This document shows, one piece after another, positions 1 to 64,000 of a stretch of 64,000 bases of DNA. The notes beneath the pieces are model-generated. The model saw only the letters and a program-made list of their open reading frames with translations, ran no database searches and was not told where the DNA came from. The DNA is taken from NCBI GenBank assembly GCA_033977485.1, contig CM066985.1:77319045-77383044 (forward strand), given 5' to 3'. The first letter of the stretch is position 1, and every line of letters begins with the position of its first letter. The stretch comes from Hydrangea macrophylla (lineage: Eukaryota; Streptophyta; Magnoliopsida; Cornales; Hydrangeaceae). The position numbers and the translations under genes are program-made.

Positions 1-108
1 AGTTGTGGAAACTAAGTAAAATTTATATACTAATTTAGGAAAGTGGACAACAATTTTGGGACATCCCAAAAAGGAAAGATGGACACATAAAATGGGACGG
101 AGGGAGTA
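1..108. mobile_element. Stowaway-type MITE, right end, cut by the window edge
   Basis: The segment ends in GGGACGGAGGGAG followed by TA. This is the reverse complement of the standard Stowaway terminal inverted repeat (CTCCCTCCGTCCC) with its TA target duplication. The left end is outside the window, so length and intactness cannot be judged. Confidence 0.75.
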
Positions 109-495
109 TTTATTATTCAAATGAGGTCAGTAGAACCTCCAAACCATACGTAATAAGTTTACAAACAGGTTTCTAGGGTTACATCGCCTTACAGTACTAG
201 AAAGGATTTTATTCTAGGAATGCTTAAAGTACAAGAAGTGAACTTTCTAAAACGGGGATCCTTCAAGGGCATCTAGAAGAGGGTCCTCTCCTTCTATAGC
301 TGTCTCTTGTTCTTTATTTGGATTAGGCAGGGCATGTCATTGTCTAAATTAATATAAGTAAAAATAAGGAATGACATTGAAAATGAAACAAGTTAGATTG
401 GTTGCCTTCTTTCGGGTCAATCCCACAGAATTTTCCTACACTTATCTATTGAATTTAGTTAGGGCATGCGCCTCTGTATAGTTTTATGTATAAAC
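109..495. other. No gene recognised; probably intronic or flanking sequence
   Basis: AT-rich sequence with no open frame, splice-bounded exon or repeat that I recognise. It lies upstream of the phosphopantetheine adenylyltransferase exons, so it may belong to an intron of that gene. Confidence 0.4.
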
Positions 496-500
496 GAAAA

Positions 501-789
501 TGTTAAGTTACCAACTTTAAGCTGTTAGAGAATGGGCCCAACAATGTATATCAAGTTTCAGCACCCTCCCTTACATGCAACCTCGACTTGCACGTGGAGA
601 GCAAACAAACCAAACTGCATCATAGTGGAGACAAATAACAAAGTGCAGATATGCACAACAAAGCGTGAATGGAGAGTCGATCCCAGGACCTCCCACAAAC
701 AAGGCTCTGATACAATGTTAATTTACCAACTACTCCAAAAGCTTAAGCTATTAGAGAATGGGCCCAACAATGTATATCAAGCTTCAACA
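501..789 (-). mobile_element. TRIM (terminal-repeat retrotransposon in miniature), complete
   Basis: A 289-bp element with all parts of an LTR retroelement but no coding capacity. On the minus strand the 5' LTR is 716-789 and the 3' LTR is 501-563; both start TGTTGAAG/TGCTGAAA and end TTAACA. Next to the 5' LTR (about 703-713) is the complement of a TATCAGAGCC primer-binding site for initiator tRNA-Met. Next to the 3' LTR (564-573) is the complement of a polypurine tract TAAGGGAGGG. A perfect 5-bp target duplication GAAAA flanks it (496-500 and 790-794). The two LTRs differ by an indel of about 11 bp and several substitutions, so the insertion is not recent. Mobilisation would need enzymes supplied by other elements. 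Confidence 0.85.
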
Positions 790-1038
790 GAAAAAGTTTT
801 TCTTTTATCCTCGTAGTTGCTTGTCTACTTCCGTTTTACGTGGTAACCAATCCAAAGAAACAACTTTCTTTGTGTTTTCCTCCTTGTGTCACCAAACCCA
901 CCGCCCAAATTAGGAAAGAAGTTGGAATATATGCCCCTATATAGATTTTAATGCATTGCATTCTACAATTTCCACTTTCACTTCACGTACGCTAAAATAA
1001 TTTGTTCATTTATCTGACATCTATACCTGCTTTTGCAG

Positions 1039-2036
1039 TATGCCAGCCTAATACAACCCATTGGAAAAAGAATGCAAAATGTTGAAGAATACATCAAGGT
1101 ATACAGCATAAGGAAAAAAACCAACTGTGGGGTTGGTTTCTTACTTCCAATTTGGTGAAAACTGTAAAATGTAGTTTAACTTTACAAAGAAATACTTTCC
1201 CGGACCTGCATTGTAGTAACCTCTTTTTTAACAAAAGGTTATCTTTATTATAGTTGCGGTTTGGGATTTTAAGTTATCGTAAATTTCAATGCACTCTCCA
1301 CCTAGGTAGCACCGGTGCGGGTGTCAGGATTCGGGTACGGGGATGCGAATGCGGGGGATTCGTCAATTTTCCAAAACATAAGGGTGCGGGTGAGGCGGGA
1401 GTACTTGGATAAAATATTAAAAATGTATTTTATGTAATAGTATATACAAATTATTTTACAACTTTTAGCGCATTAGTGTATACCCTAGATAATTGCTATT
1501 ATAATTTTGTATTATTTCTCTTTTATACTCCAAAGTTTTCAAAATTGTATGAAGAACTTGTGTTTTTGTTTTTTTCAAAAGAATGCTACAAAAAGGCCTC
1601 AGACAGACTACAAAAGAACTCAAAAGAATCCGTGGGGCACCCAGTACGGGTGCGGCGGCCTTTTTGAAGAATCCGTGTTTCATAGCTCTCCACATGCCAA
1701 AAGAAGTGAGGATGCCTATTTCAAGCATAAAAAACATATAGGTATATATTTATATGTTTGACGAGGTGGATGTCTGACTTTTTTGGTATCATAGATGAGT
1801 ACTCAAGATGATATTTGTTGCATAGAAGAGTATGAGATAGCTAATCACATGGATCATCAAACTAACAATGTCAGATAGACGGTTTATATAGGCACCACTG
1901 CTGATGTAATGTTGATGATGATTAGTTATGTATTTTTCCAGTCTATCAAGCCTGAGCTGGTAGTTCAAATTGAACGTATCATTGATTCTTATGGCCCTTC
2001 AATCATTGATGAGAATTTGGAGGCTATTGTTGTCAG
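1039..2036 (+). CDS. COAD: Two internal exons of 4'-phosphopantetheine adenylyltransferase (CoaD-like), partial gene
   Basis: Exon A is 1039-1098 (acceptor TTTTGCAG, donor GTATAC) and encodes a peptide containing [18 protein letters not shown]. Exon B is 1942-2036 (acceptor TTTTTCCAG, donor GTTTGT) and encodes [13 protein letters not shown] followed by [15 protein letters not shown]. Read in order with matching phase they follow the plant phosphopantetheine adenylyltransferase, the enzyme that joins ATP and 4'-phosphopantetheine to make dephospho-CoA in coenzyme A synthesis. Upstream exons with the HxGH-type nucleotide-binding motif would lie left of the window. Downstream exons are not visible and may lie in or beyond the gap and retroelement. 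A few residues differ from the usual plant sequence (IGKRM for the usual IEERM), so this may be a decaying copy. Exon identity is fairly firm; whether the gene works is unknown. Confidence 0.7.
1300..1740. repeat. G-rich repeat-like block inside the COAD intron
   Basis: The block opens with G-rich text around CACCGGTGCGGGTGTC and closes with two copies of AAGAATCCGTG (near 1625 and 1668) around a CACCC...GGGTGCGG stem. It sits between two well-defined exons. It looks like a degenerate non-autonomous DNA transposon of a kind common in plant introns, but I could not define clean termini or a target duplication. Confidence 0.3.
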
Positions 2037-2233
2037 GTTTGTTCATTGATCCATAACTACTCTCTCTCCCTCTCTGCACCGCGTATGTATGTGAGTGTGT
2101 TGTGGCCCTTGTGGGGATTGGAGGGGAGAACATCATGTCTTCAGTCTTCCTGTTCTCATGCAAGCCCTTATTTACTCACTCAATGTCTTGCGACGTTTTG
2201 TTCTTTAACCAAGATTTATCCTCTCCAAACCCC

Positions 2234-2234
<1 letters not shown>

Positions 2235-2265
<31 letters not shown>

Positions 2266-2287
2266 TTTATTTTATTTTATTTTATTT
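2235..2287. repeat. Poly-C run followed by (TTTTA)n, at the edge of the assembly gap
   Basis: A run of 31 C residues (2235-2265) leads into TTTTA repeats and then the gap. Such homopolymers often stall sequencing and assembly, which explains the break here. Confidence 0.9.
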
Positions 2288-2787
2288 NNNNNNNNNNNNN
2301 NNNNNNNNNNNNNNNNNNNNNNNNNNNNNNNNNNNNNNNNNNNNNNNNNNNNNNNNNNNNNNNNNNNNNNNNNNNNNNNNNNNNNNNNNNNNNNNNNNNN
2401 NNNNNNNNNNNNNNNNNNNNNNNNNNNNNNNNNNNNNNNNNNNNNNNNNNNNNNNNNNNNNNNNNNNNNNNNNNNNNNNNNNNNNNNNNNNNNNNNNNNN
2501 NNNNNNNNNNNNNNNNNNNNNNNNNNNNNNNNNNNNNNNNNNNNNNNNNNNNNNNNNNNNNNNNNNNNNNNNNNNNNNNNNNNNNNNNNNNNNNNNNNNN
2601 NNNNNNNNNNNNNNNNNNNNNNNNNNNNNNNNNNNNNNNNNNNNNNNNNNNNNNNNNNNNNNNNNNNNNNNNNNNNNNNNNNNNNNNNNNNNNNNNNNNN
2701 NNNNNNNNNNNNNNNNNNNNNNNNNNNNNNNNNNNNNNNNNNNNNNNNNNNNNNNNNNNNNNNNNNNNNNNNNNNNNNNNNNNNNNN
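2288..2787. other. Assembly gap of 500 N
   Basis: Exactly 500 N, the conventional placeholder for a gap of unknown size. The Tekay-D element to the right begins mid-gag, so its 5' LTR, gag start and left flank must fall in or be collapsed into this gap. Confidence 0.98.
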
Positions 2788-5700
2788 TCTGCACTGCTCC
2801 AAAGCAGGTGACTTATGGTCAACAGGGACAGACCCGCTTGAATGCTGTTATCCCTGATGCCGCTGGATATGATGGAACTGCGTATGAAGAAGGAGATTTT
2901 GGAGAAGCTCAACCTGATCAGCAAGCAGTAGATGGTACATAACTCTGTTTAACTCCCATGTTAAAGTGTTATTTGATACGGGTGCTGCTCTTTCGTTCAT
3001 ATCTGTTAATACAATTCGGAGATTGGGTATTTTACCTCATCGCTTAGAGAAAGCTTTGAAGGCTACTTCGCCACTAGGAGCTGCGGTCAGATTAGGACAC
3101 GTAGTGCAAGGATTATCCCTTACGATTAGGAGACCGTGAAATCCCTGCTAGGGTTTGATTGTCCTATCAATGAAGGAGTTCGACATAATCCTAGGAATGG
3201 ATTGGCTCTCTCAGAATCAAGTGAAGTTGGATTGTGCGAGGAAGAGAATTACATTCCCCGACAATGAGAATCAACCCTTTGATTTTCAATGTAACCCTTC
3301 GGGAGATATGTTCCTCACAAGATGCTTAGCCAACATCGAAGTCGTCAGTACAGAGGTGACAGCGTCATCTATACCTGTAGTCAAGGACTTCGAAGAAGTG
3401 TTTGAAGATGTTTCTGGTCTACCGCCCGAGAGAAGTATAGAGTTCTGTATCGAGCTTATACCGGGTACCGTACCGATCACCAAGGTTCCCTACAGAATGG
3501 CCCCCACAGAACTGTTGGAATTGAAGGAACAAGTTCAAGAGCTCGAGAACCTAGGTTTTGTACGTCCAAGTACATCGCCTTGGGGAGCACCAGTGCTATT
3601 CGTGAAGAAGAAGGACGGGACACTCAGATTGTGTATCGACTACAGAGAATTGAACCGCGTGACTATCAAGAACAAGTATCCCTTGCCTCGGATTGATGAT
3701 TTGTTTGATCAACTACAAGGAGCTACGACATTTTCCAAGATAGACCTTAGGTCGGGATATCATCAGTTGAGGGTACGAAAAGAAGACATACCTAAGACTG
3801 CTTTCAGAACCCGATATGGTCATTATGAATTCCTGGTAATGCCGTTTGGAATGACGAACGCCCCGGCAGTGTTTATGGATCTGATGAACAGAGTGTTCAA
3901 ACCTTATTTGGATCAGTTTGTCATCGTCTTTATAGATGATATTTTGATCTATTCTAAGTCAGGAGAAGAACACGAGCAACATCTACGGATTGCGATGCAG
4001 ACGCTCAAGGACCAGCAGTTGTATGCCAAGTTCAGTAAGTGTGAGTTCTGGCTGCAGGAAGTGAAATTTTTGGGACACAAGGTGTCATCTCAAGGAATTT
4101 CAGTGGATTCATCCAAGACCGATGCTGTATCAAAATGGGTTAGGCCGAGCAACCCTACAGAAGTTCGGAGTTTTCCTTGGACTCGCAGGCTATTACAGGA
4201 GATTCGTTGAGGGATTCTCAAAGATAGCAGCACCTTTAACTGGGTTGACGAAGAAGAATCTGAAGTTTGAATGGACAGAGAAGCATGAGCGAGCCTTTCT
4301 AGAGTTGAAAGAAAGACTCACTACTGCACCGGTACTAGCAATACCCAAGCCTAATGAGAAGTTCACTATCTTTAGTGACGCATCATATCAAGGGTTAGGG
4401 TGTGTACTTATGCAAGATGCAGAGTTATAGCCTATGGATCCAGACAGCTGAAGCCGAATGAATTAAACTATCCCATTCATGATTTGGAGTTGGCAGCAGT
4501 AGTTTTCGCACTCAAGATTTGGAGACACTATCTCTACGGTGAGAAGTTTGATTTGTTCTCCGATCACAAGAGTTTGAAATACTTGTTCACGCAGAAAGAG
4601 TTGAACATGAGGCAGCGCAGATGGATGGAGCTGATCAAAGATTACGACTTCACGTTAGAATATCACCCGGGTAAAGCTAATGTGGTTGCTGATGCCCTGA
4701 GTCGACAGACTCGTGAGACGATCGCCTCCTTAATGGTTAGAGAGTGGCGAGCTTTGGAGACTTTGGCGGAATTCGATGTACAGAGTGCTGAAGAAGGAGA
4801 AGGACAATTGTTCGGATGTCTTATCCTACAGCCTGTTCTTATCGACCGCATTATTGGAGCTCAGAAAGAAGATGAGAAGTTTCAGACGTGGTTCATGAAG
4901 ATGTCAGAAAAAGACCCGACAGAATGGAAAGTGGGAGTCGATGGAGGATATCGGTGCAGGAATAGATTATGTGTGCCAGGTAATGAAGAGTTAAGGAAGG
5001 ATATCCTGGAAGAAGCGCATAAGTCAAGATATACAGTTCACCCGGGAGGAACGAAGATGTATAAAGATCTGAAGAGAAATTTCTGGTGGGAAGGTATGAA
5101 GAAGGACGTGGCCGAATTTGTATCCAAGTGTTTGACGTGTCAGCAAGTCAAAGCTGAACATCAGAGACCGTCAGGATTGTTGCAACCGCTGCCTATCCCT
5201 GGTTGGAAGTGGGAACACATTACGATGGACTTTGTAGTAGGATTACCTCGATCGCAGCAGAATCATGACGCCATTTGGGTAATCGTGGATCGATTGACGA
5301 AGTCAGCTCATTTCATTGCTTATAGTATGACATACCCGGTAGAGAAGATGAGCCGGATGTACATACAACAAGTTGTACGACTTCACGGTGCACCTGTGTC
5401 GATTGTGTCAGACCGTGACGCGCGTTTTACCTCTGGATTTTGGGAAAGTCTGCAAGAAGCTATGGGAACTTCGCTCAAAATGAGTACTGCTTTTCACCCT
5501 CAGACAGATGGACAAACTGAGCGTGTTAATCAGATAATGGAAGATATGCTCAGGGCTTGTGTGATCGATTTTGAAGAATCTTGGGAGACACACTTGCCAT
5601 TGGTAGAATTTGCCTATAACAACAGCTATCACACGAGTATCGGTATGGGCTCCGTTCGAAGCATTGTACGGACGACCATGTCGTTCCCCATTGTGTTGGG

Positions 5701-6273
5701 CAGAGGTTGGGGACTCAGAATTGTTGGGACCAGATTTGGTAAGAGAAACCAATGAGAAGATTACTTTGGTCAAGGAGAGGATGAGAACCGCTCAAAGCCG
5801 ATATAAGAGTTATGCTGATCGACGCCGGAAGGATTTTGGAGTTTAGTGTTGGAGATCACGTACTCCTTAAGGTTTCACCAACCCGAGGAGTGGTACGTTT
5901 TGGTCTCAAGAGAGGGAAGTTAGCTCCGCGTTTCATCGGACCGTTTGAGATTTTGGAACGTGTCGGGAAAGTAGCTTATCGACTGGCGCTACCACCGAAG
6001 ATGTCTGGGGTTCACAACGTGTTTCACGTAAGTATGTTGAGGAAATACATACGAGACCCCTCGCACGTGGTTAGTTATGACGATATTGAGACGAGTCATA
6101 ACGTTTCTTACAAGGAAAGGCCCGTGAAGATTTTGGATCAGAGTATCAAGAAGCTGAGGAATAAGGATATCCCGTTGGTGAAAGTTCAGTGGAATCATCA
6201 TGACGAGAACGAAGCCTCGTGGGAAGTTGAAGCTGATATGAGGAAAAAGTACCCGGAGTTGTTTCAGGACTAG
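2788..6273 (+). pseudogene. Decayed gag-pol polyprotein of Tekay-D
   Basis: Order along the strand: end of a gag zinc-knuckle region (2788-2942); aspartic protease with LFDTGAALSF (about 2970-3030); reverse transcriptase (about 3155-4200) with FIDDILIYS as the YxDD-type active site; RNase H (about 4360-4690) with [10 protein letters not shown] and DALSR; integrase zinc-binding region ending [14 protein letters not shown] core (about 5220-5640); and a C-terminal chromodomain-like part ending KVQWNHHDENEASWE. The reading frame changes near 2943, 3140, 4170, 4425, 5650 and 5830. These are small indels rather than nonsense changes, so the copy is dead but still almost full length. The protein would normally act in a cytoplasmic virus-like particle and then in the nucleus during integration. 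Confidence 0.85.
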
Positions 6274-7654
6274 TTAGTCTTGATTTCGGGGACGAAATCC
6301 TGTCTAAGGGAGGAAGGGTGTAATAACCTGCATTTCCATTTAATTTAAAATTCATTTTTATATTTAATTGGTATTTACATTGTCATACTTAACTTCAATT
6401 ATTTTGGACTGCTTCATTTAAATACATTTCCCATGTTCTAATTATTATCCCTTGTGTTATTTCATATTAAAATTCTTGTTGGGGTCAAACTGTAATTTTT
6501 ACAAAATTAATAATACCTGTGTGGATTTCAAAGTCTGTATTTCAAAACGGTGAAAATAACTTCTATTGACTCAATCAGTATTTTTATGAAACCAGAAAAC
6601 CATTTCTTAAGTTAAAATGAATTTTCTGTATTTTTGTAGTGACCACCGCGCCCCGAAAATACCAGTTTATGACCAAAACTGTCCATGTTCTGTTTAACTT
6701 CCACAGATTTTGGAAGTGATGTAAAGTGTGATTGGACATACACTTTACTTGCCATTTATGGCAAGTGATCATTGGCTTAGGCCTTGTTTGGCAATGCTTT
6801 GTGTGTGTGTGTATTGTTGTGACTCTTAAGCTAATTACCCAAACATCTTGCTTTTGACCCCTACACACCTATGTGGCTTTTGGAGTGACTGTGTAGTTAT
6901 ATACATCAGTGTATATACACCTACGTATCTCCTAATTGCTGGGTATAATTGTTAGGATATTAGAAATTCAATTGTAGAGTAAACTTGGATTAACTTGGGC
7001 TCCAAGATTGAAGAATTGGTTTTATATACACTATCTTACACACACTTTCATTCTACACACATAGAAATTCAGAGCATTAGAGAGAAAACACAGTGAGTTC
7101 TTCAGAATCATTTTAGAGAGAGAAAGCTTCAAGACTCCATAGCCAAAGCTTGGAGTATTTTATTTTGTGCTATCTTTCTCAACAATCTCTCTATACTAAA
7201 TCAAAGTGAGTATTCTAAACTCACTAAGAATGTAATTTCATATTAATTGCTGTGTAATTGTTTAATGTTGTAAATCCCCATTGATGATTTTTCGTATGAA
7301 GTTCATAGCATAAAAATCATGAATTTCTAAACCCAATCAAAATTCATTTTTAGAGATGAATATGGAAGATTATAGTATGTATTGACTATGTTTGAAGTTT
7401 TAGAGCTTAATTCGTTCATATAAGAAAGTATATTAGAAATCAAATTTTGACATGTTTTAGTTTTTCCTAAAATTAGAGAGCTATGAATCAAATGGTGTTA
7501 AATTGACTTTAGATTCTTAATCCTTGGGAAAAACCGAAGAGAATCATATATTACATGTCCTATATACTTTAGAATTTCAAAATGGGTCATTTTGGACCCC
7601 TTAAGCTGAAACAGAGCAGTTTCTGTGAAGAAGACGAAGCCTCAGCTTCATCTC

Positions 7655-7970
7655 GCGCCACGATCGCGCGAGCGACCCTTCGCGCGAGCGGCCTGCGCGA
7701 GCGACCCTTCGCGCGAGCGGCCCGCGCGCGCGAGGTAGGCTTCCCCAGGGCAGACGTAAGAGTTTATATATATAAAATTGAAAATTGGCTGGTCGAGCGA
7801 CGTGAGGGTCGCGCGAGAACCCCTTCGCGCGAGCGATCCGCTGCGGCGCGACCTTGCTTTCCTCAGGCAGACAGAAAAGTTTATAAATAAAAGGAAAAAT
7901 GGGCTTATCGCGCGAGCGGCCCGCGCGAGCGACCCTTCGCGCGAGCGGCCCGCGCGCGCGAGGTATTGCA
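7655..7970. repeat. GCGCGAGCG-rich cluster in the Tekay-D LTR
   Basis: Many short copies of CGCGCGAGCGGCC / CGCGAGCGACCC are interspersed with AT-rich spacers such as AGAAAAGTTTATAAAT. The composition is strikingly different from the surrounding AT-rich LTR. A similar block appears at 15945-16100 in the solo LTR of a related family. Confidence 0.75.
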
Positions 7971-8369
7971 GTTTCTGTTTTTGTCTGTTTTTCGGTTAAG
8001 GGACTGTTTGGATGAAATTTATATACTGTTGAGGTTCTGTTTGGGAAAACTTGGTTAATCAGAACTCTATTTGGTTATGTTTGAATGATTAAAACCTTGT
8101 AGTATGACTCCTTAATCCCCGTACGCGTGTTGTTCCTTTAATTCAGCATATTTGTTTTCGTTTAAGTGCATACCATACATGTGGGTCAGTGGTACATGCA
8201 TAGGGGTGTCAGTCTGTGTGGAAAAGAGTAATGGTAGTGTGGAAAGAGTATGAGTTTGTGTTTGTGGTTGTGGTTGTGGTTGTGGTTGAGTATGAGTTGT
8301 GGTCGTGGTTGTGGTTGTGGTTGTGATTGAGTTTGTGGAAGAGGGTATCTTTGAAATGCGACGGTGGCA

Positions 8370-8640
8370 AATATGGACACTCCCTGACGCCCGTGGAAGC
8401 GTTAAAGTGTGTGAAGCCGAACTCGGACATTCCCTGGCACCCATGGTAGTGCTAAAGTGTGGCCTACGGACACTCCCTGATAACTCGAGTCTGGATACTG
8501 TGTGAGGGGTCGCCCCGGTATTTGCATTGGCGGTTAGGGTATTCAAAGTGTGAGGCATTGGACACTCCCTGGTACCCCGGACCAAAGTGTGAGGCAAACT
8601 GGACACTCCCTGGCGCCCCCGTTGCTAAAGTGTGGCTATC
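8370..8640. repeat. Tandem repeat of roughly 45 bp in the Tekay-D LTR
   Basis: At least five imperfect copies of a unit centred on GGACACTCCCTG followed by a variable stretch and CTAAAGTGTG or CAAAGTGTG. Short open frames here are an artefact of the repeat. A neighbouring run (about 8255-8335) is built of GTGGTT repeats. Confidence 0.7.
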
Positions 8641-9314
8641 TGAGTGTTTCAAAGATACCAGGAGTAGGATAGTGGGTTGTTGTGGCTGTCGAGAGAAAAG
8701 AGTCGGCAAGATGAGTGTGGTGCATTGTTCTCATACACGGTCCCATCTGTTTAAATTACCCTCTTTAAATAATGTTGTGAATGTTTCCTAAATGAGCTCC
8801 TTACTTCAATAATAAACTTGTGGATTTAAATGGGAATTGGAAAAAAGGTAAGTTGGTATGTTTTACATTCAAAGTTATGTTTTTAATACTCACTAGCTTC
8901 TTGAAGCTGACGACGTTGATGCGTCCTGGACATTCGTGTTTAGGCTTTTCAGGTTACAATCAGGAGGAATCATACGATTATGCTAATTAAGAATGGCTGC
9001 TGTTGGGACGAGAAACTGTTTATTATATGTTTTAAGTTTATCTGTTTTAAGTTATGAACTGTTTTGTTTTAAGGATGACTGTAACAGACTCTAAGATATT
9101 ATTTTATTTTTAAGGCGGTCTGTGCCTTAGTTGACCTCGGTTCATAAGATGTAATAAGATAGAAAATTTTTGTAAGCCTTGATTGCTCTACTCTGATTAT
9201 TATGTTTTGTTGTTTGACGTTTGGGACGGAATCGATCCTTCAAACTGTCGCGACCTACGGGTCCATAATGGAAATTAAACGCTTTCCTTATTTATGCTAC
9301 GTCGGGGCGTGACA

Positions 9315-10045
9315 GTACCACTAGGAACTCGAATTGCGAGATGTGCTGCAAGAAACCCTCGTAACGGTAAAGGCTAGGCCTTCGTGTAATTCGTAAGGCC
9401 CAAAGTCCCGCACGTTTGAGGCTAGGCCTACGTGGACGGGAAGCCCATGGTCCGGGTAATGATAATGACGATTGAGGGTGAGTGTTTAAAAAGGCATGAA
9501 AATGGTTTTCATGCATTGACATTGACATTGACATTCATTGCACTCATGCATGATATATAACAGATGTTATTGTGCGGTTATATGACTATACGAGCCTTTT
9601 GGCTTATGGACTATTAAACCTCTCTTTCAGGTGATATAGATAAGGGCAAGGCCCCAAGACTTGACAATGCTTCCGCTATAGTTTGAAGACCCCGTGTGTG
9701 GGGATTATCATTTATTAATGTAATGAAACTTTGATTTCAAAGAACATGTGATGTTTCAATTGGACAAATGTTAGTCCACCCGTTTTAAATAGTATGACGG
9801 CTTAACTCTGTTTTCCGCTGCTTATCCTGAAAACGTTTTGTTTTAAGAAAAGAATATTTCAAATGAAAACCAGATTTTTGATTTATAAATGTTTTCCAAT
9901 GATGAACATTTAGTATAGGTAACCCTCGGAGTCTTGGACTCGGGGAGTTACCGATTGGTGTCAAAGCCTACTGTTATAGTTTATTATTGTACTTCCGTCG
10001 GTTGACACCCCGTCGCCGGGAACCGTGGCGGGGCGGGGCGTCACA
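9315..10045 (+). repeat. 3' end of an older LTR, truncated by Tekay-D
   Basis: Runs from GTACCACTAGG to GGGCGGGGCGTCACA and matches, in reverse complement, the 3' third of the solo LTR at 14540-15270 (shared features include the CCTCGGAGTCTTGGACTCGG stem and the ATCTCGCAATTCGAG block). The 5' part is missing, as expected if Tekay-D jumped into it and the rest lies in the gap. Confidence 0.75.
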
Positions 10046-11840
10046 GAGGATGATGATGAATTTGGTGGTATTGGTTGTGAGGGATTGCAAGAAATGTCGG
10101 AAGATTTTTGGATCAACCTCCATGTTTTATCACGATCTCTCTCAGTTTATATATGAATTTTCCTAATCTAATGTTTGTTATATAGATTTTTGGAGTTCAA
10201 CAAGAGTGCTTGGACGGGAGTTTTTCTTGTTCATTTCTTAATTTCAACTTTTTATTTTACTTTAAGATCTGTTGCCTTTCATTCTTTTATTTCACGTAAT
10301 ATAAATTTAGATTTGTTTCGTCTTTTTTATTTTCTAGATTGAGATTGTCAAGGTTGCAGAGGTTACAATTGCAGTCTTTCTCTGTGGGAAGATCTCAAAT
10401 GGATGGACTAACTGATGTTTAGCATAAGTCCTACATGTATCTCTTAACTCTCTTTTATGATTAATAGTATCAATCTTGCACCTACTGGATTCTGTTGTCT
10501 CTCTATGAAATCACGAGCCTATCAGTTCGATCAATTGTGATGATATTGAATATTAGTTGTGTTTGAGAATGAATTGATCATCCGGGACAAAGGTGAATCA
10601 TTTTGTAGCCTTTTCAAAAGAACGTACAATAATAGGTAGTTTCTCATTTTGCACGATAATGTCTTTGTGCAAATGCTTTGCTTGATTCAATACGAGTAGT
10701 TCTCCATTTTGATGGTAATTTTTTTTAGTTCTTGAGATGTTTCTCATATTTGTCGATGCAGTTTTCTTGTTTTGCTGTTACTTGCTAGATTTGTTGTTAA
10801 AATTATGCATCTAATTTATTTTCTAAATTGTCTCAGCTCATTTTCTGAAATGACTTTGGATGAGCTACTCTTAGCAAAAGGGTGATGTTGCTAAAGCTGT
10901 CTTGGATTTAGTTCACTTTTTCTTCCCTTGCTTTTCAGAAGTAGGTGGAAGGGAGGCTGTTTAACCTCACACCCGAACTCCATACATTCATTCGGTCTCA
11001 GTAATGTGAAAGAGAGAAATGAGCTTTGTAGCAATACAGACACGGGGACACGACCAATCCTAAAGTTGTATGAACGGGCACCGCTGGAATACATCGAATA
11101 AATTATTTTATGTAATTCTATTTTAGTACTGACAATGAATTAAAATACAGAGTTGCAAACAACATATATAAATCAGAAAATGAATAGTATTCATCACACA
11201 TGCAACAAGCTAATTATATCAGCTAGTATAATCAAATTAACAAGAAGATAAGGATCAAAGATTATGCCAAAATTTATAGGACGTGTTTGTGTCTCAAATG
11301 GGGTCAGACGTGTTTGTCGCTTGATCCATTTAGAATATTTATGAAGAAATGCCAGACATGTATTCGGGGCGTGCCTGTGTTCGACATGGATATGATACAA
11401 GTACATCAATCAGCAACCTAAACGAAGTACCTGTATTACACATACAACATGACTAATGGTGAACTGCTAAACTACCACCAATGTGTCAAAACATGCTATT
11501 TTTGTATAACTGGAAGATGAAAAGTGAACAATGTAAAGAAAACCCAAAAGATGAGAAATTGAATTGTGGGAACCATTATGTAGCTTGAACTACATGAAGA
11601 GGCTGCAGTGTGGCTTGGTATGCACCTCATATCCCCACGAAGGAACCCCGAACCTATATATCCGTCAGTCCATGTAAATTGTCTTATATCTACTCATTGA
11701 GAGACAGTTTCATATTGCAATATTACTAAATTGTCTTGATCTAATTATTCATTAGGTAATACTCAGGGGTTCAGTTAATTACTTGCAAGGACTTTCTAGG
11801 ACCAACATATATAATATTTCCATTTCGGCATTATTACAAA
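10046..11840. other. No gene recognised; AT-rich intergenic sequence
   Basis: A short open stretch at 10046-10140 (beginning with an acidic EDDDEFGG-like peptide) could be an exon remnant but matches nothing I know and has no clear splice context. Around 11030-11400 are phrases such as CAGACACGGGGACACG and CGTGCCTGTGTTCGACATGG that look like a degenerate non-autonomous DNA transposon. No clean inverted repeats were found. Confidence 0.35.
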
Positions 11841-11843
11841 AGA

Positions 11844-11977
11844 GTATGCTATGCTTCCCAAATGTTGTATCCCAGATTGTTCCCAAACACATGTGACAGT
11901 GGACCCACTTGATTTTGATTGGAGGATGTTGAAGTGGAAATCATTTGGGATACAAAATTTGGGAAGCATAACGTTAC
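11844..11977. mobile_element. Foldback MITE of about 134 bp
   Basis: Two arms of about 40 bp are inverted copies: GCTATGCTTCCCAAATGTTG on the left and its near complement ending GGGAAGCATAACG on the right, around a short centre. TA dinucleotides flank both ends, suggesting a Tc1/mariner-type target site, but the exact ends are uncertain. Confidence 0.6.
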
Positions 11978-11984
11978 TTTATTA

Positions 11985-13310
11985 CAACTGGGCTTCTAAC
12001 GACGTGCGTATTACTTTCCCATGAAATCTCCAAACCGAATCTCTTCTACATACTGGTACTATCTGCTAGAGAGTTTCTTTTGAATTTAACTATGTGGATT
12101 CGCTTTTCATGGAAAGTGTTGAAGGTTAAGATCTGGGGCTCCACACTTATGGTGACCAAATCAGCTCCAGGATTGACCATTCTAACTAGGTACATTTCTG
12201 GCAGCAGCTCTCCTACACTAGTAACTGTCTGTTCTTTTGAACTCTTGAATGTTATTGTTAGGCTTGAATACCAATGAGAAAGAGGGATAGTTTACATAAT
12301 AATGCAGCCCATCTATTCCTCCTATTGACAGTGACAAGATGTGTACTCCGTCTTGTATTGCACTTTCAATAGCAGCAATTAGATATCTGATTCTGCACAC
12401 CCGCCCCATGAACAAGCTTTATACATGGCGATCCTTGCCTTGGGAGCAATGCGTCTAGCCATCCCACTTCCAAATCCAAAATATATTTGCATATGGAACT
12501 TCGGCTCCAACAGTAGTAGAGGCGATTTGGGGTCCCACGGCCATCCAGATTCCATTGTCAAGAAGACCAATAATGATGTTTTCACCAAACATGGAATCTG
12601 GCCAATAACGCCATAGTTTTCATCAAGGACTAGGAAATCTGGTAACCGAGTAGTGTGAATACCGTTTGTCACCGTGTCTTTGCAAATGCGCGCTTGTAAC
12701 ATCGGGCAGCTTGGCTAGAGTGCCAGCTTCATCGTCCGTCAGTCTCACCACAAACCCGTTGTAGATCATGACACTGCAGCAGCAAGGGCAGAGCCATGAA
12801 TTTTTTTTTTGGTTGGGGAGTTGAAGAAGCTACCAAAATTTGTTTTTGGGGGTTTATTTATACATATATATTTGATAATGAGATGTGGTGTCAAATCGGG
12901 TCTATTTAAGAATAATATTATCTTATGGGTAATATTTATATATTTTGGAGTCTATTTAACAACAAGGTATGATATCAAATTAAGTTTTTTGAAACACTTA
13001 ATTGGGATGGGCTAGACTACACTTGGGCTAAAATATAGCATGTACTAATTTTTTTTTTGTTTTTCAAACTTGGGGGGGCTAAACTACAATTGTGCTAGAA
13101 TATCACATGCTCTAAAAAAAATTTTGTGTGTGTGTGTGGGGGGGGGGGGGGGGGTGGGGTGGTGGGGCGGTGGGGCTGGGAGGAAGAGTACTGCAGCCTG
13201 GCCTAGTCTACTAGTACCTCCGCCCCTGTGCACGAGTAAAAGATGCAAGAACCAAAAGGTGACTCAAGTTTCTGGTCGGAGAGTGGAGTGATCACCATGG
13301 AACAGTGACA
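11985..13310 (-). pseudogene. Subtilisin-like serine protease (SBT) pseudogene, internally deleted
   Basis: Read on the minus strand: a trace of the inhibitor I9 prodomain near 13310 (GDHSTLRPE), then after the MITE insertion FVVRLTDDEAGTLAKLP, TTRLPDFL, a degenerate catalytic-Asp region (GLLDNGIW, frame-shifted), GMARRIAPKARIAMYKAC, and IQDGVHILSLSIGG near 12330. The next residues jump straight to the C-terminal fibronectin-like domain (NYPSFSLVFKPNNNIQ, then MVNPGADLVTISVEP) and end HVVRSPV near 11990. Roughly 400 residues with the catalytic His, Asn and Ser regions are absent. Intact relatives are secreted proteases of about 750 residues. The copy cannot make an active enzyme. Confidence 0.8.
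12783..13228. mobile_element. hAT-type MITE inside the subtilase pseudogene
   Basis: Left end CAAGGGCAGAGCCATG and right end ...CCTCCGCCCCTG are imperfect inverted repeats of the CAGGGGCGGAG type seen in many hAT MITEs. The flanking 8 bp TGCAGCAG (12775-12782) and TGCACGAG (13229-13236) match at 6 of 8 positions, a decayed 8-bp target duplication. It splits the prodomain of the subtilase pseudogene and contains a (GT)n-G17 tract at 13124-13154. Confidence 0.7.
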
Positions 13311-13714
13311 GTCTTCTTGTGTGGTAAAGGAGGATGTCCTACAAAGATAAGAAGAAAGAGAGAGTACTGAAGAGGAGTACTGGAGAGGACAAGGAGATTA
13401 TGAGGCATGAAGCCATGTATTTGAAACCAAATGTTAATTATGTTGAAGAGGAGTGTGAACCAAATGCTAGTATATATAATAGATTTGAGTAAAAAGATAT
13501 GCTGATGGTTAAATAAGCAAATGAGTGTGTAAATTTTATGGTGGTCCAAACTTGAGAGAATTTATTGGCATTGACAAAGACCTATTAAATGCATTAAATG
13601 TAATGAGGATTTGATAGAGTGTTTAACCTTTCTTGATTGTGGAAATGAAATTGATTTTTCATGGTGTTGCATGATGGAGATATCTATACTACTTTGATAT
13701 TCACGATGTGACCC

Positions 13715-13750
<36 letters not shown>
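13715..13750. repeat. (ATT)n microsatellite
   Basis: About twelve perfect copies of TTA/ATT. There is no gene in 13311-13850. Confidence 0.95.
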
Positions 13751-13751
<1 letters not shown>

Positions 13752-13854
13752 CAGATAATATTGATGTTCATTTAACAAGGTAGTAATCAGAATATATTAA
13801 ATTCTTGAAATTGTTGCAATCAAAGCATCTATGCAGTTTTGAGTAATATTTGGG

Positions 13855-13982
13855 TGACAAAACATTTTTTTACAAACACACTCTATCTCTCTCCTAGGTA
13901 GTACTGTGGGTCCGGATAATTTCAACGGACCCCACAGTGCCACCCAGGAGAGAGATAGAGTGTATTTGTAAAAAGTATTTGT
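13855..13982. mobile_element. Foldback MITE of about 128 bp
   Basis: Arms TGACAAAACATTTTTTTACA...CTCTATCTCTCTCCT and the inverted copy AGGAGAGAGATAGAGTG...GTATTTGTCA close on a short centre with GTGGGTCC / GGACCCCAC. The internal part resembles the MITE interrupted at 14540, so the two are probably relatives. Confidence 0.7.
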
Positions 13983-14423
13983 CATTCTATCATTGTTGGT
14001 ACTGTTTTAGTGAAGAAAGGTATGGTGATATTGACTACTAGCTAAACAAAGAAGGGTTGGATTATAGGTTTCGATTTGGGTTTTAGTTATTATATGGATT
14101 TATGTTCATGCATCTTATTGTAATTAAAAAGGCCAGCTAAAATACACCAGCCACCAGGCATGTTTTGGCAAAAAAATAAAAATAAAAAAATTATTATGTT
14201 TGAATAACTGCAAAAAAAAAAAAAAAAAATACTTATTACAATAAAAAAAGCACCTGAATGGAAGTGGTCCATATGGTGTGAACACTTCACATGGACAGAA
14301 GTCAAGAATGGGATCCAGTTATAATGGACTATGACAGGTACTAATACAACTAAAGAAGACAAATTTGGAAAATTGGTGCTATGCTTGAGAAATTAATGAA
14401 ACCTATTAAGGAAAAGAGTAATA

Positions 14424-17009
14424 CTTGGGGCACAATCAAAGCCACAATTTTTTTGCACAACCTTCATTGTGTGTCTATCTCTCTCTTGATGGGTCCCACA
14501 GTGCCAGTGACCCCACAGTGCCCACTAGGAGAGAGATAGTGTGACGCCCCGCCCTGCCACGGTTCCCGGCGACGGGGTGTCGACCGGCGGAAGTACAACG
14601 ATAACAATAATAACAGTAGGCTTTGACACCAATCGATAACTCCCCGAGTCCAAGACTCCGAGGGTTGCCTAAATTAAACGTTCATCATTAGAAAACATTT
14701 ATAAATCAGAAATCTGGTTTTCATTTGAAATATTCTTTTTTTGAAACAAAACGTTTTCAATATAAGCAACGGAAAATCAGAGTTAAGCTATCCTTTTATT
14801 TAAAAGCGGGTGGACTAACATTTGTCCAGTTGAAGCATAACATGTTCTTTGAAACCAAATTGTATTACATTAACTAAATGATAATCCCCACACACGGGGT
14901 CTTCAAACTATAGCGGAAGCATTGTCAAGTCTCGGGGCCTTGCCCTTATCTATATCACCTGAAAGAGAGGTTTAATAGTTCATAAGCCAAAAGGCTCGTA
15001 TAGTCATATAACCGCACAATAACATTTGTTATATATCATGCATGAGTGTAATGAATGCCAATGTCAATGCATGAAAACCATTTTCATGCCTTTTCAAACA
15101 CTCACCCTCAATCGTCATTATCATTACCCGGACCATGGGCTTCCCGTCCACGTAGGCCTAGCCTCAAACGTGCGGGACTTTGGGCCTTACGAATTACACG
15201 GAGGCCTAGCCTTTACCGTTACGAGGGTTTCTTGCAGCACATCTCGCAATTCGAGTTCCTAGTGGTACCCATCTCACATGCCTACCCACAAATCCGGGAT
15301 TTCTAACTTTTCAAAACAAAATCCCTCCTAGAGGGTTTTATGCATGGAAGCCTCTAAGGTCTTCCCTTTTTAAAACCTGGAAGCCTCTAAGGTCTTCCCT
15401 TTTTAAAAATTGAAAGCCTCTAAGGTCTTTCACCCAAAAATCATTTTCGTGATTTTCGTGTTCATGCTCATGCTTATGAAATGATATGACATATGCGAGC
15501 TCTAAGCATTCAGACATATTCAATATTTCATATGACAGATTGTCAAGGCATGCTATCAATTCAAAGCAACACAATAGACATGCTGAATTTATCCAGGTAA
15601 ACACATAAGGCATAGCAACTCAAGTAATCACTTAAGGCATAGCAGTTCAAGTAAACATGTAAATACACTATTAACATGTTATACAACTTTATTGAGGGTC
15701 ATACGGAACTACCGTTCACCGAGGATAGACTGAATAATTAATCAGAATAGAAACCGGAACTGCTCAATCTGTTACAAATCTCAATATACAATAACGCGCG
15801 TATATTAGTGAGGTACAACACCTCAAAGCATGAGTACAACTACTATTTAAGTAAAGTACAACTCTTAAAGCATAGGGTACAAGGCCCCTTAGCTCAAAAC
15901 ATACTTAAGTATATCAAAATAGAAGATTTTATTAAACTGCCCGAGGTCGCGCGCGCGGGCCGCTCGCGCGGGCCGCTCGCGCGAGGCCTCGCTCGCGCGG
16001 TTCGCTCGCGCGGAGTGTGTTCAGAAGGGTCACATGATTAATTAAAACAGTTTTCAGAAATAGCCTGGTCGCGCGCGCGGGTCGCGCGCGCGAGATGTCA
16101 CAGTTTCGTCTTCTTCTTTCTTTTCTTCCCCTGTTTTGAAATCAGAGGCTAAATTTACCCAGTTTGAAAACTTAATCCAAACAGGACTTTCAATATATGA
16201 AATTCTTCGTTTCTCCGCATAGAATTCAAATATGAAATCGGATTTTCATGAATCAAATCACAGCTCTTGATTTTATTGAAAGACCGAACGGTAACAAAAC
16301 TTTAAATTGACCGTTCGTCGCAACCGCTTTGAATTAGCTTTTGAAATTAAAAAGGGAGCCTCGTGGGATCGAGACCTTTCATTTGATATATAGAAATCAA
16401 ATTTCTGTGACAGTTTTTCTGTTCGCTATTTTTGGACCCTTAACGGTATATATGAGATATATATATGTATCTATATATATGTACATATCTACACTAACAG
16501 TTTAAATATAAACTGAATTTAGCAATATGAATTTTCAAAAGCTTACCCAAAATCTAATTCCACAGCTTGAAAAGAACTCACAGAAGAATCATGGTCATGG
16601 GAGTGTATGTGTATGAGATTATATGTGTGGTATGTGTAAACAATTTATGTGGGTGTGTAAACTAGCCGAGAGAGAGAGACATTGGAGAGTTGAGAGACAT
16701 ATCAGAGAGTTGAGGGAGTTGTGTGAACTCTAGGTGTGTATAAATAGATTTCATATGCTTGGACACCAAGCATATAAAAGATACACTACACTTGCACACA
16801 CTGTGCACAAAATAAAATTGGGCTCCAAGTTAACAAAGGGGATTCTTGGGTGTGTTGAGCTCACGCCTCTACACGCACACACAGGTAAAAATTATACTGC
16901 CAATAAACCCAAAACTGGTATAAATCGCAAATAAAAATTAAGGGGCATTACAGATAGACACAAAATGGAGGTTGTGCAAAAAAGGTTGTGACTTTGGTTG
17001 TGCCCCAAG
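14424..17009. mobile_element. TA-target MITE interrupted by a solo LTR
   Basis: Left end CTTGGGGCACAATCAAAGCC at 14424 and the inverted right end TTTGGTTGTGCCCCAAG ending 17009 are flanked on both sides by TA (14422-14423, 17010-17011), as in Tc1/mariner-type MITEs. Without the solo LTR and one copy of its target duplication, the MITE is only about 170 bp. Confidence 0.75.
14540..16952 (-). repeat. Solo LTR of a gypsy-type element, with target duplication
   Basis: On the minus strand it begins TGTAATGCCCCTTAATTT (at 16952) and ends GGCGGGGCGTCACA (at 14540): 2413 bp with TG...CA termini. The flanking 5 bp GATAG is repeated exactly (14535-14539 and 16953-16957). No internal retroelement sequence is present, so this is the product of LTR-LTR recombination. 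Its 3' third matches 9315-10045. It contains a G+C-rich cluster (15945-16100) like that of Tekay-D. Confidence 0.88.
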
Positions 17010-17011
17010 TA

Positions 17012-18300
17012 TTAATCTAAGGAAAATATAAATAAGTAGGCAGAGTACGGGTGGTCACTGGCTCATGGTAAGTCGAGCAGAAAAAAGCAAACAAAATTGA
17101 AAACAACCCAACATACTAGAAGGGAAATTTTGGAAGGAATTCAATGCTTAACCCCTAAAAAAAATACAGAAGAGGAAATAAATTAATAAAACAAGTGGAT
17201 ATGAATTCAAATCCTAATTTACTATTTCAGAAGGTTAACTTGACCCCAATACTTCGGTCCAACTTAAACTATAGAGAAATCATATTGTGTGACTGACACA
17301 CCTGTGTGACTTCTATTGAAATTTGAGTATTTTGTAGGATATATGTAGGTCCAACAGTAATGAAGAAATACAATAACTTTCGCATTGGTGACGATCGCAT
17401 TGAATAATTTCACAGTGTAAGTCTTGAGGTGGATGTAGTGGACATCAGAAATCCCTTGAATATGGATACATTCACATATTCTCCAGGCTGCAAACCCCCC
17501 CCCCCCCCCCCCCCCTCAAAAAAAAAGAAGAAGAAGAAGTTAATCTTTAGAATCTCTCGATATTAATATATGAAAAATATAAAATATTGTGCACAGGACC
17601 ATAGGATCCTTACCCAAATACCCATTAAACAAATATTTAAATAGAAATATACGATTTGGTCCCTAATTATGGCCATTAATAGAAATTGATCCTTACTTGA
17701 TTTGGTTTTCAGAAATTAATACTTAATTTGCAATAGGAATCAATAATTAGTCCCTATTCTTAAATAGTTAGTTCAATTTTGGACCATTATACCCTTGTGA
17801 TATATATAGATATCTATACATAACTGATTATATGTATTCACATATAAGCAAACATGTGAAATTCAAAAAAGTCTAAATAAGGTAGTTAATAAATGGAGAT
17901 GATTTATAGGAGATCATAGATAATGTGTTGTATCCCAAAAATTATGCTGATTTGTGTTTCAAAAAAGATCATTTTTAAATCTGCATGTAAACATGGTTAT
18001 TTGTTTCGTATCAAAAAAATAACAAATAATCTTGCGTGGAAGTTTAAAGGTTGATAAGAAAAATGTGAGAATTTCTGTAAACAGTATGAGAAATTCACAT
18101 GAATGTATTTAATTTTACATATCGTATGCATGGTTTTTCATTTTGTTTTCCAAGAAGCTTCCTTATTTTACTCAACTTTCAAATTTGTTTGCTAGTTAAA
18201 TGTCTATATTAGGACTAAATACTAAGTGCTAAAATCAAGAAGTTTTCTTATTGAAGGTTGCTGAGAAAAAGGTGAGAAATTCTCTTAATATAGTACGAAA
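17012..18300. other. No gene; AT-rich intergenic sequence with a C21 run
   Basis: A homopolymer of 21 C (17495-17515) is the only strong landmark. The rest shows no coding signal. A phrase near 17905-17940 (GGAGATGATTTATAGGAGATCATAGATAA) is a distant copy of the duplicated unit at 18393-18698. Confidence 0.5.
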
Positions 18301-18303
18301 TTC

Positions 18304-18379
<76 letters not shown>
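18304..18379. repeat. Compound microsatellite (TA)n(GA)n
   Basis: About 11 TA units followed by about 27 GA units. Confidence 0.95.
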
Positions 18380-18381
<2 letters not shown>

Positions 18382-18392
18382 CTGTGTATATT

Positions 18393-18698
18393 CAAAACAC
18401 TTGCAAAATCGTGTATATATAGTTATGGGAAACGAATTTTTAGGAGATCATGGATAAGGGAATTAATATCCCTAAAATCAAGGGATTTCGGTTTAACAGA
18501 GTAATGTGAGAATTTCTCACTTTTTTTTTTTTTTTTTGTATATACTGTTTTGTAAGTTGAAAAAACTTCCAAAATTGTGTTATATGCAGTTTTGGGAAAC
18601 GTATTTTTAGGAGATCATGAATAAGGGAATTAATATCCCTATAATCAAGGGATTTTCGGTTTGACAAAGTGATGTGGGAATTTCTTATTTTTTTTGTG
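18393..18698. repeat. Direct duplication of a unit of about 130 bp
   Basis: Copy 1 (about 18393-18524) and copy 2 (about 18556-18698) share TGGGAAACG, TTTTTAGGAGATCATG, ATAAGGGAATTAATATCCCT and ATCAAGGGATTT in the same order. They are separated by a T-rich spacer. Each copy contains the perfect palindrome AGGGAATTAATATCCCT-like stem. Confidence 0.75.
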
Positions 18699-19107
18699 AG
18701 AAATTTCTCACTAATTTCATTTACATAACACATTATCTATTGATTACAGTCTATACAAATGAAAAAATTCTTCACTTTTACAATTTCACAACTTTTATGT
18801 TTTTGTAAATTTTTTATGGTTTTTCCTTTGGTTGTGTATTTTTGTCCTAATGTATTAATTTGAGTCAATATCATTGACTCTCAAATTTGAATCCGAAATT
18901 TAATTTTAAAATATGTTCATAGTTGTATTTATTTAATTATATGGGATCCTTGAATTTTTATTGGAAGTTATTTTAACTTATGTGGCACAACTATTCAAAG
19001 CATTTGAAAATTAATTTTATGATATTTAAAGTGGCACAATTTGAGAACCAAATTTAAGATTAATAGTATTAATTATTCTAATTTATCATAATTTTTCAAC
19101 TTAATTT

Positions 19108-19112
<5 letters not shown>

Positions 19113-19147
<35 letters not shown>
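19113..19147. repeat. Poly-A run of 35
   Basis: Uninterrupted A tract; possibly the tail of an unrecognised retroposon, but no body was identified upstream. Confidence 0.9.
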
Positions 19148-19151
<4 letters not shown>

Positions 19152-19703
19152 GACTCCATAAATTAATACTTTAGTCTATTGGTTGTAAAAAAATATTTAA
19201 CAAATCCTAGCAAAAATGAGACAGTTTTAACTACGTAAGACTAGGACTGTCAATTGGGCCGGGCAAGCCCGAAGCCCGATTGTTCGGCCCGCTGAAATTT
19301 GGGCCGAGCTTTAAATGGGAGTGAGCTGAGCCGAGCTTGGTCACAATTTTAAGCCCGATCTTCTGTTCGGGCCGAGCTCGGGCTTGGGTGAGCTCAGCCC
19401 GTTATAAGCCCGGCCCGGCCTGTTTAAAGTTTAATATATATATATATATATTTTATTAATTTGTAATGGTAATTATTGTGTTAAGGGAGGGATGTTTTTG
19501 ACTTTTACGTTTAACCCTAGGCTACTGCTAAGTGCTAACAACTCATATATATATATATATATATATAATATATTACCATTAACTTTTTCACTTTTAGATC
19601 AAATTTATTTCTGCCGAAATGCCGAAATGTTCTCCAGGTCTCCTCTTCCTCTCAAATGATCTGAGTATCTAATTGATCTCAAACATTTTGAAGACAAGAG
19701 GTA

Positions 19704-19705
<2 letters not shown>

Positions 19706-19772
<67 letters not shown>

Positions 19773-19966
19773 ACACACACGGTACACACACACACACACA
19801 CTGATACATACAGTCTCACACGCACACAGCACACGCACAGTCGCACACACACTGATACACGGTACACACACACACTAATACACACACAGTCACACACGGC
19901 ATTGATACACACACACTGATACACACAAACGCACACACACTGATACACACACACACACGCAGTCAC
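19706..19966. repeat. (CT)n(CA)n microsatellite inside the hAT element
   Basis: CT repeats (19706-19734) pass into a long, interrupted CA array with GATACACA variants. Open frames across it are low-complexity artefacts. Confidence 0.95.
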
Positions 19967-20367
19967 TGACAAATTTTTTGATTCTTTTTCTTCTAATCAC
20001 TATTATGAGCAATAAAACCTTCTTTCCAAAAACAAATATCACATAGAGCTTTTTTTTTTTATTTTTTTTTTATGAGGTTATGGCTTTAATCTACTTACCT
20101 ACCCAACTTTGGGCAAATGCCCTAACCATACCCAAAAGCCACAGCCCAAAATGGTAACACCTATTATATGGCTAATCAAAGATCTTCCATTATTGATCTT
20201 TTATCTTTGTGTTTTCAGTTTTCAATCTTTTGATCCAAAGCTCAAAAGTCAAGGCCCAACTCAAATTCCTAAGGTATGTAGCTTATCTAGTTATCTTAAT
20301 AACATTATAGTTAACTTTTTAACTTTTTTTTTTAATTTATAGTTGTATATCTATTTTCTTGCTTTAG

Positions 20368-22525
20368 ATGTCAGATGCAAACACTGAAGATGTTAATGAT
20401 ATTACACAACAAGAGAAATGTAAGGAAGAGAAAACAAAGAGGGTAGTTAAGTTAAGATCTAAAGTTTGGATACATTTTACAAAGATTGATAATAAGCCAG
20501 GAAAATGTCAATGTAATTATTGTGAAAGGGTTTTTTCTTGTTCAAGTAAAGGAGGAACAACCCATTTACATCGTCACATAGATGATAGGCTTTGCACCCA
20601 CTATAAGAAAGGGACAGAGGACAAGTCGCAAACACTTTTGACTTATATGAAAGGTAACTCAAGGCAAGGTAGTACGGTTGTCCCATGGAAATTTGATCAG
20701 GAGCGTAGTAGGCGTGACCTTGCAGAACTCATAATTAGTAGGGAATTGCCATTTAGTTTTGTGGAGGATCCTTCGTTTCAGAAATTTATTTGGGGCATTT
20801 ATCCTAAGTATAAGTTTGTATCAAGGAACACGATTAGAAGTGATTGTTTAAAGCGTTATGAAGAAGAGAAAAATATTTTGAAGGATGTATTGAAAATTTC
20901 GAGTCAGCGAGTGTGTTTAACTACTGACACGTGGACATCGAGTCAAGAGTTACCTTATTTGGCACTTACAGCTCATTTTATTGATAATAATTGGATATTA
21001 CACAAGAAGATTATCAATTTTGTCCTAGTCCCTCTAAAGGCAACTGGAGAAAACCTCGCTGACATAATTGTGAACTGTTTGCTAGAGTGGAATATTGAAA
21101 AAATTTGCACCATTACAATGGATAATCATAGTGCCAATGATGTTGTTGCAAGGACTCTTTCCGACCATTATTCTTCAAGAGGGTCCTTGTTACTTCATGG
21201 GCGAGTACTTCAAGTACGTTGTTGGGCTCACATTCTGAATTTAATTGTCCAAGATGGATTAGACGAGATTAAGGATTCAATTCGTAGGGTAAGAAATGCC
21301 GTGAAATATGTAAAGGTGTCTCCTAGAAGGAAAATTGAATTTCTTGAATATGCTGATCAAGAACGTATTCCTCGAAGTAGGGCTTTGGTATTAGATGTGT
21401 GCACAAGATGGAACTCAACGTACTTGATGCTTGGGTCTGCTTTGCATTATAGGAGAGCCTACGATTGCATGCGAACACGTGATCCACACTTTAAGGATCC
21501 ACCCACTTTGGAGGATTGGGAGAAGGCTGAAATTGTTCATGGCTTTTTGGAAGCCTTTTACATTGCTACAAATATATTTTCAGGAAGCAAATATTGTACA
21601 TCAAATTTATTTTTTCGTGAGGCATATAGGATCCTTAGGGTGTTACGAGAAAGTGCTGCAGATTCTGATAGTTTGATTGGAAACATGGCACAAAGTATGT
21701 TGCTCAAATTTCAAAAGTATTGGGTGGAGAAAGAACCCAATATTTTGCTTTCCATAGCTGCTGTTCTAGACCCTAGGTTCAAGCTAAAGTATTTAAGATT
21801 TTGTTACAACAATCTGTATGATTCTTATTTGGTAACGAGCTTGATGGCTCGTGTAGGAGATGAGCTCCGTTACCTTTTTGATGAGTACTTGGCTGAATAT
21901 GAGGCTTCTATACGTGTGGACGAAACTTCAAATAAAATAGTAATAATAATGTTGGTACGTCAGCTTGTAGCACCTCTTCTATGAAGAAGAGGAAAATGGA
22001 TTTTATGGATGAATTCTACAAATTCAGTGAGGAAGAAGCTATTTCCCAAAGTAAATCAGAGTTGGAAGTATATTTAGAGGAAAAGCTTCATCCAGGGAAA
22101 AAATCAAATGAGGTTGAGGATGAGTTTGACATTATGCAATGGTGGAAGGCTAATTCTTCTAAGTTTCCAGTGTTGTCAAGGATGGCACGCAACATTTTAG
22201 CCATTCCCATCTCTTCAGTTGCTTCTGAAAGTGCATTTAGCACCGGAGGGAGGGTTATTAACAAGTTTCGTAGTTCACTACTTCCTTCTACGGTTGAAGC
22301 TTTAATTTGCACTCAAGATTGGATTCAAGGGGAGTTGATCAAAACTGAAGTTGAAGAAATAGACACCGCTTTCATAGGTAAATGAAATAACTAAATCTCG
22401 ATAAAATATTCTTGAGTTTATATTAGCACATTTTCTTATAATTTGGGATTCTAATTCTTTGCAATTGTCCTTTTGTCTTTTCTTTTCTTCTTTTTTCAGC
22501 TACAAGTGACCATTTGGAGAGTTAA
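20368..22525 (+). pseudogene. hAT transposase with BED zinc finger and hATC dimerisation domain, one frameshift
   Basis: The ATG follows directly on an intron acceptor (TTGCTTTAG). A BED-type zinc finger lies at about residues 45-75 (CQCNYC then HLHRH). The DDE-type core follows: CLTTDTWTSSQELPYLALT, ITMDNHSAND, RCWAHILNLIVQDGL. The first frame stops at 21984 after 538 codons. The second frame (open through 21981-22385) continues with KRKMDFMDEFYKF and the hATC domain motif SVASESAFSTGGRVI. The switch falls at an AATAATAAT run near 21940-21955, so a slip of one or two bases in a microsatellite has split the gene. A small last exon is likely: donor at 22378, acceptor AG at 22498-22499, stop at 22525. 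The enzyme cuts and rejoins hAT ends in the nucleus. Confidence 0.88.
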
Positions 22526-23407
22526 CGTGACTGATACTTCGGTAATAATAATGATTATGTTTATTTAATTGTTATGTGGTCCTCATTTTTTTACTAACTT
22601 TTTGTTTTTCAAATTTTTTTATTTGAACTATAGTCTACAGGATTGTTTTATGGTTCACTCGGTGGAAGATGAATGGAAGATGTGTCCGACATTTTGTGTT
22701 CTCTTATGATTTGGATTGTTTTTTGACTACCTAGTTGTTCAGTTTGGTTTTTATGTTATATGTTGAAATTTGTAAACTGGCAAGGCTGTAGCCTTTTTTG
22801 TTTGGTGCCCTCTATATGTGTTTTTTGGTTTCTAATTTTCTGTATTTTGGACACAAGTATTCTTATGCTATGCTAACTTTGCTATGATTGGATCATAAAT
22901 TGGGCATAATCTTATGCCTTTGTTCATGAAATTAAGGAATATGTGTGGAGTGTGGAACAATCAAACAAGGCAGCAAGGTTTTTTTTTTTATTCCATAGAA
23001 ACAAGTATAGCAAGTTAAATGTGAGCTTGGGCTTGTCCGAGCTCGGCCCGAAGCCCACTCTAGAATGGTGAGCCGAGCTTGGGCTTGAAATTGCTATGTT
23101 AAATGGGCCGAGCTCGGGCTTGAGCTTTCCAAATTAGTTCGGGCTGAGCTCGGGCTCACCTAAGCCCGAGCTCGTTCGGCCCGATTGACACCCCTACGTA
23201 AGACTAATATTAAAATGTATTTCACTCCCTTCTATTGTCAATCCATTTCAATAGACATAAAATTCTCAAAGTCTAAGAATTTTTTTTAAACTTTCTTGAT
23301 TTTGATAGGGGAAAAGTAATCATGTAAAAAGTTTTTAACTAATTAAATTGTGTCATTCTCCTGCATCGCACAGATTAGAAGCTAGTTATTCTTAGTCCAA
23401 CTGTATT

Positions 23408-24148
23408 CAGTGGCTGAGCCATATGGGGTCAAGGGGCACCTGCCCTCCTTGATTTTTCTAATTAAAACTCTTCTTTTAATTTTTTCCTTAATTTTCATTG
23501 TACCCCCCTAAATTTTTCATTGTGTCCCTCTAACTTATCTTTTGGCCCGTGGATGAAATTGTAAAAAAAATTCTCTATACATCCTCTCTCTACGACTTTA
23601 ATTTTTTACCTTAAAAAAAGGGTTGATTATATTTTACCCCCTTGTAGTTAGACTCATTTTCACTTTACTCCTTGTGGTTCAAAAGTGGACACTTAACCCC
23701 ATTGTCGTTTTAGAATAAAGTGAAACTACTAAGATTTCTCTCAAAATAGCTGGATTTAGTATTAAAATTAGCCTCGCATAGAAAGTTTAAGCGTCAAAAT
23801 TGACTGTACATAAGCAGTTAAACCCTAAATTAGCCCCTCATAGGGATTAAGTGTTAAAAATTAGCCCCACATAAGTGGGCTAAATGACAATATTATCTCG
23901 ACATACCCAAAATTAACCTCACAAAGGGCTCTAGCTAAGTGTTAATATGCTTGGCCAATTTCAGAGTTTTTATTAGTGATGTGTAAACTATTAGAATACT
24001 TTGCGATTGTGACATAAAATGAATTCTACACATAATTGTACACATAATTATGTATAAATAGATAATAAAAAAAATTCGTCTCGGGGACGCTACCCCCGAT
24101 CCCCCATAACTTGTGCCCCCTACACTAAATTCCTAGCTCCAACCCCTG
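23408..24148. mobile_element. hAT-type MITE with perfect 8-bp target duplication
   Basis: 741 bp, starting CAGTGGCTGAGCC and ending AGCTCCAACCCCTG. The flanking 8 bp ACTGTATT is exact on both sides (23400-23407 and 24149-24156). There is no coding sequence. Its right end and target duplication are copied again, inverted, at 24329-24460. Confidence 0.85.
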
Positions 24149-24460
24149 ACTGTATTACTTGTACGTTCCTGTGGCTGTTGAAGTTTATATTTTGTTTACA
24201 TTCAACGAAGCATTCAACGAAGCATTTTTCTAGTGAACCGGCCGGAGGTCATTTCTCATGATAGATACGAAAATTTTTCAATGTGAACATCACACTTGCC
24301 ACTATAATTTTCCTATCATTGTGGGACAATGTAAACAAAATATAAACTTCAACAGCCACAGGAACGTACAAGTAATACAGTCAGGGGTTGGAGCTAGGAA
24401 TTTAGTGTAGGGGGCACAAGTTATGGGGGATCGGGGGTAGCGCCCCCGAGACGAATTTTT
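24070..24460. repeat. Large inverted repeat with arms of about 132 bp
   Basis: Left arm 24070-24202 and right arm 24329-24460 are nearly perfect reverse complements (the first difference I see is GACGCTACC against GGTAGCGCC) around a loop of about 126 bp. Each arm contains the hAT MITE right end, its target duplication and flanking genomic sequence, so the duplication happened after the MITE inserted. Confidence 0.88.
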
Positions 24461-24559
24461 TATTTTATAATATTATATTATATTATATTATTTTATTTTA
24501 TTTGTGCTTTAAAAAATGATAAGGGTTTGTTAACCTTTTTCTGTTGTTTATGTTTAACC

Positions 24560-24738
24560 AAGTCCCTTGTGGCCGAGTGGTAAGTTTCTTAGGTGTACTA
24601 CCCAAGAGATTTAGTGTTCGAGTCATGGGGAGCGTGGCCACTGGAGTATTCACCCGGCGCCTCCAGGCCTCGGGGGATTAGTCGAGGTGTGCGCAAACTG
24701 GCCCGGACACCCCCGATTACCAAAAAAAATAAAAAATA
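24560..24738 (+). mobile_element. tRNA-derived SINE
   Basis: Begins GTCCCTTGTGGCCGAGTGG with a polymerase III A box (TGGCCGAGTGG, 24570-24580) and a B box (GTTCGAGTC, 24616-24624). The body carries the GGATTAGTCGAGGTG...TGGCCCGGACACCC segment common to a widespread eudicot SINE family. It ends in an A-rich tail (24722-24737). A clear target duplication was not found. Confidence 0.85.
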
Positions 24739-25126
24739 ACATTCACAAAATATTTAAATCATAGCTAATAAATGCCACATTGGTTGAAAGATGATATAAC
24801 TACATATACTAATGACATTAAAACTTGTATGATGTTTCAAGCATACTAAATCTTCCTTAGTGGATCTTAACAAGGACATGACCTGTGTGAATAAATAAAG
24901 AATTTGCATACTTTGGGGTTCACAATTATAAGTAGTATCATTTAAGGCCATCATCAAATGCATTTCAAGTATAGAATAATCTTTGACAAAAAAAAAAAAA
25001 GTATAGAATAATCGAGAGTTGACAATTGAGGGCCTCAATATAAATATATATCGCTAATGGAAGCCAATTTTCCTCGAAGGTCTTAAGTGATTATGATACT
25101 AGACAGAAACGAAATTTTGAAGGCTT
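24739..25126. other. No gene recognised
   Basis: AT-rich, with a short A13 run near 24988-25000. No coding signal or recognisable repeat. Confidence 0.4.
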
Positions 25127-25129
25127 TAA

Positions 25130-25412
25130 GGCTTAGTTTGGCCCCCATGTGACTTTTTAAAAGGAGCTTATGAAATTTACTACTAAGTTGTTTGATTATT
25201 TTGTACTAGTGACACACTACTCTTCAAAAATATATCATGAAACCAAAAAGCCACTTTGAACTTTTAAAAGCTCTATTCTAGAGCTTTTTAAAGCTCTCCA
25301 AAAAAGCCCTAAGTTCAATTTTTACAAAGCGCATAAACTAGTTACCAAATGAATTAACATGAAATTGTGCTTTAAAAAAGGAGAAGCACCAAAAGGGGGG
25401 CCAAACTAAGCC
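25130..25412. mobile_element. Tourist-like (PIF/Harbinger) MITE
   Basis: 283 bp, inverted termini GGCTTAGTTTGGCCCCC and GGGGGGCCAAACTAAGCC, flanked by the 3-bp target TAA on both sides (25127-25129, 25413-25415). No coding capacity. Confidence 0.85.
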
Positions 25413-25889
25413 TAAGTGATATGATATATTTATAATACTAGACTAAAACGAAATTTTGAAAAAATTAGCAGGTACCGAACTGTATTTTGACCCAACAAAT
25501 TATATGTTCAAATTTATGATACTATGTAACTGCATCATAAGAAATCTTTGAATAAACCTACCAACCATATATATATATATATATACTAGTTGGAGGCCTC
25601 TGCGCGTAGTGCAGAAAATTTAATTGTGTCGTTTCGTGTGGTTAAGTGATTGTTAAAGGTGTATAATAAGATGTTAAAATGGTTAAATAGGAAATTATAA
25701 ATGTAGTTATTTTTATCTAAAACTCTTTTTACGGAGGAAGTTGTTAATTCTGACTATCTTGTAAATGAGTAGTAAATGTACCTGATAAAGCACCACTAAA
25801 AATATATGACCTAAGTAGGGTATTTCTCCTAATAAATGACATGAATGTGTTTGTAGACCTAAATTGATATTCGAATACAATCTATAAAT

Positions 25890-26390
25890 CCTAAATTTCA
25901 GGAAAGAAGTTGACCAAAATGTAAATATTAGTGACCAATTCATAAATAGCCACTAAAATAGCTATTTTATTTGACATTTTTTGAAGTGAAGTATAAATAC
26001 CCCCAAAACTTAAATTTTAGAGAAGAAGTTGACCAAAATGTGAATATTAGTGACCAATTCCTAAATAGTCACTAAAATAGCCACTTTTTTTTTTACCTTT
26101 TTTTAAGTGAATAATAAATATCTCAAAACTTGTTGATCCAAATGCAATTACACATATTATAATATATGCATCCTAAATTTGAGAAAAGAAGTTAATCAAA
26201 TTTTAAATATTAGTGACAAATTCCTAAATAGCTATTAAAATAGCCATTTTTTTTTTTACTTTTTTTGAAGTGAATAATAAATATCCCAAAAATTGTTGAC
26301 TCAAATGTAATTAGACACAAAATTATTGATTAATCTCATTTGAGAGAAGAAGTTGACCAAATTATAAATATTAGTGACCAATTCATGATT
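25890..26390. repeat. Degenerate tandem repeat, four copies
   Basis: Units starting near 25901, 26023, 26184 and 26345 share AGAAGTTGACCAAA, AATATTAGTGACCAATTC and (first three) ACTAAAATAGCCA then a T-run and GTGAATAATAAATA. Unit spacing is roughly 120 to 160 bp. Function unknown. Confidence 0.75.
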
Positions 26391-26924
26391 GCAAGCCTCA
26401 TTTTTTAGACGAGCATCCGTTTTTTAAATGAAACCATTCATGCTCTTCATCTTTTTATATAAAATTGTGTACGAAAACATGAATAAAATTATTTCATTCA
26501 AAGACAACCAAACAAGCCCGTAATAAATAAGTATGACTCTACCATGTACTATGGGTGGTGGTAACAACTAACAATAACAATACCTTCGCCTTCGACAATC
26601 CCCTAAAGACTTAAAATATCCAGCACAGGAAGTCCACGTCAACAGGCCTTTAGCTAGCGTTTGTCTGCAATCAGCTGGTTGCAATGTTGGATTACAATTT
26701 TTTCACTAGTGAGATTAGCTTCACCTTCTACCTTCAAGCTACTGTTGTCATCCTCTCCTTTGCTGCTGTCAACCATGCCATGTATATTAAATTAGGAAAG
26801 GAGAAGTGCTAGGCACACATCCCAAACCATGCCATGTATATCAAATGACTCGTCAACCCCATGAGTTTGCCGAAGGAATATCATGACTCATCTGAACATT
26901 ACGTACAAGGATCTTTAATTATGC
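26391..26924. other. No gene recognised
   Basis: Intergenic sequence with a short direct repeat of ACCATGCCATGTATAT (near 26775 and 26826). Nothing else stands out. Confidence 0.4.
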
Positions 26925-27148
26925 TTTAGTTTTCTGGTGCTGAATTCGTTTCTCAGATTGGGGGGCAATTTTATGTGGTCTGACTCTTTTGGGTTAATTT
27001 GTAGGCTAGCTTTCATGTGCTTTGTTTCTTTTTGGTTTCTTACGAGGCTGCTGGGTTGTATAACTATGTTGGTTTGTATCCATTGGTGGTTTTCCACCCC
27101 GGCCTTTAATAAAACTTTTGTATTGTTGATCCAAAAAAAAAAAAAAAA
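26925..27148 (+). mobile_element. 3' tail of a LINE (L1-type), 5'-truncated
   Basis: The text running to GGTGGTTTTCCACCCCGGCCTTTAATAAAACTTTTGTATTG and a 16-A tail is typical of plant L1 3' untranslated ends. No reverse transcriptase remains. The call rests on style of sequence rather than on a coding match. Confidence 0.55.
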
Positions 27149-27181
27149 CCATATCAAATACCACATATATGGGGTAGATTA

Positions 27182-27810
27182 TGATGATGCCAAAAATTGG
27201 TAAGCAAGATTTATGCGGGAAGATAGAGTAGAAAAAGGTTTGTATGTGGTTCGGCCCCGTTAATAAGGTGACCTACGTCCACGGATGCGTCTAAGCGCTT
27301 CTCACTAGCAGATCACCGACGGGCCTAGTGAGCCAACAAAGATGAGCGGCACTACCAGTAACACCGGCCGGGTATATGCGTATGGGTGATGAGTTCTCTA
27401 GCGAGTAAGTATATGCTCGGAGAAGTACTTTTTCGGATCCCTCTAAGGAGGATAGGTGGGCTCTTTTATAGATGTAAGAGTCCACCCTTACATGGTAAGT
27501 TCACTAGATTAGGAAGCATAATCTAATCACAATAGATTTGCACAACATTGGGGGAGTTTCCTAAGTGGCTTAGGAAACCATTGATTCTTTCTTGATAGAG
27601 TCATGGCCGTATAAGGAAACGATGGGAGACGCCATCTACTCCGCGCCTACCGGGGAGTCACTACGCCCCGTCCCCGAGCTGCCGAGTATCCCGGACAGTT
27701 ACAGCTGAACACCTCGGAAGTGTGGGCTCCATGCTCCCATTCCGGATTAACCGGGCTATCCGCTGACCACGTGGTGGTTTGGACAGTTACAGAATATTTC
27801 TGGACGTATT
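27182..27810 (-). repeat. Probable 3' LTR of the Tat element (boundaries approximate)
   Basis: Contains TATGTGGTTCGGCCCCG and GACCTACGTCCACGGATGCG, phrases typical of R/U5 regions of plant Tat/Athila LTRs. There is no second LTR in the window to define the ends, and the polypurine tract is not clear. Confidence 0.45.
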
Positions 27811-28260
27811 AGCTGCCCCCCATTTTCAAAGTGGAGATGACGCTTTGCCAGATGAAATTTGAAAATTAAGAATGTCTTTCAGATACCGACCGGGAAAAGA
27901 CTAGGACCCCCGTCGGAACAGGGCCGGTCTGTAATGACCCGTCGGTATATTGACCGAGCGGTGACCCTGCAGGACCGGGCCCCTCGGCGCCACGTGTCCA
28001 CTTGTTACTGGTCTGGTTCGGATCCAAAGCTGCCAGTTTGGAAGTAATCGAATCGTCCAGGTGATAACCGAACCATCACGTCGTGCATTCAATGCTCACG
28101 CTTTTTGAGACGACGCCCCACGTGCCCGAAACGACAGTTTCGGCGGGAGAGCATGTGAGCCATCCGATCAAGTTTGATCCTAACCGTTTGCGATGCCTAT
28201 ATAAGAAGCACCTGTTCAATCTGCTTCTCGCCGCAAATCATCAACTAAATCGCCCGAGAA
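27811..28260 (+). promoter_or_regulatory. Promoter region of the first antisense gene, with TATA box
   Basis: TATA box CTATATAA at 28198-28205, about 110 bp before the ATG at 28315. The region starts with GCTGCCCCCCATTTTC, contains GCCACGTG, and shares several blocks with 29666-30045, the promoter of the second antisense gene. The two promoters look like old duplicates. Confidence 0.65.
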
Positions 28261-28314
28261 AAACACTCTGAGCTTCTTCTTCTCTACTGTTTTCGTTCCT
28301 CAAACTTCCCTCAA

Positions 28315-29409
28315 ATGGCTTCACATATTGATCTGTCATCTGATGAAGGGCTTAGAGCCTTTCGAGAGGATTGTCACATTCCAGACGATGTTGAAGTCCG
28401 TCCGTACCTTGAGGGGGAGGAAATAGCCTTCCCTTTCGTCCTTATCAGCAGCTATCTGCTGCTTATTGTGGGACTACGATTTCCCCTTCCGGTCTTCTTT
28501 TGTGACCTGCTTGAGGGGTTGCGCATCCCGCTCTGCAAGTGCCGTCCAAACGTCGCCCGCCTCCTCTGGGGAATATCAGTGCTGAATGAGCGACTTGGGT
28601 TGTTCCTCCGTTCCGTCGACGTCGCCATGTGTTACATCCTGGACATCGACCACGGGGGTCCTTACTTGCGCCCCAGGGCCGAGGGGAGGGACCTTGTCCA
28701 AGGTCTGGACTTCCCAAACAAAAACTGGCGGCGGTACCCTTGGGTCGTGGTCTCCGGCAACTGGCTGGAGGACGCCATTCTCTGCCCTCCTGCGGTTTTT
28801 GATCCTGACCTCTACAAACAATCCTTTGCTGCCTCCCGTGGCGCGGCCCCTACTGCTGATGATACGGAGGCGATTGACCGAGCCATCGAGGCCGGCCTGT
28901 CGTTCTCTGCTTTGGTCGGGGGTCATGCGGATGATGCTGGCGCCGGACCTTCCTCCACGGCCCACGCCGCTGCGGCTTCTGGGTCGCGCCGCTATACTCG
29001 ATCCATGGCCACCGGCCCGCGCGCCACATATAGGGCTGGATCACCCGAGGGGCCAATTTCTCTGCCCACCAGCAGTGACTCCACCTCGTTCGGGGATGCA
29101 AGCCCGCCACTAGGCCCGTCAAGGAAGGGAAAAGAGAAAGAAGTTGGTGAGGGGTCTCCACCTCTACCAAAGAAAAGCCGGATGGATCCCCTGGTCGGCC
29201 TTCACGTGCCTAGCTCTTGGACCGGCCTCTCCCTTGCTAACCTGGAGGGTCGTCTTCAAGAGGTGGAGAAGCAGACTGCCCGCCTGCAGACTAACTCTGT
29301 CATGCAGGAAGTGGATGTTCACACCACAGAGCTTACCGTCAAGGATTTAGTGGCGAGGATTACGGCCCTAGAAGAGGAGGTGAAAGCTCTGAAGGGCAAA
29401 GGACCTTGA
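28315..29409 (+). CDS. Antisense extra gene 1 of the Tat element ('putative gypsy type transposon' family)
   Basis: 364 codons, intact, single exon, ATG about 110 bp after a TATA box. The N-terminal half (residues about 40-170) contains LRFPLPVFFCDLLEGLRI, NVARLLWGISVLNERLG and NKNWRRYPWVVVSGNW. This pattern fits the plant family labelled putative gypsy type transposon (PF04195), whose function is unknown. The C-terminal part is Ser/Pro-rich (about 215-290) and ends in a heptad-like coiled coil (about 300-360). It runs opposite to pol, between integrase and the 3' LTR. Extra antisense genes in this position have been reported for Tat elements. Its 3' end (AATGAAAAGGTCTTTGAGGCC) resembles that of gene 2. 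It is the only long intact frame left in this element. Confidence 0.72.
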   Translation: MASHIDLSSDEGLRAFREDCHIPDDVEVRPYLEGEEIAFPFVLISSYLLLIVGLRFPLPVFFCDLLEGLRIPLCKCRPNVARLLWGISVLNERLGLFLRSVDVAMCYILDIDHGGPYLRPRAEGRDLVQGLDFPNKNWRRYPWVVVSGNWLEDAILCPPAVFDPDLYKQSFAASRGAAPTADDTEAIDRAIEAGLSFSALVGGHADDAGAGPSSTAHAAAASGSRRYTRSMATGPRATYRAGSPEGPISLPTSSDSTSFGDASPPLGPSRKGKEKEVGEGSPPLPKKSRMDPLVGLHVPSSWTGLSLANLEGRLQEVEKQTARLQTNSVMQEVDVHTTELTVKDLVARITALEEEVKALKGKGP

Positions 29410-29665
29410 AGACTCCTTGCTTTTTTTTTTTTTTTACCGGGGAGCTACTATAACTGCCCTCGATCTCTGTACAGTTTTACTCTTTACTGCAATGAAAAGG
29501 TCTTTGAGGCCAACCTTTTTTTTTATCTCTCTGCTCTTCTAACTGTTTATTACTTCTACATAGAATTCAGCCTCCAATACCCGATCGGTTTTCGTTGACC
29601 GACCTGATTTCGGCTTTCTGCCCCTTAGCGGCTAGTATTTGGAACTCTGTTTGACTTTATCGGCG

Positions 29666-30045
29666 CTGCCCCCCATTTTCGAAACTGACTAGACATGTCA
29701 TCGGGCAAGGATCGAAAATCAATATTGCTCTAAAAACCGTCCGGGTAACTCCCAGGGATCCGGTTAGTGTAGAAAATGGCTAAGGTGGCGGTATCGTGGG
29801 CCCGGACTTATTGCCGCCACGTGGCAAACGGTAAGTGGCCAGGTTAGGATCCAACGCTGGCGGTTCGATCGTAATCGAATCGCTGGTTGGCTAATCGAGC
29901 CGTCGTGTCACGTATTTAATGAGCGCGCCTTTTGAGGCGACGCGTCATGTAGCCGAAGCGACAGTTTGGGCGGGAAATCCCCTGGACCGCTGGATCTGCC
30001 CTGATCTCGGCCGTTCACAGCCTTTATATAAGGAGTACTTGCCTC
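29666..30045 (+). promoter_or_regulatory. Promoter region of the second antisense gene, with TATA box
   Basis: TATA box TTTATATAAGG at 30023-30033. Begins GCTGCCCCCCATTTTCG and shares GCCACGTGG, GATCGTAATCGAATCG and GGCGACGCG...GAAGCGACAGTTT with the gene 1 promoter. The distance to the ATG (30395) is long and the leader may be spliced (ATTCAGGTTAGTG near 30297). Confidence 0.6.
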
Positions 30046-30394
30046 ATTTCTTGCATCCCTTCTTGATCTTCTACTTTCTGCTTTCTTCCCTCTTCCCCCC
30101 GTCCTTTTTCATTTCGGAGCGAGGCTGGAGAGAACGAATCTTGTGAGGTTCGAGCGGGAGTGGGATTTCTTCCTCAGATTCTGTGCGTTTTTTGAGTCGG
30201 GTGGAACTTTAATCCATCTGAACCGAGCAGGTGTTTCTTGCGCTGTTTTGGAAGAGTGTTACCTGGTGCTGAGGAGTGTCTACTCGTTACCATTCAGGTT
30301 AGTGACTCTGCCCCCCCTGTATATCAGGCTTGGGATTTCCGATCCATACGCAGGTCGTAGTTTGTGTCCGTTCTCTTCCGTCGGAGTGCCAGAG

Positions 30395-32507
30395 ATGGAA
30401 CACTCCGGCTTCAACTCTACGTCGAGATCGGAGAGTGAACAGTATCGGTCAGGATCCCCCGGTGCCAGTCTGGACCGGCTTCCTGAGTCCCTGACCGATC
30501 ATCAAAGTGGGTCCAGGATTCCCGTTCGTCTGTCCGATAGTGAGTCTACCCAGGAGGCCCCTGTTGCCTCCGTCTGGAGGGGTTCGGGCGACGAGTTGCC
30601 CAGGGGGACTGATCGTGTAATTTTTGCTTGTGAGTCCACTTCTTCTGTACTGCTCTCCCAAGACCTTCTCCGGATCAGGGAGAGATATTCTCTTCCTGAT
30701 GGTTGCGCCCTAGCCGTAAACCCCGGCGACGCGCACATCTATCAGTCGGGGTTCGTCACCCTGTTCGAGGACGCTATGATGGCGAGCCTCCGGCCACCCC
30801 TTCACCCCGTCGCCCGGGATGTCCTGATCTACCTCGATATCGCTCCCGGGCAGTTGGTCCCCAACGGATGGAGATTCCTGATGGGGTGTATTTCGCTGTG
30901 GCCTCAAGTGTTCGGGTACGAGCTTACCCTACATGAGTTTCTTTGGGTCCACCGACCATTCCCTGTGCACCGGGAAGTGGGGTTTTTCTCATTTTCTGCC
31001 CGTCTGGGTAGGAAAATCATCGACAATTGCCCTAGCAACAATAAAGGGTGGAAGGGCAAATTCTTCCAGGTGTCTACCCTTCGCCTCTGCGACATGGCTC
31101 CGGGAATCCAGCTGAGGACATCCTGGGCTGGGGAGTTGAGGGGTAAGACCGCCCTTCCGACCTCGTCTGCTATTTTGGTCTTTAGGAACGCGGTGGCTTG
31201 CTAACTGACTTCATTTCTCTGTCCACAGCTGGCTCAACAGAACCACCCAAAATCCCCGAGCTGTGCTAGGCCAGGATCTGGCGGCTAGCAGAGTTGCCCA
31301 CCAGTGTTTGGAACGTATTATCCCGAACGAGGGACTTTGTCGAGACTTATTCCCCTGAGGAGCCCGTTCCAGCCCCCAACTTTACACCCGTCATTCCCGG
31401 TGAGTTTCCAGGTTGCCTTATGCGTTAACTATGCACTTATCTTTGTTGTTTCTCACATTTCTGGCCGTGCGATCTTGCTCTTCTGCAGAAATGGCCCCCA
31501 AACGCAATTTGGAGCAGCTGAGGAAGAGACAGGCTGCTGCCGCCGCCGCTGCTGCTACTCGGGTGGCGATCGCCCAGGGGAAGAGGCCAGCTACTGAGGC
31601 CCTGGGCGGCGAGCGCCCGCTCCGACGCATCCGCCATGGGACAGTCAACCGTCCGGACCCTGCGGGGACATCGGCTCCCCAAAGGTTGGTTGTTGAGGAG
31701 CCTGCACCCCGGGCTAACACTCCATCCGGTCTGCCCATCGGCAGGCCTGGTGAGGTTCGGGAGAGACTAAAGTCTGTCCTAATCTCGAGCCAGGTGGAAG
31801 CATGCGCCGGGCTATCTCCCCAGGACTTCCAAGGGTGGTTGTATAGCCTTTCCCATCTGGTAAGTGTTATTTCTCTCTTCAAATATTGGCCTGCTTCCTT
31901 TTTACTTGCTTAACTGATCTTCATCCTCTTGTCGCAGGTTGGCTGTATGCCCGCGAGATCCGAGTCCCTCCTGTCTTCCCTGACCGGGAAGGCCGCCGCT
32001 GCTGACGCCGCCCTTTCGAAGGAGCGGAAAGAATTGCAAGTAGCAAAAGCTGCCTTGGCCGTCGAGACGAGCAAGACGAAGTCATTGGCCTTGAGTTTGG
32101 GTGCGGCTCAGGCGGACCTGGCAGCGGCTTTGGCCGAATTTGAGGTTTCCCGGGCCCTTACTGCGGCAGCTGAAGCCCGGGCGAAGGCGGCGGCCGAGAC
32201 ACCTGCTACAGGGGCCTTGGAGGGCGCGTTTGATGAAGGCTTCTTCCAAGGTTATGAAGATCTGAAGCGGCGGGTAGCCCGGGATCACCCCGAATGGGTT
32301 CTTTCGGCCTACGAGGGGATTGACTCGAATTACTGGGATGTCGGTGAAGATCCCATAGCTGGTGAAGCTCCTGCGGTTGGTGAAGACCCTGCGGCCATAG
32401 CTGAGGCCACAGAACTCGCCCCAGGCGGGGACTTGGGGGACGAAGGACTTGCCGTACCAAGGGAGCAGACCGGGGAGACCGAGGATGTGGTCAATGTGGA
32501 AGACTGA
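30395..32507 (+). pseudogene. Antisense extra gene 2 of the Tat element, four exons, one premature stop
   Basis: Proposed exons 30395-31142, 31229-31399, 31489-31859 and 31938-32507; all joins keep phase and use GT/AG. The first exon carries the PF04195-type block: YSLPDGCALAVNPGD, GFVTLFEDAMMASLRPPLHP, IAPGQLVPNGWRFLMGC, ELTLHEFLWVHR and SNNKGWKGKFFQVS. Exon 3 encodes a basic, Ala-rich segment. Exon 4 encodes an Ala-rich coiled coil followed by EGFFQGYEDLKR-like and acidic sequence. A TAG at 31267-31269 in exon 2 would truncate the product. Codons starting before 30395 lack an ATG. Length about 620 codons. It runs antisense to pol, tandem to gene 1. Function unknown; family label only. Confidence 0.68.
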
Positions 32508-32859
32508 CTCCCCGGTTCCTCCTTGTTGTTTTTTATTTCATTGCTTGTAGGTTTTTTTTTTTGGGGAGGCCACTACAACTGCCCCCAGGCTTTGTACATT
32601 TTTTTTGATTAATGAAAAGACCCCTGAGGTCAGCTTTCCATCAACTTTGTAGTGTTTTTGTACATATACCTTTTTGCTAGTATCCGTTCGGTTTTTGGCC
32701 GACCTAACACCTGCCTTAGCAAATGCTTTAGGACCGTAACTCACAGAACAGCTAGTCGAACGATGTAATTCCCTGTTTTAGCCTCAACATTCCCCTTATC
32801 CCCCTACCCCCCAAGCATTTTGCTAAGGCGGGAGTATGGGAGTACGGGAGTAAGTAACC

Positions 32860-33275
32860 ATAGGGAACCAACCTGGAACATGGGTGGTTGCAGGTGCTTT
32901 TGAAGCTTGCCATCGTCGGCCACCTAGGGGCTTGGCCCCGTCGTCGGTTGGACCTAGGCGAAACTTAATTAATTTCCTGTTTGTAGGTCTAGTACCCTTT
33001 TGTCCTCGACCTTCTTGCGAAGGCGGGGGCATGCAGAGGGGCGACCATAGGAAACCGACCTGGAACATGGGTGGTTGCAGGAGCATTTGAAGCTTGCCAT
33101 CGTTGGCCACCTAGGGGATTGGTCCCATCGTCGGCTGGGCCTGGGCGAAGCTTTAGTTAATTTCCTGCTTAGGTCTAGAACCCTCTTGCTCCCGAGGTTC
33201 CTGTTAAGGCAGGGGCGTGCTGGGGACCGACCATAGGAAACTGACCTGGAACATGGGTGGTTGCAGGGTCCTTTA
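32860..33275. repeat. Tandem repeat, period 186-187 bp, in the Tat 3' spacer
   Basis: The phrase CCTGGAACATGGGTGGTTGC recurs at 32872, 33059 and 33245. Between these points the text repeats with GCTTGCCATCGT(C/T)GGCCACC, GTCGG(T/C)(T/C)GG and TTAATTTCCTG. Just over two units are present. Tandem repeats between pol and the 3' LTR are common in Tat elements. Confidence 0.88.
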
Positions 33276-33410
33276 GTGCCTGGGTTCAGAGCCCGAGGTG
33301 CTTTCTGCCTCGGGGTGTTGCCCGAGGTCTTTTCTGCCTCGGGGTTAGGCCCGAGGTCTTTTTTGTGCCTGGGCTCGGAGCCCGGGGTCTTTTGCTTTGC
33401 ACGGTGTATT
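33276..33410. repeat. Short G+C-rich tandem repeat next to integrase
   Basis: Four imperfect copies of a unit around GCCCGAGGTCTTTTCTGCCTCGGG, each about 30-38 bp. The unit can fold on itself (CCCGAGG/CCTCGGG), giving strong hairpins just downstream of pol. Confidence 0.75.
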
Positions 33411-33534
33411 GACCGGGGTGAATTTTCGAAGCAAACTTTATCAATTTTATTTGAAAAATAACAATCTGTAATAGTTGCCCAATCAAGGCTACACGAAAAG
33501 AACTTGTACTATAGTACTAGATTCCCATAGCCAG

Positions 33535-36500
33535 ATGCTACTGGTAACACTTGCGGAGGTGTTGCACGTTCCAGGGATGACTGAGATCGTGCCCGTCCAT
33601 GTTCTGTAGCCAGTAGGTTCCCGGTCGGTTGACCCGAGTCACTTTATACGGTCCTTCCTAGTTTGCTCCCAACTTCTCATGGCTTGGAACTCGGGTAGAC
33701 TGGTTTACTGCCTTAAGGACGAGGTCCCCGACTTGAAAGCTACGATGCTTCACCTTGCTATTATAGTACCGCGAGACCCTTTGTTTGTAAGCCGCCACCC
33801 TGAGATAGGCCTGGTCTCTTTTTTCTTCCACCAGGTCTAGTTCTGTCCTGAGGGCTTCTCCGTTGTCTGGGTCATTGAAGGTAGCCACCTGGTATGAGGG
33901 CAGCCCGAGCTCTGTGGGGACTACCGCCTCAAAACCATAAGTTAAGGAAAATGGGGTTTCGCCCATAGCTGTCCGGGGTGTGGTGCGGTAGGCCCACAGT
34001 AGGGCTGGCAGTTCTTCAGCCCACAGGCCTTTGGCATTCTCAATCCTTGTCTTAATCGACTGCAAGATTGTGCAGTTGGTCACCTCGGCCTGACCATTAG
34101 TTTGTGGATGCTCAGGAGAAGAGTAATGATTTAGTATCCCATAGCCCGAGCAGAACTGCCTGAAGATGGGTGTGTCGAATTGTCGGCCATTGTCGCTGAT
34201 CAGGACTCGTGGGATACCGAACCGGCTGAGGATATTCCTTTCCACGAAATTCTCCATTTTCCGCTCGGTTATCGTTGCCAAGGGCTCGGCCTCTGCCCAT
34301 TTGGTGAAGTAGTCAACAGCTATCACGGCAAATCTGACTTGCCCTTTCCCTGTCGGTAAGGGACCAACAATGTCGTTTCCCCACTGGGCAAATGGCCAGG
34401 GACTGTGGACCGGTGTTTGGAGTTCCCCCGGTTGGTTGATCATGGGAGCATACCGCTGGCACTTATCACACCTTCGAACATACTCCTGTGAATCTCGGGC
34501 CATGGTTGGCCAATAGTAACCTTGTAACAGGGCCTTTCTGGAAAGCGCCCGACCTCCGATGTGGTTCCCACACACATCTTCATGGATTTCAAACAGTATT
34601 GCTTGCACTTGCGCGGGATGAACGCAACGGAGGTACGGGATAGTGAACCCCCTCTTGTAGAGGACACCGTCAAGGATATGGTATCGTGCCGCCCGGTACT
34701 TGACCCGCCTTGCTTCCTCTTTGTCGTCCGGCAGCCTTCCCTTTGTAAAAAATGTCACGATTGGATCCATCCAACTAGGTCCCGGAGTGACCGGGTCAAC
34801 CTCCATGCCCTAAGAATTGATCACACTTGGCTCGGGTAGGAATTGTATCCTTATCCCAGGCAAGTCTGACTCAGATGACGAGGCGAGGCGAGCCAGCCGG
34901 TCAGCTCGGGTGTTTTCTTCTCTAGGTATCAGAGTGATGGAAAATCCTCGGAGTTGATTGCAAATCGTCCGGACGAGGGCCAGGTAGGCTATCATGCTGT
35001 CCTCCTGCGCTTCGTATTCTTGGTTTACCTGATTGACTACGAGCTAGGAGTCACTGTAGCTCTGGACTTGTTGGGCACTCATTGAGGTGGCCAACTGTAA
35101 CCCGACCAAGAGGGCTTCGTACTCGGCCTCGTTGTTGGAGGCACGAAACCCAAACCTCAGAGCATATTCAAGTTGGATGCCATCGGGGGTAGTCAGGATG
35201 ATCCCGGCCCCACTACCTTGCTGGTTGGAAGAGCCATCGACATGTAGCACCCAGGTCGGGATGCCAGAATGCAATCCGGGTGGTAAGGCCGGAGGCTCGG
35301 GTTATTCGACCGGGTCTTCCGGGTATGTAAACTCGACCAGGAAATCAGCGACGGCTTGTCCCTTGATGGCCGTCCGAGGTCGGTAAGTTACTTCAAACTC
35401 TTCCAATTCCAATGCCCACTTGACGAGCCTCCCGGATGTGTCCGACCGAGAGAGAATTTTGCGGAGGGGCTGATCGGTCAACACTACGATGGCATGGGCC
35501 TGGAAGTACGGGCGGAGCCTTCGGGCTGAGGTGATGAGGGCAAAGGCCAACTTTTTGATACGGGAGTATCGGCTTTCCGCACCTTGCAATGCCCGACTGG
35601 TGTAGTACACTGGGAACTGTATCCCGTGCTCTTCCCGGATAAGTGCCGAGCTAACCGCCGACGGTGACACCGCCAGGTACAGGAACAGTTCCTCTCCGGA
35701 TGCCGGTGTCGACAGTAGAGGAGGTGAGGCCAGGTATTTCTTGTGTTCCTAGAATGCCTCCTCACACTCTTCGGACCACTGAAAAGCTTTGCGGAGGATT
35801 TTGAAGAACGGCAGGCACCGATCGGTAGCTCGGGACACGAATCTATTAAGTGCGGCCACCCGTCCAGCTAGGCTTTGAACTTCTTTTGTTGATTTAGGTG
35901 ACCGTATGTTGATGATAGCTTGGATTTTATCGGGGTTTGCTTCGATTCCCCGCCTGCTGACTAGATGACCGAGGAACTTGCCAGACGAGACACCAAAGGT
36001 GCATTTGGCCGGGTTCAACTTCATCTTGAAATTTCTCAAAATGCTGAAAGCCCCGGCTAGATGCTCAAGGTGGTTGGGCTCATCCCGGCTCTTGACCAGG
36101 AGATCGTCCACGTACATTTCCATGGACTTTCTGATGAGGTCTTTGAACATGAAATTGACCAGGCGCTGATATGTAGCCCCGGCGTTCTTAAGGCCGAAGG
36201 GCATGACTCTATAACAGTACGTGCCTTGGTCGGTGATGAACACCGTCTTCTCTTCGTCCCCGGGGTACATGCTGATCTGATTATACCCCGAGTAGGCGTC
36301 CATGAATGAGAGGAGTGAGTGGCCCGCTGTTGAGTCGACGAGGAGGTCTATCCTGGGCAGCGGGTAACAGTCCTTGGGACAGGCCTTGTTGAGGTCGGTG
36401 AAGTCTACGCACATTCTCCACTTCCCATTGCTCTTTTTGACCAGGACCACGTTAGCCAACCAATCGGGATAGTAGACCTCCCGGACAGAGTTCGCCTTTA

Positions 36501-37660
36501 GAAGCTTCTCGACCTCCTCACTTACTGCCGTTTGTCTCTCGGGGGCCATGCCCCTCCGTTTCTGCTTCACTGGGCAACAGTCCGGGCTGACGTTGAGATG
36601 ATGGGACATCACCCGGGGATCAATTCCGGGCATGTCCTCATGACTCCAAGCGAAAACGTCCTAGTTTTGCCTCAAGAATTGGGTCAACTTTTCCTTCAAG
36701 GCAGGCTCCAGTAGTGCGCCTATGTCGACCGTGCGACCAGGGTGTTCTGGATCCATCACAACTTGCTCCAGTTCCTCCATAGGTCATATCACGTCCCTCT
36801 GGTCCTGGGGGTCCATTTCTTGGACGTTCAGTGTCTCGGTGATTTCCCCCCGGCGCAACGAGCTAACATAACAACTTCGAGCCGTGGTCTGGTCTCCTCG
36901 CAAACATCCGGGTCCCTGGGGAGTTGGGAATTTCACGGTTAAGCTGTATGTGGAGACAACTGCTCGAGCCCTGTTAAGGGTCGGCCTTCCGAGGATGACG
37001 TTGTAGGCCGAGGGGGCCTCCACTATCACAAAATTAGTCAGCATGGAAACCTACTGCGGGTAGGTCCCCATGAGAACTGGGAGCTTGATCGTACCGAGCG
37101 GTTGAGTGCTGGAGCCGTTGAATCCGACCAGGGGAGTAGCAACCGGCTGGAGCCGATCCCGGGAGATCCCGAGTTGGTCGAATGTCGCTGTAAACATTAT
37201 GTCGGACGAGCTGCCTGTGTCAACCAGTACCCTCTGGACCATATAGTTAGCTATAGAAAGCGTCACTACTAGCGGGTCGTCATGGGGGCAGTGGAGGCCT
37301 TGTACATCGTCGGACGAGAACGTCAGAACGTCAGTTGGTGATGAGCCGGTGGATAGGACCTGCCATACATCCGCTCGGGATGATCGGGCATGCCTCTTCT
37401 GTGCCGACTGAGAATCACCTCCGCCAGATGTTCCTCCGGAGATCACGTTAATGTGGCCGAGCGGTGGAGGGGGCTGGCCGGGAGCTTGGGCTTCCTGTCG
37501 GGGCCGTCGGTCCGTTGTGACAAACTCGGCAAGATGTCCCTGCTCGATCAGCCTCTCGATTGCTATCTTCAATTTGAAGCAATCCTCTGTTTTGTGGCCG
37601 TGATCCCTGTGATAACGGCAAAACTTCTCCCGGTTTCTCTTACCGGGTGGGGCTCTGAGT
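33535..37660 (-). pseudogene. Tat element pol (protease-RT-RNase H-aRNase H-integrase), inactivated by stops
   Basis: One continuous reading frame runs across about 4.1 kb. Protease: VLVDTGSSSDIMF (about 37210). RT: 36633-35760 with [10 protein letters not shown]. First RNase H: 35690-35310, with SRALQGAESRYSRIKKLAFAL but a weak catalytic start. Archaeal-type RNase H: 35275-34820 with VLHVDGSSNQQGSG and NNEAEYEAL. Integrase: 34806-33535 with the HHCC finger ending CDKCQ, then GNDIVGPLP, SDNGRQF and NGQAEV for the DDE triad. Eight in-frame stops interrupt it (complements at 37051, 36784, 36661, 35749, 35302, 35044, 34810 and 33658), and no indel is evident in this stretch. Six of the eight are TAG. 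Confidence 0.88.
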
Positions 37661-38307
37661 TTAGCTGGCTGCGGAAGCAGCCTCTGCGGCGGCCATTACC
37701 TCATGTAGAGGTCGGGAAAGGGGTGTAAAAACCGTTAGGGGCTGGCCTCTAGCATCTCTTTGATCTTGCTTCGGTTTCTTTCCCGGACCCTTCTCGAATC
37801 CCTCGCGCTTGCGCTTGGCTTTTGGGGATTCGTCTTCCGCCTGGCTGGCGCGTTTTGTCTTCAGAAACTCCTCGGTATCTATATACTTTCCAACTCTTTC
37901 CGAGAGTTCCACCAGAGTTGCCGGTCGGTTGTGATGAAAAGACGTGGCCACCTTGGTGTGTTGAACTCCTGAACAGAAGGCCATGATTGCGGCCGTCTCG
38001 TTGAGGTTGCGGATCAGGAGCCTCTGCTGGTTGAAACGATCCACATACTCCCTTAAAGATTCACCCTTCTGCTGCTTGACAGCTAGCAGCTGGGTGTCTG
38101 GTTGCGATCGGTCTAGCATCCCGACAAACTAGCTGATGAAAAGTTTACCGAGGGTTTTGAAGTTGTCAACCGTCCGGGGCTTCAGGGCATGGAACCACTG
38201 TGCGGATGATCCCTTTAGGGTGCGGGGGAAAGCCAGGCACAGCAGCTCGTCTGTCGTAGTGACCAGTGCTATCTGCGCCTTATAGGTGCAGATGTGGTCC
38301 ACCGGAC
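37661..38307 (-). pseudogene. Tat element gag, C-terminal part, cut by Tekay-A
   Basis: Contains the retrotransposon gag domain: AFPRTLKGSSAQWFHALKP and ESLREYVDRFNQQRL. The tail is Lys/Arg-rich (KAKRKREGFEKGPGKKPKQD). A TAG interrupts it near 38130. It is in a different frame from pol, with the shift near 37662, which may be decay or a programmed shift. The N-terminal part is beyond the Tekay-A insertion at 38308. Confidence 0.8.
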
Positions 38308-38925
38308 TGTCACGCCCCGACGTAGCATAATTCAGGAAAGCATTTAATTTCCTTTATGGACTCGTAGGTCGTGACAAGTGAGTATGACCAATTGTCCCTG
38401 CAACAAAATATCTTAATAGCATTTCTAGAGCAAAGGATACTAATGAACATAATCCTCCAAAATTAAAACTTACTAACTATTACAGCAGTCATAAACTTGG
38501 GCACAAGATGCCTTATTAAAAAATCTAAACTAGTTTATTGCAACCCGAATTAAAAAGACATAGGAAATAATAAGCAGCCTCCTGGAAAGTCCCCTGCCTC
38601 TAACTAGCATAGTCGAAATACCCTGGCTGCTCCTGACCCTGAAAATCTGGACATACAGCCCAGGACGCATCAACGCCGTCAGCTTATGCAAGCTGGTGAG
38701 CAAAATAAACAAGTGCTCGCAATGTATATATAAGCAAATAAACAGCGGTGCAAATTAACTTTAAAAGCAATAGATTCAAGGTTCCAATTCCAACATAAGT
38801 CACGGGGGAATAATGTAAGCAATAAATATGCGACCATGCATGAACAATGTAACATCTCATCTTTCTGACTCTTTTCTCTCAACAAGACTCGACTCAACCA
38901 AACCATTACCTCAGATACCAGGAAT

Positions 38926-39362
38926 AATATCCGATCGATATCCAAAACAGCACACCATACCATTGCTTCAGATACCAGGAATAATATCCGATCGATATCT
39001 AAGCCGCACTCAATACCATCGTTTCGGATACCAGGAATAATATCCGATCGATATCCGAAACAAGCGCCCTAGATACCAGGTATAATATCCGATCGATATC
39101 TAAGCCGTAACTCAATACCATCATTTCGGATACCAGGAATAATATCCGATCGATATCCGAAACAAGCGCCCTAGATACCAGGAATAATATCCGATCGATA
39201 TCTAAGCCGTAACTCAATACCATCATTTCGGATACCAGGAATAATATCCGATTGATATCCGAAACAAGCGCCCTAGATACCAGGAATAATATCCGATCGA
39301 TATCTAAGTCGTAACTCAATACCATCATTTCGGATACCAGGAATAATATCCGATCGATATTG
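38926..39362. repeat. Nine-copy alternating tandem repeat in the Tekay-A LTR
   Basis: The core GATACCAGGAATAATATCCG followed by ATCGATATC occurs nine times. Two spacers alternate: CGAAACAAGCGCCCTA and TAAGCCGTAACTCAATACCATCATTTCG, so the higher-order unit is about 105 bp. Confidence 0.88.
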
Positions 39363-39824
39363 AGGTCACACACCAGACTACCACTCTTTACTCTTTTCAC
39401 ATTTTCTCACACACCATGTATGTCGACTCCACCTCAACCCTATCATGTATGTCAATGTCCATGAAATGTAACACCAAGTAAAAGTACGAGAAAATCAAGT
39501 CTTTTTATTTTTCTTTTATTAACAAGGTACAATATACTTAGAATCATTGAGTTAGCACCCATGATCTAAATTATCAAGTCATATATGAAACAACATGTAA
39601 ATTCATCAAAAACTACTTTAACATGCTTTTACAGCTACTAGTACACAAGCATATCCACTTTAAAGCAATGCCCTTAAAAATGAGTTATAATTTTGTGGGT
39701 GAATTACACATCAAAAGAAAGGTCTTTGAGTCTAGTTTCCAACGCTTTGAATGGTGCGCGTTTTCGAGTTTTCTAGAGGAAGTTATGATCATTTTAGTAA
39801 AAGCCATCAATGCTGAAAAGTGTC

Positions 39825-39960
39825 AATCGATTGACAAAAGTGTCAATCGATTAACAAAAGTGTCAATCGATTGAATGACATGTCAATCGATTGGAACACA
39901 TGTCAATCGATTGGTAAACATACCAATCAATTGGTAATCATTCCAATTGATTGGTATCAG
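39825..39960. repeat. Cluster of CAATCGATTG palindromes in the Tekay-A LTR
   Basis: Seven copies of TGTCAATCGATTG or close variants spaced about 20 bp, with drift to CAATCAATTGG and CAATTGATTGG at the right end. The same palindrome is amplified separately in the Tekay-B LTRs. Confidence 0.85.
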
Positions 39961-41013
39961 CAGTTTCTCCCCTGTTACGAATTTGAAGCATGTTTTTGAC
40001 CCATTTCTCAATTCTGCTCCAACCAAGACATGTAATATATGGATTTCTTCGTTTTTCCGCAAGGATTATGAATACGCAATCGGTTTTAACTAATTTCAAT
40101 CGTAGCTCTCGGATTTCACGTAAAATCGAGAGGTGACAAAACTTTAAATCAATGGTACGTCGCGATACGGATGAATTAAGCCGTAGGATTCGAACCACAA
40201 CTTATTGGGACTAAGATCTTTCATTCCCAATTCACGGAATTGATTTTGGTTAACTTTTGTAAAACTCCAATTTTCAAAGCTTTAATGGTGTATCTATATA
40301 TATATACACATATACACACATATATACACTGAAATATACATATATAAACGTTGAGAGTGAGTTTATAATACTCACTGAGGTTAATTACACAGAGAATTTT
40401 GAGACCGAGAATTCCGCCGAATAATCCGTCGTTAGAAATTACTCCTCCGTTCTCTTGATCTTGATATATATATATAACTATGTAGGTGTGCAAGTATATA
40501 ATATATAATCTGTATGTGTTGTGTGTGTGTGATCTTGAGAGAGAGCAAGAGAGTGATTGAGAGGGATAGAGAGTGAATTGAGAGACTGTGAGAGTTATGG
40601 AGAGAATGAGAGATATACACATATACATATACTGTTAAAATTATTTGGAGCCCAAGCAATGACCGGATTTCATCCGGTGAGGTTGAGCTCACGTGCTCCC
40701 TCACCCAATTGCGATGTAGACGCAGATTAAAAATATAAAACTGGTACTTTACGGTTAAAATAAAAATACAGAAAATTATTTTATCGTAGGAATTAAATCC
40801 CGGGTTGTATAAAAATATAGATATCGATTTTGAAACCATAAAAAATATTTTGGAAATTAAAGTTTGACCCCCAAATAAATATTACAAAGAGAAATTAAAT
40901 CAAATACTCAAGGAAATGAAATGCAGTATTTATTAATGAAAAAAATAAAATAAAATACACGGTGTTACACTCTACCCACCTTAACAGAGATTTCGCCCCG
41001 AAATCTGAACTCA

Positions 41014-42114
41014 CTAATCCTGAAACAACTCGGGGTATCTAGTCCTCATGTCCGACTCTAACTCCCACGACGCTTCTCCCTCGTCATGATGCCTCCACTG
41101 AACCTTAACCAAAGGAACATCTCTTCTTCTCAGCCTCTTGATACTCTGGTCAAGAATCCTCACAGGTCTGTCTTTGTAGACAACATTCTGACTTGTCTCA
41201 ATATCATCAAAATTAACTACATGTGAAGGATCCCGTATGTATTTCCTTAACATACTGACATGGAACACATGAACACCAGACATCTTTGGTGGCAACGCGA
41301 GCCGGTAAGCCACTTTTCCCACACGCTCCAATACCTCGAATGGTCCGATGAAACGAGGTGCCAACTTCCCTCTCTTTTGACCAAAACGTACTACTCCCCG
41401 AACAGGTGAAACCTTAAGGAGTACGTGATCACCAATACTGAACTCCGAATCCTTTCGACGTTGATCCACATAACTCTTGTGTCTACTCTGTGCAGTTTTC
41501 ATTCTTCCTTGACCAGTGAAATCTTTTCATTGGTCTCTCTCACCAAATCTGGTCCCAAAAGTTCTGTGTCTCCCACTTCAGCCCAACACAACGGAGATCG
41601 ACATGGCCGTCCGTACAAGGCTTCGAACGGTGCCATTCCAATACTCGAGTGATAACTGTTGTTATATGAAAATTCGACCAACGGCAAGTGCGTCTCCCAA
41701 GACTCTTCAAAATTGATTGCACAAGCTCTTAGCATATCTTCCATAATTTGATTAACACGCTCGGTCTGTCCATCTGTCTGAGGATGGAAAGCAGTACTCA
41801 TCTTGAGCGAAGTTCCCATAGCCTTCTGCAAACTTTCCCAAAATCCCGAGGTAAAACGTGCGTCTCGGTCTAATACAATCGACACAGGCGCACTGTGCAG
41901 TAGCACCACTTGCTGTATGTACATTCGACTCATCCTTTCTACTGGGTAAGTCATATTGTACGCGATAAAGTGTGCGGACTTCGTCAGACGATCCACAATT
42001 ACCCAAATCGCGTCATGATTCTGTTGTGACCGGGGTAAACCAACCACAAAATCCATAGTTATGTGTTCCCACTTCCATCCTGGAACAGGTAAAGGTTGCA
42101 ACAATCCCGAGGGT
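41014..42114 (-). pseudogene. Tekay-A integrase, DDE core and chromodomain-like C-terminus
   Basis: DDE core (42104-41499): [49 protein letters not shown]-terminal part (41502-41014): GDHVLLKVSPVRGVVRFG, PRFIGPFEVLERVGKVAYRL and KVQWRHHDEGEASWE (chromodomain-like). A frameshift near 41505 joins the two open parts. The upstream end stops at the CACTA insertion; the zinc-binding part of the same integrase is at 63140-63340. Confidence 0.88.
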
Positions 42115-42240
42115 CACTACACCATATGGCCATATTTCTAACAGACAGCTTTTAAGATTTCTAACGGATATATTCGTTACTAATTAGTAACGGATATATC
42201 CGTTAGAAATATTAAAAATCCGTTAGTATTTTCCTTTTAG
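42115..42240. repeat. Left end and subterminal palindromes of the CACTA element
   Basis: Two copies of the TAACGGATATATCCGTTA type (42162-42179 with one change, 42187-42206) plus single CCGTTAG half-sites. Such subterminal repeats are the known binding sites for CACTA TNPA-type proteins. Confidence 0.85.
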
Positions 42241-42389
42241 TGAATTTTTTTCAGTTAAAAATGAGAATCGGTGGCATTTTTGTAAATAAAATTCATAAAA
42301 TAAAAATACGGTGGCAGTTTTGTAATTAAACACTATAAAATTTTCGCACAAAATTTCCCCCTAAAGGGCCTGAACCAGCAAAATTTCCC

Positions 42390-42960
42390 CCAAATTTTCA
42401 CGTTCCAAGGGTTCAGTGGTTCTCTCCCTCTCCCTCTCCCTCTCTTCTTATCTCTCCCTCAATCCATGAACCCTAACCTTAATCACGAACCTTGGCGTCT
42501 CCACCTTTCCCATCCACACCCCTCTCTCTCTCTCTCTCTCTCTCTCCCCGTCTCCCTCTCCCTTTCACTGTCGCCGCCGTCGCTATTTGTCTCCACCGGA
42601 ACTGGTTAGCTCGATCTCTCTCTCTCTCTCTCTCTCACACATACACATACACACATACACACACATACACTAGATCTGGTATGAAACATACACATGCACA
42701 CACCCTAGATCTGTTCGATTTATGCGCTATTGTACTTTGCTTTTTTTTTTTTCCTTTTCTTTTTTGTTCTTTCTTTCTTTTCTTCGTGTTATTAAAATTT
42801 TGGAACCCTGTCCTTCAGGATCTAATATGTTTTACATTTTTCTAGAGTGGTATTGATGTCTGCTACTGCCGATATTGCACGATATAGAGATTACTTCGCC
42901 AACATATGATTTTCGAGCACAGAGTTTCTTATCTCGAGCAGGTATATATTCATATTATAA
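42390..42960 (+). promoter_or_regulatory. 5'-leader-like region of a captured gene or CACTA transcription unit
   Basis: A pyrimidine-rich leader (CTCTCCCTCTCCCTCTCC...) runs into CACTGTCGCCGCCGTCGC and a donor-like CTGGTTAGC near 42603. A candidate exon with TTTTCTAG acceptor (42846) and GCAGGTATAT donor (42941) follows. It resembles the start of a plant gene and lies upstream of all the captured exons in the same direction. No protein match recognised. Confidence 0.4.
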
Positions 42961-43439
42961 CATGTGATAGCAGATGGGCTTGTAAGTTATATGAGATTGA
43001 GGCAAAATTTGTTTAATCTTACTTAATGCAGACTGAGTTTAAATTTCATTTTCATTTTTTTAAGATTCAAATTCAAGATAATAGTTAAAAATTATGTTTT
43101 TATCATCAGGTTGTATTTTATATCCTATTGTATATATGATAACTTTGGATGATCATGGAATAATCTCATCTAACTCTTATTTATATGGGGTTGTTAAATT
43201 TATTCCTACTCGAATTTTCAAGTGTGTGATGAGGATCTACTGGATAGCATTTCAAATGAAAATATGGTCATGGTAAAAAGGAACAGGGGGTATTCCCTTT
43301 AATGCATTCTATTTCTTTTGTTATATTTGATATCATGCTATAATAAAATATTCTACTAAACATACATTGTCCATAGTGATATATTTTGATAGTGTTTTTT
43401 ACTATTAGTGATTGTTATCTATAGCCCTAACTATGTGCT

Positions 43440-45660
43440 TGTCACGCCCCGGAACGGCATAAATAGAGAAAAATAAATTTCCTTTATGGGTCCATAGGGA
43501 ATGACGGGTGAAGTCACATGATTGTCCACACCACGCAGTACTAAGCAACAAAAGTAATAGTGTAGCAGGAATGAAGTCTAGGTTCTGATCACAACGTAAC
43601 ATAAAGTCAACAGAAGTTACTAACTATTACATATCAGAGTCTCGAATTAAATATAAAGCAGCGGAAGTACAAATGCCAAGGCAACATATGCCTGACTACA
43701 AAAAAGTTCTAAAACGGTAAAGGCAATTAGCTACAATTCTAGTCTAGTCTTCAGTTGGCATAAGGGTAGTCCTCGGCGTAGTAGTCTTCTTCGGTCTGAC
43801 CTCCGTCGGGTAAATTCTCCACATGGACTCCGTCACCGGCATAGTAGTCCTCTCCTGCAGGCCCTTCACCTGTATAGTCATAACCAGGATGCGCTGGAAC
43901 GTAGAAATGTCCAGCGGCATAAACGCCGTCAGCTTAATGAAAGCCGAGTGAGTTAGATACTAACAGGGTATCGACTATTGAAGTTATTACAAGTTATAAA
44001 CCGTAACCAAATTAGAATTCAGTAAGGGTAACTCCTTTAATCAAACCAATGATCCGATTACTGACGTTTTACTCATTATAAGACCGATAACGCGTCTTGA
44101 TAGGGGAACAGACTCGACAGTAGTTCAACTCTATAACGCACCATTGCTCATCCACCGCTTTTAAGGACATATGCACAGTTCACCGCATGTCATGGATACC
44201 ACGTTAGTCCATCCCCCGCTTTTAAGAACATATGCACAGTTCACCGCATGTCAGGGATATAACGCTTTAAACAACAGTACATCATTCTATGCCACGACTT
44301 AGCGACGTCTACCAGTGATCACGGTCCACCGCATGTCATAGACACCTTCGTCTGTCTACCGCTTTTAAGAACATATGATTAGATCATCTGGCTATCTTAG
44401 GGAAAATGGTCCGGTTCACCGCAAGTCATAGACACCTTCGTCTGTCTACCGCTTTTAAGAACATATGATCGACCAAAGCCCGCCCACGCAAGGTTCCCGA
44501 ATCTTAGCAAACCTACTTAAGTTCAACTCTATTACCGATACATGACAATCCCAATGTGGCCCGACTACTCTGAATGAAATGAACGTTAACTCCAAAGGAT
44601 TCACGACTATTCCGTTATCTAACATTATAAACATTCTCCGTTAGTCTTGTTGTTACTACGACCCTACGCTGCATTAATTCATTATCATGTCTGTATTACA
44701 ATAATGAAGCATGCTGGGAAGTACTGAACAGTAAATAAACAACTAAACAGTTATTACATCAACTAAACAAGTAAAACAGTAAACTGTAACTTCCAATCGA
44801 TTGATATAGATGTCAATCGATTGGTATAAAAGTAGTGTCAATCGATTGGAAGAAAGTTCAATCGATTGGATCACAATCCATGTCAATCGATTGCATAAAA
44901 TGTCAATCGATTGAGACATGAAAGATGTCAATCGATTGATATAGATGTCAATCGATTGACACTTCGTCTTCTTCACAGAGAAGACTGCCCAGCACATATA
45001 AACGGGAAATACATGGTTTCTTCTCCATTTCTTCATTCAAAACATGTCATAACATCAATGTAAGGCTACCAAGTGAGTTTAGAACTCACCTAGGCGTTAA
45101 GGGTGTGTTTGGGAATGTGTGTTGAAGCTTGGAGCTTCAATGGTGGCTCCTCCCTCTCCTTCCTCTGCTCTCTGTCTTCTCTCTTCTCTTTCTCCTTCTT
45201 CTCTTCTTCTTTCTGGTCTTCTTCTTCTTCTTCCTTCTTGTCTCAGTCCATATCTGTGTGTGTGTGTAAGTATATGTATATATGTGAGTATATATATATG
45301 AGTGTATATATATAACACACACACAAAACCCTCCCTCTCACTCTCTCTGATTTTTCTAAAGAGAAAAACGCAGGAAGAGGGCTGGTTTATATAGAGAGGG
45401 AGTGTTCACGTGGCTTCTCCCCAGCCAGAGCAAAAGAATCTGCCCAGCTGCCTCCAATCGATTGACATAGTGTCAATCGATTGAAACAATCAATCGATTG
45501 AGATAAAGTTCAATCGATTGGTATAAGCAATCGATTGATATACTTGCCAATCGATTGGTATACAAAATATACCAAGGGCAAGGCCAAGCTCATACAAGTA
45601 TTAAAAGAAACATACAAGGTCTTAGTTATATAATATATTACAAGAATACAGGGTATTACA
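43440..45660 (-). repeat. 3' LTR of Tekay-B
   Basis: 2221 bp. Contains repeats of CCGCTTTTAAGAACATATG and CACCGCATGTCA (44150-44470), eight CAATCGATTG palindromes in 44790-44965 and six more in 45450-45560, and a TATA-like ATATATATATGAGTG stretch near 45290. The neighbouring polypurine tract on the minus strand is GTGAGTGGTGGATGA. Confidence 0.95.
44150..44470. repeat. Interspersed repeat cluster in the Tekay-B LTR
   Basis: Four units combining CACCGCATGTCA (or CACCGCAAGTCA) with CCGCTTTTAAGAACATATG; the last two also share GACACCTTCGTCTGTCTACC. The same cluster is present in the 5' LTR at about 53890-54210. Confidence 0.85.
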
Positions 45661-47688
45661 TCATCCACCACTCACAAAAGATTTCGTCCCCGAAATTCGA
45701 AATAAACTGGGTTAAAACAAAAATGGAAACTTCTCTCGCACCTCCGACTCCAGCTCCCATGAAGCTTCTCCTTCGTCGTGGTGCTTCCACTGGACCTTCA
45801 CTAGCGGAATATCCTTATTTCTGAGCTTCTTCACTCCTCGGTCTAGAATACGCACTGGTCCTTCGTTGTAGGTCACGTTCTCGTTCACCTCGATATCTTC
45901 AAAACTGATCTCGTGCGCTGGGTTGTGGGCACATTTCCTCAACATGCTGATGTGGAAAACGTTGTGTACTCCTGACATCTTTGGCGGCAACGCAAGTCGA
46001 TAAGCAACCTTCCCAACACGTTCTAGTATCTCGAACGGTCCGATGAATCGCGGCGATAACTTGCCTCTTTTCTGTCCGAATCTGACGATACCTCGAACTG
46101 GCGAGACTTTAAGTAGCACATGATCTCCAACTGCAAACTCTAGATCTTTCCATCGCTTGTCGGCATAGCTCTTGTATCTGGATTGCGCTGTCTTCATCTT
46201 TTCTCGTACAATCTGGATCTTCTCGTTGGTTTCTCGAATCATCTCGGGCCCAAGTAGTTGAGTATCTCCGACTTCGGCCCAACACAGCGGCGATCGGCAA
46301 GGTCTTCCATACAAGGCTTCAAACGGTGCCATCCCTATGCTCGTGTGGTAGCTGTTGTTGTAGGCAAACTCGATCAAAGGTAGATGCTTCTCCCATGAAC
46401 TCTCGAATTCAATGACACAGGCTCGCAACATATCTTCCATCACTTGATTGACTCGTTCTGTCTGACCGTCTGTCTGTGGGTGAAAGGCTGAACTCAAATT
46501 TAATGAAGTTCTCATTGCTGTCTGAAGGCTCTTCCAGAATTCTGCGGTAAAGCTTGAATCTCGATCTGAAACTATTGAGATGGGTACACCGTGCAGTCGC
46601 ACTACTTGCTCTAGATACATCCGGCTCAATCTTTCAACAGGGTGCGTCATGCTGTAGGCGATAAAATGTGCTGACTTGGTGAGTCGATCTACTATTACCC
46701 AAATAGCGTTGTGGTTTTGCTGAGACTTCGGCAATCCAACCACAAAATCCATGGTGATATGCTCCCATTTCCATTAGGGAATCGGTAGCGGTTGTAGGAG
46801 TCCAGGTGGTTTCTGATGCTCTGCCTTCACTTGTTTGCAAATAAGACATTGCGATACATACTCGGCCACTTCTCGCTTCATTCCTTGCCACCAGAAGTTT
46901 CTCTTCAAGTCCTTGTACATCTTGTTTCCTCCTGGGTGGATAGTCATCCTTGACTTGTGTGCTTCGTCCAGAATGTTCTTCCTGAGTCCATGGTCATTTG
47001 GCACACAGAGTCTACCTTTGCATCTCAGTGCTCCGTCCGTACTAATACTCCATATCTCGGGTTCCTTTGCGGACATCTTGGCAAACCATAACTTTAAATC
47101 TTCGTTCGACTGTTGAGCTTCCAAGATGCGGCTGATGAGAGTCGGTTGCACGACAAGACATCCAAAGCGTTGTCCTCCTCCTGATTCCACTGGTTGAAGA
47201 TCGAATTCGACTAATGTCTCCATTGCTCGCCATTCTCTAATCAAAATCGAAGCAACCAAAAGGCGCGGCCTCCGGCTCAGAGCGTCGGCTACAACATTTG
47301 CTTTACCCGGGTGGTATTGTAAAGAGAAGTCGTAGTCCTTGAGTAGTTCCATCCATCTCCGTTGTCGCATGTTCAACTCCTTCTGAGAGAATAGGTACCT
47401 TAAACTCTTATGATCTGAGAACAGGTCGAACTTTTCTCCATACAAATAGTGTCTCCAAATCTTCAAGGCGAACACGATTGCGGCTAGTTCTAAGTCGTGC
47501 GTCGGATAGTTCTTCTCATGCGGCTTCAATTGTCTTGATCCGTATGCGATGACATTCCCTTCTTGCATTAGCACACAACCAAGTCCTTGGTGTGATGCAT
47601 CACTATAGATTATGAATTGTTCACCACTCTTAGGTATTGCAAGCACGGGTGCTGAGGTTAGTCTCTCTTTCAATTCCCGGAATGCATC

Positions 47689-49182
47689 TGAAGGAAAAAG
47701 TGGTTTAAAGTTAGAGTTTAAACGCGCAGCGGAAATAGGTTAAGTTATAAAACTTTTGGTATTCCAGGATCTACTACTTGTCAATTCCATAGATGCGTAC
47801 AAGGGTGCAAGAATTATACCTTAGTGTCTTGAACCCAATTCTGAAACTTTAACTTCCAGCAGCCTGCACTAGATGATCTTCACCCTTATGACTCCTGCGG
47901 ATGCCTGCCGGAAAGACTAGGGTTGGTGGGAACCCTAATAGAGAGGATAGGAAGGTTTTGGGAAGACTATGATAGTTTCTGCAGCTTCTGCGTATAAAAA
48001 TGGCGATCACCTTCTTCCAGAACGCAGCTGCCCTATTTATAGATTTCCAGAACCGACCTAGACTTCGATCGATCGAAGTGACTTCGATCGATCGAACCTT
48101 CGATCGATCGAACCATTCTCGATCGATCGAACCTGCTGACTTCAATCGATCGAACATACTTCGATCGATCGAACCTGTCTTAACAACTTCCTCAAGTGTC
48201 TTTCCAAGCATCCTAGCGGAGCTAAGAGTGGGACCTCCTAGGCTCTTTATTGTTGGCTCAGACCAGTTTGTTAATTACCATGACCAAACTCTTTGATCAG
48301 CAAACTAACTAACTGGTCAGTTAACGTTTATTCCACTATAAAACGATAACTGAACTCCAATGCAAAAGAACATATCCGAAGCGATAACTAGACTTGTATG
48401 GTGTACTAATGTCCCTCTACCGTCAGCATTCGTAATCATATTCAGGTAGTCGGATAACTGTTACTGTCAACCTGAATCATGATTACTTCTTGTATTCCTT
48501 GAGTCCCATTCACTACTCATGATTACCAAACATGTTGATAACTCTTATCAACAAGACTGCAGTACTCAGTAATCAACTTGGTGACATTCTCAAGGGAATG
48601 CTTACTCTGAATTAGAGGGTAGATACTATCTTGACAATATATGTTCACAACCCTATGGACATGACATACCCAAGATACCCAGGTGTTGATCTTCTATAGA
48701 CCTCACTGATTGGTAAGTCAAAGCAGCCATATCCATAGTCTGTGTTCATAATCATCTCAAGATTGAGAACACGTACCTTATACAAGTTATGAGTTCCTAT
48801 TGACTGTTGACAGCCTTAAGCGTCAATAGGAAAGCTCAGGTCCGTCAATGCACTATAAGCACTAGCATATCAACTAAGAGCTACACTCTAGTGATTGAGA
48901 TTAATCACTCCATCCAATGGTAGTTAATTATGCTACAGTGTAGACCTGATGAGGTATCCAGTCTCATCATCCACTGTGACATATTCTAAGTATCAAAGAA
49001 TAGTAATTCGTATCTCACTTGTGTGTATCTCATACACACACAAATTGCTTACTATGATACTTAAGGACAAAACAATCATCTCATGAAAGAAACATATACA
49101 ATGAAATGTAAAGCTGATATCCATATATTATAATGCTAATGTCTCATACATAAAGTAATGGTTTGAGGGCACAAACCCAACA
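47689..49182 (-). repeat. Solo LTR, probably of a Ty1/copia element, inside Tekay-B
   Basis: 1494 bp with TG...CA ends: on the minus strand it begins TGTTGGGTTTGTGCCCTC and ends TTTTTCCTTCA. The 5-bp target duplication GCATC is exact (47684-47688 and 49183-49187). The start resembles many plant copia LTRs; no internal genes remain, so the superfamily is an inference. It holds a cluster of TTCGATCGATCGAA palindromes (48066-48176). Confidence 0.85.
48066..48176. repeat. Cluster of TTCGATCGATCGAA palindromes in the solo LTR
   Basis: Six copies of CGATCGATCGAA or close variants (one drifted to CAATCGATCGAA) spaced about 17-22 bp. The sequence is perfectly self-complementary around each centre. 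Confidence 0.9.
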
Positions 49183-52114
49183 GCATCCTCATGTCTATCG
49201 GTCCATTCGTACTTCGTCTCTTTCCTAGTCAGGCTTGTCAACGGTCCTACGATTCTAGAGAATCCTTCCACAAATTTTCGATAATACCTAGCCAATCCAA
49301 GAAAACTCCTAACTTCGGTCGCATTGGTTGGTCTGTTCCAGCTCAAGACTGCATCGATCTTAGATGAGTCTATGGAAATCCCATCCTGTGATATCACATG
49401 TCCCAGGAATTTAACTTCCTGAAGCCAGAATTCACATTTGCTGAATTTCGCATACAGACTGTTGTCTCTAAGAGTCTGTAGAGCAATTTGTAGATGTTTC
49501 TTATGTTCTTCTTCCGTCCTTGAATAAATTAGAATGTCGTCGATGAATACTATAATGAATTGATCCAGATAGGGTCTGAATACTCTATTCATTAGGTTCA
49601 TGAATACGGCCGGGGCATTAGTCAATCCAAAAGACATCACTAGAAATTCGTAGTGTCCATATCTCGTTCTGAAGGCAGTTTTCGGTATATCTTTCGGCCG
49701 AACTAGTAATTGATGGTATCCTGAACGCAAATCGATTTTTGAGAATATCCTTGATCCTTGTAGTTGATCGAATAGGTCGTCTATCCGGGGAAGTGGATAC
49801 CTATTCTTGATCGTGACCTTATTCAGCTCCCTGTAGTCGATACAGAGTCGTAGCTCTCCGTCCTTCTTTTTCACAAATAAAACTGGTGCTCCCCAAGGTG
49901 ATGTACTCGGGCGAACAAAACCTAAATCTTTAAGTTCCTGAACTTGCTTCTTCAATTCCAACATTTCTGTTGGCGCCATCCGATACGGGGTCTTGGAAAT
50001 CGGCAATGTTCCGGGTGCTAACTCAATGCAGAAGTCTATCTCTCTCTTCGGCGGAAGTCCTGAGATACTTCGGAACACATCTTCAAAGTCTTGAATAATG
50101 GGGATCTGGTTGATAGTAAGCTCCGTGCTTGAAGTCTTAATCGTGGCTAGGCAGCTCGTGATAAACATGTCGCTCAACGGTTGGCACTGAAATCTGATCT
50201 GCGGGCAACCAGGCGTTGAAAAGACAATGGTCCGACTAACACAATCCAGGTTAGCGCCATACTTAGTAAGCCAATCCATTCCTAGGATCACGTCGAACTC
50301 AGACATTGACAGGACTATCAAGTCTGCTGGAAAATTCCTATCCTCTAGTGTCAAGGGACAATCCTTGCACACCTTACCTAACTTAACGGATACTCCCAAG
50401 GGCGAAACGGCATTAAGGGTCGGCTCAAGTGCTAGGGGTAGCAAACCCAAATCACGTACCATCTTAATAGCTATGAAAGAACGGGCGGCACCGGTATCAA
50501 AAAAAGCTCTAACTTGACAGTGAAATAAAATGAGTGTACCTTCCAAGTTTTGCTGTTCCTCTGCATTATACCCTGCATTGTCAGGGATGATGGCATTCAC
50601 CCTAACCTGTCCTTGCTGTCCTTGAGCAGGCGCTCCATAGTAGCCTCCACGTGGTGCTCGACAATCCTTGCTTATGTGACCAGGCTTGTTACAGTTGCGG
50701 CAAACGAGGTCATTACGCCGGTTGGTCTTGGGGGCTGTGCAATACCTTGCAATATGTCCGGGCACTCCACAGTTAAAACATCCATCAGTGTTTTGTCGCT
50801 GGGCGACGGGCTGTGCCTGAGGTGGTCCTCGCTGTTGATTTTGTTGTCGAGGAAAATTTGCTTGGGGCTTCCTTGTCCCATCCCATGTGCGCTTAGTTCC
50901 CTGATAGTTGTTGGTCTGGGGTTTCCATCCTTGATTGTTCCTTGATGATTGCACGGGAAAGTTCCTTGGTTGGAAGGTCCTGGGTGGAGGTCGATTCACT
51001 GGTGGTCCTTGCACAGGGTAAGCATCCTTTTCTAAACTTGAAGCAAGACGGACAATCCCTTCAAACGACTGGCCCAGATGGCCTATCATCATGTGCCGGA
51101 GGTGTGGGTTGAGTCCTTGGTGAAATCGCTTGACCTTCTTGGCGGAGGTGTCTATCATATGCGGAGCGAAACGGGAAAGTCGCTCAAATTGTGTAGTATA
51201 CTCCCTGACTGTCCAGTTTCCTTGGGTTAGACTCAGGAAATTCCTCTCTTGTTGGTCTCTTTCATCCTCAGGGAAGTACTTCTCAAGAAATCGAGTCTTG
51301 AATGCTTCCCAAGGCATTCTCCTTGCAGCGTCAATCCCAATCGTGGCTCTCTCGGCCTCCCACCAATCTGCGGCGGAGTAAGTCAGTTGAAATGCGGCTA
51401 GACGTCTCTTGTCCAGCTCACTGCACTCCAGGGCTTCAAAGATTAGCTCCAACTCTCGTATCCATTGCTCTGCTTTCCAGGACTCTGCCATGCCGTCGAA
51501 CTTCTCGGGTCGCAGGCCACGAAATCGTTCCAACAGTTTATCGCCTGTCTACCTTGGAGGGACAACGTGGTTGTTGCCATTGTCGTTGGTGGCATGATTG
51601 TAGGTATCGCGGATGTGTTCCATCCGTTGCATGAAAGCTTCGAAGACTCCAGTTGGGTCCATACCCTCGGGAATGGGTGCTCCCAGTCGTGCTTGGTTCC
51701 TTGTGGGTCCCACCATAGTGATCCGTGTGAGGTGTACCTATGAAGGATCTAACAATTAGCTGACAATCTTCTCGGGGAGATGATCATACTAAAATAACAG
51801 GAAGCATAACAGGAATCAACATCACAACCATAACATAATAATGAGATGATAACAGAAATAATCAAGAGAAACGATCTGCCATATATATATACCCAAAAGA
51901 TGTACAGCGGAGTACACAACAGATCATCTGTGTACCGCGTAGTACATGATCCTATACAAGATCTAAACAAAAGAAAGATATATACAAAACCACTACTGGT
52001 GGCTACCTATACAAAAAGGCTACGGTCAATAGCTGTCTATGCAAGCGTCAAAAGTAAGCGGACAACATGTCCTAAAGTCAGACAAAAAAAGTCTAAGTCC
52101 TAAAGGTACTGGAC

Positions 52115-53038
52115 TCAAATGTTGTCCACATCGGATCCATAGATGGAAGCCTCGTCCTCTGGGGTAACCTCAGACAAAACATCATCCTCATCCATGTCAT
52201 CGTCATCCATCATGTCCTCATCCTCTATCACTACATCCTCGATCAGCTCGGGTCCATCATGCTCCACAACAGCTCCCAGATCTCCTGCATCAGCTGCCAT
52301 GTCAGCCTGGGCTGCATCAAATGCGGCTGCAAGTGCCTCCGCCTGTACCATAGCCTGTGCCAACTCCGGTGCTCCGATCTCAAATCCATGGGGATGTGCA
52401 GCCATTTCTGCAGCCCACTCAACTGCTAGCTGTGCTATAACTCGTCCTGGTAAGACTGGTACTACTGCATCATCGTCTGCGGCTACCTCCTCTTCCTCTA
52501 TCGGATAACCCTCTGCAACTACAATATCTACGCCAACTGGCACGTCCATACCGGCTGGGTCCACGGGGTCCTCCTCCTCTGGATCATACTCCGGCTCCTC
52601 GTCATCGGTGTCCTCGTCCTCTTCATCCTCCATCTCCTCATCTGCATCCTCTGGCTCATCGTCGTCATCGCTCTCATCATCATCCTCCGAATCCTCATCT
52701 GCTGGGGGTGCATCAGCCATGTCTTCCTCTGGTGGGGGTGGAGGTGCTGCTCTAACATGTGCAAGTAGAACCTGGTACGAAGAACGGTCTCGTAACATCA
52801 GTAGAGAATCCTCCTCGATGCGTTTGAAGGTCTCCTTGCGGTAGATCATCTCCTGACGTATCACTTCTGGGTCCTGGGTCCCAAATCTCTGCTGCTCGAT
52901 CCGCATGTCTCGCTCTGTCTCTGCAATAGCTCTCTGTCTAACCTTCCAGGCATAGTACTCTGGATCTGCTGGCCCAATACTACTCTCATACACATAGTGT
53001 CCTCCGAACTCGTCTGGAACGAATAGCGGCGGTGCCAT
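52115..53038 (-). CDS. Extra ORF of Tekay-B between the 5' LTR and gag: highly acidic protein
   Basis: 307 codons, intact, same strand as gag-pol, starting 119 nt inside the primer-binding site and ending about 400 nt before the gag ATG. Residues about 25-100 are charged and probably helical (YYAWKVRQRAIAETERDM, EVIRQEMIYRKETFKRI). Residues about 105-170 are almost entirely Asp/Glu with Ser and Pro. A hydrophobic, Ala-rich helix-prone stretch follows (about 205-250), then a second acidic tail (EDEDMMDDDDMDEDD). No signal peptide, membrane segment or known domain is recognised. Extra ORFs in plant gypsy elements are known, but I cannot assign this one a function. An acidic histone- or nucleic-acid-mimic role would be speculation. 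The frame is open although gag-pol carries stops. Confidence 0.75.
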   Translation of the reverse strand: MAPPLFVPDEFGGHYVYESSIGPADPEYYAWKVRQRAIAETERDMRIEQQRFGTQDPEVIRQEMIYRKETFKRIEEDSLLMLRDRSSYQVLLAHVRAAPPPPPEEDMADAPPADEDSEDDDESDDDDEPEDADEEMEDEEDEDTDDEEPEYDPEEEDPVDPAGMDVPVGVDIVVAEGYPIEEEEVAADDDAVVPVLPGRVIAQLAVEWAAEMAAHPHGFEIGAPELAQAMVQAEALAAAFDAAQADMAADAGDLGAVVEHDGPELIEDVVIEDEDMMDDDDMDEDDVLSEVTPEDEASIYGSDVDNI

Positions 53039-53156
53039 GCTACCTGAAAAGGGACTACCTTAAGTCAGAACTAATCTTAATACTCATCTATAGAATCTCA
53101 AGGTTCTAGGACCAGATGGTGTGGGACAATCTGTGAGCGAAAAGGTATACAACCTA

Positions 53157-53169
53157 GGCTCTGATACCA
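53157..53169 (-). promoter_or_regulatory. Primer-binding site of Tekay-B
   Basis: Minus-strand TGGTATCAGAGCC, complementary to the 3' end of plant initiator tRNA-Met, 7 nt from the 5' LTR end at 53177. It primes minus-strand cDNA synthesis. Confidence 0.9.
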
Positions 53170-53176
53170 AAAATCC

Positions 53177-55399
53177 TGTCACGCCCCGGAACGGCATAAA
53201 TAGAGAAAAATAAATTTCCTTTATGGGTCCATAGGGAATGACGGGTGAAGTCACATGATTGTCCACACCACGCAGTACTAAGCAACAAAAGTAATAGTGT
53301 AGCAGGAATGAAGTCTAGGTTCTGATCACAACGTAACATAAAGTCAACAGAAGTTACTAACTATTACATATCAGAGTCTCGAATTAAATATAAAGCAGCG
53401 GAAGTACAAATGCCAAGGCAACATATGCCTGACTACAAAAAAGTTCTAAAACGGTAAAGGCAATTAGCTACAATTCTAGTCTAGTCTTCAGTTGGCATAA
53501 GGGTAGTCCTCGGCGTAGTAGTCTTCTTCGGTCTGACCTCCGTCGGGTAAATTCTCCACATGGACTCCGTCACCGGCATAGTAGTCCTCTCCTGTAGGCC
53601 CTTCACCTGTATAGTCATAACCAGGATGCGCTGGAACGTAGAAATGTCCAGCGGCATAAACGCCGCCAGCTTAATGAAAGCCGAGTGAGTTAGATACTAA
53701 CAGGGTATCGACTATTGAAGTTATTACAAGTTATAAACCGTAACCAAATTAGAATTCAGTAAGGGTAACTCCTTTAATCAAACCAATGATCCGATTACTG
53801 ACGTTTTACTCATTATAAGACCGATAACGCGTCTTGATAGGGGAACAGACTCGACAGTAGTTCAACTCTATAACGCACCATTGCTCATCCACCGCTTTTA
53901 AGGACATATGCACAGTTCACCGCATGTCATGGATACCACGTTAGTCCATCCCCCGCTTTTAAGAACATATGCACAGTTCACCGCATGTCAGGGATATAAC
54001 GCTTTAAACAACAGTACATCATTCTATGCCACGACTTAGCGACGTCTACTAGTGATCACGGTCCACCGCATGTCATAGACACCTTCGTCTGTCTACCGCT
54101 TTTAAGAACATATGATTAGATCATCTGGCTATCATAGGGCAAATGGTCCGGTTCACCGCAAGTCATAGACACCTTCGTCTGTCTACCGCTTTTAAGAACA
54201 TATGATCGACCAAAGCCCGCCCACGCAAGGTTCCCGAATCTTAGCAAACCTACTTAAGTTCAACTCTATTACCGATACATGACAATCCCAATGTGGCCCG
54301 ACTACTCTGAATGAAATGAACGTTAACTCCAAAGGATTCACGACTATTCCATTATCTAACATTATAAACATTCTCCGTTAGTCTTGTTGTTACTACGACC
54401 CTACGCAGCATTAATTCATTATCATGTCTGTATTACAATAATGAAGCATGCTGGGAAGTACTGAATAGTAAATAAACAACTAAACAGTTATTACATCAAC
54501 TAAACAAGTAAAACAGTAAACTGTAACTTCCAATCGATTGATATAGATGTCAATCGATTGGTATAAAAGTAGTGTCAATCGATTGGAAGAAAGTCCAATC
54601 GATTGGATCACAATCCATGTCAATCGATTGCATAAAATGTCAATCGATTGAGACATGAAAGATGTCAATCGATTGATATAGATGTCAATCGATTGACACT
54701 TCGTCTTCTTCACAGAAAAGACTGCCCAGCACATATAAACGGGAAATACATGGTTTCTTCTCCATTTCTTCATTCAAAACATGTCATAACATCAATTTAA
54801 GGCTACCAAGTGAGTTTAGAACTCACCTAGGCGTTAAGGGTATGTTTGGGAATGTATGTTGAAGCTTGGAGCTTCAATGGTGGCTCCTCCCTCTCCTTCC
54901 TCTGCTCTCTGTCTTCTCTCTTCTCTTTCTCCTTCTTCTCTTCTTCTTTCTGGTCTTCTTCTTCTTCTTCCTTCTTGTCTCAGTCCATATCTGTATGTGT
55001 GTGTAAGTATATGTATATATGTGAGTATATATATATATGAGTGTATATATATATAACACACACAAAACCCTCCCTCTCACTCTCTCTGATTTTTCTAAAG
55101 AGAAAAACGCAGGAAGAGGGCTGGTTTATATAGAGAGGGAGTGTTCACGTGGCTTCTCCCCAGCCAGAGCAAAAGAATCTGCCCAGCTGCCTCCAATCGA
55201 TTGACATAGTGTCAATCGATTGAAACAATCAATCGATTGAGATAAAGTTCAATCGATTGGTATAAGCAATCGATTGATATACTTGCCAATCGATTGGTAT
55301 ACAAAATATACCAAGGGCAAGGCCAAGCTCATACAAGTATTAAAAGAAACATACAAGGTCTTAGTTATATAATATATTACAAGAATACAGGGTATTACA
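53177..55399 (-). repeat. 5' LTR of Tekay-B
   Basis: 2223 bp, near-identical to 43440-45660. Examples of the few differences: CTCCTGTAGG against CTCCTGCAGG, ACGCCGCCAGC against ACGCCGTCAGC, and CACAGAAAAGAC against CACAGAGAAGAC. Confidence 0.95.
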
Positions 55400-55404
55400 G
55401 TGCT

Positions 55405-55655
55405 TCTGGTCAACTATGTAGTAAATAGATAAATGAACTTCTCGGAATAAATTCAGAGTAGTTATCTTTCAAATGAAAATATGGTCATGGTAAAAAGGAA
55501 CAGGGGGTATTCCCTTTAACTGCAAATATGAATTATTGTGCAATTTGTGAGTTAATTTGCGAGTGGCAAGTGATTTTCGTTTTCTTTAAGCTTTAAGTGA
55601 CGTGATTTGTTTATTCTATTTCATTTCTTATGGTGTATCTAATGTGGTTGTTTCT

Positions 55656-55714
<59 letters not shown>

Positions 55715-56289
55715 TGGGGTGGGGGGGGGGGGGGGGGGGAAGGGGTACCCCCAGTTTAGAAATTGTGTAAAGATTCAATGTAGAAGGTGTAATGGACCAA
55801 TGGTCATCAAAAGTAGTATTGAAACTTGTTATATGTTTCTATCATTATAGACTCACATTTCCTTCCTTCATTAGTCTTCATCATGACTTATAATCCCCTG
55901 AGGTTGTCACTAAGACAGCAAGTGTTTTTGATTTGCTGTGCTGAATCTAAATCCATTAATGACCCTAAAGGTACGGGGTACTTGTATGTGTTGTACTTGT
56001 ATTGTTGATTGTACAAGAAAGGTGGTAATTTATTTTCACTTTGCTATTATTACGGACGAAGTTTGTAGATGTACAACATGGAGATTGAAACTAAATAGTC
56101 TTTTGTGCTTGAGAGTTGGGCAAGGTTTAGTGAGATCCTAGCTGAGACAACCCAATAAGAATTTCAAGCGGCAAATTCATCAGCATCGTAAGAATTACAT
56201 ATGGCATGAAGTGAAAGCTTGACATCTTACACTTCATTCGTAACCTTCACCTCCTTTACCCTTGACTTCCATTTTTGGTCCTTGTGCAG
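55405..56289. other. CACTA interior between Tekay-B and the MCM5 exons; microsatellite and possible captured intron
   Basis: Contains a 52-bp copy (55468-55519) of sequence also found at 43251-43302, a (GA)n tract (about 55657-55709) followed by a G-rich run (to about 55739), and no recognisable exon. A short frame encoding CRRCNGPMVI near 55780 is unassigned. Confidence 0.5.
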
Positions 56290-57486
56290 CCACAAAGGAG
56301 CAGTTGCAGTTAGACAGCCTTATAAAAGAGTTGTAGGAATAGAAGAAACTAATGATGCTAATTCTCGGAGCATTGCTAGTGTCACCGCAGATGAGGTAAT
56401 TGTGGAAGTTATCAGAAATTAAAACTTTAAAATTTTATTCCGTGGGCATGGTATTTGCGAGGTTGTAATTGCAATGTCAAATGACTTTTAAGTAGGTAAT
56501 AACTATGCTTTAGCTCTGGGTATCTTTTGTAGGAATCTTATGTAGTGATAAAATTTCAGTTTGTTATGTCTTTGAAATGGGATAGAGCTCTATATTTTGG
56601 TGGATCATTCCACATATCTGTCCTCATTGTTGTACTTAGATCAATAATTCTGTGAAGTAGTTGGGGTTTTTGTTAGTTTCTTGATTATACTAGCCATGCC
56701 CTTGCATAGTATTCTATTTTTTTCTTTTTCTTTTCCTTGTTGACAGCACTTAGGGTGTGTTTGATAACCCAATTAAGTGATAAAAATAAAAGCTTTCAGT
56801 GCTTAATTTTTTTCAGTGCGTTTGATAATAAACACTTAATTGAAAAAGCAGCAAAAAAATCACTGAAAACTTTAAGTGAAAATTCCACTGAAAATAATCA
56901 CTGAATGTAGTCTATTTCAGCAGTTAAAACATTGTTCTTAGTATTGCAAATTCAATCACTTAAAATTTTCAGTACTTAAAATTCAGCACTTAATTTTCAG
57001 TACTTAACTTTCAGTTTTATCAAACGGAGCCTTAGTGTATCCCTTGCATATAGTGTGTTACTTTCATTTAGTAATTTGTTCTTGACTTTCATTCAGTTTT
57101 ATGAAAGCTTCAGTTTTATCAATGTGCTGCTCTTGGGGGACCCATCTACTGCTAAATCACAGGTGTGTTGGGAATTCCTTGTTTTGTGCTTGAGTTGGGT
57201 TTCTCATATAGTCATATTAAGGGCTGCTTGCTGCAATTTCTAATCACTTGCCATATTTAAGTTTTCTTTATTTGGTTCAAGCCATTATATAGGGTTGTCT
57301 CTTTTTAACAGTAAAGGAAGTCTTGTTCTTGCTTTCATCACCACACAAATTAAGTTGCTAATGTAATTATTTTATTTGTAGTTTCTTAAGTTTGTTGAGA
57401 AGACAGCTCCAATAGCAGTTTATACTTCAGGAAAAGGCTTGTCTGCTGCTGGTCTTACAGCTTCTGTGATTAGAGATACCAGCTCG
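56290..57486 (+). pseudogene. MCM5: Captured fragment of MCM5 (replicative helicase subunit), three exons
   Basis: Exon 56290-56395 (acceptor TTGTGCAG, donor GTAATT) encodes HKGAVAVRQPYKRVVGIEET. The next recognisable coding piece, about 57118-57162 with donor GTGTGT, encodes INVLLLGDPSTAKSQ, the Walker A motif of MCM helicases. Exon 57382-57486 (acceptor TTTGTAG, donor GTAAGT) encodes [20 protein letters not shown] and [12 protein letters not shown]. These follow plant MCM5 in order, but about 60 residues between the first and second pieces are missing and a Tourist MITE sits in that interval. MCM5 is part of the MCM2-7 ring that unwinds DNA at replication origins. This fragment lacks the N-terminal domain, Walker B and arginine finger, so it is not a helicase. 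Confidence 0.88.
56753..57031. mobile_element. Tourist-like MITE within the captured MCM5 fragment
   Basis: 279 bp, ends GGGTGTGTTTGATAA and TTATCAAACGGAGCC, flanked by TTA on both sides (56750-56752 and 57032-57034). Internal text is rich in CACTTAA/TTAAGTG motifs. Confidence 0.85.
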
Positions 57487-57489
57487 GTA

Positions 57490-58958
57490 AGTGCTTCAAC
57501 ATGTAAAGTGTTTATGCTGAATTGCACACATAGCCTTTGTTTGATTCATGGAATTAGTTAGGGAAAGGAAAGGAAAACATCAAGGATAACACTTTTCTTT
57601 GTTTGATTAACTATGAAAATAAAAAGGAAGAGAAAATATAAGAAGAAACAAGTTAAATTTTTTTTTTTTTTTTAATTTCTTACGTTATAATTGTACTTTG
57701 ATATTTTTCACTTTTTGTAATTTTATTGAAATTATAGTACAACACAAGAGAACTAGTTTTCCTTCTTGTTTTCCTTTCCTTGTTCCTTTTCTTCTACAAA
57801 TTATTGAAATCATTTTTTTTTCTTCTCTTCTTCTTCTTCTTCGTCAATTTGGAGAGATGTTTTTTTTTTTTTTGGCTTGATTCTATAACCTGGCCTTTGT
57901 ACTCATTCTAATAGACTAACATATAAAACACAATAACTAGAAACGTCAAATCTTATGTATTTTAACACTGTAGCAATGCCAAAAAAAAGGTTTAGCATGG
58001 AGGAAAATGGTGTTTTGCATTTAAGATGCTCTTGAATGATTAAGCTTTTGGATTAAAAAAAACTCTCTAATTCTAGATAAATGTTTCAGATCAAGGAAGC
58101 ACAATTCAAAAAGGTCATAAGAATTTTCACTAGATGCACACCTGCATCCGCACTTTCGTGGATTTTTTTTCCTTTCTTTTGAAGCTTTGAGGAGTTGGAT
58201 TACTCGTCAAAAGGCTATTGGTATTCACGTCTTAATTATGAAAAAAATCAGGACAGTGTAGTAGAATAGTTTAAATAATTAATTATCTAAAAGTGTATAT
58301 TGTTAATATTTTATACAAGTATCTCGCGCACCTGCATCCTATCTTTTGGAAAATTGATGTATCCTCCACACTTACATTTGTGCATCCACAATGGTTCTTC
58401 CTAACTTCAGATATAAAATTAGTTCTTGTGAATCTTATGCTCTTGAACGTTAACTTCGTCTTAAAATAGTTGGAGGTTACGTAGTCAAGATCAAATTTTA
58501 AATACAGAGTTCTTTCAGAATTAATGAATGAACTATTCTTGTTAAAGCATATCTGGTTTCCTTCTTCTCCAAGGAAATGAAGCAATTTGTTTGTTGCTTC
58601 TGCACACCGAACAAGACTGTAGGTTCTTGACTAAAATTGGCTAACTTGCTAATTTTACTTATGATATGTACCATTTAGTTTGAGCTCTAAGATGTAATTT
58701 ATCTATTTCGTATTTTTATTTGTTCTATTATTGAGCATGTTGAGTCTGAGTGAGTATTATTTCATAGGTTATAAGAGTATTGCATCTGGTTGATTATGTC
58801 TCTAATGTTTGGACAAGAATGTGTGCTATTTATGGAGAAAATGGAAGAGTTGTTAATCTATCTCTGCCACTAAGAAAGGGGAAAAAAAGTGAGAGAAAGA
58901 ATAACCAAAGAGTTCTCATTAATGTAAGGTCTGAGAATGATTCATGATGTAGTGAGCA
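57490..58958. other. CACTA interior with no recognised exon
   Basis: AT-rich, with T-runs and a pair of inverted GGAAAGGAAAGGAAAAC / GTTTTCCTTTCCTT-like stretches around 57560-57780. Open stretches near 58080 and 58770-58920 match nothing I recognise. They could be intron sequence of captured genes or exons of an unrecognised one. Confidence 0.4.
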
Positions 58959-59275
58959 ATGAGTAGAATTTTTCCATCTGTGAGTGCTTTTATTATATCA
59001 ACTGAACTTGCATTCAAAACCTTTCGGGTTTGTTATCCTGCTGTTGATCTGTTCAATCAATGCACTGCTGTAAGAAAGCAACCAAACAATGTAAGTGTGT
59101 ATTTTGGGCAGAGACTTTCTCAGGTACTACTATCAAAGGACCATGATCACTTCTGCTTTGATAGACTTGTTCCATCCCCTAGTTGGATAGTGAAGGCATG
59201 GGAAGCATCTGAAGAAGAAATATTGGCTAGTGGGGGCTTGGATGCAGTGGTTTTTCTCAGAATGGTTGTTTTCAG
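58959..59275 (+). pseudogene. Captured exon of an OSCA/CSC1-like calcium-permeable channel
   Basis: Coding match from about 59070 (RKQPNNVSVYFGQRLSQV) through FDRLVPSPSWIVKAWEA and EEEILASGGLDAVVFLRMVV, ending in phase at a GTAGTT donor (59276). This is the N-terminal first-helix and cytosolic region of hyperosmolality-gated channels (CSC1/OSCA family). The earliest part (58959-59065) is less like the family and may be poorly conserved or non-coding. Full proteins have about 750 residues and 11 membrane helices; only about 70-100 residues are here. It sits between the MCM5 and HflX fragments on the same strand. Confidence 0.85.
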
Positions 59276-59900
59276 GTAGTTTTGTCCTTTCTTAACTTTT
59301 AGATAGTGGAAGCGTATCCCACTTGTATTTTTCTTGGCTGATAGATTGTCTAGAATAGTCAACTTGTTGATCTATTGGAAGTTGGTGAATCGATGTCATG
59401 GTTCAGCGAGTAAAAAAAAGAAGTGTTCATTCTCGGCTGGGTTTAGTGGATTGGAATGCCTAAAATTGGATCAGGCTCAGACTCTGTTTCAATTGTATTG
59501 ACTTTAAAGAAAACAAGTGTTGTGTTGGTTTGATACAGAACCAGTTCTTGGTGTATATTTAACTCAGGCATAGACTCCTATGTAACCAAAAAACAGTTAG
59601 CTACATGAATTATGAACTATGTTCTATTCTGAACGACAAATCCGGTCTTGTATGACCTAAACTGGCTCTAATTCTTTTTCAATATGGGCCCCGGCAGAGG
59701 GAATGCTCTTAAGTTCTTTTGTTCTTTGTGCATAAGCTACTATTAATTAATTACTTAAGCATATATCAGAGAGCCTTAAGAGCATTCTTTGTGCTTTCTG
59801 TACTGTCTGAAATTTGAAGAAATAGTATTATATTTATGCATATACTGATGGTAATCATCTAGACTTTCTGCTGATCTGATTTTAACTGCTTAATGTTCAG

Positions 59901-59974
59901 GAGAAAGGTTCTTCTCAGTGATACAGTGGGGTTTATATCAGATTTTAACTGCTATTTGATCGGCAGTGTATTGG
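59901..59974 (+). pseudogene. Captured exon of an HflX-type GTPase
   Basis: Acceptor TAATGTTCAG and donor GTGAGC bound a short exon encoding RKVLLSDTVGFISDF. This matches the G3 (DTVGF) region of HflX-family GTPases, which act on ribosomes, in plants mostly in organelles. The residues after it (NCYLIGSVLG) no longer follow the family. Short length keeps the confidence moderate. Confidence 0.6.
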
Positions 59975-60098
59975 GTGAGCAATTTTCTTCCATACTTTTC
60001 CCTTTTCTCTTTAATTAATATTAATATATCTTGATATCACATTCATTGGCCACTTTTTGTAACACCGTAATTGAGTATGATGGAAATGAATTTCTCAG

Positions 60099-60391
60099 GT
60101 GGGTATGACAAGGAAGACAAGGCAGCAAGGCCTTGTGACTTGGCAGCTCTAAAATACCGGGGTCCTACTGCCACAACCAACTTCCCTGTAATAAACTATA
60201 TTTTCTTCTATGCCTTCATGCCATTCAAATGAATAGTGATCTATATCTGCATGAAAAGTTGCGTAACCAAGAGCAAGAACCTAACAACTAATTAAGATGT
60301 TTCCATGCCTGACTTAGGTTTCAAATTACGCCAAGGAGCTTGAGGAGATGAAGCATGCGACAAAGCAAGAATTCATTGCATCGCTAAGAAG
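60099..60391 (+). pseudogene. Captured exons of an AINTEGUMENTA-like AP2 transcription factor
   Basis: Exon 60099-60187 (acceptor TTTCTCAG, donor GTAATA) encodes [20 protein letters not shown]. Exon 60318-60391 (acceptor ACTTAG, donor GTTTGC) encodes VSNYAKELEEMKHATKQEFI and ASLRR. Together they form the end of AP2 repeat 1 and the linker to repeat 2 of the ANT/AIL/PLETHORA group, with exon borders where those genes have them. Changes at conserved sites (RPCD for the usual RAYD, KYRG for KYWG) show relaxed selection. The DNA-binding beta-sheet start and repeat 2 are absent. Parent genes control organ growth and meristems; this fragment cannot bind DNA in the normal way. Confidence 0.88.
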
Positions 60392-60763
60392 GTTTGCTTA
60401 CTTGTTACTTCCTGTCCTAAATTAAGGGACTTTTTTTTTTTTTTTAAGGAAGCTTTTTGATTATTGTGTTCTTTTTTTTTCTTTACATTTTATTATTGAC
60501 CTACTTTTAAGGTTAAAATTCTACTGTCACATCAAATGAGAAGTGAGAGGTCTATGCAATAACAGATAGTTTCACCAAAAGAGACACATGCAGTGAGTGT
60601 GTGCTGATATGTCCCCATGCAGTATTTATTTATTTGCTACCAAACAGGTCATTAATTGTGACAACTTGACCAAAAAAGGAATAAAAAGTAGATCAATGGA
60701 TAGATTTCTAATATACATTCTGTTAAAAAAGAACCAATTGCATTGGTCCAAAAAAATCAACCC

Positions 60764-61078
60764 AATCTTATCAAAGCAGCTGTGACCCCGGCCTTTGTTA
60801 CTCAATTTCCTGGTCTGAACGGGCTGGGTCTTTCCTTGGCCCGGCTGGACCTAGCTGTGGGTAGGGTTATACCAATGCACACGCACCCTGCTGCATCAGA
60901 AGTCCTAGTTGTTATCCAGGGGACTATTTGTGCTGGATTCATATCTTCTTCAGCGAATACGGTTTATTTCAAGAGTCTTAATAAGGGGGATTCAATGATT
61001 TTCCCCCAGGGGTTACTTCACTTCCAAATTAACTTCGGTGCCACTCCGTCTATCGCATTCGTTAGTTTCAGTAGCCAA
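60764..61078 (+). pseudogene. Captured germin-like protein (cupin) fragment
   Basis: About 105 codons open without stops: [60 protein letters not shown] and [20 protein letters not shown]. Cupin box 1 is visible (HTH, then E, then the second-box His in LLHF), so all four metal ligands are present. Similarity to germin-like proteins stops after AFVSFSS. The signal peptide and N-terminal strand are absent, so it would not be secreted. Parent proteins are extracellular, metal-binding cupins. It is the longest continuous captured coding piece. Confidence 0.88.
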
Positions 61079-61725
61079 ATTAACTTTGTGTCTGTGTGTA
61101 CGTATATCGATTCACTACACCATATGGACCCATAGTTTCATTTGCATAAGTTACCATGTATATGTGCAAGTATTAAGTACTAAATATTTTCTTATATGTA
61201 CAGAAAAACACCTTATTATCCAATTCCTTGTTCCTCTATTTCCCGTCTTTCGTTTTAGTGTCGACTTGATACAATTTCCACAAACCATGGGCAAGCGTGT
61301 CATTGGATATGAAGCAATCGTTTACTCATCTGAACAATCGTTTTAATCTGTTGGTTACAATATTCTTGGATGCTTGCTTGTGTGTGTACTGTATATATAT
61401 TTTCGAATTGCAGTATAGCTTTTCTATTGTTGTTAGGATGCCCTTATTTTATACTATCTTCTGATATTTTACCTCACAAGTTGCAAGTATATGATTACTA
61501 GGGAAACCATTGCACGTAGACTGATGGTATCAAGTTAGTCATTTTAATACTCCTTTATTTGGATTTTCACCCTCACTAGTTATGGTGAAAGATCTCTCAT
61601 TAGGGGGCAATTTTGGAAGAAAATGCTTTCTTTTGATGCAAAGATTATGTTCCCTTAATAAGTTGGGTTCCCAGAGATGAGTAAATCTAATTTATTTTAG
61701 ATAAATTTGTGGAAATTTGGTGCAG

Positions 61726-61821
61726 AAGCTGAAGACTCGTGTTATAAGGAAAGATGTGAATCCAGAGTGGAATGAAGACTTAACTCTTTCCATTTCGGAT
61801 CCTAATGCTGCAATCAAGCTG
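61726..61821 (+). pseudogene. Captured exon of a C2-domain protein
   Basis: Acceptor TTGGTGCAG and donor GTAAGT bound a 96-bp exon encoding KLKTRVIRKDVNPEWNEDLT and LSISDPNAAIKL, beta strands 2-4 of a C2 domain as in small plant C2-domain (CAR-type) or ArfGAP-C2 proteins. The calcium-binding loops are mostly outside this piece. Same strand as the other captured fragments. Confidence 0.8.
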
Positions 61822-61829
61822 GTAAGTTG

Positions 61830-62760
61830 ATTGCTATCTTTCCAACACGTGATTAACTTCTACTGCAATAGAGGGGGCCTAAGACTCAGTTTAGCGCCAA
61901 ATGAGCTATACCCACTTTGCAAATATCCAAAGAATCTAATACACTCGGAGCCCATTTGGTATTGTTGTGGGAATTACAGATTTTTCCTGTAATAATGTCA
62001 CTAAAAGACGAGTGAGTTGCTAAAACTTTAGGTTCTTGAATATCTAATTAGCAGTTGGAGGTTTGTTTAGCTTCAATTACCAACTAAGTAATTATCGTCT
62101 TTCTACTATTTATTACCAGAATGATTAACAGATCTTGTTGCTATTCATGATGGAAGAAAACAACTGTAGTAATGTTGGAGTGTGATCATTGATTCCTGTT
62201 CAATGGTCACACCTACTTCTCTATTTTAAGGTTTATTCCAAAATACATACATAGATAAGATATATATATCTAAGGTCTCTCACCTTGTCTTCTTGGTAAT
62301 TGACACGGGTTTTTGAGGGCAGCGGAGCCATGAGTAAAAGAGAAAGCTATGGTGGTAAAAAGAGCTCATTGGCCTTTCTATATGTTATGGTTTTCTTAGG
62401 TAGGCTTTGTTGAAGTGGGGTTTGTGATATGGCTCGAGTGTTGGTTAAATTATGTTCAAGAAGATTGAATGGTGAGGGATGTAGTTTATATAACTACTTA
62501 AATTTCAGACATGTTTTGTTTGTTAGTTTAGGTTTGAGTGGAAAAACTCTTTAAATTTCTGACTTTGTTAGACATGTATGAACTCTTTACTTTGTTATGA
62601 TTATTATGGATTATCTTTGTTGTTTTGGGTATAGAGATGTTGGTTTCACATGGTTATAGATTAATCTTATTATTTTTGTGTTTAGTATAGATTAATATGC
62701 TTGTTAATTAGGTGAAAAAAAAATTGGGAAGCATATAAATAAATATATTTTTTTTCGATT
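61830..62760. other. CACTA interior with no recognised exon
   Basis: AT-rich sequence between the C2-domain exon and the right subterminal repeats. No coding match or inverted repeat found. Confidence 0.45.
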
Positions 62761-63137
62761 TATGAATATTTCTAACGGATATATCCGTTAGTAAATCCGT
62801 TAGTATTTTTTTAAAAATACTTTGGAAATTACTAACGGATATATCCATTAGTAATAGTTAACAAACCGTTAGTATTCATTATAAATTTTTTAAAATTTGT
62901 TGAAAAAAAACCGTTAGTAAGTAGCTTTCTAACGGATATATCCGTTAGAAATTCTTTGATTTACTAACGGATTTACTAACGGATATATCCGTTAGTAAAA
63001 TTAATTTTACTAACGGATATATCCGTTAGTAAATCCGTTAGTAATATTACTAACGCTAAAATACTAACGGATATATCCGTTAGTAACATTTATTCTAACG
63101 GATATATCCGTTAGTAATGAGGCAATATGGTGTAGTG
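62761..63137. repeat. Right subterminal palindrome array and terminus of the CACTA element
   Basis: Seven copies of TAACGGATATATCCGTTA (one changed to ATATCCATTAG) plus half-sites, ending in GGCAATATGGTGTAGTG. Denser than the left end (two copies). Confidence 0.92.
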
Positions 63138-64000
63138 GGTCTCTGATTTCGGCCTTCACTTGTTGACAAGTCAAACATTTAGACACAAACTCGGCTACTT
63201 CTCGTTTCATCCCTTCCCACCAGAAGTTTCTCTTCAAATCCTTATACATCTTTGTTCCTCCTGGGTGCACTGTCAGTCTCGATTTATGTGCTTCTTCGAG
63301 AATATCTTTTCTCAAATCTCCAGAATGTGGCACACACAATCTGTCTCGACATCAGTATCCTCCATCGGTCCCAACCTTCCATTCTGTAGGGTCCTTTTCT
63401 GACATCTTGGCGAACCATGCTTGAAATTTCTCGTCTTCCTTCTAGGCCGCGATGATTCGACTCACGAGTGTTGGTTGTACTATGAGGCATCCAAAGTGTT
63501 GCCCGACACTTCCCTCAGAAATCTGCATATCAAATTCTGCGATTGTCTCTAAAGCTTTCCATTCCCTTATCATCAATGAAGCAATCATTCCTTGAGGTTT
63601 CCGACTTAAGGCATCAACGACTACATTAGCCTTACCAGGGTGGTACTCTAATGTAAAGTCGTAATCCTTAATCAGCTCCATCCACCGACGTTGCCTCATG
63701 TTCAGCTCTTTCTGAGTAAACAAATACTTGAGGCTCTTGTGGTCCGAGAATAGATCAAACTTCTCCCCATAGAGATAGTGTCTCCAGATCTTAAGTGCGA
63801 ACACGACCGCTGCTAGCTCCAAATCATGAGTTGGGTAATTCAATTCATTCGGCTTCAACTGTCGTGAACCATAGGCTATGACCTTTCCGTCTTGCATAAG
63901 GACACATCCCAGCCCTTGGTAAGAGGCGTCACTAAAAATAGTGAACTTCTCACCATCCTTTGGTATCGCAAGCACTGGTGCTGTTGTCAATCTCTCTTTC
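63138..64000 (-). pseudogene. Tekay-A pol resumed: RNase H and integrase zinc-binding region
   Basis: Minus strand, right edge to left: RNase H with [44 protein letters not shown] and DALSR; then the integrase HHCC finger ([24 protein letters not shown]). It stops at the GGT target copy of the CACTA element, where the sequence joins 42114. Stops at 63442 (TAG) and near 63351 (TGA) and a 1-nt loss close to the junction show decay. RT, gag and the 5' LTR continue beyond 64000. Confidence 0.9.

Follow-up and report, generated by a model that had tools for sequence, protein, structure and literature searches.

A CACTA transposon of Hydrangea macrophylla with pieces of five, possibly six, host genes, its cargo probably the outcome of fusions between neighbouring copies of its family

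The window, that is, the whole 64,000-nucleotide stretch of Hydrangea macrophylla DNA analysed here, holds a CACTA transposon that carries pieces of five, possibly six, genes and was later interrupted by an LTR retrotransposon; judging from its sequence, its cargo was probably acquired through the fusion of neighbouring members of its own family. We favour fusion because an intact left terminus lies buried within the element, at 61113, and because the nearest relative by left end differs from the nearest relative by right end in 11 of the 17 elements compared. The features are as follows.

42112..42114, no strand: target-site duplication GGT, left copy
42115..63137, plus strand: CACTA element, 21,023 bp with the nested retrotransposon counted in
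42115..42232, plus strand: left terminus, with TIR CACTACACCATATGG and two subterminal palindromes CTAACGGATATATCCGTTAG
42233..43439, plus strand: left arm of the CACTA element, common to sibling copy L009
43440..55399, minus strand: nested Ty3/Gypsy LTR retrotransposon, 11,960 bp, with LTRs, GTGCT duplication and domains
56290..57486, plus strand: MCM5 fragment, exons 56290-56395, 57097-57162 and 57382-57486, AG..GT
59073..59275, plus strand: CSC1/OSCA (HYP1-like) fragment, GT donor at 59276
59901..59952, plus strand: possible HflX-like fragment of about 18 codons, AG acceptor and no donor, common to sibling copy L011
59967..60391, plus strand: AP2-class fragment, 8-nt microexon 59967-59974, exons 60099-60187 and 60318-60391
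60755..61081, plus strand: germin-like (ABP19/20 type) fragment, within the open frame 60704-61114
61113..61130, plus strand: buried left terminus CACTACACCATATGGACC, 18 bp, without subterminal repeats
61726..61821, plus strand: C2-domain exon, AG..GT, closest solved chain AT3G17980
62396..63137, plus strand: right arm and terminus, seven subterminal palindromes (in 62700-63137)
63138..63140, no strand: target-site duplication GGT, right copy

Inverted CACTA termini stand at 42115 and 63137 (CACTACACCATAT ... ATATGGTGTAGTG) with GGT on either side, and when the two flanks are put together with a single GGT between them, they align without interruption to another Gypsy copy present in the window. 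The host of the insertion is a retrotransposon, and this empty site, together with the GGT duplication, rules out that the two ends come from unrelated insertions. The single element proposed in the preliminary description is thus confirmed, and its reservation that the ends might belong to different elements is answered, as far as the insertion is concerned, by the empty site and by L009, a sibling copy that sits within a CCT duplication of its own and was thus mobilised whole, some of this cargo included. Subterminal palindromes, counted as CTAACGGATATATCCGTTAG with up to two mismatches, number two on the left and seven on the right, with none in 55401-62700. CACTA termini, a 3-bp duplication and subterminal repeats place the element in the CACTA (En/Spm) superfamily. 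As the preliminary description had noted, no transposase is visible: Pfam scans covering nearly all CACTA DNA outside the nested retrotransposon (55401-63139 on the plus strand, 55701-63139 on the minus strand, 42221-43439 on both) gave no transposase family, a feature of autonomous members only. With host coding DNA between intact ends, and cargo mobilised within a unit, it fits the Pack-CACTA type. The left arm (42221-43439, six frames) had no notable Pfam match, the best E-value being 0.04; weak matches there to AdoMet_dc (E 0.17) and DUF4519 (E 0.04) were set aside, as were matches to DUF3915, likely due to low complexity. An Rfam search returned 0 matches.

The preliminary description gave the ends of the interval correctly, but more than half of what lies between them is a later LTR retrotransposon that it did not mention; having a duplication of its own, this insertion rules out that all 21 kb are CACTA DNA. 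Its 2.2-kb LTRs (43440-45660 and 53177-55399) are 99.19% identical (K2P 0.0072), GTGCT is duplicated at 43435-43439 and 55400-55404, and gag, protease, RT, RNase H and integrase zinc-binding domains are encoded, all on the minus strand. Removal of the retrotransposon and of one GTGCT leaves a CACTA element of 9,058 bp. The CACTA element came first and the retrotransposon later, because L009 lacks the retrotransposon and has its exact empty site, and the LTR divergence lies on the low side of the range of 0.0088-0.0154 between sibling copies, though not clearly under its lowest value.

Of six unrelated donors announced earlier, five were upheld by database comparison, and all pieces are on the plus strand, as had been described. 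Two joined MCM5 exons matched Pfam with an E-value of 7.8e-19 and their best PDB chain at 7e-20, the first exon alone having no Pfam match. The CSC1-like HYP1 channel piece matched a PDB chain at 3.6e-11 and, in a 107-aa frame, Pfam RSN1_TM at 1.5e-8; it was absent from the Pfam results when whole translated frames were scanned. For the AP2 piece the PDB match was to WRI1 (1.5e-28), with no match in Pfam. The germin-like piece, which has no intron, matched Pfam Cupin_1 at 1e-30 and is 83% identical to an ABP20-like protein over 109 aa (frame residues 18-126), and the C2 exon matched AT3G17980 in PDB (2.7e-11) and Pfam (7.8e-7). The sixth piece, 59901..59952, which is possibly HflX-like, found no PDB match as a 20-aa query. 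No Pfam match was obtained for the open frame 58283-58630 on the minus strand or for a frame near 61200-61345.

AG..GT boundaries could be placed for three MCM5 exons, three AP2 exons and the C2 exon. These boundaries were picked by seeking AG and GT, so that splice sites are present, without their use being implied. The earlier statement that most pieces have intact splice sites holds for these exons, as regards presence; the HflX piece lacks a donor, the acceptor of the CSC1 piece was picked by the analyst, and the germin piece is intronless.

Two siblings, L009 and L011, each carry some of the cargo of the window element, in differing blocks, the siblings being about 1% apart. L009 holds the left arm, the MCM5 piece, the final exon of the AP2 piece, the closing part of the germin piece and the C2 exon. 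The CSC1 piece is in neither sibling, because L011 departs from the window element at 59075 and L009 has no equivalent of 58472-60291. Each sibling also has about 2.5 kb without match in the window element, and these extra blocks gave no Pfam match at E 0.05. Short overlaps are found at sibling breakpoints: 10 bp at L009 7492-7501, 3 bp at L009 7718-7720 and 4 bp at window positions 59953-59956.

The right end of the element (62600-63139) was used as a query across the genome, where it gave 2178 first-look places; 40 were scored, the window's own included, and all 40 matched. Other family members carry pieces of HSP90, Met-tRNA synthetase, MAP65, O-FucT and more, and Pfam scans of most of 11 other copies revealed no transposase. 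Among 19 copies examined, both ends were readable in 16, all with perfect 3-bp duplications; those left out were L023 and L028, whose left end falls outside the stretch taken for each, and L011, whose right terminus is interrupted.

In most of these elements, left and right ends differ in their relationships. Between the window element and L011, K2P is 0.0127 over the right 3.17 kb and 0.129 over the left 118 bp; between L022 and L027, divergence is 1.4% on the right and 16.9% on the left. Both ends designate the same nearest relative in 6 of the 17 elements, which form three sibling pairs. Left and right distances are weakly correlated (Mantel r 0.21, p 0.11; r 0.07, p 0.43 without the three siblings), with compared left ends only about 115 bp long and copies picked by right-end similarity, a choice that favours common right arms. 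Cuts of 125 bp at the left end had given Mantel r 0.01 (p 0.46), a value set aside because L019 and L027 have a deletion that distorts it. Such reassortment of ends could also be the product of recombination among copies or of template switching.

The terminus buried at 61113 is found in the window element, L009 and L011, and its 18 bp are as in the left end of L011. With up to three mismatches, 117 kb of element interiors contain two terminus-like places, versus 2.15 expected by chance; one of the two, however, is exact over 15 bp and present in three siblings, and an exact interior terminus is far rarer by chance than one with three mismatches. Buried subterminal repeats were found in none of the 17 elements. 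The buried terminus is in only one lineage among them, and as a fossil it therefore stands for one event.

Under fusion, two or more family members would land close together, and the unit mobilised would be bounded by one member's outer left end and another member's outer right end, a transposase being supplied from elsewhere. Inner ends would be lost by deletion, a loss limited in one case to the subterminal repeats, while host DNA between the joined members would become cargo. Repeated rounds could build a stack of pieces from unrelated genes, and siblings would then diversify by small deletions and microhomology swaps. The same model, in which two neighbouring elements are mobilised as one, appears in section 9 of PMC8903248. 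More tentatively, the whole family may be a combinatorial exon shuffler, in which repeated fusions pair the left arm, gene stack and right arm of different parents, the 61113 terminus being a fossil of this process; we regard this as possible and hold it with less confidence than fusion in the window element itself.

Error-prone gap repair is an unlikely alternative, in which microhomology lets several unrelated templates serve to mend an element broken by excision, the buried terminus being filler taken from a further element. It would suit the short overlaps at the sibling breakpoints, although these mark differences between siblings and are not proven captures, and it would suit pieces that are short and drawn from several genes; PMC8978399 points to a capture mechanism already published, that of Rubin and Levy. 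Repair of one element alone would not, however, create a new left end 12-17% diverged beside a right arm 97-98% identical. We consider it still less probable that a larger cargo-bearing ancestor became a mosaic through ectopic recombination or gene conversion swapping left arms, without any capture by fusion. The window element has separate blocks in common with L009 and with L011, and copies with differing left ends share right arms of several lengths, as such an ancestor would predict, but the origin of the pieces and of the buried terminus is left unexplained, and the 2.5 kb specific to each sibling also speak against it. Finally, the template for chimeric proteins raised in the preliminary description comes down to a computed 205-codon open frame, into which MCM5, CSC1 and AP2 exons chain in their native frames on one strand, but it is very improbable that the locus is expressed and selected as a new gene, given that two frame matches between donors are a 1-in-9 chance, that the chain skips the HflX and germin pieces and depends on the picked CSC1 acceptor and an 8-nt microexon, that its first methionine falls inside the CSC1 piece, missing from both siblings, and that the frame ends within the C2 exon. 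Most likely the element carries its cargo passively.

Gene-capturing CACTA elements are already known, and the window element is a rich example of a gene-shuffling transposon. Soybean Tgm-Express1, the CACTA element of the wp allele, likewise encloses parts of introns and exons from five unrelated host genes (PMC1947982); the number of donors, described earlier as a large haul, is therefore by itself unexceptional. Tgm-Express1 is 5.7 kb long and spliced into the chimeric transcripts of its host gene, whereas the hydrangea element, with 9.06 kb and five or six donors, lies inside a retrotransposon. Pack-CACTA and other Pack-TYPE elements known from Arabidopsis, rice and maize are also TIR elements with coding DNA captured from several loci, maize Pack-CACTAs holding the greatest number, and fusion of neighbouring insertions has been proposed for them (PMC8903248); here, the evidence consists of an exact buried terminus and of differing left- and right-end relationships. 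PMC8195511 describes a similar combination of common subterminal regions and a wide range of captured gene fragments in the Tpn1 family of Japanese morning glory.

For annotation, the element is a caution, since a transposon here carries five gene-like fragments as its cargo. As to how CACTA and Pack-type elements capture genes, there is more than one proposal, among them fusion of neighbours (PMC8903248) and an older mechanism that PMC8978399 cites. With a large family in one assembled genome, whose siblings differ in cargo, show reassorted ends and hold a buried terminus, the question can be tested by comparison of copies.

The stretch at window 42115-63137 is a genuine multi-donor, gene-capturing CACTA element, with five donors supported and a sixth unproven. 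It lies among the following features of C4:77319045-77383044 (genome 2.22 Gb).

About 2283-2782: assembly gap, 500 N
20368-22385, + strand: hAT transposase divided between two overlapping frames, with a BED finger and with RNase-H-like and dimerisation domains
28249-38128: GC-rich stretch (53-56%); the - strand encodes reverse transcriptase, and the + strand has additional long open frames, one of which carries a 'putative gypsy type transposon' domain
38970-39360: tandem array, 102-bp unit, 3.8 copies, 97% matches
42115: CACTA left end, GGT followed by CACTACACCATATGG
43440-55399, domains on the - strand: nested LTR retrotransposon with LTR pair and GTGCT duplication
63137: CACTA right end, CAATATGGTGTAGTG followed by GGT

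The GGT duplication announced in the preliminary description is present on both sides of the element. Up to the insertion point, the flanks resemble adjoining parts of a retrotransposon copy at window 3381-6346 (82% and 77%), and when joined with a single GGT they align straight across it; this copy is about 73% similar to the pol of the nested element. Pfam matched nothing in the 204-aa frame of the left flank itself. Subterminal palindromes CTAACGGATATATCCGTTAG occur twice at the left end and seven times at the right end, and none in 55401-62700 (≤2 mismatches throughout). As had been claimed, no transposase was found in the element by Pfam scans, and the - strand of 55701-63139 gave no Pfam match.

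The nested retrotransposon, placed in Ty3/Gypsy by its pol in Pfam, has LTRs of 2,221 and 2,223 bp (99.19% identical) and - strand gag, protease, RT, RNase H and integrase zinc-binding domains. Without it, the CACTA element measures 9,058 bp. Because its empty site is present in L009, a sibling copy elsewhere in the genome, its arrival was later than the split from L009. K2P between the LTRs is 0.0072, against 0.0088-0.0154 between the window and its siblings (the left end of L011, the other sibling, excepted), a small gap on which this order does not depend. In comparison with the other Gypsy copy in the window, the nested pol is interrupted by about 1.6 kb (47674-49257) containing short CGATCGAT tandem repeats.

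All recognised gene pieces fall within 56290-61821. Five donors are backed by Pfam, PDB or protein comparison: MCM5, CSC1/HYP1, an AP2 factor, a germin-like protein and a C2 protein, all on the + strand as first described. A Pfam scan of whole translated frames detected MCM, C2 and cupin and missed the CSC1 piece. For the AP2 peptide, Pfam gave nothing and the PDB a strong match to WRI1; the name it was first given, AINTEGUMENTA-like, appears apt. The C2 piece matches AT3G17980, presumably CAR4. The sixth proposed donor, HflX, is unproven: the candidate has about 18 codons, and a 20-aa query gave nothing in PDB. Intact splice sites held in part: AG..GT boundaries could be placed for three exons each of MCM5 and AP2 and for one of C2. 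MCM5, CSC1 and AP2 exons chain into 205 open codons if the HflX and germin pieces are omitted, with a 1-in-9 chance of the two between-donor frame matches and a CSC1 acceptor of our choice; no start codon lies upstream. A repeat inside the MCM5 fragment (56752-56998), perhaps a small inserted element, occurs twice in the family copy L027, in both orientations (86% and 81%).

A genome search with the right arm (62600-63139) gave 2178 first-look places; 40 were scored, the window's own included, and all matched. Nineteen copies were examined, again counting the window's own, and a perfect 3-bp duplication was present in 16 of the 16 with both ends readable. For L023 and L028 no left end falls inside the sequence examined. 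In L011 the right terminus is interrupted, around 9873, by sequence beginning TGTAACGCCCC, apparently the beginning of an LTR. In window coordinates, L009 shares 42114-43439, 55401-57481, 58182-58471, 60292-60519 and 60980-63137 (96-99%), and L011 shares 58693-59075, 59361-59443, 59776-59956 and 59953-63134 (94-98%), plus 118 bp at its left end (89%). Both lack the CSC1 piece, and each has about 2.5 kb of its own, without Pfam match at E 0.05.

Six-frame Pfam scans covered most of 11 other copies (L013, partial, L017, L019, L020, L022, L024, L025, L027, L029, L030 and L031; L014, L015/L016, L021, L023, L026 and L028 lay outside them). No transposase was found. Pooled matches at E 0.001 or better were HSP90, BSD2, Met-tRNA synthetase, MAP65, PDF2-like, mitochondrial carrier, PAS, O-FucT, protein kinase and Surp; DUF3915 also matched. 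Gene pieces are therefore common cargo in this family. Published work describes comparable systems: Tpn1 elements with common ends and differing captured genes (PMC8195511), 5 CACTA elements with gene fragments counted in 22 Mb of maize (PMC2773423), maize Pack-CACTAs with the most loci of all Pack-TYPE groups (PMC8903248, section 10), and soybean Tgm-Express1 with five unrelated gene pieces (PMC1947982), the number of donors supported here.

In section 9 of PMC8903248, a model attributed to Catoni et al. 2019 has two neighbouring insertions mobilised together, the inner termini being lost through deletion or mutation. Two observations speak for such a fusion here. An intact left terminus, CACTACACCATATGGACC, is buried at the equivalent of window 61113 in the window element, L009 and L011, exact over 15 bp, or 18 bp against L011's left end; no subterminal repeats lie behind it in these three. 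At ≤3 mismatches, random sequences drawn from base-pair transition frequencies predict about 2 terminus matches by chance in 117 kb of interiors, and 2 places were found, the second (L027, 3 mismatches) being no better than chance. Outside the window element, L009 and L011, no exact buried terminus occurs among the 17. Between window and L011, the right arm is 98.3% identical over 3.2 kb and the left ends differ by a K2P of 0.129. The nearest relative by right end differs from that by left end in 11 of 17 elements, and agrees in 6 (three sibling pairs). Across these copies, which were selected on right-end similarity and had left ends compared over about 115 bp, distances at the two ends were weakly correlated (17 elements, Mantel r 0.21, p 0.11; without the three siblings, r 0.07, p 0.43; earlier run on 14 elements, r 0.11, 444 of 2000 permutations). 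Reassorted ends could be produced by recombination between copies, which would give the same left/right pattern. As to fusion, in which neighbouring family members move as one unit and the DNA between them becomes cargo, the element is of most value as a test case for this route of capture.
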